Source of the DNA: Fasciola hepatica
Lineage: Eukaryota > Platyhelminthes > Trematoda > Plagiorchiida > Fasciolidae
Direction: 5' to 3'
NCBI GenBank assembly: GCA_948099385.1
Contig: CANUEZ040000113.1
Location: forward strand, 8,072,501 to 8,136,500
DNA length: 64,000 nucleotides
Program-made: the position numbers and the translations under genes
Shown here: positions 1-64,000 of the stretch, piece after piece
Numbering within the stretch: the first letter of the stretch is position 1
Layout of the letters: every line of letters begins with the position of its first letter
The notes under the pieces: generated by a model
Told to the model about the DNA's origin: nothing
Database searches by the model: none
The model's input: only the letters and a program-made list of their open reading frames with translations

Positions 1-3000
1 CATGAGATGTGAAATTGTCTCGTTCAGAGTGAGATCTCTTGGGTGTTTCTGTAAAATGTAAATTCGATACTGGGTTTATTCTGGTGTGCCCAATTTCTGC
101 ATCAGAAGACGAACTTTGTCTGCTTCATCTAGAGCGGCACCATCCAAAACACATTCAAAACAAATGTGTCGCCTAATAAGCCACCTCAGTACAATACATG
201 CACGAACGTGATTGGCTAGATGAGAATCGATCAAAACACAACAAGCTGAGTGATATTGATTTATCGACTGAATATCAGCTAAACAAACGAGTCATGACAA
301 ACAGGATAAAACGACAGTAATATTTGATAGCTGGTTATCCGAATACTTCTGTTTTATTAACAGTTTGTGATAGTCCGGTGGGCAGTTGAAATTGTGTGAC
401 CCCGGTTGAGAAGTAAGACCTGTCCACGCGTGGTCGGCCGTATCACCAACTAATCAGAAGAGACGATGCCTGAAATCAGTTGGACCGATTAGTTTTGCGC
501 AACAGCTAGTTGTACTCGCCCAGCATGGTATTCAAACAAATGTTCTTTACTAATAAACTGAGATGGTTTGGAGGCATAGAAGTGTTCTTCCGGTTACTAG
601 TGGATCAGCTCGGTACGGATCTCAAAGGAGTTTACCAACTCATCAGCTGCCCAAAGACTGATTTCTAAGTAGAAGCCTGAATATAACGTAAATGAAGTAA
701 ACAAAACCTACAAAGTTTGACCATTCGAAAAACCTGAGTACGAGTGTCAAATCATTTTTAAGTGGTGTCTTTGTGCTGTACAGACTTCCAACTCATTGTT
801 CCTGAAGTGACTACCACGCTGTAGGAGATCAGTTCATTGAGAGCCACTGGGAGCTACCGTGAAGATCCCTATGGCTGATGTGGATGAGAATATGTTCTCG
901 TTCAGGCTTTTTCAGTGAAACGGAATAGACATCAAGTCGAAAATGGAGTAGAATAGTGTTCATTTTCTGTTCCCGCCACGACTTACTGAGATTTCATGAG
1001 TTCAAGATCGAACCGAAAACTGAGTCTGTTTTACCGGTACGGTTCGGTGTACCCAAGTTCAGCTTCACTGTATAATTGCTTGCTCTGGGGCTAAAACTGT
1101 CTAGGTTTTCCGAGTCTAGAGGTGCTGCCAAAATTCGAATGAAATCATATTTCACAGGGTTTATCTATCCTATACTTAAATCCTTGGACCCCGACAGAAA
1201 CGTTTTGCGTTACGTGCACTCACTATTCGATGCCTAATCAAAGCAAAGTTACTTTGAGTTACAATTCCTATCCGTGAGAAATACAGCCTGGTAAATTTAA
1301 TAAATTCACCATTTATTATAGGGCATCAATTCACCAAAATTTGGAAATGCGAACCAAGAAATGGAAAAATACGGGGTATTAAAATGCAAACTTTGATCAT
1401 TGGGTTTTTCTGTACGCATCATTATGCGATCCATAGTATGGTGATTTGTCTCTTTCCCCAGTCGATTATGAGGCTACCGTAGCTCAGATTACCGAACATT
1501 CTCAAAGGAGGGAAGTGTAGTGAGACCTCGAACCGGTCCGATTCACATTGCAGCTGATATTCATCCACACCCATCGGGCCGCATGTGACTAAGCACCGTT
1601 TGTGTCACCTTTGCACGTCTCATCCAATCAAATGTTTCCATCGATTTGTGTGCGTATCACCTTGCCTTGTAAAACCGTTTGGCAATTAAACGTCAGTGCA
1701 CTGTTCCGGTCTGTTATAACTGATTGTAAGCAAAAAAAGAGAAATACGAGGTATTAAACTACACGCAAACTCGTATCATATTTTTTGACGTGCTCAATAA
1801 TATGCAGGTAATATTATGCTGATTAGTCTCTTTTCTCAGCCTATTATTTCAGCTTTTGGTCGAGGAATTTACCAACAGAGCTATGATTCCACTAGTTATT
1901 TAGTGTTCCATGGCGTGGAATACTTTCACCTCCGTAGTCCAGTGTAGAGAAAGTGCATTACCTTATTTACACAACACTGAGAATAAATTGACCGTCATAA
2001 TCAAATCAGGGTTGTTATGGGACAGTCGTGTCCACAGAACCTTCGACGCTTCCATGAATTCGCTAAGGTAAGTGCATACAAAAATTACCCAAGGCTATAC
2101 AGCGAGCATCTGCATATGATGCATACCCTAAGGCCTTACGTGGCAGTAAAGTAGTCCTTCTAGAAGAACTTTTAATTTGACAGGTCGGAAGCATTCATCC
2201 ACTGAGCCCGATGAATCTTGTATAGCTGAGTCTCGTGGATAACCCCACCCAAAGATGGTTGGTCTTGGTTGGAGGCAGTCCATGTCAACCAGGGTAAAGA
2301 GTTTCACAACCTCAAAATTGTTGGCATGATCTTCCCTGTGGATTTGTTATCATGAGTTACGTTTTTGTGAGTCCCCAACTCATAATATAGAAGAGTGAAC
2401 TTTAATCCATAGTCAAATCAAATAAACAACGACATTTTCATATCTTCGTGATTGCAACAAATGACTACCTTTATAGGGTCTACGATGCCAACTTTGGATC
2501 GGCCGAAAGATGAAACAGTTTATTTTGCTTTGTCCTTTGTCACAGTGGCATATAGTGTAGTGTACTAGAGAAATTTGAATACGCTCCACTAAACTTCCAT
2601 CTCATTTTCTTGTCATTCCAGAAGCCTTGGCAGTGGCAACGACAGACTAACAAGAAGAGAGAGAATACCGATAAATCTGAGCTGTTTGAACTAGTTTTTA
2701 CCTCTCTTTGACTCACATTAGGTCGCGCGATGTGTGCCGGTACATTCCCCATTGTTGTTGTGATTGTTACAATGAACTTCCGGTACTTCTCACTCTGGCT
2801 TCTGACGAGTTGATTATCCGTGCCCCGACTGACTACAGTGCTCCGTGTGCTACGGCGATGACTATTTATTCATTACCGACTATCGAGCCTCCGGGTTGGT
2901 TACAGCAGGCCTCACTAAGCCCATTCGGCGAACTGATCGATCTGGAATATTCTAGACTTGGCCGCTGAACCAACGTGAAAATCCTCATAAACCTCCACAC

Positions 3001-3285
3001 ACTTGTTCTGTGAACCGTCTGGTATAACATACTACAGCAGCAGTTCATTGGCAAACCTTTCTCTGGATATATTTACTGTTCATTGAGTGTTCTTTTCTTT
3101 ATCAAAATGCAGAAAGTGTCGTCATCCGAAAGTAGTAGTTAGGAATTGCACTTGATTAATTAACTGTTCACAATGAACGCTGTATTGCTCCTGTTCGGAC
3201 TATGCATAATGAAGAGTCAACAACACCGGTTGAAAGAGCACGTGATGGAGCTTGTATTACACGCAGTTCTATGGTACTCGTGCAT
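1..3285. other. Unassigned sequence, no supported gene
   Basis: All open frames here are short, with no recognisable domain and no exon series. An 86-codon frame at 2,708-2,968 (+) was inspected and matches nothing I know. The only structure seen is the degenerate direct-repeat pair at 1,355-1,850. It could be intergenic DNA, intron, or transposon remnants too old to recognise. Confidence 0.5.
1355..1850 (+). repeat. Degenerate direct-repeat pair (1,355-1,475 and 1,738-1,850)
   Basis: Two stretches about 380 bp apart share the same order of short matches: an 'aatacgRggtattaaa' block near their start and a 'tctcttt-ccagt/cctatta' block near their end, with weaker similarity between. They could be two copies of an old repeat unit or of an LTR-like end. 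The match is by eye and weak. Confidence 0.3.
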
Positions 3286-4680
3286 TCAAATACAAAAAAA
3301 CAACAAAAATGCTGTTCTAAGCAACCACCACTTCCGCCGAAGCTTCAGTAAAGTCACGGGTTTGTAATCAAGACTTTCCTTGTTTTGTGAATATTCAAAT
3401 TTTCGGATCGTTTCGATTGGGCTGGCATTTGCACTGGAAGCATTTCCATCCAGAAAAGTTTCATAAGTACGAAAATTATAGTCACTTGGAATAAAATCAG
3501 AAACAGGACTATACGTACTTTGATGTACATGACTTCGGGGAATGGAACCATCAGTAAGATCCAAAACCTGGTAAATCCTGTTCTCTAGTTGCTTAAGCAA
3601 ACTGCTTAATTTAGGTCTCAAACCATTCTCTCCGTAGTAAAAAACTTTTGAAGACTCAAACTGCAGCAAGTTAGTGGAAAGTGTACAATTCTTAAAAGAC
3701 CTTGCCGGACGACTACTTGTAGTTGAATGGACAGAATTACGATAATTCATTAGGAAGCTTTCGAACTTTCTTTCGAGTTCACTGGATGTTCCTGCATTGG
3801 CAGACTTACTGGTACTCTTTAATGTTCTAACAAAGTTTTCAGCAGTGCCTTTGGAATTTGTATGACGTAGAGGATATAATGTATGGTGGTAACTCATGGA
3901 CGTCGACCAATCTGTCTCCTTTTAAGCAGTGAAATAACTTCCATTATCAGTGACTAAAGCATACGATACGCCTTCTCGGCTAAATATCATGCGAAGGACA
4001 ATATTAGTGAAATCAGAACTGGGTGAAGTAGTGAAACAAATCTCCGACCACTTGGAATAGGAATCAATAGTGACGAAGGCCTATTACTCGTTCAAAGAGA
4101 TCCGCCGTAGTCAGCATGAACACGTCGCCAGGCCTCGCATGATGTGAACCTAGGAACCTAATGGGATGGTTTGGAATGAATTTTGTGCACCTAAACATTG
4201 TAATGTTTAGTAAACTGGCACAAATCATGGTTATGGTTGGATTAACAGACAACCAGAAGAATTTTCTTCAGAAATAGCACAACGAGACGAAGAGGTTGTA
4301 TGTGAAATGGTTTCAGGTTTACAACTAGAAAAGAACAACAGAGAAATGTGAAGTTGCTTCATGCATTTCAGTCCAAAAATGGAGACCTGGGAGCCAATGA
4401 TAAGGAACGAGCACTGATAAGTGGTGGAATCCATATCGGGGAGAGATAGTTCACATGCTCCTAACGCATGCAAATCATGATCAGTAATACGTTTCATGGA
4501 AATGTTAACAAGCTTAATATTTACGAAGGGGGGGGGGGGGGGCTAAAAAGTTGAACAACAGAATTAGAAATGAATGAGTCTGCCTTTCCGGTATCCAGTA
4601 TGAATGGATGCTTAATCGAATAATCAACAGTATAGGTGCGAGTAACATGACATCATAGAGAGACAGTCTAAGGGAATGAC
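3286..4680 (-). mobile_element. Decayed Ty3/gypsy retrotransposon: protease and integrase, RT missing
   Basis: Read on the minus strand, a retropepsin-like piece comes first: the active site reads ILDTGKADSFIS, with DTG at 4,595-4,587 and Lys where Ser is usual. A second protease block lies near 4,250-4,490. An integrase core follows in one frame from about 4,080 down to 3,286. It has the first Asp in VTIDSYSKW, the second in VTDNGSYF, the Glu in GTAENFVRTLK, then a C-terminal tail with the NYRNSVHSTT stretch common to Ty3/gypsy integrases. A single TAA at 3,924-3,922 interrupts that frame; TAA and TAG stops and a frame change lie just upstream. No reverse transcriptase or RNase H lies between protease and integrase, so the middle has been lost. 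No LTR was found. Class assignment is firm; the lineage within Ty3/gypsy is not. Confidence 0.75.
4528..4542 (+). repeat. Poly-G run (15 G)
   Basis: Fifteen consecutive G on the plus strand, inside the protease remnant of the Ty3/gypsy relic. On the coding (minus) strand it reads as poly-C and would encode proline, so it interrupts the protease fold. Confidence 0.95.
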
Positions 4681-4759
4681 CGAAAATCAGAGGGAATACG
4701 AGATTCGGTACTGGAACAATTAGTTACACAAACCCTGTATATTCCAACAAGTAAAATCG

Positions 4760-5075
4760 AATTTTTAATATTTTCATCTTGCACCTTCTGTAAAATTTCT
4801 GTCGGTTATCAATTGTTTATGGGAAACGGGAAGTCAATGGATAAGCCACACAGCGTTCGCGCCACTGGATTCGGTTTCGAACCATATCTCTCACCACCTC
4901 TAACCAACTGCAGTTCTCACCACTTGGGCCCCACCCAGAAAGGCGGGAAGCACCAACCGAAGTCAAAGCCGAAGCTAACTTCGTCATGCCCATGCGCCAA
5001 GTCATGGCCTGACCACCGCGCCGTTTCTTCCAGCCTTGCCATGAACGTGTAAAAAAAGCACGAAGGGGCAAACGA
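4760..5075 (-). mobile_element. 3' end of a LINE (RTE-like) reverse transcriptase ORF
   Basis: On the minus strand the frame ending near 4,817 carries KKRRGGQAMTWRMGM, then SVGASRLSGWGP, then a Trp-Leu-Glu block and RNRIQWR. This is the same C-terminal region as the better preserved LINE at 30,500-33,700, where the matching blocks are RGGQQMTWQRGM and KVGASRLCG. Only the last 85 or so codons remain; endonuclease and RT are absent, so this is a strongly 5'-truncated insertion. The sequence differs enough from the 30-kb copy to be another subfamily. Confidence 0.7.
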
Positions 5076-8000
5076 TGGGCAGGCGTGCACTAAACATGAC
5101 CGAGCAATTGGAGGCTGTGTTGAGCGATTATCTCATGAGCTAAAGAATGAGATTTCACTCGTCCATAAATTTCAAAATTGGCTATCGAATGAGGAAGTGA
5201 CTAGTGGTGGCAATCATGGAACCCGAAAAGTCAGTATCTAAATCCCACGGTGATAAACATTTCGTTACCATCGGCCACTGTGAATGATTTTTCTGCGTTG
5301 TGATTACATAAAACCTCAGTAACCATCCATCTATATTTGTATACTGCCTGTCGAATTCGCTCTGGTTCGTTTTTTTGTTGTCGTAGCTTAATACTGCAAA
5401 ACACCATCTGAGATAAAGTTCCAGTATCCGCTGTGATAATTAAAACATCGAAGTTTGTGCGAGGGAATGGGTTGGCCTATAGTCAGCAAGTGGTTTGGTT
5501 CGTTTAGTTGACAGCACAATAGTTTGACGACCAGCCGGTTCGTCTTGGCCTGTCTCGAATCGGGGACAAGACTACAGCAAAAGAAGCACTCTGAAGAATC
5601 AATCAGATAATAGTTGCCGTCTGAACTGAATAAACCAATTGGGTTTATTCTCAGGCTAACCACTCAGAAGAGCTCGCTGAGAATAGCGGGTGAACCAATA
5701 ACTGTGCGAGCTAGGATTTGGTTATGACCACAATTCGTCGTATGTAGACTGTCGTCTTTGTACTATTAAATTGATATGATTCGAAGGCAGACTAGTCTTC
5801 ACTTTAGAGTTAGTGGAACAGCCCAGAACAGTTCAAACTATCAAATCGCGAAATTTGGTTCACACGCACAATAAGGTGAACCTAAACATGAACCTCTCGA
5901 AGCAATGCAATTGGACCAGTGGGGTCATATCTCACTGGACTCATAAACAATAGGTGACAGTGGACACATGATAAACAGTGTTCAAATGTTCAGTCGAGAA
6001 TTTACTTCGATCACGTGAGGATAAGATCAACGAATTCGATCTGAAGAATATCGAATATCAGAAGTAGCGAGCAAACATGGAGTGCAAGGTCAGAAGTATA
6101 AAAAACAGTTCCAGGCATCGATCCGATGCAACTGCGAGCAATGTGGTACAGTCTCACCTACTTTTCTCAAGTACATATCGATTGTCTAACTATTCAGTAG
6201 CGATTTCAGGGTAGGTTATATTCTGCTGAAGGGTGGTGGCCAGGTTTGGATCTGAAATCCCAAGCTTTCCCAATCGTTTTGTGGACGGTTCGACCACGGT
6301 TAGTATTTTCTTCTCTCGCTTAGGTTCTGCTACGTAATAAAACACAATTGCCACTGGATTCTTGCATATACTTCTATTCTAATAAAATAGCCATATGTGC
6401 CCCTTCCACAGGATTTCAGTATTATTGTGGGCTAGTCTAGTAGCATCATATTATAGATGTTGAAAGTCCGAGTTCGCCGTAGTGTCAGGTTCGAGAACAT
6501 CTGAGGAGGTCTATGAATAAAAATTACTGATTAGTGCAGGCCACAGTAAATTTACACAGAACTTCTGGAGTTTTCAGTAGTAAACAGAGAGTTCAGGAAT
6601 ATTTAGGGGAAACTAAAATCTCGTAAATCTGGAGAGCTAATCACCTCACCCCGGAAGCCTTTTCGTTTGTTCGGGAAGAGGAAGGAACGCACTGGTGGAA
6701 ATAAGTTACTGTCCACTTCATTGTCCTTTGGATATCCAGTACACTAAAACAAATCATAAGATTGCCAGTTCGGCTCTCCTATCGTGTGAGAGTAATATTT
6801 CAGAGATACCCATTGAAAACTCTCCAACCCTCAGTGGTTAAATAGCTGCCAGCTTATGATGTGCACGACTAGGAAACTGACGACTGTGAATGGCGAAGGA
6901 CAAAGAGTTCAGTTTGTGAATGCAAGTGTTGCTGATCGTGACACCGAGTCGTATCCTCCAGTGTATCTAATCATTGGGGTGGGGACCTCTTGGACTCCAT
7001 CCAGGAATCCTGGCATTTCATACATGGTCGAATTCGTTGCTCAGGCTTTTCACGCCTTTCTTCCATGTCATGAATGGCTAAACTCTGGCTCCATATAATG
7101 ATGTTCAAAGTGATTCCCGTAGTTGAAGGTAATTCAGCGGACGCATAATGCGAGTAATGGAGTGAAGCTGAATGGTGAACAATAGCCAGGAAATATGCAC
7201 CCATTTTTTAGCAGAGTCATCTATTAATATATTGATAGAATGGACTAGATAGGAAATGTAATATCCTTACTAAATTAGATGAACCTCTGGAAAGTCACGG
7301 TTCGGAGGGCAGAATCATGGTGCCGAAAAGATACTACGAAACAAATAAACTAGGTACTAGTGGATGAGTAAAACGATTTCAGTATCCGATACAGCACTTA
7401 GCAAAAACCGAAACCCGTTAGCTGCTTACGAGTGATGAAGCTGCCATAGGAAGCGTCAGTTGGCCTCCATGTCCAAAGTAAATCAAGATCCGTAGAATTA
7501 AGGTAATTAACAGAAGCACAAACACCACGAGCCGTAATGACGGACGGACATCTCGCTACTCTTGCTCATGCACTATGGCGCAGATAATATTCTTTACAGA
7601 CAAAATTAGTAAACTGTGCCGTTGATCTCCCGATCGAGGGTACTCTCCACATAACTTTATTTCCAACGGTGTTTGACTGCTACAGTTGGTGTCGAAACTG
7701 GTGCATACGGGTGTCCGATAAACACATTTTGTGCCAGTACACGATAGCATTAACGCACATGCACGTAATTTTTTATGTATCACAGCTAACAAGTAATGAC
7801 GACTTTTTAGGACAATAAGCCTTATGGTCTGCTTGCATTTAGTGAATACTTATGCTCAAAATGTCTGCGAGACCGTATTTTCGCCGCTACCACTGGGCCA
7901 CCATTATCACGGAATATGGTCGTCTGAGAGAAAATGGAATAATGTTTGTTTACTTTGATTTAACCCAAAAGTTAGTCAGAACACAATGATCATTCACTGT

Positions 8001-10249
8001 ACTAAACTTGTGGTCTCTTTTCTATTCTTCATGATTCTACATGGTCTCATCGGCGAAGTTCACCATGTTGGTGATAAAATAGTTCCTAATCTTATGTACC
8101 ATCGCATTTTGAACTTTTGACTCCAATGGCAATGCGTGGATAGCCCGCTGACTGCTCCCTTTAGAACAGAGAAAGTTTTACGATTACATTTAAATCTGCC
8201 CTATTACAGGGCCATTGTAAGAACTGGATCTTGAATTTGCGCATATATTTAGAAGCCTTGTAGTGACCAATCTGTTTACTCGTTGTTCTGCACCACTATA
8301 TTTGCAAATCACTCGTGAAATAAGGCATGAAGAGTCATTCTGATAAACCATTACCTACCTTTTCGCTGAATTCGAAGACATTTTCAATCACGATGGGGGA
8401 AATTTTCCCAACAATCGAGGTGTCTCTCACTACAAAACTAAACGTATTTTATTCCGATCCAGATCTATAATGCTGGTCGTTATGGTATACTGACATTCGA
8501 CGAAATAATTTTTCGGTTAAAATAACAGCTTCGAGTGAGGTTTTTCTGAGCCTTCTACGGCTTGGCTTCTATCAAATACTCATACGAGAAACAAACTCGT
8601 TGCCGAAGTGAAGGCTTCGTGATTTGAATCCCCTGATGAAACCCATACGTGCCCTCATTTGTCAGGTTCACAATGCAGCTTTCATATCACGTGATACTAA
8701 TCGCATTGAAGATTGTCTGTTCCTCGTCTCCAATGGGGAGTGGGAGAGTCTGGGAATATTCCTGAGCTGGATGAAGGACAGGGATTTCCGGCACGGTTTT
8801 TGATAGTAATACACATAGGATCATCCCATTCATCCTATTTGTTGGATCTTCCACCTCTGAAATGTGTACTTGAAGTAGTTTTTTGTGATTTATGCGATAG
8901 TAGTTGATCCTGTTCGTTTTAAAACTCTCGACAAGATACAGAGAAAAAGATTCAATATCACGGACCTCTGAAATTCTACTTTCATACTCTTTGAGGAGTT
9001 GCCGAGAAAATTGGGTTTCAGTGGATCTTTTTATCGTTTTCGCGCTAACAATGTAGGTGATTAATGAGGCGCACTCGAATAAAATTGAAGCCAAAGCTCA
9101 TATTGATACGAAATGTAATTTCCCCTATTCAGTAGGTTCGGTATTCATCGTCGAAAAGCATTTTTAAGCCACTTTCATCGTGAAATCTCCAAATAACGAG
9201 AGAATTTCCCTTAACCTTACCACTCAGGCACATCCACCAAAAATGTACTGGCCGCAAAAAAAGATTCTACGAAAATATTCGGACAGTAAGCCTATCTGAA
9301 TATAACTTAAGGTAAACTATGAGGTTCTGTTATTCAGTTTAATTATACTTCCATACCTTGTTAATTGTTACTTTACTTTTTTCAGAGCAGTTTACCCTGG
9401 GAACCAACACACTTTCAAGTGCCCATAGCAAAGGATCAACATAAACAGGAAGAAACCTTTGGTGGATTAGTGTCATTATCCGATGGTCTGATGCATCTTA
9501 ATTGAGTCATGAAGATCGAACTATCAACGAGCAAATTTTCGTGTGCATCACAATCGACACTACTTGAAGAAAGAGTTGTAGTAGTAAAAGCTGAAATTCG
9601 ACCGGCTTGTTTTGGAGTTAGAACTATTGGTTCGAGAGTATGCTGTTTGGTGATCGGGTTGGAAAGCGGCAAATGCAAGCACGACCATGTCATATTTGTA
9701 AGACAGGTTCAATTGAGTCTCAAAACCATGTACTATGTGGTACGTTGGAATCTACGGGCTTATGCGGGTACGCCCATGCACATGTGTAGATAATGATGAG
9801 TGCGCGTTGCAGTGTGTTTGAACTGCGGCGCACAAGTGCCAACAGGCACACCGCGTCACAAATACGTTAAGACCTTCTATAGCCAAGCTCATGGCAAACT
9901 ACAGATGCCCAGGTGAAAGATCTTGCTTCCATTCCCTGCTGCTATGACAACCACATTTTGAGGCAGCTTTGTACACTTTCCAGAGGATCCCATGTAGCAC
10001 GCAACACGTTCGTAACATTAATTTTTGGTCGGTTTGCTTAGTATTGACTATTCCAAACAAAAATTGTACATTTCAAGCCGAAAAGGCGGAACGATCGTGT
10101 AAATATAAAAATTGTGAGAAAGTAGAACATAAAGATCATTACATCTTCGTGAAACGTTTCTTTATATGGATCAGCGTCGGACATTCCGCAGTCATTGTTG
10201 GAAGCCGGTAGCAATAATCGTTTGGCTTTGAGTTACTTGATTTGCATGA
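5076..10249. other. Unassigned sequence, no supported gene
   Basis: Five kilobases without a recognisable domain, LTR or tRNA. The longest frame is 135 codons at 8,687-9,094 (-), a length expected by chance in 64 kb; it shows no motif and no adjoining exon. Overlapping frames at 9,436-9,793 on both strands also match nothing known to me. Confidence 0.5.
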
Positions 10250-11420
10250 TCTTCGGCTTGTGGCTCATCACTGTTAAAGTTCTCCAGGTATCACTCAACA
10301 CAATTGATGTCATGTGGTAGGATAACATGGTTGCCCATTGTACAGTGTGATGTTCAGAGATTGCACACCCTTGGAGCTCCGAATTCCTAATATTACTACT
10401 GATAACAATAACAGTAACTAGATTCTTACTTTGTCTTATTTTTTGCGAGAAAAATTGCGTGGTATCGTCCGCCTGAGAAAACGAAAGGCGACTAAAGAAT
10501 TTGCAAATTACACATGCAGAGGTGTTACTTTTAACCACAGAGTGATCATATAAAGCTGCCTACGCAAATTGAGTGAACCGGCTGTGATAATGAAATCGAC
10601 ATGAACATGTTCATCGTGAATAAACAGGCCTTGTTGCTCAATATATTAGCACCCTACATAGAAAACCCGAGTCTAATAGCAAATTCTGTAGTATCTGACC
10701 AGCGGTATGTCATCCTTCATCACAGCCTTTATCACTAATTTGTTTGGGGAATAATCTCGTATGTTCACTTTGGTCACCTGAGTGTTACAAACTTCAAAGC
10801 GTCTAGTTCACATGGAATAACCACTGACAGATAATGGATTGTGGCAGTTCTGATTGCTACCTCTCAGCAGCAACCTAAATGGGAAATTAAAATTTTCAGT
10901 AGTTCGGCACAAGTAAGAAGGGAAGTAGAAATAATGATATCTGCATGATGAATAAGTTGCGTAATACAAAAGCCTCACTTGTAGTGATGCTTAGACATAC
11001 CCTTCTGCCTGTGATTAACGGCTGTATAGATCGCGTGGAAAACCCAGACAAGAAAAATACTCAAGTTCAACAGTCCGGCTCAATATATTACGTCCACCTT
11101 ATGGACTGTCTACTCAACGGCGCCTACTCCAACAAGGTTCATGTGGTTTTTGCTATGCGGTATATGTTTACTGAGTAAGGTTGGCATCACCAATCTGACA
11201 ACGGGTTGAATCTTTTCATTCTATTTTGTCCAACTCTCGGCAAACTGTGATGAAACTAATTTTTGCCTATTGCTACCAATTGTTGGCTTCCTTAAATCCT
11301 TTAAATAGGTATGATAACCACGTTGGATAGTTATAGTAGAATGCACGGTAACTGTTATTGTGGTGCGCACAGTCATCTGTGCTTAGTTCAAACTTGAACA
11401 TATTTCTTGTTGTAAGATAA
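10250..11420 (+). repeat. Interspersed repeat family R1, copy A
   Basis: Copy A of a family of about 1.0-1.1 kb present three times in the window. Shared blocks in order are: 'ttgcgagaaaaattgcgtgg' near 10,446; a 'tccgcctgagaaaacga' block; 'aataaacagg..ttgttgctca' near 10,620; 'tgattgctacctctcagcag' near 10,850; 'ttatggactgtctactcaa' near 11,100; and 'catcaccaatctgacaacgg' near 11,190. No shared reading frame survives between copies, so the family looks non-coding. It could be a MITE, an LTR-type sequence or the untranslated part of a larger element. Boundaries are approximate. Confidence 0.65.
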
Positions 11421-11424
11421 TTGG

Positions 11425-12450
11425 TAATAATACGAAAATACTAGTTTTATTACAGTATCCCGGTTACTGAACAAAATACAGTAAGAAGGTTCAACCCGTT
11501 GCCAGATTGGTGATGCCAACTTTATTAAACAAGCATTTAGCGCTTATCAAAAGCTACATGAATTTTGGTAGGGTAAGCCCAGTGGGGTGGACAGTCCATA
11601 AGATGGGTGAAATATATCTAGCCAATGCTTTTGGCTATTTAAAGCTTATCGAGCTTCCGCAGTGGGTTACACAACCACGAGATCCATCCGATCAATGAGC
11701 ATATGCAGGAAGATATGACTTTGTGACATGAGAAATGACATTTGTAGTTGCACAACTTAACAGCCAAAATGATACCTTTATTCATAGTTTTGCTCCTAAT
11801 TTTTGGTCCCGATAATTGTTTTGGTATTTAAATTAGGCTGTTGCTCAGAAGTAGGAATCAGTGAACAACCGCAATCAATGAACTGTTACTGGTAGTTACA
11901 AAGGAATAAGATCCACTAAATACTCACAAATTCAGGAGACCAATGTGAATATGTACGGTTGAACCAAGAACGGGTTGACGATAAATACTGTATCAATGGA
12001 TGATTTACTGTCAAGCGAATAAAACTTAAATTGTTATTTTGCTCGAATTTTCCATACAAGCGCTTCAAAATTGAACAAAACCACCAGTTTATTAACAATA
12101 GGCGAGTCCATATTGGTTGATATACCACCAGCAGTGTGGTAGGAGTGCGTCGGTAGCTTTTTACGATCACTCCACGCTACAATGGATGGTTTTTGAAATT
12201 TTAATTAGCACGTCTCTGTATTGGTCATCATCATCTCAAGCGGACAATCCAGAGCGTTTTTTTGTCGGATGTCAAAATCTAACTACTCCTATCGTTCTCA
12301 GTAGCATACATAGGAATTCGACCCTCCAGGGGTGGATCCACTTCCATTGGACACACTGTACATTGTTTTGAAAACTGCAGGAGAACGACTGCTCTCTGGA
12401 GTACCACGTAAGAGCTTCACAGGTTCTATGGCAAACTGAGTATGTAGTCC
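11425..12450 (-). repeat. Interspersed repeat family R1, copy C (inverted)
   Basis: Read on the minus strand from about 12,450 downward, this copy repeats the blocks of copy A in the same order: a 'tgtacagtgtg' block, 'gaattccta', 'ggattgtccgc', 'gagtgatcgtaaaaagct', 'atcttatggactgtccac' near 11,600, and 'catcaccaatctggcaacgg' near 11,500. Its middle is more diverged. Its right-hand family end lies within about 30 bp of the same end of copy A, making a tail-to-tail inverted pair. Confidence 0.6.
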
Positions 12451-12459
12451 TAAGTAAAA

Positions 12460-13002
12460 AGCGCACTGAAAATTTCATTCGGTACATCTAACCTGCCGGT
12501 ATTTTGTAGATATGGACGAACCCAAGTAGAACATTGCCTTGCGCTACTTTCAGCTACCACTAGGCAAAATATGATGACGATGGGCACATGATTTTCTTGT
12601 AATTATAAAAAAACTATCATGAGCTTCCATAAAGTTTTATGATTATTAAAACATATGCATTTCCTAGTAGTTTAGATCATGAGGTCGCGATACCAACTGA
12701 CGTGAGTTTGTACTATTGAACAACCCCTCACCCTAGCGGAACCATATTGCATTGCTTTGATCTTCGGAAAGAGGTTGGTCGTTGAGGTGTCTTTTTCTGG
12801 TTATTGTTATAAACACTGATATTAAACCGGATCGTGGGCATCTTTTTTGTATACAAAATAGTAGATTCATGTCATGGTACAGTTACATGGTCATAATGTC
12901 TGTACGTGGGTGAAAAGCCTCAAAAAAATTCTACTTAGGTCATTAAATGGTGATTATATATGAGTAAAGTAGACTTCCATCAACAGAATCATGATTCTTA
13001 GT
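12460..13002. other. Unassigned spacer
   Basis: Between repeat copy C and the first SINE. Nothing recognised on either strand. Confidence 0.5.
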
Positions 13003-13186
13003 AGCCCTCCGTTTTCACGGTTAGGGGGTTTGATTCACAATCGTTCGCCCCGGGTTCGAGTCCCAGTTGGGGCTCGGTGGATGTGCACTGCCAATGATTT
13101 CAAACAAGAATGAAACTGCTGTACAATGCTCCCGTGGTTTTCAGTGCTTTGAATATTTACATTGCATGATGAATCTTACATTATTC

Positions 13187-13190
<4 letters not shown>
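13003..13190 (+). mobile_element. tRNA-derived SINE, copy S1
   Basis: The head (13,003-13,074) is tRNA-like: a near 7-bp acceptor pairing (AGCCC with GGGCT), a D-arm-like GGTTAG, and a perfect Pol III B box GGTTCGAGTCC at 13,053-13,063. The tail continues with GGATGTGCACTGCC, then GTGGTTTTCAGTG, then TTGCATGATGAA. These three tail blocks recur in the same order behind the tRNA-like head at 26,270-26,456, so the two are copies of one family and not isolated tRNA pseudogenes. An (AT)24 tract follows directly and may be the element's tail. A working tRNA is unlikely because the arms have mismatches. Confidence 0.7.

Positions 13191-13236
<46 letters not shown>
13189..13236 (+). repeat. (AT)24 microsatellite
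   Basis: Forty-eight bases of perfect AT dinucleotide repeat immediately after SINE copy S1. Confidence 0.97.
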
Positions 13237-13240
<4 letters not shown>

Positions 13241-15593
13241 TTGAATATCATAGTCTTACATAGCACTTTTGTTTCGTTGGCGAAGGATATCTTTCCTTAG
13301 AAAGCTCAACCTTAGGAAGTAGCAAAAATATCGAGTGCCAAAAATAGCGCTAAGTGCTATTCAGTACACAGAATGTGATGAGGCCACATTCTCAGAGCAT
13401 CGTAATGGGTGCCCAAATGCAAATACAAGGGTTTGTTGCGAAAATATGATTTCCATGGTGTTTTGGCTCTGTAATATTCAAAAATTGCAGTATGCTCTGA
13501 GGGCGCACGTGCAAAAGTGCTGTCTGAACTGCAGCTAGCAAGGGACTAACCGTATTACAGCGTTCCCGTGAAAATTCTGATTGTTTTCATCTCCGACGAA
13601 ATGATTCGGTCGGGCTTTTGTTGTCGAATATTTGGCAAATTCATCTTGTTATGCATAGGTGAAAAGCACCATGGAGAGTGTGACGGTTAAGATAAATGTT
13701 GGTGCTTTATTGGAGTCAATGAGTCAGCTGTTTTACCAAGGAAAACGTCATTGAAACTCCGGAAAAAGATTCTTAAGGTTCTGCTTCACTTCGTCCCAGT
13801 TATTGCCCTTGAACCCAGAACAATATCCCATGCTTCCTGTTCCTGTGACAAGTTACAACTCACTGACGGAATGTGCGTATATGCCATTTTTAGGGAAGTT
13901 CTGTTGCTAACATTGAACAGTATGACAGTTTTTCCACAGTGCGTCGATAGTTCGTTGAATGTTAATGGACTATCGTTGTACCGCTCAACCCGAATGCAAA
14001 TGTGGTCTACGTTGGAGGGGGTGGCCCACCCTGAGTTCCTATCTTACCACAGTTCGCCTCTGCAGTGGTTTAACGAAACCACGGCCTATAGAACTATAAA
14101 TGGATTGTGTTGTGAGAGAGTTAATAGAAATTCTACACAATAGGTTACTTTTTTGTGATGGCCATGTCGCATGTCTACCGACCTCTATCGTCTTTGACAC
14201 ACCGGCCTCCTCAGGTGAAAAACCCATCTAATCACTTCGGCTGCGAGAATTGCATGCGGCGGGGTGTGCAAACTGATGGGAAAGTAACATTTCCTCTAAA
14301 AAAAATGTCAAACGTCGTACAGATTTCAACTTCTGAAATCGTAAGTATCCCGGGAACCACATTGGTTTCAGTCGCTTTCTTGCATTACTCGTTCATATGA
14401 TTGGATTTCACACATATGGTCTATGTGGATGATATTCAGAAAATCCTAAACGCCGGGTTGGAAGACGATCGCTCTTCCCTTAGTCGTTTTGGTCCTGATT
14501 TTTGTGGAAAACTGGGTGATCAAATAGTGGCTACATATACGGCAAGTCCAAGTGACTTTTAGCGTACATGTCGCCACACTCGCGAAACAGAGTTTCGGAA
14601 AGTCACGGAATATTCGATTTTCCTTTTGTATATGGGTTCTGCGTTTGTCACATCGGCTTTCTAGTTAGTCCTGTTATTGGTTTTATCATTATTTGCTTCT
14701 GTATATACTTTTACCACTCCTACTGTATGCAGACTTTGTCCGGAAATTGATGTGTTTGTTTGCAGTACAGATGTCTTGCATTTACGGTCCCGGAGAACTT
14801 GGTTACTATGTATGTTGTCTAAACCATTTGCGGAAGACGGACATAATCAGGGGACATTAGACCAATTCTCATTCTTCTCATATCGGCAGTTTGAAGCATT
14901 TCACTAATAGACAGGCAAAAACAGCAAAGCTGTTGTGCACGCCGCTGAGTTTTTTGTACAGCGCTGGTCCGCGGCCCCAAAAGCTGCTCACCTTTGATGA
15001 TACTGGTGGGCGCATAGTCCGTTCACTCAGTATCCAACCATCATTTATGTTTACCTTGGTTTTATTCTCCATAAAGCCTACCAACAATATTTTTTATAAT
15101 AACGATAATCCCACTTTAATTGTAAATATTTCTTAAAATACCTTCCAATTTAAAAAACTTTAAACCTATGGACAACTTTTTTCATAAGGCTTACTTTCTA
15201 GCAAACTGAACATTTTTACCATTGATGACATGCAGTCTGACTTCCAAACAGAGCCCATTACCACGATTACTTTTATATGTTTTCTTGTTCCCATTGACCA
15301 TACTCTTGCAGTAACAACCATTTTGCATACTTTCATATTAGGTGTTCATCTTATTTGCTTCTTTTTTTAGTATTACGTAATTGCCTTAACATGTCACAAA
15401 CTTTTGCGTGCGATTGGATTGTTTGTGCACATGATGAGATCAAAGTTGAGTCTGCATAATGAATCATATGATAAGTAATAGTTTATTTGAAGAGTACGAC
15501 ACATTTTTGCGCGCTATGTTGAAAATGTTGATATTCACTTCGTTTTCTAACTCTTTTCCATGTTTTTCAGTGCTGTCAGTTCAGTCGACCTAC
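13237..15593. other. Unassigned sequence, no supported gene
   Basis: A 130-codon frame at 13,751-14,143 (+) and several shorter ones show no domain. Nothing else was recognised before the Helitron fragment. Confidence 0.5.
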
Positions 15594-16165
15594 TTCAGTT
15601 CATCCAAATAATGAACCACGGAAGATTAAACTTAGTTGGTCGTATTCACACAGCGGAAGTAGTCCGACGAGTAACTGCAAATTAAGCTGAGGAAGAACAG
15701 GCATTAGTGAACGAGCGAAAGGGAAAAAGAATGGCTCAAATAATTGTCGAGGAAACGGCAGAGCGACATGCAGCCAGGCTTGGGGATCCGCGGTTGTAAG
15801 CACTGCGACCTCGTCCTGCGGCTTCAGATCTGCTTCGATCTCAACAGAATGAGCACTACATGCCGAGAGTGGCTGAAAAACGTCAACGAGAAACCACAGG
15901 TTGGCGTCAATCACGACTCCGTGCTCAGAAACCACACGATTACAATCGCCTTGCATTCCGGAACAACCCAGCTGATGATTATGGTTTGTGCCGACATGTT
16001 CTTATCGGCACCGTGGCTAAAGCGTGTCCTTATTGCAAGGCTCTGAAATTTAATGGAGAAACGGAAGGAATGTGTTGCGCCGCCGGGAAAATTAAACCGT
16101 CTCAACTTGGAGAACCGCCAGAGCAATTACAAACTTTGCTTGTCGGACATACCGCCGGATCAAAG
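15594..16165 (+). pseudogene. Helitron replication-transposase N-terminal fragment
   Basis: One plus-strand frame runs from about 15,594 to 16,165 with two in-frame TAA stops (near 15,684 and 15,796). It begins with a charged Arg/Ala/Glu-rich stretch (ERHAARLGD type) found at the start of many Helitron proteins. Next is PADDYGLCRHV, then the cysteine block CPYCKALKFNGE followed by GMCCAAGK, then LGEPPEQLQTLL and SKYFPSNI. This order is the zinc-finger region just upstream of the Rep/HUH domain in Helitron transposases. The frame leaves the family after SKYFPSNI, and no HUH or helicase domain follows, so it is an isolated fragment. Cys spacing makes the family call reasonably firm; I cannot run a profile search. 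Confidence 0.7.
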
Positions 16166-17397
16166 TATTTCCCATCTAACATCTACATAATGGTAGACGC
16201 ACGGTCAGCAGACATTGTTAGTCGGAATGCGGTACTGTATTTGATGAGCATTATTAAATAAACAGAAAAAGCGTTCAACCAAGTGCCTCCATTCTCTGAG
16301 TAACATGCAGATCAAACCGTGATCGTGGAGCAGTCTGCAGTGTGATAGTGCGAATGGCGAGTAGATAGGCCTATAACGGGTTGAGCGAAGCTGGTTGGTT
16401 GGTGTGGTCACAGTTCAAGGCCTACGGATCTGCGTGTCTGTGTGTGGGCTGTGTATGTGTAATCATAGGACAGATGCCAGGTCGCCCCGTAGTGGGTTAA
16501 TGTCTAGAGAACAAACATGTGGACACATGAGCGTACGTGCGTACGTAAGTCAGCGTCCAGGAGAATCTGTCGGCGGGATGAACCAGTGGGTACTTGTGTA
16601 TGTAAGCGTGTCTGCATCAATAATCACGGAGCATAAATCGATGGTCTTGCGTGCTCACGTGACGGTGAGTGAGGTCAACTCATCACTAGAGCAGTGTCAT
16701 GTGTGTGTGTGTATGTGTGTATGAGCGGGTGCGTGCATGATGCGGACGTGTGTGCATGCGTGATGTACTGGTGAGAACGTTGGGTGGGGGAAATGGTCAT
16801 CACCGCATTTTTCATAACAGACAACTACGGTACGTGCAGTAGGTATATAAAAATGCGAGTACTCAAGTGCAACGTTTCATCGAAATCCCAAAGCAGTCGG
16901 TGAAGAATCTTTGGAGATTCAAGATTTGGTACAAACGAACATTTTCATTTTCATTTATATAGGTAGCTATAGGTATATATCAAAACATATCTACCCGTAT
17001 GTATGAATCATTGAAAACAACTGTTTGTCTCTGAAAACGTGTTCTGATGTCACGATTAGCATATTCCGGAACCTTTATGTGATTGGAAGCATCAGTGCAA
17101 TTTCCTTCTGTTTCGTATAGGTATATTTTTGTGTTCCGCAGTGGTAACCAAGTTAGTTCGATCTTCCACGTTGAAAGAAAAGAACGTTTTGAATGTTATG
17201 ACATATGTGCAAGGCGGTTCGCTTTCAGGAAGATAACTCCAGCGCCGTCGTGTACCATTACTGAGTTGTTAAGGGAAACAGCATGCTGTAACCATGCGGT
17301 GCCGATTTGAATTTGCGTCGCCACTCACTAATCCGTGGCGAATCGCTATCCGATTCCTCTCCAGTGTACGGGCTTTCCCCAGATCAGTGTGTTCTTT
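16166..17397. other. Unassigned stretch with a GT-rich block (16,415-16,775)
   Basis: From 16,415 to 16,775 the plus strand is enriched in interrupted TG runs, including an uninterrupted TG stretch near 16,700 and tgcatg/tgcgtg units near 16,750. It looks like a decayed microsatellite. No gene is supported on either side. Confidence 0.55.
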
Positions 17398-17411
17398 GGG
17401 GGGGGGGGGGG
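17398..17411 (+). repeat. Poly-G run (14 G)
   Basis: Fourteen G at the left edge of repeat copy B. The matching position of copy A has no such run. Confidence 0.95.
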
Positions 17412-17414
17412 TGC

Positions 17415-18430
17415 ATCGCCGGAGTTTCGACCTTCTAATATTACTAATGAAAACAATAGCAGTAGCTAGATTTCTACTTTGTTTGATTATTTGCGAGAAA
17501 AATTGCGTGGCATTGTCCGCCTGAGAAAACGATGAAAGACAACAGAATTCGCAAAGTGTGAATTTGAAGTTGTGCTTCTTTTGTCCACACGGCGATCATA
17601 TAAAGCTACTTACGCAAATCGAGTAGACCGCTAATGGTATATAAACCAGTTCATCGTAAATAAACAGGTCATGTTGCTCAGTTTATTAGCGTCTTGGATG
17701 AAACTCCCAAGTTGTGGTATCCCATCAGCAGCACGTCACCCGTTATCGCAACGTTTGTTGCCAATTTGTGTGAGTAATAATCCTGTATATTCATTTTGGT
17801 CACCTGAATGTTACAGACTGTAACTGGATTAACCGTTGACGGTTAATGGATTGTGATTGTTCTGATTGCTACTTCTCAGTAGCAACCTACATAGGAAATG
17901 AAAGCTTCACTAATGTGGCAAAACAGGAATACAAGTGAAAATGATGATAGTAGTATGATGATCAGGTTGTGTGAATATAAAAGCCTCAATTTCCATGATA
18001 CATAGTAGCATCTTCCTGCTTACGATTAAGGGTTTTGTGAAGCCGGTGGAAGCCCAACACATCGAAGATATTCAAGTGCAGTGGTCTGGCACTTACTATC
18101 GTCCGTCCATCCTATGGAATGTCCTCTTAACAGTACTTGCTCTATCAAGGTTGATGTAGCTTTCAATATGAGGTATTTATTTACTTAGTAAAGTCGACAT
18201 CACCAATCTGAAAACGGGTTAAACCTGTTTATTGCATTTTGTTCAATAAACCGTATATTGCAACGAAGCTGAAACTTGCACATTATTGGCAGCTGTCATC
18301 TGCCTAACGTTGACTTCACTCTAGCCATCGAATAGATACGATAACCACGTTGGATAGCTATGTCAGAATGCACCGTAACTGCCATTGTCGTGTGCACAGT
18401 CATAACTCGTGTGGACCGTGACTGAAGGAG
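17415..18430 (+). repeat. Interspersed repeat family R1, copy B
   Basis: Second direct copy of the family seen at 10,250-11,420. Shared landmarks include 'ttgcgagaaaaattgcgtgg', a 'tgtccgcctgagaaaacga' block, 'aataaacagg', 'tgattgctacttctcag', 'catcaccaatctgaaaacgg' near 18,200, 'acgttggatagctatg', and 'aatgcaccgtaactgc' with 'gtgcacagtcat' near 18,390. Identity to copy A by eye is roughly 70-80% with small indels, so the copies are old. No conserved open frame. Confidence 0.65.
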
Positions 18431-19332
18431 TCACAGATAGTTATGGCTGGGCATTAGTTAAAGTAAAATGATATAATGTTGGACTGGATGGTAAATTCTA
18501 TTTAAATTCACTCCAAAAACTGGAACGAGTTGTGATAAATTTGTGGTAGAATCACTCCGTCCCCTTGGATCGTGTAGTCTCCGAGATTTTTGATCGAGCA
18601 CATCAATTTGTATTCTGTTAATTATTTATTAATAATAGAATTGCCAGAAAAGCTGCCGTTCACGTACGTTCATCTCGGTATAAAAAAGACAGTGATTAGC
18701 ATACCAATACATGCTATTCGGAGGACTGCAAGGTTCGCGGAGGAATCACTGTCGGAAATCGAGTGCCGTATCAAACGGTGGTTCATGAACTCCTCCAAAT
18801 TGGGGCGAAGGATAACCGAGACGACGGTGAGCATCACGACTAGTTTATAGCCAAAAGTGTTTTTCATATTCAAATGTTTGTTCATGCGGGTATGGCATAC
18901 GCTTGTCCAAGACTCACAAAAACTAGCAAACTGTGATTTTGATCACAAAACTTTTACCCACTGACTTTGTACTGTGTTCTAATTATTCCTTGTTTTACAT
19001 TTCCCAACACATACCGTCAGCAGACAGAAACTCAACGAACAACTGATTCCGAAGAGGGCTAGTAGAAAACTCATCGATTATTTTCTTGCACCTGGTAAAC
19101 TAGTTTTTTAAGGGGAATACAGATTATTATTCCAAATTTGATAACTTTCTTTATTGCCATCATCAACGCTTACGAAACCACAGTGATTCTGCCAACTAGT
19201 TACTCACTCTATTCGACAAATGCAGTTGGTGAGTCACCAAACGGCTTTTATAATAATCCATAGGATAAGCAACAACAATACCTCTACGTGCAGTTGGAGG
19301 TACGCGAACTTGCCACCACTAGCAATGAAGTG
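18431..19332. other. Unassigned spacer before the Ty3/gypsy 5' LTR
   Basis: Short frames only (86 codons at 18,590-18,850), with no recognisable domain. Confidence 0.5.
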
Positions 19333-19336
19333 AGTC

Positions 19337-19645
19337 TGCAGCGACAGTCATCTTCGTTCATGCCTTTAATACGTTTATTGTGTAACTGAGCGCTGACTGC
19401 CAAGTTAGGTTACCATTTGACCGTTGCTCTTGCGCACGCCCTCACGCACACTCTCTCAAATATATGCTAATCACTATCTCTCCCGATCGCCTTCTCGTTC
19501 TCACGGGTCGTGGGGAATACCGTTCTGGTTAATGCATTCGTACAGTGTCGAGTATTAGAGTAACGTGCATGTGGTCCACGTAGCACGAAGGACCGAAGAA
19601 CACGTTTAATAAGGAAATCGCGAGATAAGGTTTAGTGACCTTACA
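19337..19645 (+). repeat. 5' LTR of the Ty3/gypsy element
   Basis: Matches 24,664-24,972 with the same length and scattered substitutions, for example TGCAGCGACAG against TGTAGCGACAG at the start. It ends in TTACA, and ACTGGTGACCCGG follows directly, a plausible primer-binding site for a tRNA 3' end. Internal 'tttaatacgtttattg' may be part of the LTR promoter or poly(A) region. Confidence 0.88.
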
Positions 19646-19969
19646 ACTGGTGACCCGGTCGTGATCTTCAGGTCACGTAAGTTTCCTTGTTTTCTACCGT
19701 CCATGGTCCCGTCTGCAAACGTCTTTGAATGTTTTATTACTTTCTTTTCATGGACTTTTTTCCATTTTCTCAAGTCTTTTTCCCCATTCTTCACTTTCGG
19801 TGTCCGGTTTGTCGTGATGGTTTTTAGATTGATCCGTCTCAGGTATAGTCACGTTTATCGTTGATTTTTTCCTTATTTTTATTCAAAAAACTAATCACTA
19901 AGCTGTATCTACCGAGCGGAAACCTTTTCTAAACACGGCCATTGGGGCAATCACGCTGCGTATACCAGT

Positions 19970-20575
19970 AAGTACGTCTGCTGATCCAGAACTCTGGTTC
20001 ACCCCTGCCGAGTTGGTATTCGAATACTGCCGCCTATCCAGTGATGCTAGTCGGTTCAGGTGGGTGGCAGGCCGCCTCCCACTGGAGGTGACAATGCAAG
20101 TTAGGGACGTAATAATCTCCTCCCGGAGCTAAGAGGGCTTCATTTTCTGCACGACCCCAAAGCAGGACCAACGCATGCAATAACTAAAAAAGGGTTGAGC
20201 TTAGAAGTGGAAAGCCCCCTGAGAGAGCCGACGGTAGGCGAGGACCGGCTCTTAAGAGAACTTTGACTGCAGCTTTTACAGCAAAACTATCCAGTCTTAC
20301 TGAATACAACGCGTAAATACTCGCTGGGGGAAACCGCAGCGACACTTGGTGGCAATATGATACAATACAAACCCTTCTGTCACCCACGGTGCCTACCTCA
20401 CCAACATCTGACGATCTCGCTTCAGTTTTGTCTAGAATTGATTCGAGCCTGCAACGCCCATCAGAGAGTAGAACGGGGTCACAGGAGCGGTACGGCGTAC
20501 ACTCACCTAGGTGCTATAGCCCGTCACAACACAAGCAGCATTATACCCAACGGGGTTGGGCGAACGTTGGGTTAA
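19970..20575 (+). pseudogene. Ty3/gypsy gag (capsid) remnant
   Basis: After a 5' leader, the frame beginning ADPELWF continues with FEYCRLSSDASRFRWV and LPLEVTMQVRDVI, the pattern of the Ty3/gypsy capsid N-terminal domain (Retrotrans_gag), until TAA at 20,130-20,132. Further capsid- and linker-like sequence (SPTSDDLASVLSRID, then Ser/Arg/Gln-rich) continues in a shifted frame to about 20,570. It would have formed the particle shell around element RNA. The start codon cannot be assigned because upstream frames are closed. No zinc knuckle remains before the LINE junction. Confidence 0.65.
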
Positions 20576-20579
20576 CAAT

Positions 20580-23327
20580 GGGCTAAAATGAGTCCTGACA
20601 TGTGACTTGAGAGCTCGCACATAAGTTCGTGAAATTTCATAAGGAATGTAATAATAAGAGTACCACCACTTTTATTAGTATACGTCTGCTTTACGAAAAC
20701 AGCACATTTTGTTTTGGTGAATGCCCTTGTAGCCAGGGGTGCCGTACTGGTTTTCTTTATTCTCCGCTGAAAGGATCCGCTGTTCGGTTTTCCTATGGAC
20801 AAAAATGATTCATCACTCATAGAGATAACTAATGAGCGTGTTACAGTTTATTTTAACTCGGGTGTATTTTCATCTCTCCCTATATATATCCTTGGACGTT
20901 GAGGTAGTCATTTTGTAGTGGTGTTCTTTGTGGGATTCGTGCGGTATTAAGTACTAATATTGATTGATAATGTACCTTTTTAATGCTTTACCATTTTGGG
21001 CAGTTTTTTGGAACGATATGCTACCAGCTGGCAGAAGTATTTCTTAGTAATGCTTGAGAATTACTCAACGAACGTGACGAACTGGAATCGTTCGCAGCAG
21101 CCAGAAGACCTGTGATCATAGCTCTCTCTGAAACCTGGCTGAATGAGGGGGATCAGACGCGGAAGTATCCCTCCCAGGCTACTGTCTCTTTCATTCGGAC
21201 AGAATTCGATCCTTTGGTGGAGGTGGCTTATTGATGTAAATCAGAGATGGGGTCTGGGCACATATTCTTGACCTGTTTGCGGACCCCCAAGGACTTGGTG
21301 AAGCTCTATGGGGCAAAGTGAAACTAGCCATTTGCGGATACGTGGTGCTAGTTACGTTCTATAGTACACCGGCTGCTGAGCTTTTAAATACGTTACATTT
21401 TATGCGGCGCTGGGTGACGGAAGGGCACTGTCTGGTCCTGGGTGACACACATTGATTGGGAGGATAACTGCTACACTGCAGCAGCAGATAATTTCTTCTA
21501 ACACCTACACATGACAGTGTGTGATCTGGCACTTCACCAGCATGTGCATGAGCCTATCCTCTTTTTGAATGAACAGAAATCCATTTAGGACTTAGTTTTT
21601 ACTCCTCGGGCTTCGGATGTTACTTGTATAGATGTACTACCTCCTATTGGGACTATCCATCATGCGGTGCTGAACATACACTGGAGGCGTGGGATTCAAA
21701 TCTCAGACACCCCCACTATAAACCGAATGTTTGGCGCATACCCTTTGATGATATGAGGGCAACAGCTCTAAATATGACCTGGGAGAATGAGGATCCAAAC
21801 AATGTGAATCTGGCCTGGTGTCTTATCCGAGATAGAATCCACCAAATGGCACGGAGGTTTGCCCCACCACACCGCCGACGGCCCCACGCCCAGGGCCCCA
21901 TGGTTTGGCAAGGAGCTCCGATGCTTACTCCGCAGAAGAAACCGAGCTTGGAGATAGTATCGGGAAACAGCAGTGGGTTATGACGCGTACAAACAACTAC
22001 GAACCCAATGCTCTTCCGTGAAGATGGCTAAACCATGCAGATTAGAAGAGGGACTAGCAGCCGAATCTGTGGATCCACTAAAGCGACTATTTGCATATCT
22101 GAAAAGGCGAATAAGAACAAAACCAGGCATACCTGCACTTATGGTAAACAAGAGAGTGGCTAAAGCGGGTGCCCTGGGATGCCACTATGCATTGGTGTTT
22201 ACACGTGATGAACCTTGGTCACCTCGCCCGTCGGTGTCCCAGCCTTCAATCGCGTTCGGTGATATGGAAGTAGATGAAGTTGCGAGGGTTCTAAGATCTA
22301 TTAGGCCATAAAAATCACCCTGACCGGATGGAATCCACCCACTGGTATTATTGCAGCTGGCCGAGATTCTCGCGGGCTCAATCATCAGTTGCCCAACACC
22401 TCACTAGCAACGGGGAAACTCCCGGACTACTGGATTCAAGCAATTGTGGTACCGATGTTAAGGGGCGGGGACAAAGCGGCAACTGTCAGCTATAGATCGG
22501 TAAGCCTTACGTGCTTCGTCTGCAAGGTGATGGAGCCATTTATAACCAGGTGTGTCGAAGAACATCTTGACGATCACAACCTGTTTAGTCCTGCCCAGTG
22601 CGAATTTTGCTGGCCCGAGAACACTGGGCAGAGGCAAAGACTAAAGGATATTCAACAGATGTCGTTTTCGTTGACTTCAGTAAGGCATTTGACAGAATAC
22701 TAAATGGCCGACTCTTCCAGGAGCTCAAACTATTTGGAATAGTTGACCCACTACTAAGTTGGATTGAGGACTTCCTAAGAGGGCGGAAATTTGCGGGTTA
22801 AAGTTTCTGGGACCCTGTCCACGTGGTACCCAGCCTCCGGTGGTGTTCCCCAAAGTTCGGTACTCGGCCCACTGCTGTCCCTGGTCTAAATCAATGACCT
22901 TCAAACCTGCTTGAACTCGCCGTGCCTAATCTTTGCTGATGATCTGAATGTGGCGAGCACTTCGTTCTGACACGGACAAACTGTCCCTGCAGGACAATCT
23001 CGACAGGCTGACGCATTGGTCCAATACATGGGCCCTTTTGATGAACTTAGAAAAGTCTGCGCACATGATCGTAGGTCGAATACAGTCAACTTCAGACCAC
23101 ACTTTCTCTGGCACTCGGCTGAGAACGACAGCCTATGAGCGTGATTTCGGGGTGGTACTGTCGAACAACCTAAAAACGAGATGTCATACGGACAGGGCAT
23201 GTGCCTCAGCACAGAGCATCCTTGAAGCAATCTGTCGTTTCTTCGGAAAACTCTTATAATCCTTTTCCGCTGTTATACATCACACATGTTAGACCTCTGC
23301 TAGAGTGTGGAGCTGCGGCCGCATACA
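20580..23327 (+). mobile_element. CR1-like LINE nested in the Ty3/gypsy element
   Basis: An apurinic endonuclease region spans about 21,090-21,700: SETWLNEG is readable as SLKPG/NLAE fragments, then RSFGGGG, LADPQGLGEALW, GHCLVLGDT and SDVTCIDVLPPIG. A reverse transcriptase region follows at 22,270-23,010: the Pro-Asp-Gly-Ile-His block near 22,325, VSLTCFVCKVME, motif A VDFSKAFDR near 22,670, a decayed Pro-Gln-Gly motif B near 22,850, and motif C LIFADDLN near 22,930. The thumb-like tail ends at about 23,325. Several frameshifts and stops make it inactive. RNase H was not seen. The 5' part (20,580-21,060) reads as untranslated sequence. The junction with integrase at 23,327/23,328 is sharp. 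Confidence 0.8.
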
Positions 23328-24120
23328 GTGACAACCGATCGCGGTCCACATTTTGACGGTGCCTTTGGCAGCCCACTCGCCACGCTCGATTGCGAACACA
23401 TTGAGACGATAACCTACCACTTTCTTGCCACTGGTATGGTTGAGCATTTCCACCGGTAGTTAAAAGCCACCCTTCGCGCAAACAGCAACAAACACTGCCA
23501 TTAGCACTCTTAAGCCTGCGTAATACCGTTAAGGAAGAATCGCGCACAATATCAGCCGTGCTGGGATATGGCTGTACACTTTATCTGCCTGGAGGGTTGG
23601 TAGCCCTCTTGCTAACCGTGACTTTCGACCACGTAGACTACGTTCAGCGCCTTACGCAGCTCATGCGAGTGCTCAAGGACAGCCAGACACGCGAACAGCA
23701 GTCTACAAGCTATGTTCCAGCTGCGACAGAAATCGCTACCCATTTATTCTTTCGCGTTGATCGTGTTCGATCACCGCTACAACTACCATACACCGGCCCG
23801 TTTCTTGTGATAAAACGCGGAGTGAAAACATTTGTCATAGACATCAGCGGGCGACACGACACTGTATCTACTGACCGCCTTTGACCTGCCGTCATAGAGT
23901 GTGAGCCGCCCAGCCAACTTACATCTGCCCGAGCCGCTCAGTCACCTGCACCGAGCGAGCTATTACTCGCACCATCCACAATTACGCCTAGTGAGAACCC
24001 AGAAGTTAGTCCATCAGAATCTTCCACCGTACCCGAAACGCGAAGTAGCCGTTGTGGTCGCCAACTACGAAATCCCGTTCATTTCACTGATTTCGTGACA
24101 ATTTCTACAACTGATTTCTA
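23328..24120 (+). pseudogene. Ty3/gypsy integrase C-terminal half
   Basis: The frame opens at the second catalytic Asp block (VTTDRGPHFD) and continues through a decayed third block near 23,440 (GMVEHFHR, holding the catalytic Glu). It then shifts to the open stretch 23,558-23,884 with DHVDYVQRLTQLMRVLKD, DRVRSPLQLPYTGPF and VIDISGRHDTVSTDRL, the chromo/GPY-F type C-terminus of Ty3/gypsy integrases. A Pro/Ser-rich tail follows and ends with TAG at 24,118-24,120. The first Asp and the zinc-binding domain are gone, replaced by the LINE. Stops and frameshifts make it non-functional. Confidence 0.8.
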
Positions 24121-24663
24121 GCAGTAAATTGCGAAATTCGCCATAGATTTACCAATCAGGAGGCCAGAGGAATTACAATCAGTGGTTGTAATTTCCTTTT
24201 CTTTTGGTCTCATAGCGACTACAGCAGCAGCGAACGTCGTTTGTATGTTTGTTATTATGGCCCAACACCTGCCGGCGCCTTCAGGCTCTATTTCCTTCCA
24301 GTATGCCTCGCTCTCTCTCTCAGTCGGATTCACACGGTCGCATTGGCTTCATCCGTACCCTCGCTGACTCCCATGTACTTTCAAGGCACTAACCTCTCAC
24401 TGGACAACGGGACGACTGATCGGCTTGGCGCTGGAAACGACAACTGGACACCTCTTTGGATGGACCCGACGCGGCATCCTTAGGCTCGCGAGGGTGTGAG
24501 ACCCGTGAGTGATGAAACATCGTTGGACCGACGTACACCGGACTTCGAGAGTGCAGACACCGGTAAACTCACACCAGCAGATATGGGGAGTACCCAGACT
24601 TTCAAAGCTTTCTGCCCACAGCCACGACCAAACCGCACCTCCGTCGAACTTCTAGGAGGCCCC
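24121..24663 (+). other. Ty3/gypsy 3' untranslated region
   Basis: Between the pol stop and the 3' LTR. No third ORF is recognisable. A short purine stretch (ctaggagg) ending just before the LTR is a weak candidate polypurine tract. Confidence 0.5.
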
Positions 24664-24972
24664 TGTAGCGACAGTCATCTTCGTTCATCCTTTTAATACG
24701 TTTATTGTGTAACTGAGCGCTGACTGCCAAGTTAGGTTACCATTTGACCGTTGCTCTTACGCACGCCCTCACGCACACTCTCTCAAATATATGCTAATCA
24801 CTATCTCTCCCGATCGCCTTCTCGTTCTCACGGGTCGTGGGGAATACCGTTCTGGTTAATGCATTCGTACAGTGTCGAGTATTAGAGTAACGTGCATGTA
24901 GTCCACGTAGCACGAAGGACCGAAGAACACGTTTAATAAGGAAATGGCGAGGTAAGGTTTCGCGACTTTATA
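24664..24972 (+). repeat. 3' LTR of the Ty3/gypsy element
   Basis: 309 bp matching 19,337-19,645. It starts TGTAGCGACAG and ends TTATA where the left copy has TTACA. AGTC follows, the right-hand copy of the target-site duplication. Confidence 0.88.
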
Positions 24973-24976
24973 AGTC

Positions 24977-26269
24977 ATTCAAGTTCCACGTTTTATACAT
25001 AATCCAAGACGCTGTTTAGTTTTTCACAAGGTTTACGCAGTAACGTCTGTCGACGGTTTACGGACCAAGGAGCTAGTGTACAAACTGGAACTTGTGATGC
25101 AAATGGACTGGCATGCACATAAGTCACATAAGTCATTGACAGACTAGTATTTTTCTATCTTCAGCGCTGGTACTACTTCATGATTTATAGTACGTTATGG
25201 TGCACATGGTGTTGCAATATCCTCGCAGAAAATAAGACTCATGAAAGATGTTTGCAATCATAGCGTTCAAGTTAGTATATAGTACCGTTGTGTAGCGAGG
25301 CGAGTGATATGTATGATGTGTAAACAGTATCACATCTATCATAAGATCAGTTGCATCGGTGCAAATATGTTTCACGATCGTACAGTTCAACAGGAGGAAG
25401 TACAGAAGGTTACTTGTGCATTCGGTAACGTCAAGGCTTACCGCCCTGAGGTCAATGGTTTTAACCGCGGCAGATGCGGCTCTTGTGCTCGTGTGCAAAC
25501 ATTCAAGTGTAGTTAAACGGTATTAATGTAGGCAACGGTTGCCCACTTTTTATACACAACGTTCACTATCAAACTTGTTCGGTGTAATAACTGGTTCCAC
25601 TTTTGTGCCTACGTTGTGTTCATTACAAAAGTGTTTTTAAATTAGACTACTAATGAGCAATCATTTCATTAGTTCGATTATTATTGGTTTCCTTTTTGTC
25701 TTACAGATACCATCACCATACAAAGGTAGGACAAATAATATCCGGTGAAAAAGAACAGCGAACACTGGAAACTTTATTTATTTACATCCTGAAACCCTAG
25801 AGTGCCATTTTTCTCAATAAATCCATCACATTTTTCACTTGTGTTGAATGCTGTCTAGATTTATTTTTCGTAGAGTAATGGGCCAGTTTAAATAAGGGTG
25901 GAATACCAGAATAAAGTATGAAATTATGGAACGGAAGTCGGGGAAATGAAAAGCAGAAAGATAGTACCTATCTGCAGAGAAAAATCGGACTGTGGGCTGA
26001 GCCCGTTGAGGCCCCGATAGGGTTGCTTATCGATCTCAATGGAACTGCCCGTCGTTTGCCCATCCGGGTCCAACATGGGCATGTTGCACAACAGATTCAT
26101 GAATGCAATCAAAGAACGAATTCGTTGCGGAAAAAATAGATAACTGTTAGACTTCTAGCGTCCGTGCAGTCATCGCTTGAACCTGTTTTCCTACACTTAT
26201 TCTCTCGGATTTCTCTCTCTTTAAACTGACAGATCAGCACCAGAGCATTCTCCGGCAGGGTTTATTTCA
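24977..26269. other. Unassigned spacer
   Basis: Short frames only, the longest 106 codons at 25,178-25,498 (-). No domain or repeat recognised. Confidence 0.5.
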
Positions 26270-26456
26270 TTACTGATGCTTCATCATGCAACGACGAAAC
26301 TCAAATCCCCATTGAAAACCACAGAAGTACCGTGCACCTGCTTCTCTTGGACTGTTAGGAATTATCAGCAGTGCATATCCATGGGGTCCCACCGGGACTC
26401 GAACCCGGTTTTAACAATCAAGAGTCAAACACCCAATTATCCAGGCTGGTCGTAGA
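26270..26456 (-). mobile_element. tRNA-derived SINE, copy S2
   Basis: On the minus strand the head carries a perfect B box GGTTCGAGTCC (26,405-26,395) in a GGG/CCC T-arm. GGATATGCACTGCT, then GTGGTTTTCAATG, then TTGCATGATGAA follow, the same tail blocks in the same order as S1. The tRNA body differs from S1 in the anticodon region, so heads have diverged or differ by subfamily. Confidence 0.68.
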
Positions 26457-26705
26457 CAACGTTTAATCTCACCGCAAAGTGGTGTAGCGTCCTTCTGTTG
26501 CCGACTTTTCAAGGGTAAAACCTGTTGACCGCGCAGTGACCGACTTTCATGATGGACATCTTCAGAGTTTTATAAGTGACAACGCGTTTACCAAGCCCCT
26601 CTAAGATTACGTGCTGTAGACTCCAGTCACCAAGCCAGCATTTGAAGTGAACAAAATCGCAAGCAGTAATTTACATTTTTGCTCGGAAATCTGAACGTCT
26701 CTCAG
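26457..26705. other. Spacer left of the 8-kb mosaic repeat
   Basis: No similarity seen to the sequence left of the second mosaic copy (before 55,242). Nothing recognised. Confidence 0.5.
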
Positions 26706-26830
26706 AATAAGCTTCCACTGTGACCTGTTATTTATCAATGCGAGAAGACTTGTCTCCACCGAGTGGACTGCACTGCATCGAGTGGTCAACGATGGGGCTC
26801 CTCTTTTTCTGTGTCCGTGAGTCCGCTACT

Positions 26831-27395
26831 GAAGGAAACAGGAAGGGGTTTATTTGATAATTCAAATCTTGGTATCCTGAATGGTGAAAATGACCTTAGC
26901 TGACGGTAGTGCTTAGTCGTAACGAACTACCATATTATTGTTTTAGGTCCTTGGAATACTTCTACTCAGTAAGGAGATAAAGGTCTACAACAAGCATTGT
27001 TGGTTTGAACAGAGCCAGCCTTTTAAGTTACCCCGGGCATATGGTTGGAGTAAACGACAAAAATCGTCAGCAATGCAGTTACTGACTGACTGAATACAAT
27101 GCATATATACTTTCGTGAATGATCATCGTGTTAAGCAACAATTGGATGCAATCGTCAGCTCGTTACTTTACCAACGGACAACTTGAGAACGCCATTCGTT
27201 CTGCCAACGGTGTTGTTTTATTTGGGCCTTGGTTTGCACTGACCCGAGATACGAACGAACCACCTTGCGCCACAAATACTAATCAATCGCCGAACAAAGT
27301 ATGCCATAACATTATCAGGGGAAAGCGAACAACCGTTTTCAGGGATTCCTAGTCTTGTTCTTTCATATCATACAACTTGCTTCTCCGACAATAAG
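26831..27395 (+). other. Left part of the mosaic, no recognised feature
   Basis: A 77-codon frame at 27,119-27,352 matches nothing known. It precedes the first LINE similarity at about 27,400. Confidence 0.5.
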
Positions 27396-27399
27396 AATC

Positions 27400-29200
27400 G
27401 CCTAAATAGAAAGCCCTGGAAAATCATCCGAACCGGACGAACTCGACCCTACAGTGCTCAAGGAGTGTGCGGTTACCCTCAACCCTAGCCTTTCTGATCT
27501 TGGCTAGTGTCTAAGGGATAGAAAGATTCCAGACTGTTGGAGGAGATATAACTCCCATTTTTTAAGACACTCTTCGAAATTCCGTCCCCCCGCTGTTTGC
27601 ACCTGTCTCTCTTAAGGCGTTTGAAAGATCGGTTCTCCAACGACTGACTGAAAGTTTTAATGTTTCAGATCTTGGTCATTTTGACTACCGGAAATCATAC
27701 CCTCGCTATCCTGACACACTACATTCTGTCCGCACTTCCCCAACTGGCAGCCTTTACCTGGTCGCGACCCAATTCTTGATACATCGTACTACTGTCATAT
27801 AATGGGAAGGAATTAAGTAAAACAATTAGGAGTAAAGCAGTAAGAACAGGCTTCCTAGGCTTCAGTGATGCATTCAACTACTTTGATAGGAATGAACTGT
27901 TTTCATTTGTTTTGGTATTAAACTTTCTCTTGTCCCCTTTGTTGAAAGATTACCTTCACAAGCACCAGCAGTTCGCCTGGTAAAACGGTAACACCTCTTT
28001 ACTTGTCACCACTGCCCATGACGTTCCCCAGGGCGTCATATGGTAATGAAGAAGACAAGGTGAGTGAGGAACACCTCTATTTGAGCAGCTAAACAAGTCA
28101 AGTCGGTGCAACGTGAACAGCTGCTTAAATAACCTTTTTCCAGACCACGCTGTAGCAACATTGATCCTCCGGATGCCTGAGTATTTCTGCTGCGTCCTGG
28201 CTAGTTGTCTGAGGCCATTAGCTTGATTCTTTTGCGCACTGTTTCCGTTTGGCTGGTCTGACTGTTCAGGTTGACGGCTTGATCGGTAGCTCATTATATG
28301 GGCTATCTTTCTGGTTACCTGAAATTCTGCTGCGTCCCACCTATTAGTCTGTACGCTTCCGATAAACTCATCGCCTGTTCTTTGGTTTGTGGCTCTAGAT
28401 TGACCGGCACGCTACAATATTATTCCCATTTTTACTTTCTGAGTACATTTATACCATTCCTGTACATGAAAATAACCTCCTTTCATATTTGGTATGCCGT
28501 ATGCCTGCGATTCCAGCTCCCTATTCTCCAGGATGGCATCACCCTAACCCCAGATTGGTCTGGTGCTCATAGCTTAGGCTTCAACCCAATTAAGTGTGGT
28601 GACATTGTATTTCCCCATTTTAACGGCAGGCAGCATTCTAGTTTTCAAAATGAATGGACCTTTATTTCAATAAATGAGGAACAACTGAATCAGCTTGATT
28701 CAACTAAGTACCTTGCAGTGTTGCTCGGCCGCAATCTTACTGGCTCCAAACATTAGTTTCCTTTTGTGAAAACTAGACGCTTGCCTCTTTCTTTTACATC
28801 TTAAATTCCACCCCGTACCCACTCATCTCATCAAACGCTGTTTTTTTCTTTCATGTGCTTTACCTCAGTGGCTATACGTCTCACCTGTGTAGTGACAATA
28901 CATTCGTTTTCGGAAATAATCATATCTATTGTCAACCCATATACAGACCTTGCTTTACCACCCCGAACGAAGCTGTCCCTGGTTCGACCGCCAATATAAC
29001 GTACGCTCTTGTGAGCACTCTCTGATCGTTTCTCACTCCGCACTCTTTGCTCCGCAGGTTTTCATAAAAATCTCTGTGTCTCGTGACTGGTTGTCTGACT
29101 GCTAGTGAAGTATTGTTCGATTCGTGACAGGGGTTATCAACAGCGTCCATACACCATTCGTCTCGTTAGCCCTGCGCGCCAAACCTCCCATCTTTCCTGG
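27400..29200 (+). pseudogene. Decayed CR1-like LINE reverse transcriptase
   Basis: Translated fragments in several frames give ESPGKSSEPDELDPTVLKEC and IPDCWRR (RT entry region, 27,405-27,550), KAFERSVLQRL (27,615), and DVPQGVIW (the Pro-Gln-Gly motif B, near 28,019-28,045). The thumb-like stretch LGFNPIKCGDIVFP and LDSTKYLAVLLGRNLTGSKH follows at 28,580-28,756. Motif C with its catalytic Asp pair was not found. Many stops and frameshifts make it an old relic. The repeated GYLSGYLKFCC-type region around 28,300 may be a local insertion. The same relic lies at 55,936-57,736. Confidence 0.6.
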
Positions 29201-29388
29201 CCTGTTGTTGAAAGACATCAAGTTTATTGCCTGATCATTTAAGCTCTTACCATCTGCCGGTGTGTGCATAAATGTGTTTGTATTGAGAATGTGTGGAGGA
29301 AGTGGTTACACATTTCATAAGATCTTTGTGAAGAGGGCGAGCAGAGTCAGTAATAATCTTTGTAGATGGCTTTGGACGAGTTCTACTT

Positions 29389-29871
29389 TTAGGATGTTAT
29401 AAAGTGAGTGAAATGCTGTCGGAGTAAATTTTTGCTAAATTCAACTACTACTGACTTCAAAAAAGACGGAGGAAACCCATCCGCTCCAGCAGCCTTGCCA
29501 TTCAATACAGACGATTTCACGGAGGACCCCGCTTCTGACGGAGGATTGGTATCTACATCGAGATTTTCATCTACTGCGCTATTCAGCACACCTGTCATAG
29601 ATGAAGCCCAGCTTACTCGTTTCTTGAGATGCTCCGCCGAAAGATCCAGGCAACGCTTCTGAGAATGAATCAGTGAAACGTTCGCCTCCCTTGTCAGTTC
29701 ATTAACACTAGATCTCCGTGAACTAGTGGTGATAGTTAGATTAAAAATTTTGACTGTTGCCATTTTCCGCAGTGCTTTCCATCTCCTTACACTTCGCAAT
29801 CCCCCACTGCTTACGATCGTTTCATAGGCTTTGAATCGGTTGGAGTATGAAGCACTTAGGCGCATCGTCAC
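29389..29871 (-). pseudogene. Inverted LINE fragment, linker before RT
   Basis: A minus-strand open frame of 160 codons. The central LNGKAAGADGFPPSFLK matches the conserved NGKAAGxDGLPP block that opens the fingers of non-LTR reverse transcriptases, preceded by a charged linker with QKRCLDLSAEHLKKRVSW. RT motifs A-C are absent. It lies opposite in orientation to the LINEs on either side, so it is a separate insertion. A duplicate lies at 57,925-58,407 with one residue changed (Tyr to Asp). Confidence 0.6.
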
Positions 29872-30023
29872 ACAGTACAGGAGATGCTACTGAATGTACA
29901 CTAACTTTCCGCCATTCCGTTTTAATTAAACTCAGAGCGACCAACTGCGTGATATGCTATATGAAACACTACTATATCATATATGCACATGGATTTTCAA
30001 CGTGATTTTCCGGACTACGCACC

Positions 30024-30116
30024 TATAGTGTAGCATGGAAGCGTATATGCCAGCATAGGCCGTGTGTACGGGCCGTATATAGGCGTGCATAGGCGCCTAT
30101 ATTGTAGCATAGGCTT
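30024..30116 (+). repeat. ATAGGC-motif cluster
   Basis: Within about 90 bp the hexamer ATAGGC or its complement GCCTAT occurs at least five times. The block TATAGGCGTGCATAGGCG is followed by CCTATA, giving an imperfect palindrome, and two 'cctata-tgtagcat' units (T/G difference) flank the cluster. It sits just upstream of the LINE that follows. Duplicate at 58,560-58,652. Confidence 0.7.
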
Positions 30117-30499
30117 AGCCATCCCACTGCCTTGCGGATAGGTTCTTGTTAGAACTAAAGGCTCTGGATGAGAACCCTAATCGTTCTCCTGGTTTGCGGC
30201 TGGACACCCTAGCAGTATCCGTCCAACATCCCTCATGAATTGCACGAATAGCAAGAATTCCATACTGCATCGGTCGTCGCGCAGGATAATCAGGACCGCG
30301 CTGCCCATTGCATCGAGCGGGGTGGGTAGTGATAAGTGGGCTGTCGCTCAGGGTTCCATCTCTTTTATTCAACCTGTGTCCTCTGTCCCTAACCACGTCT
30401 TTTTGCCTGCTGTATCCACGCATACTATTCCAATTGGTAACACGGCCGATAATCGCGACGGTTTATTGTCAAATAGCGTGATAAATCCTGTCTAGTAAC

Positions 30500-33400
30500 T
30501 CATATTTCCTCAAGCCTCGTCAGATTCTCAATCTGGGCTCGCTTAACGTAAGTACACTCACGCAGGCCGGTCAGCAGGCGTGCCTAGCCTTCACAACGAA
30601 CCCTCTGAAGGTTGATGTCTGCTGCTTAAGTGAAACGCGTATCCAGGAGTCGAGCAGCGTAATTAAACTAACTGTTCCTGGTATCTCATCGAGGTATTTC
30701 CTGCGCAGTTCAGGAGATGAAGCAGCTAGAGCTGTGGGTCAACGTGATGTAGGAAGCCTTGACTGACAAGGCTGAGGCTGCCCTCTTAGACTGGACCCCT
30801 GTAAACAACCAGCTATGTGCTGTGAGACTCCAAAGGTCAGTCGGTGTTCGAAAGAATAGTTGTTTTAAGCGCAATTTGTTTGTGATCTCGGCGTACGCCC
30901 CAACGGACTGCAGCTCTGACATGCAGAAAGACGAGTTCCACGATGAACTCGTTACCTTCGTTCGCAGCAGCAAAGGTTCTGACATTGGAGTGCTAGCTGA
31001 TGACTTCAATGCACAAGCTGGTAAACTCAGTACGGCAGAAGTTTGTCTAGGTGGCCGTTGTGCTTTACCCGCTCAGCGTACAAATAACGGGGATAGGCTT
31101 CTCCAGTTTTGTGCAGACAATCGATTGTTATCGTCTAGCACCATTTTCCGACAGTTCGCGTCGCACAGCGACACGGCGATCTAACTCTACAGGTACCTCG
31201 AGTTAAATTGACCATATCGCCGTAAGCTACCGGTGGCGCAGTTCTGTTCAGAACTGTAGATCTCACTGGTCCACGTACGTAGAGTCGGACCATGCATTAG
31301 TTTTAATGCGATTATCTGCAGCTCAATGGTCATCGTCGCAAACCGCAAACCCGATTGGCCGTGCAACGTTTGTGTGATCCAGAAGTATGCACCCGTTACG
31401 TGCAGAAGTTAGCACATGAGCTAGGGTCTACGACGAACAGTACCGTAGATGAGCATTGGGCTCATATCAAACAGGCGATGCACGTTGCAGCAGGTTTTGC
31501 CTGTGGTCACAGATCCGATGTCCGTCAAAGACATTGGATTTCGCAAGAGTCGCTGAGTATAATGAAGCAAAAGCGTCAGCTCCCGAATTGTAAGGAGATA
31601 AATAAGATGCGGAGAAAGCTGCAAAGGCAAGTTACGAAAAGCCTTAAGAAGGATCGCGGAAATTGGTGGGTCAAGGTAGCCGAAGAAATGGAAATAGCAG
31701 CTGCTTCAGGTAACAGTCAGAGACTCTTCAAACTTATTCGTGACACCGGTGGACGGCGCATCCAGGTCAGTGAAACGATTTGCGATAGGAATGGAGAACC
31801 CATCCATGGCAAACAGCAAAAGCTTGACCGTTGGGCCGAATACTTCAAGGAACAGTTTAGCTGGCCGCACGCTAGTGTGGTTACTCCTGTATCAACAACT
31901 GGAACTCCTTGGGTGGTATCACTTGAGTCCCCATCGGAAGTGGGAGTGGAGTCATGTACTGGACTACTAAAGCGAGGGAAAGCGGCCGGTCCCGAAGAAC
32001 TTCCCCCAGTTCTTTTCAAACTGGATGGGAATGTTTTGATAAAGTCACTTACCGCTTTGCTCCGTGACATTTGGAACGCGGAGCGTATTCCGTTCATATG
32101 TAGCGAGTCATTGATTGTTCCCATCTTCAAGGAGGGAATACAAAATGACTGTAGTAATCATCGTGAGATTAGCTTAATTCTGATAGACACCAGAGTATTA
32201 GCCACAATTCTGCTGCACCGTCTTACACCCGCTCGCGAGAGGAACACCCGCGAACAACAGGCCAGATTCCGCCCAGGTCGAGGATGCATTGAACAGACTT
32301 TTACTCTTCGTCGACTACTTGAAACGCGTCACATGCACCGCCGACCGACAATAATGGTCTTCTTAGACTTGAAAGGCACCTTCGATTCAGTTGATTGAAC
32401 AGTGCTTTTCAGTGCTCTTCAGCGAAAAGGCATGCCCCAGAAGTTCGTGAACCTACCAAGATCATTGTATTCTCATACTTCTGGCCGCGTTAGAGTTTAT
32501 GGTGAACTATCCGGTCGGTTCTAAACGAACAGTGGTGTTCGACAGGGATGTCCTATGTCTCCATTCCCGTTCAACTTTGTCATGCACGAAATAACGGAAA
32601 GTGCTTTGCAAAATCTTCAGGATGTAGGCGTCGAACTGGGAAGTAGTGGAAACCTATGTGAGCTAGATTACGCAGACGACGTTGTCTGCTTGTTCGAATC
32701 CACGGAACATGCTCAACGTGCACTAGGTAGACTCTCAAGAGCTGTAGCTTCATTTGGCATGCGCTTTGCACCTTCAAAGTGAGAAAACTGGACGTCAAGG
32801 ATTTCGAGCTTGATGCTCGATGTGGTGCTACCGATTGTCGAGCGCTTCACCTACCTCGGCAGCAGCGTGACGACGAATGGGAGCACTATAGTGGAGGTGA
32901 GCACGCGTATATCCAAGGCTCGAGCGGCGTACGCTGGACTGAAGCACTTGTGGCGTCGATCTGATATTTTACTGAAGTTGAAGGGTCGTGTATATAGTGC
33001 CGCAGTGCGTTCAGTTTTGTTGCATGGTTGCGAGACTTGGGGTCTGCATGCAGAAGACATTCGTCGTCTTGAGGTTTTTGACCACAGATGTTTGCGTAGT
33101 ATCGCTAAAGTTAGGCGGAATAGCCGAAAGAGCAATGCTGAGGTGAGAAACAGAGTATTGGGTGCCAGTGTGGAGAACGTTTTGTCGCAGCGTATCCAAC
33201 TTAGTAGACTTCGTTGGTTGGGGCACGTGTTACGTATGTCAAACACACGTCTACCATACCGTGTCTCATTCTCCGTTCAGCCTAAAGAGTGGAAAAAACC
33301 ACGTGGAGGTCAACAGATGACGTGGCAACGAGGAATGAGAGAATGTACAGCGAACTTAGGAAAAGTAGGTGCCTCACGTCTTTGTGGTTGAGGTCCGAAA

Positions 33401-33700
33401 GATCCGTCTACTAGTTGGCTGGAGACACTGAAGGATATGGCAGATAACCATGAACAGTGGCGATCGTGTTGTCACTTTCTTTCTGTCGAATCCGAATGAT
33501 TGATCGATGTGCGTTTGTACAGTTAGATTGTTTATTCTGTGTTGGCTACTTGGGCATTCTTTCCTTTTCCCACCCCTGTAGGTCCACTCCCTCTCCATCT
33601 TGGATATTCATACTTTCCAATACAACGTTCAACATGAGAAAGACAGTGGGTTTACTCTACTGTTTTACGCTGTACGATGATGATGATGAAGATGAATAGT
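30500..33700 (+). mobile_element. RTE-like LINE, copy 1 (endonuclease-RT, four in-frame stops)
   Basis: The endonuclease region (30,533-31,300) has SLNVSTLTQAGQQ, VDVCCLSETRIQ, VISAYAPTD and ADDFNAQAGKL, an AP-endonuclease layout with one frameshift. From 31,355 a single frame runs past 33,391 through RT: RKLQRQVTKSLKKDR linker, GKAAGPEELPP, motif A FLDLKGTFDSVD (about 32,360), motif B GVRQGCPMSPF, motif C DYADD (YADD at 32,669-32,680), then the LINE C-terminus with LHGCETWG, LRWLGHVLRMS and RGGQQMTWQRGM. Stops are TGA 32,396, TAA 32,522, TGA 32,780 and TGA 33,389. No RNase H was seen. The 3' end carries a short GAT repeat (33,678-33,692), common for RTE elements. Clade is by gestalt; CR1 relatives are not excluded. 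Confidence 0.82.
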
Positions 33701-33869
33701 CAACCAGCTCACGAACAGAAAAGAAGAGAAGATGGCACACCACCAGAGGTCTACAAGTGTTGCTGATTGTCATTGACTGAAAGTCTATCCACCCTATTTG
33801 GCTTCGTATGGTGGGAAAAAGTGCTTCCAACTGACTGAGGTATGTCCATCCTGCTGCCATCCACAAGGA

Positions 33870-35185
33870 AGGGGGTAAATCTGTGTGAAGGCATTATCCT
33901 GGGGTCAGTTTGATTGAAGCGGCTGCAAAGATTTTCTGCGCGCTGCTACTCAACCGCCGCACCCGACCGAGCCACAGGGGTTTTCGCCATGAAAGAGGCT
34001 ACATGAATCAAAGTTTCACACTACCTCGAACACTCGAGCACCGCTACATGGTCCAGCAACTAACCACTGCCTGTTTCGTCCACTTCCGAGTGGCTTTCGA
34101 TTAAGCGAATCGGGAGTCGCTGGGCGATAACGGAATCCAACGGACAAACTTGTAAGGCTTTTGAGAGGGTACTGCCCGCACCTTAGGGCGCAAGTGTGTA
34201 TGGTCAAGAATCCTCAACGTTCGCACTCGTTACTGGCATCCGACAAGGTTGCCCTCTTTCATCGATGCTGTTTGACTACACGATCGACCGGACAATGAGA
34301 TAGGTACCGGCTGACTACCCTAATATTCAGCTGAGTCAGGAGATGCACATTTCGGACCTAGAGTTTGCTGAAGACATTGCTGAGTTAGCGGGCACCCCTG
34401 CCACGCTCCAACCAGTCCTCGATCGAATCAATTTCCCAAAGTCCATCGGGCTAGAAGTTAACACCACAGAAACTAAAGTTGTCAGCTCAACAGCTGCCCA
34501 TCAATGACCAACTGATCGAATGCGTTTCATCATTCGAATATCCAGGCTCCACGCTGTTTCCGAGTGGTCAGGTGAGGGATGAAGTAATACAGTGGATAGA
34601 CAACGCCGGGAAAGCATTTACCAGCTCTGACGGGCGTTGTGGACCCGCAGTGAAATTGGCATTTGGACAACGGTGCGCACCTACTGTGCTGCTGTACGCC
34701 TCGTCCTCAGGTACGGCTGTGAATCCTGGCCATTGACAGCTGAGGATACCAAGACACTGGATGTTTGACCGTTGGTGCCCGATGCGTATTTTGAAAGTAA
34801 ACTGGCAAGACAAAGTAACCAACGATGAAGCTAGGAGACGGTGCCTTAAAACTGACGAACTCTCCATCTCCCTCCAGTGCCGTCGACTGTTGTGACTGGA
34901 CCACATTCTACGGTGACCCGAAGCAGAACTAACCGAGCGAACACCACGTTCCGATCCTTGTCCCTGGTGGCGCTGTCGCCTCGGTGGCTAACTCCAAATC
35001 TGGATCAACACTATCGGAAATAATGTAAAACCCATAGGCCTACGGTCGGTCTGTGGTGCTCGCCAATGAAAAACTGGATCACCACCTGTGTCGAACTCGC
35101 TCTCAAACGCCCAGCATGGTCAGCCTTGATACGTGATACCATGGGGTCGACTAACTCAATAGTAGATAATGACGTAAAAGTATTA
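33870..35185 (+). mobile_element. Second RTE-like LINE, decayed 3' half
   Basis: Fragments in changing frames give GIRQGCPLSSMLFDYTID (motif B, near 34,230), LEFAEDIAELAGTP (a decayed motif C, Glu replacing the first catalytic Asp) and LDRINFPKSIGLEVN. YCAAVRLVLRYGCESWPLTAED follows in two halves, then WITTCVELALKRPAWSALIRDT at the 3' end near 35,130. The layout matches fluke LINEs whose RT is followed by a GCETWP-type domain. It lies head to tail after the first LINE. In the second mosaic copy this element is cut at 63,302, so only this copy keeps the 3' end. Confidence 0.7.
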
Positions 35186-35799
35186 TACGTCAATACGTCA
35201 CAAACCAAGACAAATAAAACGGTGAGCCTCGGACCGTCTCGCGGCATTGCTTTTTCAGCGAGTGTGAAGGCCTTATCGTAACGCGGGCGTTCGAATTTCC
35301 GTTTTATTATCTCGGACGTAACACTATCAGCAACATACAAGAGCCCACTGCGACCAAATTCAAGTATGGCGCTGCTTCAAATTTGTCAGACTGAATATCA
35401 GACTGCTCCGTCAAAAATTATAACTAATCAAGGCTGAGGTGTATTACATTCAAACGTTTCAGAACAGGAGACGATCATTCGTCCGAAGTAGAACCTATTC
35501 ATAATGTAATGCGCCACTATACCGGGTACAGAAACAATAGACACACCGATGCCACAGCATCCGATAATTTAATGATGGTGTTCAACCCATTCACTCAGAC
35601 AGGGAACCCGCAATTCTCATATAACTGGTTATATTAATGCATATATCGGTCCACTGAATAATCTATTACATAACCAATGCACGTCAACCAGCGCGCTTAT
35701 TCACATGTCGCCAAGTTGGAGTACCGCCTTGGAGAGTTCGCTAAGCTAACCGTTCCGGCCTTCGAAGGGTCGTCGTTGTTCGTGACAAGTGAGTAAATG
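35186..35799. other. Spacer between inverted LINE copies
   Basis: Nothing recognised. It forms part of the 2.1-kb gap between LINE copy 1 and its inverted copy. Confidence 0.5.
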
Positions 35800-38447
35800 G
35801 AATCAATAATCACCGTACAGCGTTAAACACTAGGGCAAGCCCCACTGACCACTGCCTTTCTCCCCATGTTGCACGCTGAATTAGAAAGTTTGAATATACA
35901 AGGTGGACAGGGAGTGGACCTACAGGGGTGGGAAAAGGAAAGAATGCCCAAGTAGCCAACACAGAATAAACAATCTAACTGTACAAACGCACATCGATCA
36001 ATCATTCGGATTCGACAGAAAGAAAGTGACAACACGATCGCCACTGTTCATGGTTATCTGCCATATCCTTCAGTGTCTCCAGCCAACTAGTAGACGGATC
36101 TTTCGGACCTCAACCACAAAGACGTGAGGCACCTACTTTTCCTAAGTTCGCTGTACATTCTCTCATTCCTCGTTGCCACGTCATCTGTTGACCTCCACGT
36201 GGTTTTTTCCACTCTTTAGGCTGAACGGAGAATGAGACACGGTATGGTAGACGTGTGTTTGACATACGTAACACGTGCCCCAACCAACGAAGTCTACTAA
36301 GTTGGATACGCTGCGACAAAACGTTCTCCACACTGGCACCCAATACTCTGTTTCTCACCTCAGCATTGCTCTTTCGGCTATTCCGCCTAACTTTAGCGAT
36401 ACTACGCAAACATCTGTGGTCAAAAACCTCAAGACGACGAATGTCTTCTGCATGCAGACCCCAAGTCTCGCAACCATGCAACAAAACTGAACGCACTGCG
36501 GCACTATATACACGACCCTTCAACTTCAGTAAAATATCAGATCGACGCCACAAGTGCTTCAGTCCAGCGTACGCCGCTCGAGCCTTGGATATACGCGTGC
36601 TCACCTCCACTATAGTGCTCCCATTCGTCGTCACGCTGCTGCCGAGGTAGGTGAAGCGCTCGACAATCGGTAGCACCACATCGAGCATCAAGCTCGAAAT
36701 CCTTGACGTCCAGTTTTCTCACTTTGAAGGTGCAAAGCGCATGCCAAATGAAGCTACAGCTCTTGAGAGTCTACCTAGTGCACGTTGAGCATGTTCCGTG
36801 GATTCGAACAAGCAGACAACGTCGTCTGCGTAATCTAGCTCACATAGGTTTCCACTACTTCCCAGTTCGACGCCTACATCCTGAAGATTTTGCAAAGCAC
36901 TTTCCGTTATTTCGTGCATGACAAAGTTGAACGGGAATGGAGACATAGGACATCCCTGTCGAACACCACTGTTCGTTTAGAACCGACCGGATAGTTCACC
37001 ATAAACTCTAACGCGGCCAGAAGTATGAGAATACAATGATCTTGGTAGGTTCACGAACTTCTGGGGCATGCCTTTTCGCTGAAGAGCACTGAAAAGCACT
37101 GTTCAATCAACTGAATCGAAGGTGCCTTTCAAGTCTAAGAAGACCATTATTGTCGGTCGGCGGTGCATGTGACGCGTTTCAAGTAGTCGACGAAGAGTAA
37201 AAGTCTGTTCAATGCATCCTCGACCTGGGCGGAATCTGGCCTGTTGTTCGCGGGTGTTCCTCTCGCGAGCGGGTGTAAGACGGTGCAGCAGAATTGTGGC
37301 TAATACTCTGGTGTCTATCAGAATTAAGCTAATCTCACGATGATTACTACAGTCATTTTGTATTCCCTCCTTGAAGATGGGAACAATCAATGACTCGCTA
37401 CATATGAACGGAATACGCTCCGCGTTCCAAATGCCACGGAGCAAAGCGGTAAGTGACTTTATCAAAACATTCCCATCCAGTTTGAAAAGAACTGGGGGAA
37501 GTTCTTCGGGACCGGCCGCTTTCCCTCGCTTTAGTAGTCCAGTACATGACTCCACTCCCACTTCCGATGGGGACTCAAGTGATACCACCCAAGGAGTTCC
37601 AGTTGTTGATACAGGAGTAACCACACTAGCGTGCGGCCAGCTAAACTGTTCCTTGAAGTATTCGGCCCAACGGTCAAGCTTTTGCTGTTTGCCATGGATG
37701 GGTTCTCCATTCCTATCGCAAATCGTTTCACTGACCTGGATGCGCCGTCCACCGGTGTCACGAATAAGTTTGAAGAGTCTCTGACTGTTACCTGAAGCAG
37801 CTGCTATTTCCATTTCTTCGGCTACCTTGACCCACCAATTTCCGCGATCCTTCTTAAGGCTTTTCGTAACTTGCCTTTGCAGCTTTCTCCGCATCTTATT
37901 TATCTCCTTACAATTCGGGAGCTGACGCTTTTGCTTCATTATACTCAGCGACTCTTGCGAAATCCAATGTCTTTGACGGACATCGGATCTGTGACCACAG
38001 GCAAAACCTGCTGCAACGTGCATCGCCTGTTTGATATGAGCCCAATGCTCATCTACGGTACTGTTCGTCGTAGACCCTAGCTCATGTGCTAACTTCTGCA
38101 CGTAACGGGTGCATACTTCTGGATCACACAAACGTTGCACGGCCAATCGGGTTTGCGGTTTGCGACGATGACCATTGAGCTGCAGATAATCGCATTAAAA
38201 CTAATGCATGGTCCGACTCTACGTACGTGGACCAGTGAGATCTACAGTTCTGAACAGAACTGCGCCACCGGTAGCTTACGGCGATATGGTCAATTTAACT
38301 CGAGGTACCTGTAGAGTTAGATCGCCGTGTCGCTGTGCGACGCGAACTGTCGGAAAATGGTGCTAGACGATAACAATCGATTGTCTGCACAAAACTAGAG
38401 AAGCCTATCCCCGTTATTTGTACGCTGAGCGGGTAAAGCACAACGCT
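35800..38447 (-). mobile_element. RTE-like LINE, copy 2 (inverted, 5'-truncated)
   Basis: Minus-strand copy of 31,053-33,680, with the same reading frame, the same four stops, and one seen amino-acid change in the 347-codon RT frame (Asp to Gly in the LLRDIWNAER block). Similarity to copy 1 begins inside the endonuclease at about 38,447 and runs to the 3' end near 35,800, as expected of a 5'-truncated LINE insertion. The last 110 bp or so (35,800-35,910) are only about 75-80% alike while the preceding 2.5 kb is above 99%. The GAT tail is reduced. No target-site duplication was found. Confidence 0.85.
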
Positions 38448-40767
38448 CACCAAATAGCTTCCTTTTCAATAACCAGTCACAGTGCGAAATGATGCTGTGC
38501 ATCGACTGCGCCAAAAAATCTGCATTGCTACTTTCGGCCAGCTTCAGAATCAGTCGATGGACCAATATTCCCGTCTTTCACGCCGCTATTGGAATCGCTC
38601 TCACAAAGTCTCTGAAGCTTCCAAATTAAGGTTGCACTGAAACTAAGGATACGCAGTTGCTCCAGCCATTCCCAGATTTTGAAGACAGACCAATTCAATA
38701 GGTTTCCCCACGATCAGAAGTCTGATGACCCGATGACCAAACACGACGTATAAAACGCTTCAGGCGTCGCATTGCGAATGCAACCTTCAAGCAAATTCGT
38801 AAAAGCTTTAAGCGCAACATCGGTTCTAATTCGAGATATTCCAAAGGCAGGATAAACCAACCTGTTGTTGTTACACAAAAATAAAGTCAGCATGGCTTAT
38901 GTCCTCGTCCATTCAAACTGACGAACAATATCGTACGGTTTACTTTTTTCTCCAACCATAATGACCGCTTGGCTTCGCCAGATTACAGAGTAGCAGTTCT
39001 CCATATTTAAATGAAATCTACCGTTCTCGAAAACTGTTAGGCCCCAAAAACGGACGACCTAGATGCATGATTGGTGCCGTACGATGTCAGCTTATCTGTC
39101 GAGATTGTCGTCGACCCGTCATCTTCTATTTTGAATTTGATTACCCCAAAAATAGAAACCCTCTAAACTGGATTTCACCGTACACAATTCGAAGAAATGA
39201 TTACATTATTCATTCAAAAGTGGTTACTTTTAGCCGCTACCCTCGACTGTTGTCTGAATGACAGCGCGTACAGCGAGCAATACCCGTTGCCGCGATATGC
39301 GTTCCCACTGACCACTATGCAACAGACTGACTTCCGACCAAATCCGACCAGCAAGAACTTTTTCAGATCTGACCCCGAAGTTCCCCGCTATTAAACCTCA
39401 TCGATGTACAGATAATTCCTCATAGAGACGTCAATCACTTTAATCACAATTTGCCGCTTTCACGTTCATTTGGTAGCACTTTCCACGACTAGTACTTTAT
39501 TCTTAAGACGAAAACGGTTGTTACATCTTACTTGCCATCTCGGCCACCCTCTGGATACACCGTCGGTTGCTTACTGACGACTCATGTTTGGTGGTTGAGT
39601 GATGAGGATATTTACTGCCCCGTCCACAAGTAGTCAAAGTGGCATCGCCCAAACTGTCCTGCTGTGACGTAAGGGACCCGTTTGACCGCTTACAGATTAC
39701 TCAGAAAATGGGACGATCCTATTACTGTGGTTGTGCACAAATAGGGAATGAAGAACCTGAGTCACCATCGTTGACAGGGTCCAAGTTACCAATTGGTAGC
39801 AAACAGCAATCAACTGTCTTCCGAACTGCTACCACACCTGACCTATCGGGACCTTATGTGGTTCTTCGCCACTCCAAGTCACAGGGTCTGGTTGTCGATT
39901 ATCCCCAATAGTGCAGCGGGCTTTCGTGGCAGTGGGGTAAATGCCCCTTCCACTGCATTCGCGCAAGTACGCAGCAAACAAGTTGCGAGGAAAACTAGCA
40001 TCACTGAAGATCTTTACCCGTCTTTCCATGAGAACGGTTGTACACCTACATGCGTAATTAATGCCACTGTAAGCCTGATGGACCGGTTGTACAGTCGCGT
40101 TCACAAATTTTCATCTGAAATAATCCATGAGAAGCAAAACCATAACAGTCAAAATGCACCGATGATCACTGAAATTCGAGCTTTGGGTTCTGTATACAGA
40201 AGGGAGTCTACTGCGCTACCAAGTATAACAAAATGCAAGTCACTCTTAAAGCACTTTTACAGTTGATCAAGCACTGCACCGTCGGTATACGTACAACCAA
40301 TCCTTTCAAAGAACGTCTCCTGCAATTTTAAGACCAGTTTTATCAATCATACTTTACGCGACACCCGTCCAGGTTTGATTCGCTGCGAAGTACTGAGGTT
40401 TGGTTGCGTTGGTCCAACCAACATACATACTTAGGGCATCTTGAGTTGGATGTACATTATAAAGACTATCTTCAGCAGATACACGTTAAGAGAACTCACA
40501 GACAAACAGCACTGCAATTTTTGCTGCCCAATTAACCATATCACAAAACACCTCAAATGCACGCAGGCCTTCATACGTGTGGTTTGACTCGCAGGTGGTG
40601 AACACGACTCACACTGAACCGAAAACCCACATCAACGTATCTTTCGACTAGAGGTTCCAACGTGCGAAAACTGTCTAAAGCGCATAACAGATCCAACGTC
40701 TAACGTTACAGTAAAATAGTTTTGAGACTCCAACGACCCTTTTTGCAAGCAGAGTTTGGAAGATTTT
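38448..40767. other. Unassigned region downstream of RPL3
   Basis: No transposon signature. Open frames of 157 codons (39,793-40,266, +) and 90 codons (39,639-39,911, +) show no domain, and splice consensus could not link them. It may hold exons of a poorly conserved gene, but I cannot support one. Confidence 0.45.
39197..39394 (+). CDS. Hypothetical small ORF with signal-peptide-like start
   Basis: Sixty-five codons starting ATG. The N-terminus is hydrophobic (FIQKWLLLAATLDCC), then the chain becomes polar and rich in Pro, Arg, Phe and Tyr, ending DPEVPRY. The shape, a signal-like segment plus a short peptide, would suit a secreted peptide precursor. However, no clear dibasic cleavage site or repeated peptide is present, and frames this short are common by chance. 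Function not assigned. Confidence 0.15.
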   Translation: MITLFIQKWLLLAATLDCCLNDSAYSEQYPLPRYAFPLTTMQQTDFRPNPTSKNFFRSDPEVPRY

Positions 40768-40845
40768 CGGTATCACGGGATTTGAACTGGCACGATCTAT
40801 TCTCAGGATACCGAGTGCTTATTACGGCAACAGGTCACGCATGAC
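40768..40845 (-). other. tRNA-like relic (possible SINE head)
   Basis: On the minus strand there is AATAAGCACTCGG resembling a D-arm 3' part, then a GTTCAAATCCC B-box-like T-arm. The tail blocks of the S1/S2 SINE family do not follow, so it is a different family or an isolated tRNA remnant. Confidence 0.35.
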
Positions 40846-41110
40846 AACGACTAAGGTTACAGAATGGTGTCCATTACTTGTGTTCATCGGCTGCGCGGGT
40901 CAAACTTTGTTACTCTGGGGTAACAAACATCTTGATGATGAACCATCGCGTGGGTTTGCTTACAAACCACTGAGATGGGTCGTCTTCCGATTTTTTACCA
41001 CGAAAAAATTATACGAATGTATTCGGGTCCTCGATAGCGCAAATAATGCGAGCGATGAAGAAGGCTCTGTGGAGATAGCGAACTGGAATGACGCAGGAGT
41101 GCGACTCTGA
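40841..41110 (+). CDS. Hypothetical ORF convergent with RPL3
   Basis: Eighty-nine codons from ATG. The frame is actually open from about 40,712, where TTACAG could serve as a splice acceptor. The product has a short hydrophobic stretch (CPLLVFIGCAGQTLLLW) and an acidic C-terminus (NASDEEGSVE). It ends 151 bp from the RPL3 stop on the opposite strand. No family recognised, no AATAAA after the stop. It might be a last exon or chance; the upstream part overlaps a tRNA-like relic, which argues for chance. Confidence 0.18.
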   Translation: MTTTKVTEWCPLLVFIGCAGQTLLLWGNKHLDDEPSRGFAYKPLRWVVFRFFTTKKLYECIRVLDSANNASDEEGSVEIANWNDAGVRL

Positions 41111-41247
41111 CTAGTTATTGCGCGACACACGCTCCCTAAAAACTCAGGCTCGCTGGATTACCGTACAATATCGATATTCAGATCAAAACACCCAGTGAAA
41201 CACAAGACCAACCGAAGAGATAAAAGCCCATTTGTCCGTCTTCGCAA

Positions 41248-41253
41248 TTTATT
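41248..41253 (-). terminator. RPL3 polyadenylation signal AATAAA
   Basis: AATAAA on the minus strand begins 8 bases (7 intervening) after the RPL3 TGA at 41,263-41,261, implying a 3' untranslated region of only a few tens of bases. Confidence 0.75.
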
Positions 41254-41260
41254 AGACAAC

Positions 41261-42677
41261 TCAGGCTGTAACTTTTCCCCGTTCGTGATCGCGTTTCAAT
41301 GGACCCTAGAAGGTTGCACAAGTTATTTGCAATTGACATTATTCTTACCATAACGGCTTTCTTCTCGGCTCTGGTCTGGAACCTTCCGTGACCGAATTTG
41401 GACGATGTGTCGACAAACTTCAGCAAAATCTTCTCCTTTGATCGTCTATTAACTTGTGCAAGAATGGTCTTCCGCAGAGTTATCACTCGTTTTTTCGGCC
41501 CCATGCAGCAACCTTTGATCATCACATAGTCATTTCGAACTTCACCGTAATGAGGGAAACCACCCATAGGCGTAATATTTTTAGCCGTCAGGTCGAACTC
41601 TGTGGAAGCGTTGCCCTTAGGTTTGATCAAAGCTGCTTTGTCCTTGTTATCCTCCTTGGCCGCTTCGGCTTTAGCCGCTTCTACTTGTGCCTGCAAGCCT
41701 GGAGAATATTAGCCATCGAAAGCAGTGTACTTACCTAATCCAATGCGATATATCTTTTTATTGAGTTCAGTGCGATGGAAATACCCCTTCTGACCAGCAC
41801 GAGCAACCGTGGACCCTACACGAGCGGGATGCCACGAACCGATACAAGCGACTTTACGCAAGCCCTTATGAGTTTTGCGTGGAAGTTTCTTCGTGTGCCA
41901 CCTAGATGTTACCCCCTTGAACCCTTTACCCTTAGTGACACCAATAACATCAATCATCTCGTCCTGGGCGAATACATTCATTATAGGTATTTGCTTTTCA
42001 AAGTGCTGTCGAATCCAGTCGACCTTCTGCGCGACGGTACCACCGTTGACTTGAATCTCCATTATGTGAGCCTTCTTTTGGCGGTGCTTCATCAAACGCA
42101 TCTACGTATGAGCAGTAAAAAACAAACGAACTCACCTGAGTATGTGCAATAGCACGGACGACAGTACAGTATTTCTTGATTTTGCGTAAATCACGGGTGA
42201 TTTCCTTCAGACCTGCCTCATCAGCCCACTTCTTGGAAGCTTTAGTGAATGCCTTCCTCTTCGACTTACACCAGTCTTTGTAGAACCGGCGCCGACACTC
42301 CTCTGTCAAGTGCTCAGCCCATACAGTTTTGAACGTGCGGAGACCGCGAGCTGTAGGTGCATAGCCCACCATGCCCACGATAACCATCGGAGGACACTCC
42401 AGTACGGTAACTGGCTCGACAATTTCACGCTTATGCACCTTGGAGCCCGGTCGATCTACTTCTCTCACGATATGAGTCATCCCAGCTTTATAACCGAGAA
42501 ACGCAGTCAAGTGCGGAGGCAGTGACCGACGATCCTTCGGAAAAGCCTTGCATTTTCCACGGATTCTCCGGCTTCTTTTCTTTGGAGTGAACCCCAAGGA
42601 TCCGTGTCGGGGTGCTGAGAATTTTCGGTGCGACTTAAAACCAGATGAGAACGACAACCCACAGCACGACTTACCAT
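41261..42677 (-). CDS. RPL3: Ribosomal protein L3 (uL3), five coding exons
   Basis: Core protein of the large cytosolic ribosomal subunit, next to the peptidyl-transferase centre. Coding exons on the minus strand are 42,677-42,675 (ATG only), 42,633-42,136, 42,101-41,735, 41,698-41,349 and 41,305-41,261. Introns are 41, 34, 36 and 43 bp, all GT-AG. The joined length is 1,263 nt, 420 residues plus TGA, in frame throughout. The chain opens [16 protein letters not shown] and includes [45 protein letters not shown] and the end KFGHGRFQT. His245 (the RPL3 histidine methylated by METTL18 in human) and Trp257 (yeast Trp255, tip of the central loop) are present. Against human (403 residues) there are about 17 extra Ala/Lys/Glu-rich residues at the start of exon 4. 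The gene looks intact. Confidence 0.97.
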
Positions 42678-42760
42678 GCCCAACTCTTCGCACGAAGTGA
42701 AATAGCGCGTGCTTTGATTGATTTAAACAAAGGGCTTGAGGACAACTTGTGAAACTATTA
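42678..42760 (-). promoter_or_regulatory. RPL3 5' leader and putative core promoter
   Basis: Immediately upstream of the start codon on the minus strand is a short leader (…GAAGAGTTGGGC before ATG) behind a CGCGCTATTTCACTTCG stretch, which could contain a pyrimidine-rich (TOP-like) start site. No TATA box is evident. Position of the transcription start is a guess. Confidence 0.3.
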
Positions 42761-43201
42761 CCGTCTAATTGGACAGGTATATTACAAGCCTAGATCACAA
42801 GTAGATTTTTAGGGCGAGGTTCAGCGATTTTCCTCTCCACAGTTGGTGCTGCCAGAAAAGATCTAAACTGAACTGGTGAGTGCCGTTCGGTTAGAATTCA
42901 TAGTGCTCTTGTTTTTAAATTGAGTTTTTGAATAATTTTGTGAATTAACCTAATTTAATTCACAAAACTGAGCGTATCAGAATTGCATTTAGGGTGCGTT
43001 TTATCCGGAGAATATTTTTATTCTCCTTGTAGTATCGCCGAGTAGTGTTCCGTGTTTTTCGAAGCAACCTTTTCTCGCTTTTAGTCTTTCTTTTTGTTCT
43101 TTTGTGTTAGCGGGATTTACCTGCTAGTGTCAGAGTCTTTATTTTGTGTTTGGGTAAAGAGCGCTTGAGTTTTTTTCGCCCACGTTTTTGTGGTTTTCGA
43201 T
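42761..43201 (+). other. Spacer / probable 5' untranslated region of the LINE ORF1
   Basis: Between RPL3 and the PHD-finger ORF, transcribed divergently if both are active. T-rich plus strand, no frame, no domain. Probably LINE 5' untranslated sequence for at least its right part. Confidence 0.4.
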
Positions 43202-43654
43202 ATGACCCGCGTTTCTGACCCGTGTCTCGCACCTAAGTGCGGAAAACGTGTGGTAAATGGTATAGAGTGCGAGGTATGCAAGAGATGGGCTCATCCAAGG
43301 TGTTCAGGAATAGCAAAGGACATATATGTCCTTTATAAACAGAACCCATGGGCTGAATGGGTCTGTGCCCCTTGCAAGGGGGCGGCCAGCCTGGCATTTA
43401 AAATGCAGGCACAAGGGCAGGACCAAAGCCCACCAAGTAGTATCTCAGTCATAAGCCCCAAACCACTGCAATCAGGTTGCAGTGAGTCGTTTGCAGAAGT
43501 AGTGGCCACACCCGAGGGGACAGTCCTCAGGTCGAGTGGACCGAGGGCTAGCCAGGCGGTCGTCGACTCAACTCCTTTGAAGCTGACCAACGAGGGCCGG
43601 TGGACTGGGCAGAAGTCTAGAAGGGCAAGGCAGGGCAAAAAGAAGGGTGACTGA
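43202..43654 (+). CDS. LINE ORF1 protein with PHD-type zinc finger
   Basis: 150 codons from the first ATG in frame (MTRVSDPC). Residues 6-56 form a Cys4-His-Cys3 pattern: C(4)C at the start, CEVC, HPRC, and a final CAPC after WAEWV, which is the PHD-finger arrangement. The rest is Ser/Pro-rich with a basic end (KSRRARQGKKKG). PHD fingers are a known feature of ORF1 proteins of CR1-like LINEs, including fluke and other invertebrate families, where ORF1 binds element RNA. The downstream frame (43,660-44,090) resembles the RNA-binding part of such proteins. A host PHD gene is less likely, given the single short exon and the transposon surroundings. Confidence 0.6.
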   Translation: MTRVSDPCLAPKCGKRVVNGIECEVCKRWAHPRCSGIAKDIYVLYKQNPWAEWVCAPCKGAASLAFKMQAQGQDQSPPSSISVISPKPLQSGCSESFAEVVATPEGTVLRSSGPRASQAVVDSTPLKLTNEGRWTGQKSRRARQGKKKGD

Positions 43655-44094
43655 AATATCGCGAAGGATGGGTTAGCTAGGGTGGATGGCCCTGCTCTTC
43701 TGGTGTTGGAAAACAAGGTGAAGGATCTGCGGAGGCAGATCTTGTCGACTGGCAGGATCTCAAGCCACAGGCTTCTGGTCCTAAACCAGGAAGAACCCTC
43801 TACAAGGGAATCGAAAGCCAGGAGAGACATAGATAGGAGGAGGGTCTGCGATTTACTGCGAATCACAGGTGTTCCGTACCCTACTACTCTAAGAAGGGTG
43901 CACAGAATGGGGACATAGAAGTCACAACTGGGGAACAAAGGCGAACATCGTGCGAGACCAGTCCTAGTGGAGTTCGCTGACGAGGCCACCAGGGACAAAC
44001 TGCTGGAGAGGGCAGCAATAGTGGCTCATATTACCAAGGGTAGATACCAGATTGTGCCGGACGAGCAAAGAGTAAGGCCCGGTGGTCTAGCTCC
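43655..44094 (+). pseudogene. LINE ORF1 RNA-binding (RRM-like) remnant
   Basis: After the stop of the PHD frame, the same protein type seems to continue through frameshifts. A coiled stretch (LLVLENKVKDLRRQIL) comes first, then RRRVCDLLRITGVP and later RPVLVEFADEATRDKLLERA with VAHITKGRYQIVPDE. The pairing of 'hydrophobic-xGVP' and 'RPVLVEFxxxxxRDxLL' blocks resembles the RRM-like fold of LINE ORF1 proteins. A TAG at 43,916-43,918 and a frame change disable it. It breaks off at the poly-G run and no endonuclease or RT follows. Confidence 0.5.
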
Positions 44095-44110
44095 GGGGGG
44101 GGGGGGGGGG
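44095..44110 (+). repeat. Poly-G run (16 G)
   Basis: Sixteen consecutive G, 66 bp left of the BEL-B 5' LTR and at the point where LINE ORF1 similarity stops. Confidence 0.95.
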
Positions 44111-44176
44111 TAACCTTGCTCGAACAGCCAGGGCGCTGGTGAGAAACCAAAAAGTTTAGCGGAATGCCGTACCCGG

Positions 44177-44380
44177 TGTAACAGCCGGTCGTGGAAAATC
44201 CCCCCTTTTCCCTCGCGATTCAGTGTTTTTCCCAACATCACTCATTTGCCTACACTATTGACTTGTCTTTACGAACTGGTTGTTTTTCTGGACCAATTGT
44301 TGTTTGTTCGCGCCCAGAGCGCTACTTTGGCACATCCTTGTTCAGGACCTGCGTGACGCACGTGCTGTCTGCTCACACGC
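44177..44380 (+). repeat. BEL-B 5' LTR, left part
   Basis: Matches 54,562-54,765 with scattered substitutions and ends at CACGC, the left copy of the target-site duplication made by BEL-A. Confidence 0.9.
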
Positions 44381-44739
44381 TGTAACGAACGAATACTGAA
44401 AATCCTTCTAAATGTTCAACGTGCTTTGTGAATTTGACTATATTTAACATTATCTTGGAAAGCTCGCTCATACACCACACATTTTCACGTTTGTTTATCC
44501 ATGTGAGACATTTGAATTTGGCCTTGAACCGTTTCTGACTGTCGTGCTTGAGCCACGGGGCTTTGGACCTTTGGGTTTTACTGTGAAGTCTATTTGGCCG
44601 CATACTTGAGGTTCGTATATATTTGTATCCTTTGTGTATTTCAATTTAGTACCGTAGAAACTACGAATCAATCTTGTTCTGGTTTTGGGATTCGTTTGAA
44701 TTGGCTACGCGTTGCTCGATTTGCGAGATTCGACTAACA
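44381..44739 (+). repeat. BEL-A 5' LTR
   Basis: 359 bp, TGTAAC...TAACA. Identical to 48,124-48,482 but for one base. Its 3' third resembles the BEL-B LTR end (ttggctacgc-ttgctc), showing the two families are related. Confidence 0.95.
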
Positions 44740-44777
44740 GTACTCAAGTGGAACCTGGACAAGAAAACTCATTGGAA

Positions 44778-46472
44778 ATGCCCAGACGAGGAAGCAAGGA
44801 CATTTTGAGACAACAGGAAATAACTCGGCAAGTCTCTGGGGATGGTTCGGGTGTTATTGATTCTCTAGATAATACTAAGTTTACTAGCTCTGTCAGTGCC
44901 AGGTCATATATTTCTAACCGCGATGCGTTTGACGATATTAGTACTTATAGAATGCGAGTAATAGAATTAGAAAACGAGCTGCGGTTAGCCAGAAAGGAAG
45001 CAGAGCCCCTTACACAAGGAACTGGTCTCAGAGAGCCAGCAAAGAGTCCACGTAGTTCACAATGTCAACATCGAAAAGGCACTGTGATCGACGAATATAA
45101 ACCCTTGAGACAGCCTGAAACTACCGAGGTTTTGGCTCTTGACCTGCCGAGAGTGGAGCTGTCCCACTTCGACGGGCACCCCGAGCAATACTGTATATTC
45201 ATGAAACAGTTCGAAAATTTTGTTGAGTGCAAAGTTGCAGATCCTGGTCAAAGGTTTTTGTATTTATTACATTACTGTCGTGGGAGAGCCAAAAGTGCAA
45301 TCGAAGGCTGCGCGATGCTTGATCCACCGATGGGGTACATCAGGGCGCGCAGAATCCTGAAAGATTTGTTTGGACAACCATTCAAGGTGGCTAGAAGCCT
45401 AATTGATAGTGTTTTATTGGAGGCGAAAAGGACTGAGGGCAAGGCTGAATCACTGTCGAGTTTGGTGATAAAAATGCAGAATTGCAGTATAGCACTGGAG
45501 CACTTAGGATACCAGTCTGATCTGAATGCATTGCACACACAGGAATGCATTGTCCGATGTCTATCTATTGATTTACAGAGCCGATGGGCAGAGGAAGCTG
45601 AAAAAATAAATATGCTTGAGCGGGAATCTACGTTCAACGATTTGACGGAGTTCATAGGTCGTCAATCCCGTATCGCCAACAGCCGATTTGGACAAATCGT
45701 ACGCGAAAGTTGCAGACTGGCGCGAAGGGAACCAACATCTCGAATTGTGGAGAAGGACTGTAACCAAACCCAGTCTTTGGCTAACATGCACATGATAAGT
45801 CAAGAACCCGAGAGGTCAGCTGAATGCAAGCTATGCAACTCCCTGCATCGGTTACCAGATTGTCCGACCTTTCATGGGATGAGTGTACCCGATCGGTGGT
45901 GCGCGGTAAAAAGGATTGGCTCATGCTTTATGTGTTTGAACAACTCTCATCGAGCCTCTGAATGCAGCTTAAGAGTGAAATGCAACCAAGACGGATGCTT
46001 GGGTAATCATCACTCGTTACTGCATGGCCTTCTCAACAATAGACCTATTCAGCCAGATGAACCCAAAATTGTCTGTTCAACGGGACATGATGATTTCAAA
46101 CCGGCAAGATTAGGCATCGTACCTGTCGGTATCGTGACACCTAAAGGACTGAGGAGGGTCAATGCATTTTTGGACACGGGGTCGGATACCTCGCTGATTA
46201 CTCGCGAGCTTGTAGAAAGCTGTGAACTAGTAGGCGAGCCTACCTCGCTCACTATCAGCACGATTGCAGGGGGTCATGTTAGCAATTCTAAGAGGCTGAC
46301 CCTGCAGTTAACGTCTTTATCTGATGAGGGGACCGTAGAAATTCCGGAAGCTTTTGCAATAGACAGCTTGCCAATGAGACCAGTCGACTCTGTTAGATCG
46401 ATCGCCAGGAGATGGTCTCATCTCAGGGACATAGAGTTCGGAGAAGTTTCTAGACCCACGTCGACATACTAA
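44778..46472 (+). CDS. BEL-A Gag-protease polyprotein
   Basis: 564 codons from the ATG at 44,778. This start is chosen because the same MPRxGSK opening occurs at the matching place in BEL-B (48,703) and upstream sequence is LTR. The N-terminal third includes a coiled stretch (YRMRVIELENELRLARKEAE). The DUF1759-type Gag core begins at LPRVELSHFDGHPEQYCIF and runs to about codon 320. A Cys/His knuckle region follows: CKLCNSLHRLPDC, CFMCLNNSHRASEC and CNQDGCLGNHHSLLH. The retropepsin active site is FLDTGSDTSLI, intact. The frame ends by a shift near 46,455, inside the conserved LIGCN-VPEAHW segment that joins protease to RT. It would form the particle and process itself, but cannot reverse transcribe. 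Confidence 0.85.
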   Translation: MPRRGSKDILRQQEITRQVSGDGSGVIDSLDNTKFTSSVSARSYISNRDAFDDISTYRMRVIELENELRLARKEAEPLTQGTGLREPAKSPRSSQCQHRKGTVIDEYKPLRQPETTEVLALDLPRVELSHFDGHPEQYCIFMKQFENFVECKVADPGQRFLYLLHYCRGRAKSAIEGCAMLDPPMGYIRARRILKDLFGQPFKVARSLIDSVLLEAKRTEGKAESLSSLVIKMQNCSIALEHLGYQSDLNALHTQECIVRCLSIDLQSRWAEEAEKINMLERESTFNDLTEFIGRQSRIANSRFGQIVRESCRLARREPTSRIVEKDCNQTQSLANMHMISQEPERSAECKLCNSLHRLPDCPTFHGMSVPDRWCAVKRIGSCFMCLNNSHRASECSLRVKCNQDGCLGNHHSLLHGLLNNRPIQPDEPKIVCSTGHDDFKPARLGIVPVGIVTPKGLRRVNAFLDTGSDTSLITRELVESCELVGEPTSLTISTIAGGHVSNSKRLTLQLTSLSDEGTVEIPEAFAIDSLPMRPVDSVRSIARRWSHLRDIEFGEVSRPTSTY

Positions 46473-47302
46473 TTGGATGCAATGTACCAGAGGCTCACTG
46501 GGTGCTTGAACAGAGCATAAGCAATCGAAAAGAACCATTCGCTACGCGAACGATACTAGGCTGGACACTTCTCGGACCCCTGACGAGCGAACTTCAACAA
46601 TCGGCATCAATAAATTGCTCAAATGTTGCTGAAAGAAGTGCCTCTGTAGAACACGATCAGCCTTTCGATATTGAATCCAACGGTCCATCTCAGGAAAGCG
46701 AAGTTCACTCGAAGGATCAGTCGGCGCTTTCGATGGCGAATTCAAAGACGGGACTTCACAGTGGGCAACATGAAGTTGCTATACCCGAGAGACCACCGTC
46801 AAGTCACTTATTGAGAAAAGGAGAAGTTGCCCGGAGGCTTTTGAAATATCTCAAAAAAGGACACCAGCAGGTCACCCAAAGCAGCTTGAAATTTGCCGAC
46901 CCAGTGACAGTGTACGGTACCTGGGTGGAACTGCATGGCCGGCGGCGAAACAAAGTACCCTTTGCCAAAACAAAAATTGCTGAGCTGAAGTCAGTATCCC
47001 TAAACGAGCTCAAAACGACTGCACCGGTATTGGGTTTTAAGGTAGCACGAATGCTAAAAGAGAACTGCACCACCGCCGAACTGAGCCTTGCCTATTGGAC
47101 AGATCCTACAGTTGTGTTACATTACAGGAAACGGAAGAAACGAAGAACGTGTTCGAGACATCAGAGAGTTAATCCACTCGTAGCAGGAAACAGCGAGGAA
47201 AATGTTGATGATTCGAGCTCGAAACCACATACAAAAGACAAAGTAGCTCGCAGATCGCCTCGCTCCGAGTTACTCAGCACTTTATTGCATTTCATGCCCT
47301 AA
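46455..47302 (+). CDS. BEL-A truncated pol remnant, still open
   Basis: Continuing in the +1-shifted frame from the VDILIGCN block, the frame stays open for about 280 codons to TAA-like termination at 47,302. It begins with the PEAHWVLEQSISNRKEPFATRT and GWTLLGPL segments typical of the protease-RT linker. A Ser/Glu-rich stretch without RT motifs follows, then an RNase H-like piece (VYGTWVELHGRRRNKVPFAK, LKSVSLNELKTTAPVLGFKVA, YWTDPTVVLHY) and a basic end. Palm motifs with the catalytic Asp pair are missing. The shift could be a programmed frameshift or a mutation. Confidence 0.7.
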
Positions 47303-48123
47303 GACTAATCAACTGGACCCATTTTTTCTGAAAGGTTGCAAATGTACTTAGTTCCAGTTTCTATCTAGCGTGCACATAGGCGAAGAGGAGAAATTCACCA
47401 GTATTTCACTTGAACAGTTCAGGTGAGGCACACTAGCTGCGAGCACATTGTGAAACTATTATTATCTTTAAAGAAGAACATTTATTTACAATTTATACAA
47501 TATTGATTGTCACATATTTTGTGCACAGAAAAACTTTGAAATACTCTGATAGATTCCAGTTTTCGATCAATCTCCGTGTTCATGTGTATTTCGATACTGT
47601 CCGCCGTACACTTGTTTTCGAAATTTATTAATAATCAGAAACCGGTTTTCATTTCTTTCGGAAGATTCGGTGCGTTAATTTTATGTAATTCCACTGGTTC
47701 GTGACCTGTCAATTTTACGCGATATCTCATTAGGCGTTGCACCTGTGTTCAACTTCTGCGCTCAAGCTTGTAAACAAAATTAGTCTAACCAGTTGCTGCA
47801 ATGGGTTACTGCTTGTGATGCTTAGACTTATTTCGTGCGGCGAAACACTTCACTCTGCGAAGCCTTCATCTTCATCGTGCGTCTGACTATATGCGCCGGT
47901 TTCCTGATGAATATGTCAATCTCAAGTTGTGCAGCGGGATTTGGAATTGATTCCTTATGGATTGTGCGATGATGACTACGGCAAAAACCTGTTTCACGTT
48001 CAGATAACACAGGAAGTTAGTATCCACAGGCACTGACGATAAGTTAAAGGTAGATAGGGTGAGAATCATGACCCCTTCCTGAACCTTAGACAGCCATTTT
48101 CGCGGAAGGATTTTGGCCGGCGG
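47303..48123 (+). other. BEL-A 3' region without coding content
   Basis: 820 bp between the pol remnant and the 3' LTR. No integrase zinc finger or DDE blocks in any frame. It ends in a purine-rich stretch (gcggaaggattttggccggcgg in two parts) that is a plausible polypurine tract. Confidence 0.6.
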
Positions 48124-48482
48124 TGTAACGAACGAATACTGAAAATCCTTCTAAATGTTCAACGTGCTTTGTGAATTTGACTATATTTAACATTATCTTG
48201 GAAAGCTCGCTCATACACCACACATTTTCACGTTTGTTTATCCATGTGAGACATTTGAATTTGGCCTTGAACCGTTTCTGACTGTCGTGCTTGAGCCACG
48301 GGGCTTTGGACCTTTGGGTTTTACTGTGAAGTCTATTTGGCCGCATACTTGAGGTTCGTATATATTTGTATCCTTTGTGTATTTCAATTTAGTACCGTAG
48401 AAACTACGAATCAATCTTGTTCTGGTTTTGGGATTCGTTTGAATTGGCTACGCGTTGCTCGATTTGCGAGATTCGACTTACA
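48124..48482 (+). repeat. BEL-A 3' LTR
   Basis: 359 bp, ends TTACA, followed by CACGC, the right copy of the target-site duplication. Confidence 0.95.
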
Positions 48483-48661
48483 CACGCTGCTATTCGGTTT
48501 CTCGTTGTTGAGTGCTTGTGATCGTATTATTGAGGTTTGTATATTGTTTATGTCATTGTTTATTGTAATAATCTAGTATCGTAGAATATCACGGATAATC
48601 GTCTTTTTGATTTCGGGATCCGTTGCGAATTTGGCTACGCATTGCTCAAACTTTCGTTACA
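48483..48661 (+). repeat. BEL-B 5' LTR, right part
   Basis: Continues the BEL-B LTR after the BEL-A insertion; matches 54,766-54,938 (ttcggtttctcg, aatatcacggataatcg, tttggctacgc) and ends GTTACA at 48,661. Confidence 0.88.
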
Positions 48662-48702
48662 ATACTCAATATATCAATTTGGAACGAGAAAAAACAGGCA
48701 AA

Positions 48703-50110
48703 ATGCCAAGAAAAGGATCGAAAACATTGGAATCCGGACAGGAGGTAACACGGCAAGTCTCTGGGGAGGTTTTGGGTACCTTTGATTCTTTAGTTATTGT
48801 TAGATCGCCTAATCCTGTCAGTGCCAGTTCGTGTTACTGAGGGCGATATGGATTGTAAGGATGTCGATCTATATAGGCTGAGGATATTATACCTGGAACA
48901 ACAACTGTTGTCGGCTAGACAACAGGCCCAGGAAGCAGTGCAGACGTGTAGATAGAAAGAGCGTGAGCATGAGACCAACGACAATGACACTTCCGATAGA
49001 TCAGGGCAAAATAAAATAGGAAACTTCACGCACGTCGCCGACTATAAAACACCAACGATCGATTTGCCAAGAGTAGAACTGAAGGCTTTCGACGGGCGAT
49101 CTGAACAATACTGCAAGTTTTTTCAAGCGGTTCGAGACGTTCGTCGAAAATAAGGTAACCGACCTCGGGCAAAGGCTTCACTATCTGACTCACTGGTGTC
49201 GAGGCCGAGCAAGAGAAGCTATCGACGGGTGCACCATGCTCGACCCAGAACAAGGCTACACAAGGGCAAGGAAGATCCTAAGGGACCTGTTTGGCCAACC
49301 TTTCAAAGTAGCCCGTAACCTAATAGAGGGCTTGATGATAGAGGCAAAGAGAACCAAGGGCGACGTCTACACCATGGCCGACCTAGTGATCAAGATGCAG
49401 AACTGCTCAATAGCCCTCGACCATTTAGGTTACAGGGCTGACCTAGACGCCATGCACACTTTGGAAGGCATAGTCCGTCTCCTCTCTCCCGAACTACAGG
49501 GTCGGTGGGCGGAAGAAGCAGAACGGATAAGCCGAAGCGACAGAGAAGCCAACTTCAAAGACCTGACCGAATACTGGGACAGGCAAACGAAGATAGCTGA
49601 CAACAGATTCGGCCGACTCATCCGGGACAGCAACCGAGCAAACAAGCCCAGTACTAGCCAAGTCCAAACCCTGTACGGGAACATCCAAAGTACCAGCCTT
49701 GGACCAATACACACGTCATTTCAGGAGATGCTACGGCGAAACCAAATTGCAGATCCTGTGGTACCAGCCATGGCCTACCAGAATGCCCCAAGTTCAACAA
49801 CGCCACAATAGACGAACGGTGGGGAATGGCGAGGATGGCAGGAGAGTGTTTTATCTGTCTCAACACCACGCGCCGTGCAGCAGCCTGTAGAACAAGGAAT
49901 CGATGTGGTTACGAGGGCTGCACGGGCAGACACCATCGGCTGCTGCGTCAGGCGAGAGTAACCACATCCGAGGCGAGTGCCAAGCCCGGCGGTACTCGTT
50001 CAACGTCACGATCTGCCAGTAAACCGGTACTTTTAGGCGTAGTGGCCGTGGGAGTAGTGACCCCAACTGGGGTGGTCAAAGCGTTGGCTTTCGTCGATAG
50101 AGCGGTTTGC
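48703..50110 (+). pseudogene. BEL-B gag and protease, broken
   Basis: Starts at ATG 48,703 (MPRKGSKTLESG, as in BEL-A). TGA at 48,838-48,840 and further stops close the frame until 49,236, where an open run to 49,811 holds the Gag core (GYTRARKILRDLFGQPFKVAR, ELQGRWAEEAERI). Another shift leads to 49,826-50,110 with the knuckles CFICLNTTRRAAACRTRNRC and GCTGRHHRLL and the protease lead-in (LLGVVAVGVVTPTGVVKALA). At the protease active site only FVD remains: the following Thr-Gly and the next residues are deleted with a frame change near 50,098. This protease cannot work. Confidence 0.82.
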
Positions 50111-52931
50111 CGACAAACACCAACTGGCTAAAGGTGCGACGTCGTTAGCGGTGAGCACCGTGGGCGGAACACAGGTAATGACTGGCGGTATATTAAGGCT
50201 GCAACTCATCTCTCTAGATACTAACGAGGAAATTGAACCAACGGAGGCATTCACGTTAGCGGATCTCCCCATGCGAGCACCAAGGTCGGTGAACGCAATC
50301 TTGACTCGGTCGCCCCACCTGCAGGATGTAACCGTTGTAGACTGGGAAGATGATGAATTGGATCTCCTCATCGGCTGCGACGTGCCAGAGGCGCATTGGG
50401 TGCTTGACCAGAGAGTGGGCGACCGCCAGGCACCTTATGCCGTACGCACGGCCCTGGGATGGATGTTATACGGTCGAGTAGGGGTACGCGGTTCCGTGAA
50501 TTACTTATCCGCCGAAACGGACCGCATAGAGTATCATCTGCAGCGGCTGTATGAAAAGGAATTTCATGACATTGGAGACGAAAGACCGACGTTGTCTCAA
50601 GAGGATGACTTCGCTCTACAAACGGTGCGGCAAGGCACTAGAGGCCTCAAAAAGTGGTTCGACGTTCCCCTCCCATGGCGCACACAGGACGACCCGTGGA
50701 CTGACAACAGAAATTATGTTCTCCAACGATTACTACGACTAAAAGAACGCTTCATTCGAGACCAGAATCTGTGGGAACGATAAGTGGATTTGATGAAGCG
50801 AAACGAGGCCCTCGGTTACGTTGAAAAGGTGCCTGTGAACACCGACAGCAAAAGGGGTATCTGGTATCTGCCTCACCACCCGGTTATCAACCCCAAGAAA
50901 CCCAAAAACTGTGGGTGGTTTTCGACTGTGTGGCCAAGTTCCAGGGCAAGTCGTTAAACGGTCGCCTACTTCAAGGGCCTGACTGGACCACGCCACTGAT
51001 CGATGTTTTGTGCCGTTTCAGAGTGGGTAAAGTGGCTTTGTCTGCTGACATTAGGGAAATGTTCCATCAGGTGAAGATTCCGGTAGGAGAACGAGATGCT
51101 TTGCGTTTCCTGTGGTGGGAAGAGGGCGACCGGGACAACGCAGTGGTGAATTATAGGATGACCGTCCACCCCTTCGCAGCCATTCTGTGTGAACTACGCC
51201 CTCCGAGAATCGGCGAACAAACATTGCGATCTAGTACATCGGACGGTGGTAGAAAGCGTCAGCAGGAATTTCGACGTCGACGACTACCTTGGGTCATTCG
51301 AGGATGTGGAATCAGCTCTAGAGCAGTTCAGGGGTCTGACGAGATTGCTGGAAGAGGGCGGCTTCCATCTAACTGAATGGATGTCGAACGCTTCAGAAGT
51401 GCTGAAGGTCATCCCGTATCACGAAAAGGCCGAAAGGGTAAGATATTTGGACGGCTCTCCACTTCCTACCGAGCGCACCTTAGGGATACAGTGGGACGCG
51501 GAAACGGACGATTTTGTTTCCGAGCTAAACGTTCCCGAGCTGCCAATAACCCGTCGTGGCATACTATCTTCCGTCTCAAGTTTGTTCGACCCGCTCGGTT
51601 TCGTCTCACCATGGCTGCTACCCGGAAAGTTCTTGCTGCAGCGACTGTGTCGTAAGAAAGTTTATTGGGACCAGTCACTGGACCGAGGGGACCGGCTGGA
51701 CTGGGAACAATTTTTGAACACCTTGAAGAAATTAGGGGACATAAGAATCCCACGATGTTTGACTCCTGGCCATACGACGCGGACTGGAGAACTACATGCC
51801 TTTTCCGATGCATCCGAAGTCGGTTATGGAGCTGTGGTGTACGGACGATGGTGCGCAGGAGATGGACAATATACCACGAGGATCCTGTTCGCCAAAGCCC
51901 GCGTTGCTCCACTGAAGTCGGTCTCAATCCCACGCCGTGAACTCAACGCAGCCGTGTTGACAGTCAGGCCGGTGCAAGCTGTGAAGAGATGTTTCGATCT
52001 CTACATTTGGTCGGTGAGCTTCTGGACGGATTCAACGATAGTACTTTACTACATTAACAATGTCCGGAGCCGGTTTAGTACTTTCGTTGCTAACCGGCTC
52101 ACGATTATCCACGATGAATCAGCCACGCACCAGTGCAGTCATGTCAGGTCTGGCGATAATCCGGCCGATCTGTGCTCCCGAGGTGCCAACAACTTCAGGC
52201 AACTGGACACGTGGACGAGAGGGCCAAACTTCCTGCAATTGCCCAAACAGGACTGGCCCGTGTTCGAATTAAAATCCCCTACGGAAGTGGAACTGGAGAT
52301 CAAAGGCGTAGTGATAGCAACCAACGTCGTCGAAGCGTCGTCCATTCTATCGCGACTGGTCAGGTTTTCTTCCTGGATGAAGACACTTCGTGCGTTAGTT
52401 CGGTTAGCCAGGTTCAAGAGAAATTTGCTAATCATGAAAGGGCTACGGCCCTCAGGTCGGATACGGGTCGGCCCGATAGGTCCCGATGAGCTACAAGCGG
52501 CAGAGTACGATATTTTCAGAATGGTACAACGCGAGGCTTTCGCCCGAGAACTCAAGAGGGCGGAAGATGTGGGACCGACCAATAAAGACACACCATCTCT
52601 AAGAGGCGAGCTGAAGCGTTTAAACCCCAAACTCATCAACGGACTGCTGCGGGTGGATGGTAGGCTGACCAACGCCCACCTGAACTTCGACACAAAGTAT
52701 CTTATACTGCTGCCTGGGAGACAACCTGTAGTAGAGCTAATGATCCAACACGTCCACGCCATGGAGGGACATGCCGGGGAAAGTCACGTGACAAGCGTCA
52801 TCCGAAAGCGTCTTTGGTTGTTGAGAGGACGAGAGACTGTAAAACGCGTTATCCGACGGTGTGTGCAATGCAGGGGACGCAATGCCACAGCAGGCAAACA
52901 ACACATGCCCCTCTACCAGAATGCAGGGTGA
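50103..52931 (+). pseudogene. BEL-B pol: protease end, reverse transcriptase, RNase H, integrase zinc domain
   Basis: After the protease deletion, frame 50,103-50,783 carries LIGCDVPEAHWVLDQRV and the RT lead-in, closed by TAA 50,781. RT continues through two frame changes: 50,915-51,190 has motif A (ALSADIREMFHQVKI), and 51,189-52,931 has motif C (FDVDDYLGSF, Asp pair at 51,279-51,284). Next come the connection (FDPLGFVSPWLLPGK), RNase H (HAFSDASEVGYGAVVYG near 51,790; SVSFWTDSTIVLYY near 52,020) and the integrase His/Cys domain (HVHAMEGHAGESH to CVQC, 52,755-52,870). The 580-codon run shows recent selection or youth. The stop and shifts make the whole inactive. Confidence 0.88.
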
Positions 52932-53437
52932 CTACGGGCTGGTGGCCGTTCAGTGACACCGGGTTGGACTATTTCGGGCCCTTGTGGATCAAGTGCGGGA
53001 AAAGATTAGAAAAGCGATATGGATGTATCATGACGTGCATGAAATCACGTGCGGTACACCTAGAAGTCGCACATTCGATGACAACCGATTCGTTTCTACG
53101 GGCCTTGCAAAGATTTATCAACCGAAGAGGCGTACCGGCCGATATATACTCAGATAATGGATCGAACTTTGTGGGCGCTCAACGGGAATTGCAGCGTTGG
53201 CACAAGAACATAAACAGGGACGAACTGCAGGATCGAACCGTGGCCTACGGCATACGATGGCATTTCAACCCCCCACAGGCCAGTCACCGAGGCGGAATAT
53301 GGGAACGCATGATCCGGTCCGCCAGACGGATATTGCTGTCAATCATGGAGCAGCAGCCGCCCGACGGCGAGACGCTGAACACCGTCATGACTGAGGTAGA
53401 GAAAATTCTGAACAACCGCCCCTGGTTCCAGTATTGA
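52925..53437 (+). pseudogene. BEL-B integrase catalytic core
   Basis: Frame 2 from about 52,925, displaced from the preceding pol frame by one shift. All three catalytic acids are present: Asp in GLDYFGPLW (codon 52,967), Asp in YSDNGSNF (codon 53,153), and Glu in GGIWERMIRSARR (codon 53,303), so the second Asp and the Glu are 50 codons apart. The surroundings (CIMTCMKSRAVHLEVA, RWHFNPPQASHRGG) are typical of BEL/Pao integrase. The frame ends at 53,437 by another shift in the NNRPW segment. Confidence 0.85.
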
Positions 53438-53859
53438 ACGGCGACCCCACCCACCTGGCGATCACCCCAAACGACTTATTGACGTTAAGGTCGAACGAGG
53501 GTTTTCAAGGGCCGATAAACCTTCGTGGGAGCTACCTCCACGAATGGAAGCAAGCGAACTATCTGGCCAAGGTCTTCTGGAGGCGATGGCTACAGGAGTA
53601 CCTACCGGCTTTGCAGACTCGACAGAAGTGGCTGGCCAAAACAAGACCATTCAAAGTTGGGGACGTGGTTATGATCGCCGACGAACGCGCACACTTCAGC
53701 GCTTGGTCTTTGGGAGTAGTTACGGAAACCATTAAAAGCACTGACGGAATGATAAGAACGGTGAAGTTGGAGACAGCTAACGGAGTGCTTCTTCGTGACA
53801 TACGCAGTATTAACCTACTCGAGAGCGAAGACGGAGGAGCTGATAACCCTGAGGCCTAG
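53434..53859 (+). pseudogene. BEL-B pol C-terminal domain (DUF5641-like)
   Basis: Third frame of the integrase region: LAITPNDLLTLRSNEG, VFWRRWLQEYLPALQTRQKW and FKVGDVVMIADE, ending RSINLLESEDG. This matches the C-terminal domain that follows integrase in BEL/Pao polyproteins. It is intact in itself and ends at TAG 53,857-53,859. Confidence 0.82.
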
Positions 53860-54561
53860 TAAACCTTTTTCACACCAGAAATCGAGGTGGATAAAGAAAC
53901 ACCATATATACCACACAATCTCCGTCAAACACGTTAAGGTGCTCGCGGTCTTTTCGTTGACATTACAGAAGGTTCTTTCCGATACGTGGTGATGAATGCG
54001 ATTCCATTGTACATCCCGATACATACACGCGTGCACGACGCACTCTACATCCCGTAAACCCATCAAACATGTGACAGCGTTCGCTGTTTTGCTTTTTGTT
54101 GACGCTACCGAATGCCCCTTGCATATGCGGAAGTAGCGGAGCTCAGGTCACACACACATGCTACATTTACTCGTCTTCTTGCCACGCGGTCTTTTGTTGA
54201 CATTGCAGAAAGTCCTCCTTTGATGTGTAGTCATACCTGTGATTTCATTGTAACCCCGGCACACACACACACACGCACTCACACACACACTCAAGCACGT
54301 ACATTCAGGACCGGACGGCCTCTTACGAGGACAACGTCTATGTGACCATTCACGCCCGCCATCGGTCATTTGGTCTTGTGGAAGATGTAGACTAGCTTCA
54401 CGTCTATGTATCCAATGGATTAGGTGCAACTATGAGTAGAACGTTGACGACGAGCATTAGACGCGCGCACTGACAGCAGGGCCTAGGCAGGTAGGAAGAA
54501 TCAGTACCTTTATACCGAACCTTTGACTCTGCTAAGGATCCAGGAGGATTTTGGTGGGCGG
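53860..54561 (+). repeat. BEL-B 3' untranslated region with degenerate tandem units and (CA)n
   Basis: Units beginning 'gcggtctttt-gttgacatt-cagaa' at 53,941 and 54,181 match over about 80 bp; a weaker third unit (gctttttgttgacgct) lies near 54,088. An interrupted CA run occupies about 54,259-54,296. The region ends in the purine-rich stretch before the 3' LTR (aggaggattttggtgggcgg). Confidence 0.65.
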
Positions 54562-54938
54562 TGTAACAGCCGGCCGTGGAAAATCCCCCTTTTTCCCTCA
54601 CGATTCAGTGTTTTTCCCAACATCACTCATTTGCCTACACTAATGACTTGTCTTTACGAACTGGTTGTTTTTCTGGACCAATTGTTGTTTGTTCGCGCCC
54701 AGAGCGCTACTTTGTCATATCCTTGTTCTGGACCTACGTGACGCACGTGCTCCTTGCTCGCACGCCGCAATTCGGTTTCTCGTTTGTTGAGTCCTTGTGA
54801 TCTCATTATTGGGGTTTGTATCTTTTTGGTGTCATTGTTCATTCAATAATCTAGTACCTTAGAATATCACGGATAATCGCCTTTTGATTCCGGGATCTGT
54901 TGTGAATTTGGCTACGCTCTGCTCAAATGTGCGTTAAA
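54562..54938 (+). repeat. BEL-B 3' LTR
   Basis: 377 bp, TGTAACAGCCGG...GCGTTAAA. The last bases differ from the left LTR's GTTACA. Confidence 0.88.
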
Positions 54939-55241
54939 CCCTCCTTTCCCCATATTTGGGGGTTTGGTTCCATCTGGAACAGACTAACAGGCCTGAGAAC
55001 AGAAAAACCGGTCACCCCGCTATACTTCGTAAGATCTCGAGGTCAGCTCTCCTCTAGAGAGATAAGTTCAAGATCTCAGAGTCTCTGTTCACAAGTCATC
55101 CCCCTGTAGCGTCGAACCTTTCGCGAAGCAAACCCTACCTTTCTTGATATAGGCAGAGTCCCTCTTGTGGAGGGGTGCCCAAGACCATGTTATCCTCTAA
55201 AGGAAGAAGCACAATAGCACGACAAGTCTAAAGCCTCACAA
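54939..55241. other. Spacer between BEL-B and mosaic copy 2
   Basis: Nothing recognised; no match to the sequence left of mosaic copy 1. Confidence 0.5.
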
Positions 55242-55935
55242 TATAAGCTTCCACTGTGATTTGTTGTTCATCAATGGGAGAAGTCTTGTCTCAACCGAGC
55301 GGACTGCACCGAATTGAGTGGTCAACGATGGGACTCCTCTTTTTCTATGTCCGTGAGTCCGCTCCTGAAGGAAACAGGAAGGGGTTTATTTGATAATTCA
55401 AATCTTGGTATCCTGAATGGTGAAAATGACCTTAGCTGACGGTAGTGCTTAGTCGTAACGAACTACCATATTATTGTTTTAGGTCCTTGGAATACTTCTA
55501 CTCAGTAAGGAGATAAAGGTCTACAACAAGCATTGTTGGTTTGAACAGAGCCAGCCTTTTAAGTTACCCCGGGCATATGGTTGGAGTAAACGACAAAAAT
55601 CGTCAGCAATGCAGTTACTGACTGACTGAATACAATGCATATATACTTTCGTGAATGATCATCGTGTTAAGCAACAATTGGATGCAATCGTCAGCTCGTT
55701 ACTTTACCAACGGACAACTTGAGAACGCCATTCGTTCTGCCAACGGTGTTGTTTTATTTGGGCCTTGGTTTGCACTGACCCGAGATACGAACGAACCACC
55801 TTGCGCCACAAATACTAATCAATCGCCGAATAAAGTATGCCATAACATTATCAGGGGAAAGCGAACAACCGTTTTCAGGGATTCCTAGTCTTGTTCTTTC
55901 ATATCATACAACTTGCTTCTCCGACAATAAGAATC

Positions 55936-57736
55936 GCCTAAATAGAAAGCCCTGGAAAATCATCCGAACCGGACGAACTCGACCCTACAGTGCTCAAGGA
56001 GTGTGCGGTTACCCTCAACCCTAGCCTTTCTGATCTTGGCTAGTGTCTAAGGGATAGAAAGATTCCAGACTGTTGGAGGAGATATAACTCCCATTTTTTA
56101 AGACACTCTTCGAAATTCCGTCCCCCCGCTGTTTGCACCTGTCTCTCTTAAGGCGTTTGAAAGATCGGTTCTCCAACGACTGACTGAAAGTTATAATGTT
56201 TCAGATCTTGGTCATTTTGACTACCGGAAATCATACCCTCGCTATCCTGACACACTACATTCTGTCCGCACTTCCCCAACTGGCAGCCTTTAACTGGTCG
56301 CGACCCAATTCTTGATACATCGTACTACTGTCATATGATGGGAAGGAATTAAGTAAAACAATTAGGAGTAAAGCAGTAAGAACAGGCTTCCTAGGCTTCA
56401 GTGATGCATTCAACTACTTTGATAGGAATGAACTGTTTTCATTTGTTTTGGTATTAAACTTTCTCTTGTCCCCTTTGTTGAAAGATTACCTTCACAAGCA
56501 CCAGCAGTTCGCCTGGTAAAACGGTAACACCTCTTTACTTGTCACCACTGCCCATGACGTTCCCCAGGGCGTCATATGGTAATGAAGAAGACAAGGTGAG
56601 TGAGGAACACCTCTATTTGAGCAGCTAAACAAGTCAAGTCGGTGCAACGTGAACAGCTGCTTAAATAACCTTTTTCCAGACCACGCTGTAGCAACATTGA
56701 TCCTCCGGATGCCTGAGTATTTCTGCTGCGTCCTGGCTAGTTGTCTGAGGCCATTAGCTTGATTCTTTTGCGCACTGTTTCCGTTTGGCTGGTCTGACTG
56801 TTCAGGTTGACGGCTTGATCGGTAGCTCATTATATGGGCTATCTTTCTGGTTACCTGAAATTCTGCTGCGTCCCACCTATTAGTCTGTACGCTTCCGATA
56901 AACTCATCGCCTGTTCTTTGGTTTGTGGCTCTAGATTGACCGGCACGCTACAATATTATTCCCATTTTTACTTTCTGAGTACATTTATACCATTCCTGTA
57001 CATGAAAATAACCTCCTTTCATATTTGGTATGCCGTATGCCTGCGATTCCAGCTCCCTATTCTCCAGGATGGCATCACCCTAACCCCAGATTGGTCTGGT
57101 GCTCATAGCTTAGGCTTCAACCCAATTAAGTGTGGTGACATTGTATTTCCCCATTTTAACGGCAGGCAGCATTCTAGTTTTCAAAATGAATGGACCTTTA
57201 TTTCAATAAATGAGGAACAACTGAATCAGCTTGATTCAACTAAGTACCTTGCAGTGTTGCTCGGCCGCAATCTTACTGGCTCCAAACATTAGTTTCCTTT
57301 TGTGAAAACTAGACGCTTGCCTCTTTCTTTTACATCTTAAATTCCACCCCGTACCCACTCATCTCATCAAACGCTGTTTTTTTCTTTCATGTGCTTTACC
57401 TCAGTGGCTATACGTCTCACCTGTGTAGTGACAATACATTCGTTTTCGGAAATAATCATATCTATTGTCAACCCATATACAGACCTTGCTTTACCACCCC
57501 GAACGAAGCTGTCCCTGGTTCGACCGCCAATATAACGTACGCTCTTGTGAGCACTCTCTGATCGTTTCTCACTCCGCACTCTTTGCTCCGCAGGTTTTCA
57601 TAAAAATCTCTGTGTCTCGTGACTGGTTGTCTGACTGCTAGTGAAGTATTGTTCGATTCGTGACAGGGGTTATCAACAGCGTCCATACACCATTCGTCTC
57701 GTTAGCCCTGCGCGCCAAACCTCCCATCTTTCCTGG
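55936..57736 (+). pseudogene. Decayed CR1-like LINE RT (duplicate of 27,400-29,200)
   Basis: Same relic with the same stops. Only single-base changes were seen, for example 'aaagttataatg' for 'aaagttttaatg' near 56,190. Confidence 0.6.
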
Positions 57737-57924
57737 CCTGTTGTTGAAAGACATCAAGTTTATTGCCTGATCATTTAAGCTCTTACCATCTGCCGGTGTG
57801 TGCATAAATGTGTTTGTATTGAGAATGTGTGGAGGAAGTGGTTACACATTTCATAAGATCTTTGTGAAGAGGGCGAGCAGAGTCAGTAATAATCTTTGTA
57901 GATGGCTTTGGACGAGTTCTACTT

Positions 57925-58407
57925 TTAGGATGTTATAAAGTGAGTGAAATGCTGTCGGAGTAAATTTTTGCTAAATTCAACTACTACTGACTTCAAAAAA
58001 GACGGAGGAAACCCATCCGCTCCAGCAGCCTTGCCATTCAATACAGACGATTTCACGGAGGACCCCGCTTCTGACGGAGGATTGGTATCTACATCGAGAT
58101 TTTCATCTACTGCGCTATTCAGCACACCTGTCATAGATGAAGCCCAGCTTACTCGTTTCTTGAGATGCTCCGCCGAAAGATCCAGGCAACGCTTCTGAGA
58201 ATGAATCAGTGAAACGTTCGCCTCCCTTGTCAGTTCATTAACACTAGATCTCCGTGAACTAGTGGTGATAGTTAGATTAAAAATTTTGACTGTTGCCATT
58301 TTCCGCAGTGCTTTCCATCTCCTTACACTTCGCAATCCCCCACTGCTTACGATCGTTTCATAGGCTTTGAATCGGTTGGAGTCTGAAGCACTTAGGCGCA
58401 TCGTCAC
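57925..58407 (-). pseudogene. Inverted LINE fragment (duplicate of 29,389-29,871)
   Basis: Minus-strand 160-codon frame with the NGKAAGADGFPPSFLK block. One change from the first copy, Tyr to Asp at residue 9. Confidence 0.6.
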
Positions 58408-58559
58408 ACAGTACAGGAGATGCTACTGAATGTACACTAACTTTCCGCCATTCCGTTTTAATTAAACTCAGAGCGACCAACTGCGTGATATGCTATATGA
58501 AACACTACTATATCATATATGCACATGGATTTTCAACGTGATTTTCCGGACTACGCACC

Positions 58560-58652
58560 TATAGTGTAGCATGGAAGCGTATATGCCAGCATAGGCCGTG
58601 TGTACGGGCCGTATATAGGCGTGCATAGGCGCCTATATTGTAGCATAGGCTT
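58560..58652 (+). repeat. ATAGGC-motif cluster (duplicate of 30,024-30,116)
   Basis: Same sequence as the first copy by eye. Confidence 0.7.
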
Positions 58653-59035
58653 AGCCATCCCACTGCCTTGCGGATAGGTTCTTGTTAGAACTAAAGGCTC
58701 TGGATGAGAACCCTAATCGTTCTCCTGGTTTGCGGCTGGACACCCTAGCAGTATCCGTCCAACATCCCTCATGAATTGCACGAATAGCAAGAATTCCATA
58801 CTGCATCGGTCGTCGCGCAGGATAATCAGGACCGCGCTGCCCATTGCATCGAGCGGGGTGGGTAGTGATAAGTGGGCTGTCGCTCAGGGTTCCATCTCTT
58901 TTATTCAACCTGTGTCCTCTGTCCCTAACCACGTCTTTTTGCCTGCTGTATCCACGCATACTATTCCAATTGGTAACACGGCCGATAATCGCGACGGTTT
59001 ATTGTCAAATAGCGTGATAAATCCTGTCTAGTAAC

Positions 59036-62000
59036 TCATATTTCCTCAAGCCTCGTCAGATTCTCAATCTGGGCTCGCTTAACGTAAGTACACTCACGCA
59101 GGCCGGTCAGCAGGCGTGCCTAGCCTTCACAACGAACCCTCTGAAGGTTGATGTCTGCTGCTTAAGTGAAACGCGTATCCAGGAGTCGAGCAGCGTAATT
59201 AAACTAACTGTTCCTGGTATCTCATCGAGGTATTTCCTGCGCAGTTCAGGAGATGAAGCAGCTAGAGCTGTGGGTCAACGTGATGTAGGAAGCCTTGACT
59301 GACAAGGCTGAGGCTGCCCTCTTAGACTGGACCCCTGTAAACAACCAGCTATGTGCTGTGAGACTCCAAAGGTCAGTCGGTGTTCGAAAGAATAGTTGTT
59401 TTAAGCGCAATTTGTTTGTGATCTCGGCGTACGCCCCAACGGACTGCAGCTCTGACATGCAGAAAGACGAGTTCCACGATGAACTCGTTACCTTCGTTCG
59501 CAGCAGCAAAGGTTCTGACATTGGAGTGCTAGCTGATGACTTCAATGCACAAGCTGGTAAACTCAGTACGGCAGAAGTTTGTCTAGGTGGCCGTTGTGCT
59601 TTACCCGCTCAGCGTACAAATAACGGGGATAGGCTTCTCCAGTTTTGTGCAGACAATCGATTGTTATCGTCTAGCACCATTTTCCGACAGTTCGCGTCGC
59701 ACAGCGACACGGCGATCTAACTCTACAGGTACCTCGAGTTAAATTGACCATATCGCCGTAAGCTACCGGTGGCGCAGTTCTGTTCAGAACTGTAGATCTC
59801 ACTGGTCCACGTACGTAGAGTCGGACCATGCATTAGTTTTAATGCGATTATCTGCAGCTCAATGGTCATCGTCGCAAACCGCAAACCCGATTGGCCGTGC
59901 AACGTTTGTGTGATCCAGAAGTATGCACCCGTTACGTGCAGAAGTTAGCACATGAGCTAGGGTCTACGACGAACAGTACCGTAGATGAGCATTGGGCTCA
60001 TATCAAACAGGCGATGCACGTTGCAGCAGGTTTTGCCTGTGGTCACAGATCCGATGTCCGTCAAAGACATTGGATTTCGCAAGAGTCGCTGAGTATAATG
60101 AAGCAAAAGCGTCAGCTCCCGAATTGTAAGGAGATAAATAAGATGCGGAGAAAGCTGCAAAGGCAAGTTACGAAAAGCCTTAAGAAGGATCGCGGAAATT
60201 GGTGGGTCAAGGTAGCCGAAGAAATGGAAATAGCAGCTGCTTCAGGTAACAGTCAGAGACTCTTCAAACTTATTCGTGACACCGGTGGACGGCGCATCCA
60301 GGTCAGTGAAACGATTTGCGATAGGAATGGAGAACCCATCCATGGCAAACAGCAAAAGCTTGACCGTTGGGCCGAATACTTCAAGGAACAGTTTAGCTGG
60401 CCGCACGCTAGTGTGGTTACTCCTGTATCAACAACTGGAACTCCTTGGGTGGTATCACTTGAGTCCCCATCGGAAGTGGGAGTGGAGTCATGTACTGGAC
60501 TACTAAAGCAAGGGAAAGCGGCCGGTCCCGAAGAACTTCCCCCAGTTCTTTTCAAACTGGATGGGAATGTTTTGATAAAGTCAATTACCGCTTTGCTCCG
60601 TGACATTTGGAACGCGGAGCGTATTCCGTTCATATGTAGCGAGTCATTGATTGTTCCCATCTTCAAGGAGGGAATACAAAATGACTGTAGTAATCATCGT
60701 GAGATTAGCTTAATTCTGATAGACACCAGAGTATTAGCCACAATTCTGCTGCACCGTCTTACACCCGCTCGCGAGAGGAACACTCGCGAACAACAGGCCA
60801 GATTCCGCCCAGGTCGAGGATGCATTGAACAGACTTTTACTCTTCGTCGACTACTTGAAACGCGTCACATGCACCGCCGACCGACAATAATGGTCTTCTT
60901 AGACTTGAAAGGCACCTTCGATTCAGTTGATTGAACAGTGCTTTTCAGTGCTCTTCAGCGAAAAGGCATGCCCCAGAAGTTCGTGAACCTACCAAGATCA
61001 TTGTATTCTCATACTTCTGGCCGCGTTAGAGTTTATGGTGAACTATCCGGTCGGTTCTAAACGAACAGTGGTGTTCGACAGGGATGTCCTATGTCTCCAT
61101 TCCCGTTCAACTTTGTCATGCACGAAATAACGGAAAGTGCTTTGCAAAATCTTCAGGATGTAGGCGTCGAACTGGGAAGTAGTGGAAACCTATGTGAGCT
61201 AGATTACGCAGACGACGTTGTCTGCTTGTTCGAATCCACGGAACATGCTCAACGTGCACTAGGTAGACTCTCAAGAGCTGTAGCTTCATTTGGCATGCGC
61301 TTTGCACCTTCAAAGTGAGAAAACTGGACGTCAAGGATTTCGAGCTTGATGCTCGATGTGGTGCTACCGATTGTCGAGCGCTTCACCTACCTCGGCAGCA
61401 GCGTGACGACGAATGGGAGCACTATAGTGGAGGTGAGCACGCGTATATCCAAGGCTCGAGCGGCGTACGCTGGACTGAAGCACTTGTGGCGTCGATCTGA
61501 TATTTTACTGAAGTTGAAGGGTCGTGTATATAGTGCCGCAGTGCGTTCAGTTTTGTTGCATGGTTGCGAGACTTGGGGTCTGCATGCAGAAGACATTCGT
61601 CGTCTTGAGGTTTTTGACCACAGATGTTTGCGTAGTATCGCTAAAGTTAGGCGGAATAGCCGAAAGAGCAATGCTGAGGTGAGAAACAGAGTATTGGGTG
61701 CCAGTGTGGAGAACGTTTTGTCGCAGCGTATCCAACTTAGTAGACTTCGTTGGTTGGGGCACGTGTTACGTATGTCAAACACACGTCTACCATACCGTGT
61801 CTCATTCTCCGTTCAGCCTAAAGAGTGGAAAAAACCACGTGGAGGTCAACAGATGACGTGGCAACGAGGAATGAGAGAATGTACAGCGAACTTAGGAAAA
61901 GTAGGTGCCTCACGTCTTTGTGGTTGAGGTCCGAAAGATCCGTCTACTAGTTGGCTGGAGACACTGAAGAATATGGCAGATAACCATGAACAGTGGCGAT

Positions 62001-62236
62001 CGTGTTGTCACTTTCTTTCTGTCGAATCCGAATGATTGATCGATGTGCGTTTGTACAGTTAGATTGTTTATTCTGTGTTGGCTACTTGGGCATTCTTTCC
62101 TTTTCCCACCCCTGTAGGTCCACTCCCTCTCCATCTTGGATATTCATACTTTCCAATACAACGTTCAACATGAGAAAGACAGTGGGTTTACTCTACTGTT
62201 TTACGCTGTACGATGATGATGATGAAGATGAATAGT
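59036..62236 (+). mobile_element. RTE-like LINE, copy 3
   Basis: Duplicate of 30,500-33,700 with the same endonuclease frameshift and the same four stops in the RT frame (60,932; 61,058; 61,316; 61,925). Two residue changes were seen in the 347-codon RT block (Arg to Gln before GKAAG, Leu to Ile in KSLTALL). The 193-codon C-terminal frame (61,346-61,927) is identical in all three LINE copies. YADD lies at 61,205-61,216. Confidence 0.82.
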
Positions 62237-62405
62237 CAACCAGCTCACGAACAGAAAAGAAGAGAAGATGGCACACCACCAGAGGTCTACAAGTGTTGCT
62301 GATTGTCATTGACTGAAAGTCTATCCACCCTATTTGGCTTCGTATGGTGGGGAAAAGTGCTTCCAACTGACTGAGGTATGTCCATCCTGCTGCCATCCAC
62401 AAGGA

Positions 62406-63302
62406 AGGGGGTAAATCTGTGTGAAGGCATTATCCTGGGGTCAGTTTGATTGAAGCGGCTGCAAAGATTTTCTGCGCGCTGCTACTCAACCGCCGCACTC
62501 GATCGAGCCACAGGGGTTTTCGCCATGAAAGAGGCTACATGAATCAAAGTTTCACACTACCTCGAACACTCGAGCACCGCTACATGGTCCAGCAACTAAC
62601 CACTGCCTGTTTCGTCCACTTCCGAGTGGCTTTCGATTAAGCGAATCGGGAGTCGCTGGGCGATAACGGAATCCAACGGACAAACTTGTAAGGCTTTTGA
62701 GAGGGTACTGCCCGCACCTTAGGGCGCAAGTGTGTATGGTCAAGAATCCTCAACGTTCGCACTCGTTACTGGCATCCGACAAGGTTGCCCTCTTTCATCG
62801 ATGCTGTTTGACTACACGATCGACCGGACAATGAGATAGGTACCGGCTGACTACCCTAATATTCAGCTGAGTCAGGAGATGCACATTTCGGACCTAGAGT
62901 TTGCTGAAGACATTGCTGAGTTAGCGGGCACCCCTGCCACGCTCCAACCAGTCCTCGATCGAATCAATTTCCCAAAGTCCATCGGGCTAGAAGTTAACAC
63001 CACAGAAACTAAAGTTGTCAGCTCAACAGCTGCCCATCAATGACCAACTGATCGAATGCGTTTCATCATTCGAATATCCAGGCTCCACGCTGTTTCCGAG
63101 TGGTCAGGTGAGGGATGAAGTAATACAGTGGATAGACAACGCCGGGAAAGCATTTCCCCAGCTCTGACGGGCGTTGTGGACCCGCAGTGAAATTGGCATT
63201 TGGACAACGGTGCGCACCTACTGTGCTGCTGTACGCCTTGTCCTCAGGTACGGCTGTGAATCCTGGCCATTGACAGCTGAGGATACCAAGACACTGGATG
63301 TT
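62406..63302 (+). mobile_element. Second RTE-like LINE, cut at the mosaic boundary
   Basis: Duplicate of 33,870-34,765. It carries GIRQGCPLSSMLF and LEFAEDIAELAG. It ends after the LRYGCESWPLTAEDTKTLDV block, whereas copy 1 continues for about 420 bp to the LINE's own 3' end. Confidence 0.68.
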
Positions 63303-63779
63303 TGGTCGTTGGTGGTGGTAAGTTCATTTAAAGTTACTGCCCGCGGGAAACTCGTGTTCTTTAAGTCTACTGACTGCTGCTGTATCAACAAAGCGCTTTC
63401 AAGCAATGGGTACCCAGTACGCACGAATCCCTAAACCGAAAATATTTGTCCGCTGTTTCTGCAGTACTGGATTACGAAGGGAACATCATGGCAAGATAAA
63501 TAAAGGCCTCAGGTATGCGGTTACAAGGACTCAAAACGATAGCCAAGTTCACGAGTGAGAACGAAGAACACGTGAGTCAAACAGGTCCAAGCAGGTCATT
63601 GCAAAGTCGCACTTTGAAAGCGAACAAACAAAGGTTGGTTCACGAAAATGTAAGTGGTACGGAACACACAAAAAGTATGTATTCTCGAGTACTTCCTCTA
63701 AGCCAGGGCTTTGTGGTGTTGTCGGTGGATTTCCCACAACTATTTGTTACAATGGTGAAGGGACTCTGGTCATAGATGA
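63303..63779. other. Unassigned sequence right of the mosaic
   Basis: Unrelated to the sequence right of mosaic copy 1. Short frames, no domain. It may belong to the minus-strand LINE fragment that follows. Confidence 0.45.
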
Positions 63780-64000
63780 CAGTCAGGCTCCAGGTTACAC
63801 GTGACAACAAATTGCCTGTATCTGAATTGGAAGGTGTGTCTCACCTGCGCTTCCGGTCCAGGACGACTCCTGTCCTTGCTTGGACAGCACCCACACTCGG
63901 GCTGCACGACCTTCACGTCACTGGCGTAAATGAAGGTGAGATACTTGGGGGCGGGCGGCAGGTCGACAATGACCTATAGTAGTATGGGGCCCAGTGCAGG
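63780..64000 (-). pseudogene. CR1-like LINE RT fragment at the window edge
   Basis: On the minus strand the first codons read ALGPILL, a stop, VIVDLPP, then LTFIYASDVKVVQPE. This resembles the segment from motif B (LGPLLF-type) to motif C (FADDxK-type), with the second catalytic Asp preceded by Ser. The element is cut by the window end, so its 5' part lies beyond 64,000. Confidence 0.45.

What the first reader, a model, noticed from the sequence alone, without database searches (positions are those of the whole stretch)
44381..48482. Young non-autonomous BEL/Pao element with open gag-protease but no RT or integrase
LTRs of 359 bp differing at one base and a perfect 5-bp target duplication (CACGC) show recent insertion by an integrase. 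Yet the element encodes only Gag, an intact DTG protease and a short pol remnant. It must have been reverse transcribed and integrated by another element's enzymes. It could be a family that keeps making particles and borrows polymerase. The second frame stays open for about 280 codons despite the deletion, which would fit a maintained form rather than a random wreck.
Basis: partly seen in the sequence, partly recalled or inferred. Interest (0 to 1): 0.75.

Follow-up and report, generated by a model that had tools for sequence, protein, structure and literature searches.

The report
RT-less BEL/Pao family keeping its Gag
This is one young copy of a mobile element family that lost the enzymes needed to copy itself yet has many near-identical copies in this genome, apparently by borrowing another element's enzymes while keeping its own particle-forming protein in working order.

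Summary
The element at 44381-48482 has 359-bp LTRs differing at one base, a CACGC target duplication, Gag plus a DTG protease, and no RT or integrase domain. It sits cleanly in the 5' LTR of an older, decayed full-length BEL element.

The deletion is not local. All 138 scored genome matches to the RT-less second frame are at least 99% identical (21,704 candidates). In 17 of 20 fetched places the LTRs are exactly 3744 bp apart, and in 13 of those 17 Gag, protease and pol remnant form one frame of 841-843 codons. The frame break near 46454 belongs to the window copy. Across 39 copies Gag shows purifying selection (76 synonymous, 106 other changes; P = 9e-6, or 2e-4 with a stronger transition bias). 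The pol remnant is not clearly different from neutral (P = 0.18).

BEL families with open pol frames exist here; the nearest of five sampled shares LTR ends and leader motifs but 50% of Gag residues. A close autonomous partner was not found. Analogues exist in wheat and mouse; my searches listed no BEL/Pao case.

The parts
44376..44380 (.). 5' copy of the 5-bp target site duplication CACGC
44381..44739 (+). 5' LTR, 359 bp, begins TGTAAC
   Evidence: 40 of 40 scored genome matches to it (1,046 candidates) are 99-100% identical
44740..44777 (+). leader with the presumed primer-binding region; TACTCAA and TGGAAC are shared with the neighbouring BEL family (primer tRNA not identified)
44778..46472 (+). 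Gag-protease part; in this copy the frame ends at 46472, in most other copies examined it continues into the pol remnant
45165..45722 (+). capsid-like helical domain (residues 130-315), clearest purifying selection
   Evidence: DUF1759 below its cut-off; AlphaFold helices; Foldseek PNMA2 capsid E 0.0096, dARC1 0.14, nothing at 0.001
45723..46112 (+). nucleocapsid region with zinc knuckle CFMCLNNSHRASEC, the knuckle unchanged in 20 of 20 copies
46113..46451 (+). aspartic protease, LDTGSD motif unchanged in 20 of 20 copies
46454..46472 (+). overlap of the two frames: frame break of the window copy
46454..47302 (+). pol remnant: pre-RT segment joined to an RNase H fragment (about 46901-47125); RT absent
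47303..48123 (+). tail without a long frame or integrase match; ends in AGGATTTTGGCCGGCGG, which agrees with the stretch before the neighbour's 3' LTR at 15 of 17 positions (E 1.8 by itself; notable for its position)
48124..48482 (+). 3' LTR
48483..48487 (.). 3' copy of the target site duplication
44177..54938 (+). older full-length BEL element interrupted by the insertion (5' LTR 44177-44380 plus 48483 to about 48661, 3' LTR from 54562 to about 54936; LTRs 90.4% identical; frames broken)

Best explanation
The element is a recent copy of a multicopy, non-autonomous ('semi-autonomous') BEL/Pao retrotransposon family. The ancestor lost RT, part of RNase H and integrase by internal deletion, but kept LTRs and a Gag-protease frame fused to a short pol remnant. 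Shown: the family, its shared deletion, target duplications, youth, single open frame in most copies examined, absence of RT and IN domains, and constraint on Gag. Inferred: RNA from the 5' LTR makes its own Gag-protease, which co-assembles with Gag-Pol of an autonomous BEL element; that element's RT and integrase copy and insert the RNA by recognising shared ends. Constraint on Gag in an element without RT suggests that its own Gag favours its own RNA.
For: 138 of 138 scored matches to the RT-less frame are at least 99% identical over residues 2-282 (21,704 first-look candidates, the rest not scored). LTR spacing is 3744 in 17 of 20 fetched places. In 20 dated copies (the window's included) 13 LTR pairs are identical and 12 differences fall in 7,180 bp. 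33 of 39 copies are open to codon 840. Gag: 76 synonymous, 104 missense, 2 stops, P = 9e-6; capsid P = 8e-5; zinc-knuckle region P = 1e-3; with a transition weight of 5 these become 2e-4, 5e-4 and 4e-3. P0008, from an unnamed ENA contig, shares the RT-less arrangement at 115 of 144 residues, so the deletion predates this insertion. About 50 of 150 scored Peptidase_A17 places in this genome lie in open frames of 1,700-3,400 codons (my count by eye).
Against: No autonomous partner with near-identical LTRs was found. The best of 5 sampled open families shares 73% over 139 bp of LTR and 50% over 204 Gag positions. Gag and pol remnant do not differ significantly in constraint (Fisher P = 0.10); the contrast that does (P = 0.005) was chosen after seeing the data. 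Weak constraint on the pol remnant is not excluded: piN/piS 0.49 (bootstrap 0.26-1.01, neutral 0.80), and its shared variants alone give P = 0.04. Recombination with an autonomous relative could also keep Gag clean. No transcript, protein or particle data were available.
Confidence: 0.82

Rival explanations
1. Pure passenger: the family is mobilised entirely by a helper's Gag, RT and IN, and its own Gag frame is open only because the copies are young.
For: Copies are very young. The pol remnant is as open as Gag without clear constraint. In the bovine ERVK case defective copies dominate new insertions (PMC10924933, passages).
Against: Gag has an excess of synonymous changes over a neutral expectation (P = 9e-6 in 39 copies; 1.6e-6 in the 20 copies chosen without looking at Gag; 2e-4 and 2e-5 with transition weight 5), concentrated in the capsid and zinc-knuckle regions.
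Confidence: 0.12
2. Gag looks constrained because RT-less RNAs recombine with an autonomous relative under selection, by template switching.
For: [quoted passage not shown]
Against: No strongly divergent tract among 39 copies: the largest 300-nt window difference is 15. No relative with near-identical Gag was seen (only 5 open families sampled).
Confidence: 0.2
3. A single damaged copy: full-length insertion followed by local deletion.
For: The window copy carries a frame break that the 39 other compared copies lack.
Against: The same deletion is in 138 of 138 scored copies and in P0008.
Confidence: 0.01

Closest known systems
RLG_Sabrina_SA of wheat (PMC9744471, passages read)
   Same: Abundant LTR element family with an intact GAG-protease frame and no RT or INT; called 'semi-autonomous'
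   Different: Gypsy-type element of plants; here BEL/Pao in an animal (probably a trematode), with a fused RNase H remnant
RLG_Quinta / RLG_Cereba pair of wheat (PMC11302176, passages read)
   Same: Gag-coding element without RT or INT, proposed to be mobilised by an autonomous relative that shares PBS, LTR ends and PPT
   Different: There a partner is proposed on several shared motifs; here only a distant candidate family is
Mouse IAP 1-delta-1 (PMC7411935, passages read)
   Same: Internal deletion leaves one GAG-POL fusion; that paper says the fusion helps in cis while full-length IAPs must supply GAG and POL in trans
   Different: Endogenous retrovirus with a different deletion; the cis effect is not tested here
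Bovine ERVK[2-1-LTR] D-type (PMC10924933, passages read)
   Same: Shorter defective elements dominate new insertions when competent copies are present
   Different: D-type members lack intact GAG, PRO, POL and ENV frames; here Gag is kept
ta-TRIM of taeniid cestodes (PMC4558846, passages read)
   Same: Non-autonomous LTR retrotransposon of flatworms thought to be moved in trans
   Different: Its internal region resembles no known protein; here Gag and protease are coded

Membership tests
BEL/Pao (Belpaoviridae) | LTRs 0.2-1.2 kb and total length 4.2-10 kb (PMC8742986, whole text read) | tested here: inconclusive
   LTR 359 bp fits; total 4,102 bp is just under 4.2 kb (the paper's table says 4-10 kb), as a deleted form would be
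BEL/Pao (Belpaoviridae) | Gag of BEL type (DUF1759) and aspartic protease | tested here: met
   Asp_protease_2 above cut-off, DUF1759 22.9 bits against a cut-off of 25.4; Gag 58% identical over 207 positions to the neighbour, which passes DUF1759. That DUF1759 marks BEL Gags is recalled
BEL/Pao (Belpaoviridae) | RT, RNase H and integrase in pol | tested here: not met
   Only a Peptidase_A17 tail (13.9 bits, below cut-off) remains; no RVT or rve. It is a deletion derivative of the group, not a complete member
BEL/Pao (Belpaoviridae) | 18-nt PBS to tRNA-Arg or tRNA-Gly | not tested
   Only shared leader motifs TACTCAA and TGGAAC were compared
Semi-autonomous (Gag-coding) LTR retrotransposon | Multicopy family sharing the same loss of RT and IN | tested here: met
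   138 of 138 scored copies; spacing 3744 in 17 of 20 places
Semi-autonomous (Gag-coding) LTR retrotransposon | Own Gag kept open and constrained | tested here: met
   33 of 39 open to codon 840; Gag P = 9e-6, or 2e-4 with transition weight 5
Semi-autonomous (Gag-coding) LTR retrotransposon | Autonomous partner sharing LTR ends, PBS and PPT | tested here: inconclusive
   One of 5 sampled open BEL families (1,762-codon frame) shares TGTAAC, TACTCAA and TGGAAC and 73% over 139 bp of LTR; the PPT-like match was seen in its decayed relative in the window
Semi-autonomous (Gag-coding) LTR retrotransposon | Mobilisation in trans and Gag particles shown by experiment | not testable with these tools
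   No RNA or protein data

The most novel reading that the evidence does not exclude
A long-lived BEL/Pao lineage that gave up its polymerase and integrase for good, survives by making its own cis-preferring Gag-protease fused to a pol remnant, and has persisted beyond this one genome (P0008 shares the arrangement at 80% identity) while exploiting successive autonomous BEL families.
Probability: 0.35. Interest if true: 0.78.

Novelty: new variant of a known kind. Interest (0 to 1): 0.6.

Why it matters
Gag-coding, enzyme-less LTR retrotransposons are described in wheat, and a gag-pol fused deletion form in mouse. A multicopy, recent BEL/Pao family of this sort in an animal, with measurable constraint on its capsid, makes it possible to test whether such elements are parasites or Gag donors, and whether Gag acts in cis. 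With many near-identical copies in one genome much of the test needs only sequence data and RNA. My paper searches (titles and abstract starts seen) listed no BEL/Pao case, but the library holds open-licence papers only.

Tried and rejected
Programmed frame shift near 46,455: rejected. None of the 39 other copies compared has the break, and only the window row matches from residue 1 with a 282-codon frame, the other 137 rows from residue 2. A few of those rows also have short frames (291, 298, 327 and 399 codons), so other copies carry breaks of their own.

Openness of the second frame as evidence of maintenance: not supported. Neutral simulation against P0008 gave a 0.16-0.20 chance of no stop and an unremarkable score for conservative change (0.18-0.29 of simulations as high). 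Variation in the pol remnant gave P = 0.24 in 17 copies and 0.18 in 39, though its shared variants alone gave 0.04 and piN/piS was 0.49.

Homology of ORF2 residues 42-149 to the neighbour's pre-RT region by shuffling: not significant (score 20, shuffle mean 23.6, 1735 of 2000 as high). Calling that stretch pre-RT rests on my recall of BEL motifs. That RT is missing does not depend on it.

Viral contigs gave no relatives. A third protein search with the two-sequence alignment found only P0008 again. Foldseek gave no match at E <= 0.001; PNMA2 capsid at 0.0096 is a hint only, on a model of mean pLDDT 60. Age in years is not given, since no rate for this organism came from a call. Trematode origin rests on the best named Gag hit (Dicrocoelium dendriticum), not on a taxonomic test.

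L023 and L034 were considered as a partner locus and rejected: a lone LTR beside another BEL element with 98.5% identical LTRs and no frame over 405 codons.

Rows dropped before counts: from variation counts L023, L024, L032 (lone LTRs), L026 (further deletion), L029 and L030 (partial copies) and L035, L036 (flanks); from dating L027 (tandem unit without target duplication); one tandem neighbour (C155:3107675) of the 21 plus-strand rows at the bottom, leaving the 20; the window copy from the 39 (its Gag is in the 20). The tally holds 137 of the 138 rows (one missed when typing).

The copies are biased samples: the first 19 by LTR similarity to the window, the later 20 by ORF2 protein similarity. 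The latter lowers ORF2 missense counts, not Gag's. The neutral expectation uses the transition bias of the tail (34:23 variants); the frame itself has a stronger one (236:94), with which the Gag P value is weaker (2e-4) but still low.
Full report
Observation. The element at 44381-48482 is as described: 359-bp LTRs with one mismatch, a CACGC target duplication, a Gag-protease frame at 44700-46472 with first ATG at 44778, and a second frame at 46454-47302. Pfam finds Asp_protease_2 above its cut-off, DUF1759 under its cut-off and a trace of Peptidase_A17, with no RT or integrase domain.

Surroundings. The element lies inside the 5' LTR of an older BEL element. With the flanks joined, the interrupted LTR aligns without a break to the 3' LTR near 54.6-54.9 kb (90% over 380 columns; 340 of 376 aligned positions). 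That older element has DUF1759, Peptidase_A17, zinc-binding and rve integrase domains, but its frames are broken. Residues 3-41 and 128-224 of the second frame match two parts of its pol that lie 1,270 bp apart; the RT lies in between by my reading of the frame at 50825-51376, which gave no Pfam hit of its own. The 821-bp tail shows no significant similarity to the older element beyond a 17-bp stretch just before the 3' LTR that agrees at 15 positions.

The family. The window lies in a 1.5-Gb genome of 656 contigs. An LTR search scored 40 of 1,046 candidates, all 99-100% identical, with most pairs 3744 bp apart. Of 20 places fetched, 17 have two LTRs exactly 3744 apart, one is shortened further and two are lone LTRs. 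A search with the second frame scored 138 of 21,704 candidates; all 138 are at least 99% identical across the RT-less region, 9 of them with one stop. How many of the other candidates belong to the family is unknown. Of the 137 rows I tallied, 103 have a frame of 860 codons or more and 29 one under 800. In 13 of 17 complete copies Gag, protease and pol remnant form one frame of 841 or 843 codons; four have one stop. None of the 39 other copies compared has the window copy's break.

Age. In 20 dated copies, including the window's, 13 LTR pairs are identical and the total is 12 differences in 7,180 bp. All 20 have matching 5-bp target duplications. These copies were chosen by similarity to the window LTR, so they are probably younger than average. 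P0008, a 155-aa frame on a 787-bp ENA contig, shares 115 of 144 residues across the RT-less arrangement. The deletion is therefore much older than this insertion.

Selection. In 17 copies Gag-protease had 38 synonymous and 56 other changes against an expected synonymous fraction of 0.272 (P = 0.004). Adding two copies and 20 chosen without regard to Gag gave 39 copies. Gag: 76 synonymous, 104 missense, 2 stops, P = 9e-6. Capsid region: 34, 35, 2, P = 8e-5. Zinc-knuckle region: 26, 30, 0, P = 1e-3. Protease: 17, 24, 0, P = 0.058. Gag residues 1-129 (16, 39, 0; P = 0.47) and the pol remnant (34, 69, 4; P = 0.18) are not distinguishable from neutral, although shared variants of the pol remnant alone give P = 0.04. 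These P values use the transition bias of the tail. With a transition weight of 5, closer to the frame's own bias, Gag gives 2e-4, capsid 5e-4, zinc-knuckle region 4e-3, protease 0.09 and pol remnant 0.32. Gag against pol remnant is not significant (Fisher P = 0.10); capsid plus knuckle against the rest is (P = 0.005), but that grouping was made afterwards. The protease motif and the zinc knuckle are unchanged in 20 of 20 copies.

Helper. A Peptidase_A17 search scored 150 of 16,703 candidates, all over the cut-off; about 50 lie in open frames of 1,700-3,400 codons, in several size classes (counted by eye). Short 5' stretches of one copy from each of five classes were fetched. Only the 1,762-codon class resembles this family's LTR: 73% over 139 bp, with TGTAAC, TACTCAA and TGGAAC shared, and Gag 50% identical over 204 positions. 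Its LTR is 89% identical to the 3' LTR of the older element in the window. It is a candidate helper, not a demonstrated partner.

Mechanism. Shown: a multicopy RT-less family with constrained Gag. Inferred: transcription from the 5' LTR, translation of its own Gag-protease, co-assembly with Gag-Pol of another BEL element, and reverse transcription and integration by those enzymes. Constraint on Gag suggests that an element profits from its own Gag. Analogues are RLG_Sabrina_SA and RLG_Quinta in wheat, mouse IAP 1-delta-1 and, without intact Gag, the bovine ERVK D-type (passages read).

Verdict. The frame-shift idea and the use of the second frame's openness as evidence are not supported.

Noticed in passing
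44177-54938: Older full-length BEL element, LTRs 90% identical, with broken gag, RT, RNase H and integrase frames; a copy with an 89% identical LTR elsewhere in the genome (C111) lies at an open 1,762-codon frame.
   Followed up: partly
26699-29464 and 55235-58000; also 31307-33391 and 59843-61927: Two pairs of stretches with the same 28,536-bp offset: the first 99.2% identical, the second a non-LTR RT frame nearly the same in both. Looks like a duplicated segment; a third, inverted copy of the RT frames is at 36110-38194.
   Followed up: no
41998-42786 (-): Ribosomal protein L3 coding exon (Pfam Ribosomal_L3, E 9.4e-76).
   Followed up: no
63402-63648 (-): LTR-like stretch about 67% similar to the older BEL element's LTR.
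   Followed up: no
G000:C100 1874131-1886205; C43 3536910-3545240; C27, C41, C116, C155 pairs: Copies of the element at exactly 3744-bp spacing, as in head-to-tail arrays sharing LTRs; the one looked at (L027, on C41) has element tail upstream of its 5' LTR and no target duplication. Peptidase_A17 arrays also occur (C252 every 3,089 bp, C75 every 4,393 bp).
   Followed up: partly
L009, L016: Two copies are flanked on both sides by the RNase H-integrase region of another BEL element, and the window copy lies in a BEL LTR: nested insertion may be common or only reflect BEL abundance.
   Followed up: no
G000:C92:5490971, C212:1567099, C19:3658454: Reported open frames of 182,534, 523,135 and 10,847 codons around a Peptidase_A17 match; perhaps runs of N, not checked.
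   Followed up: no
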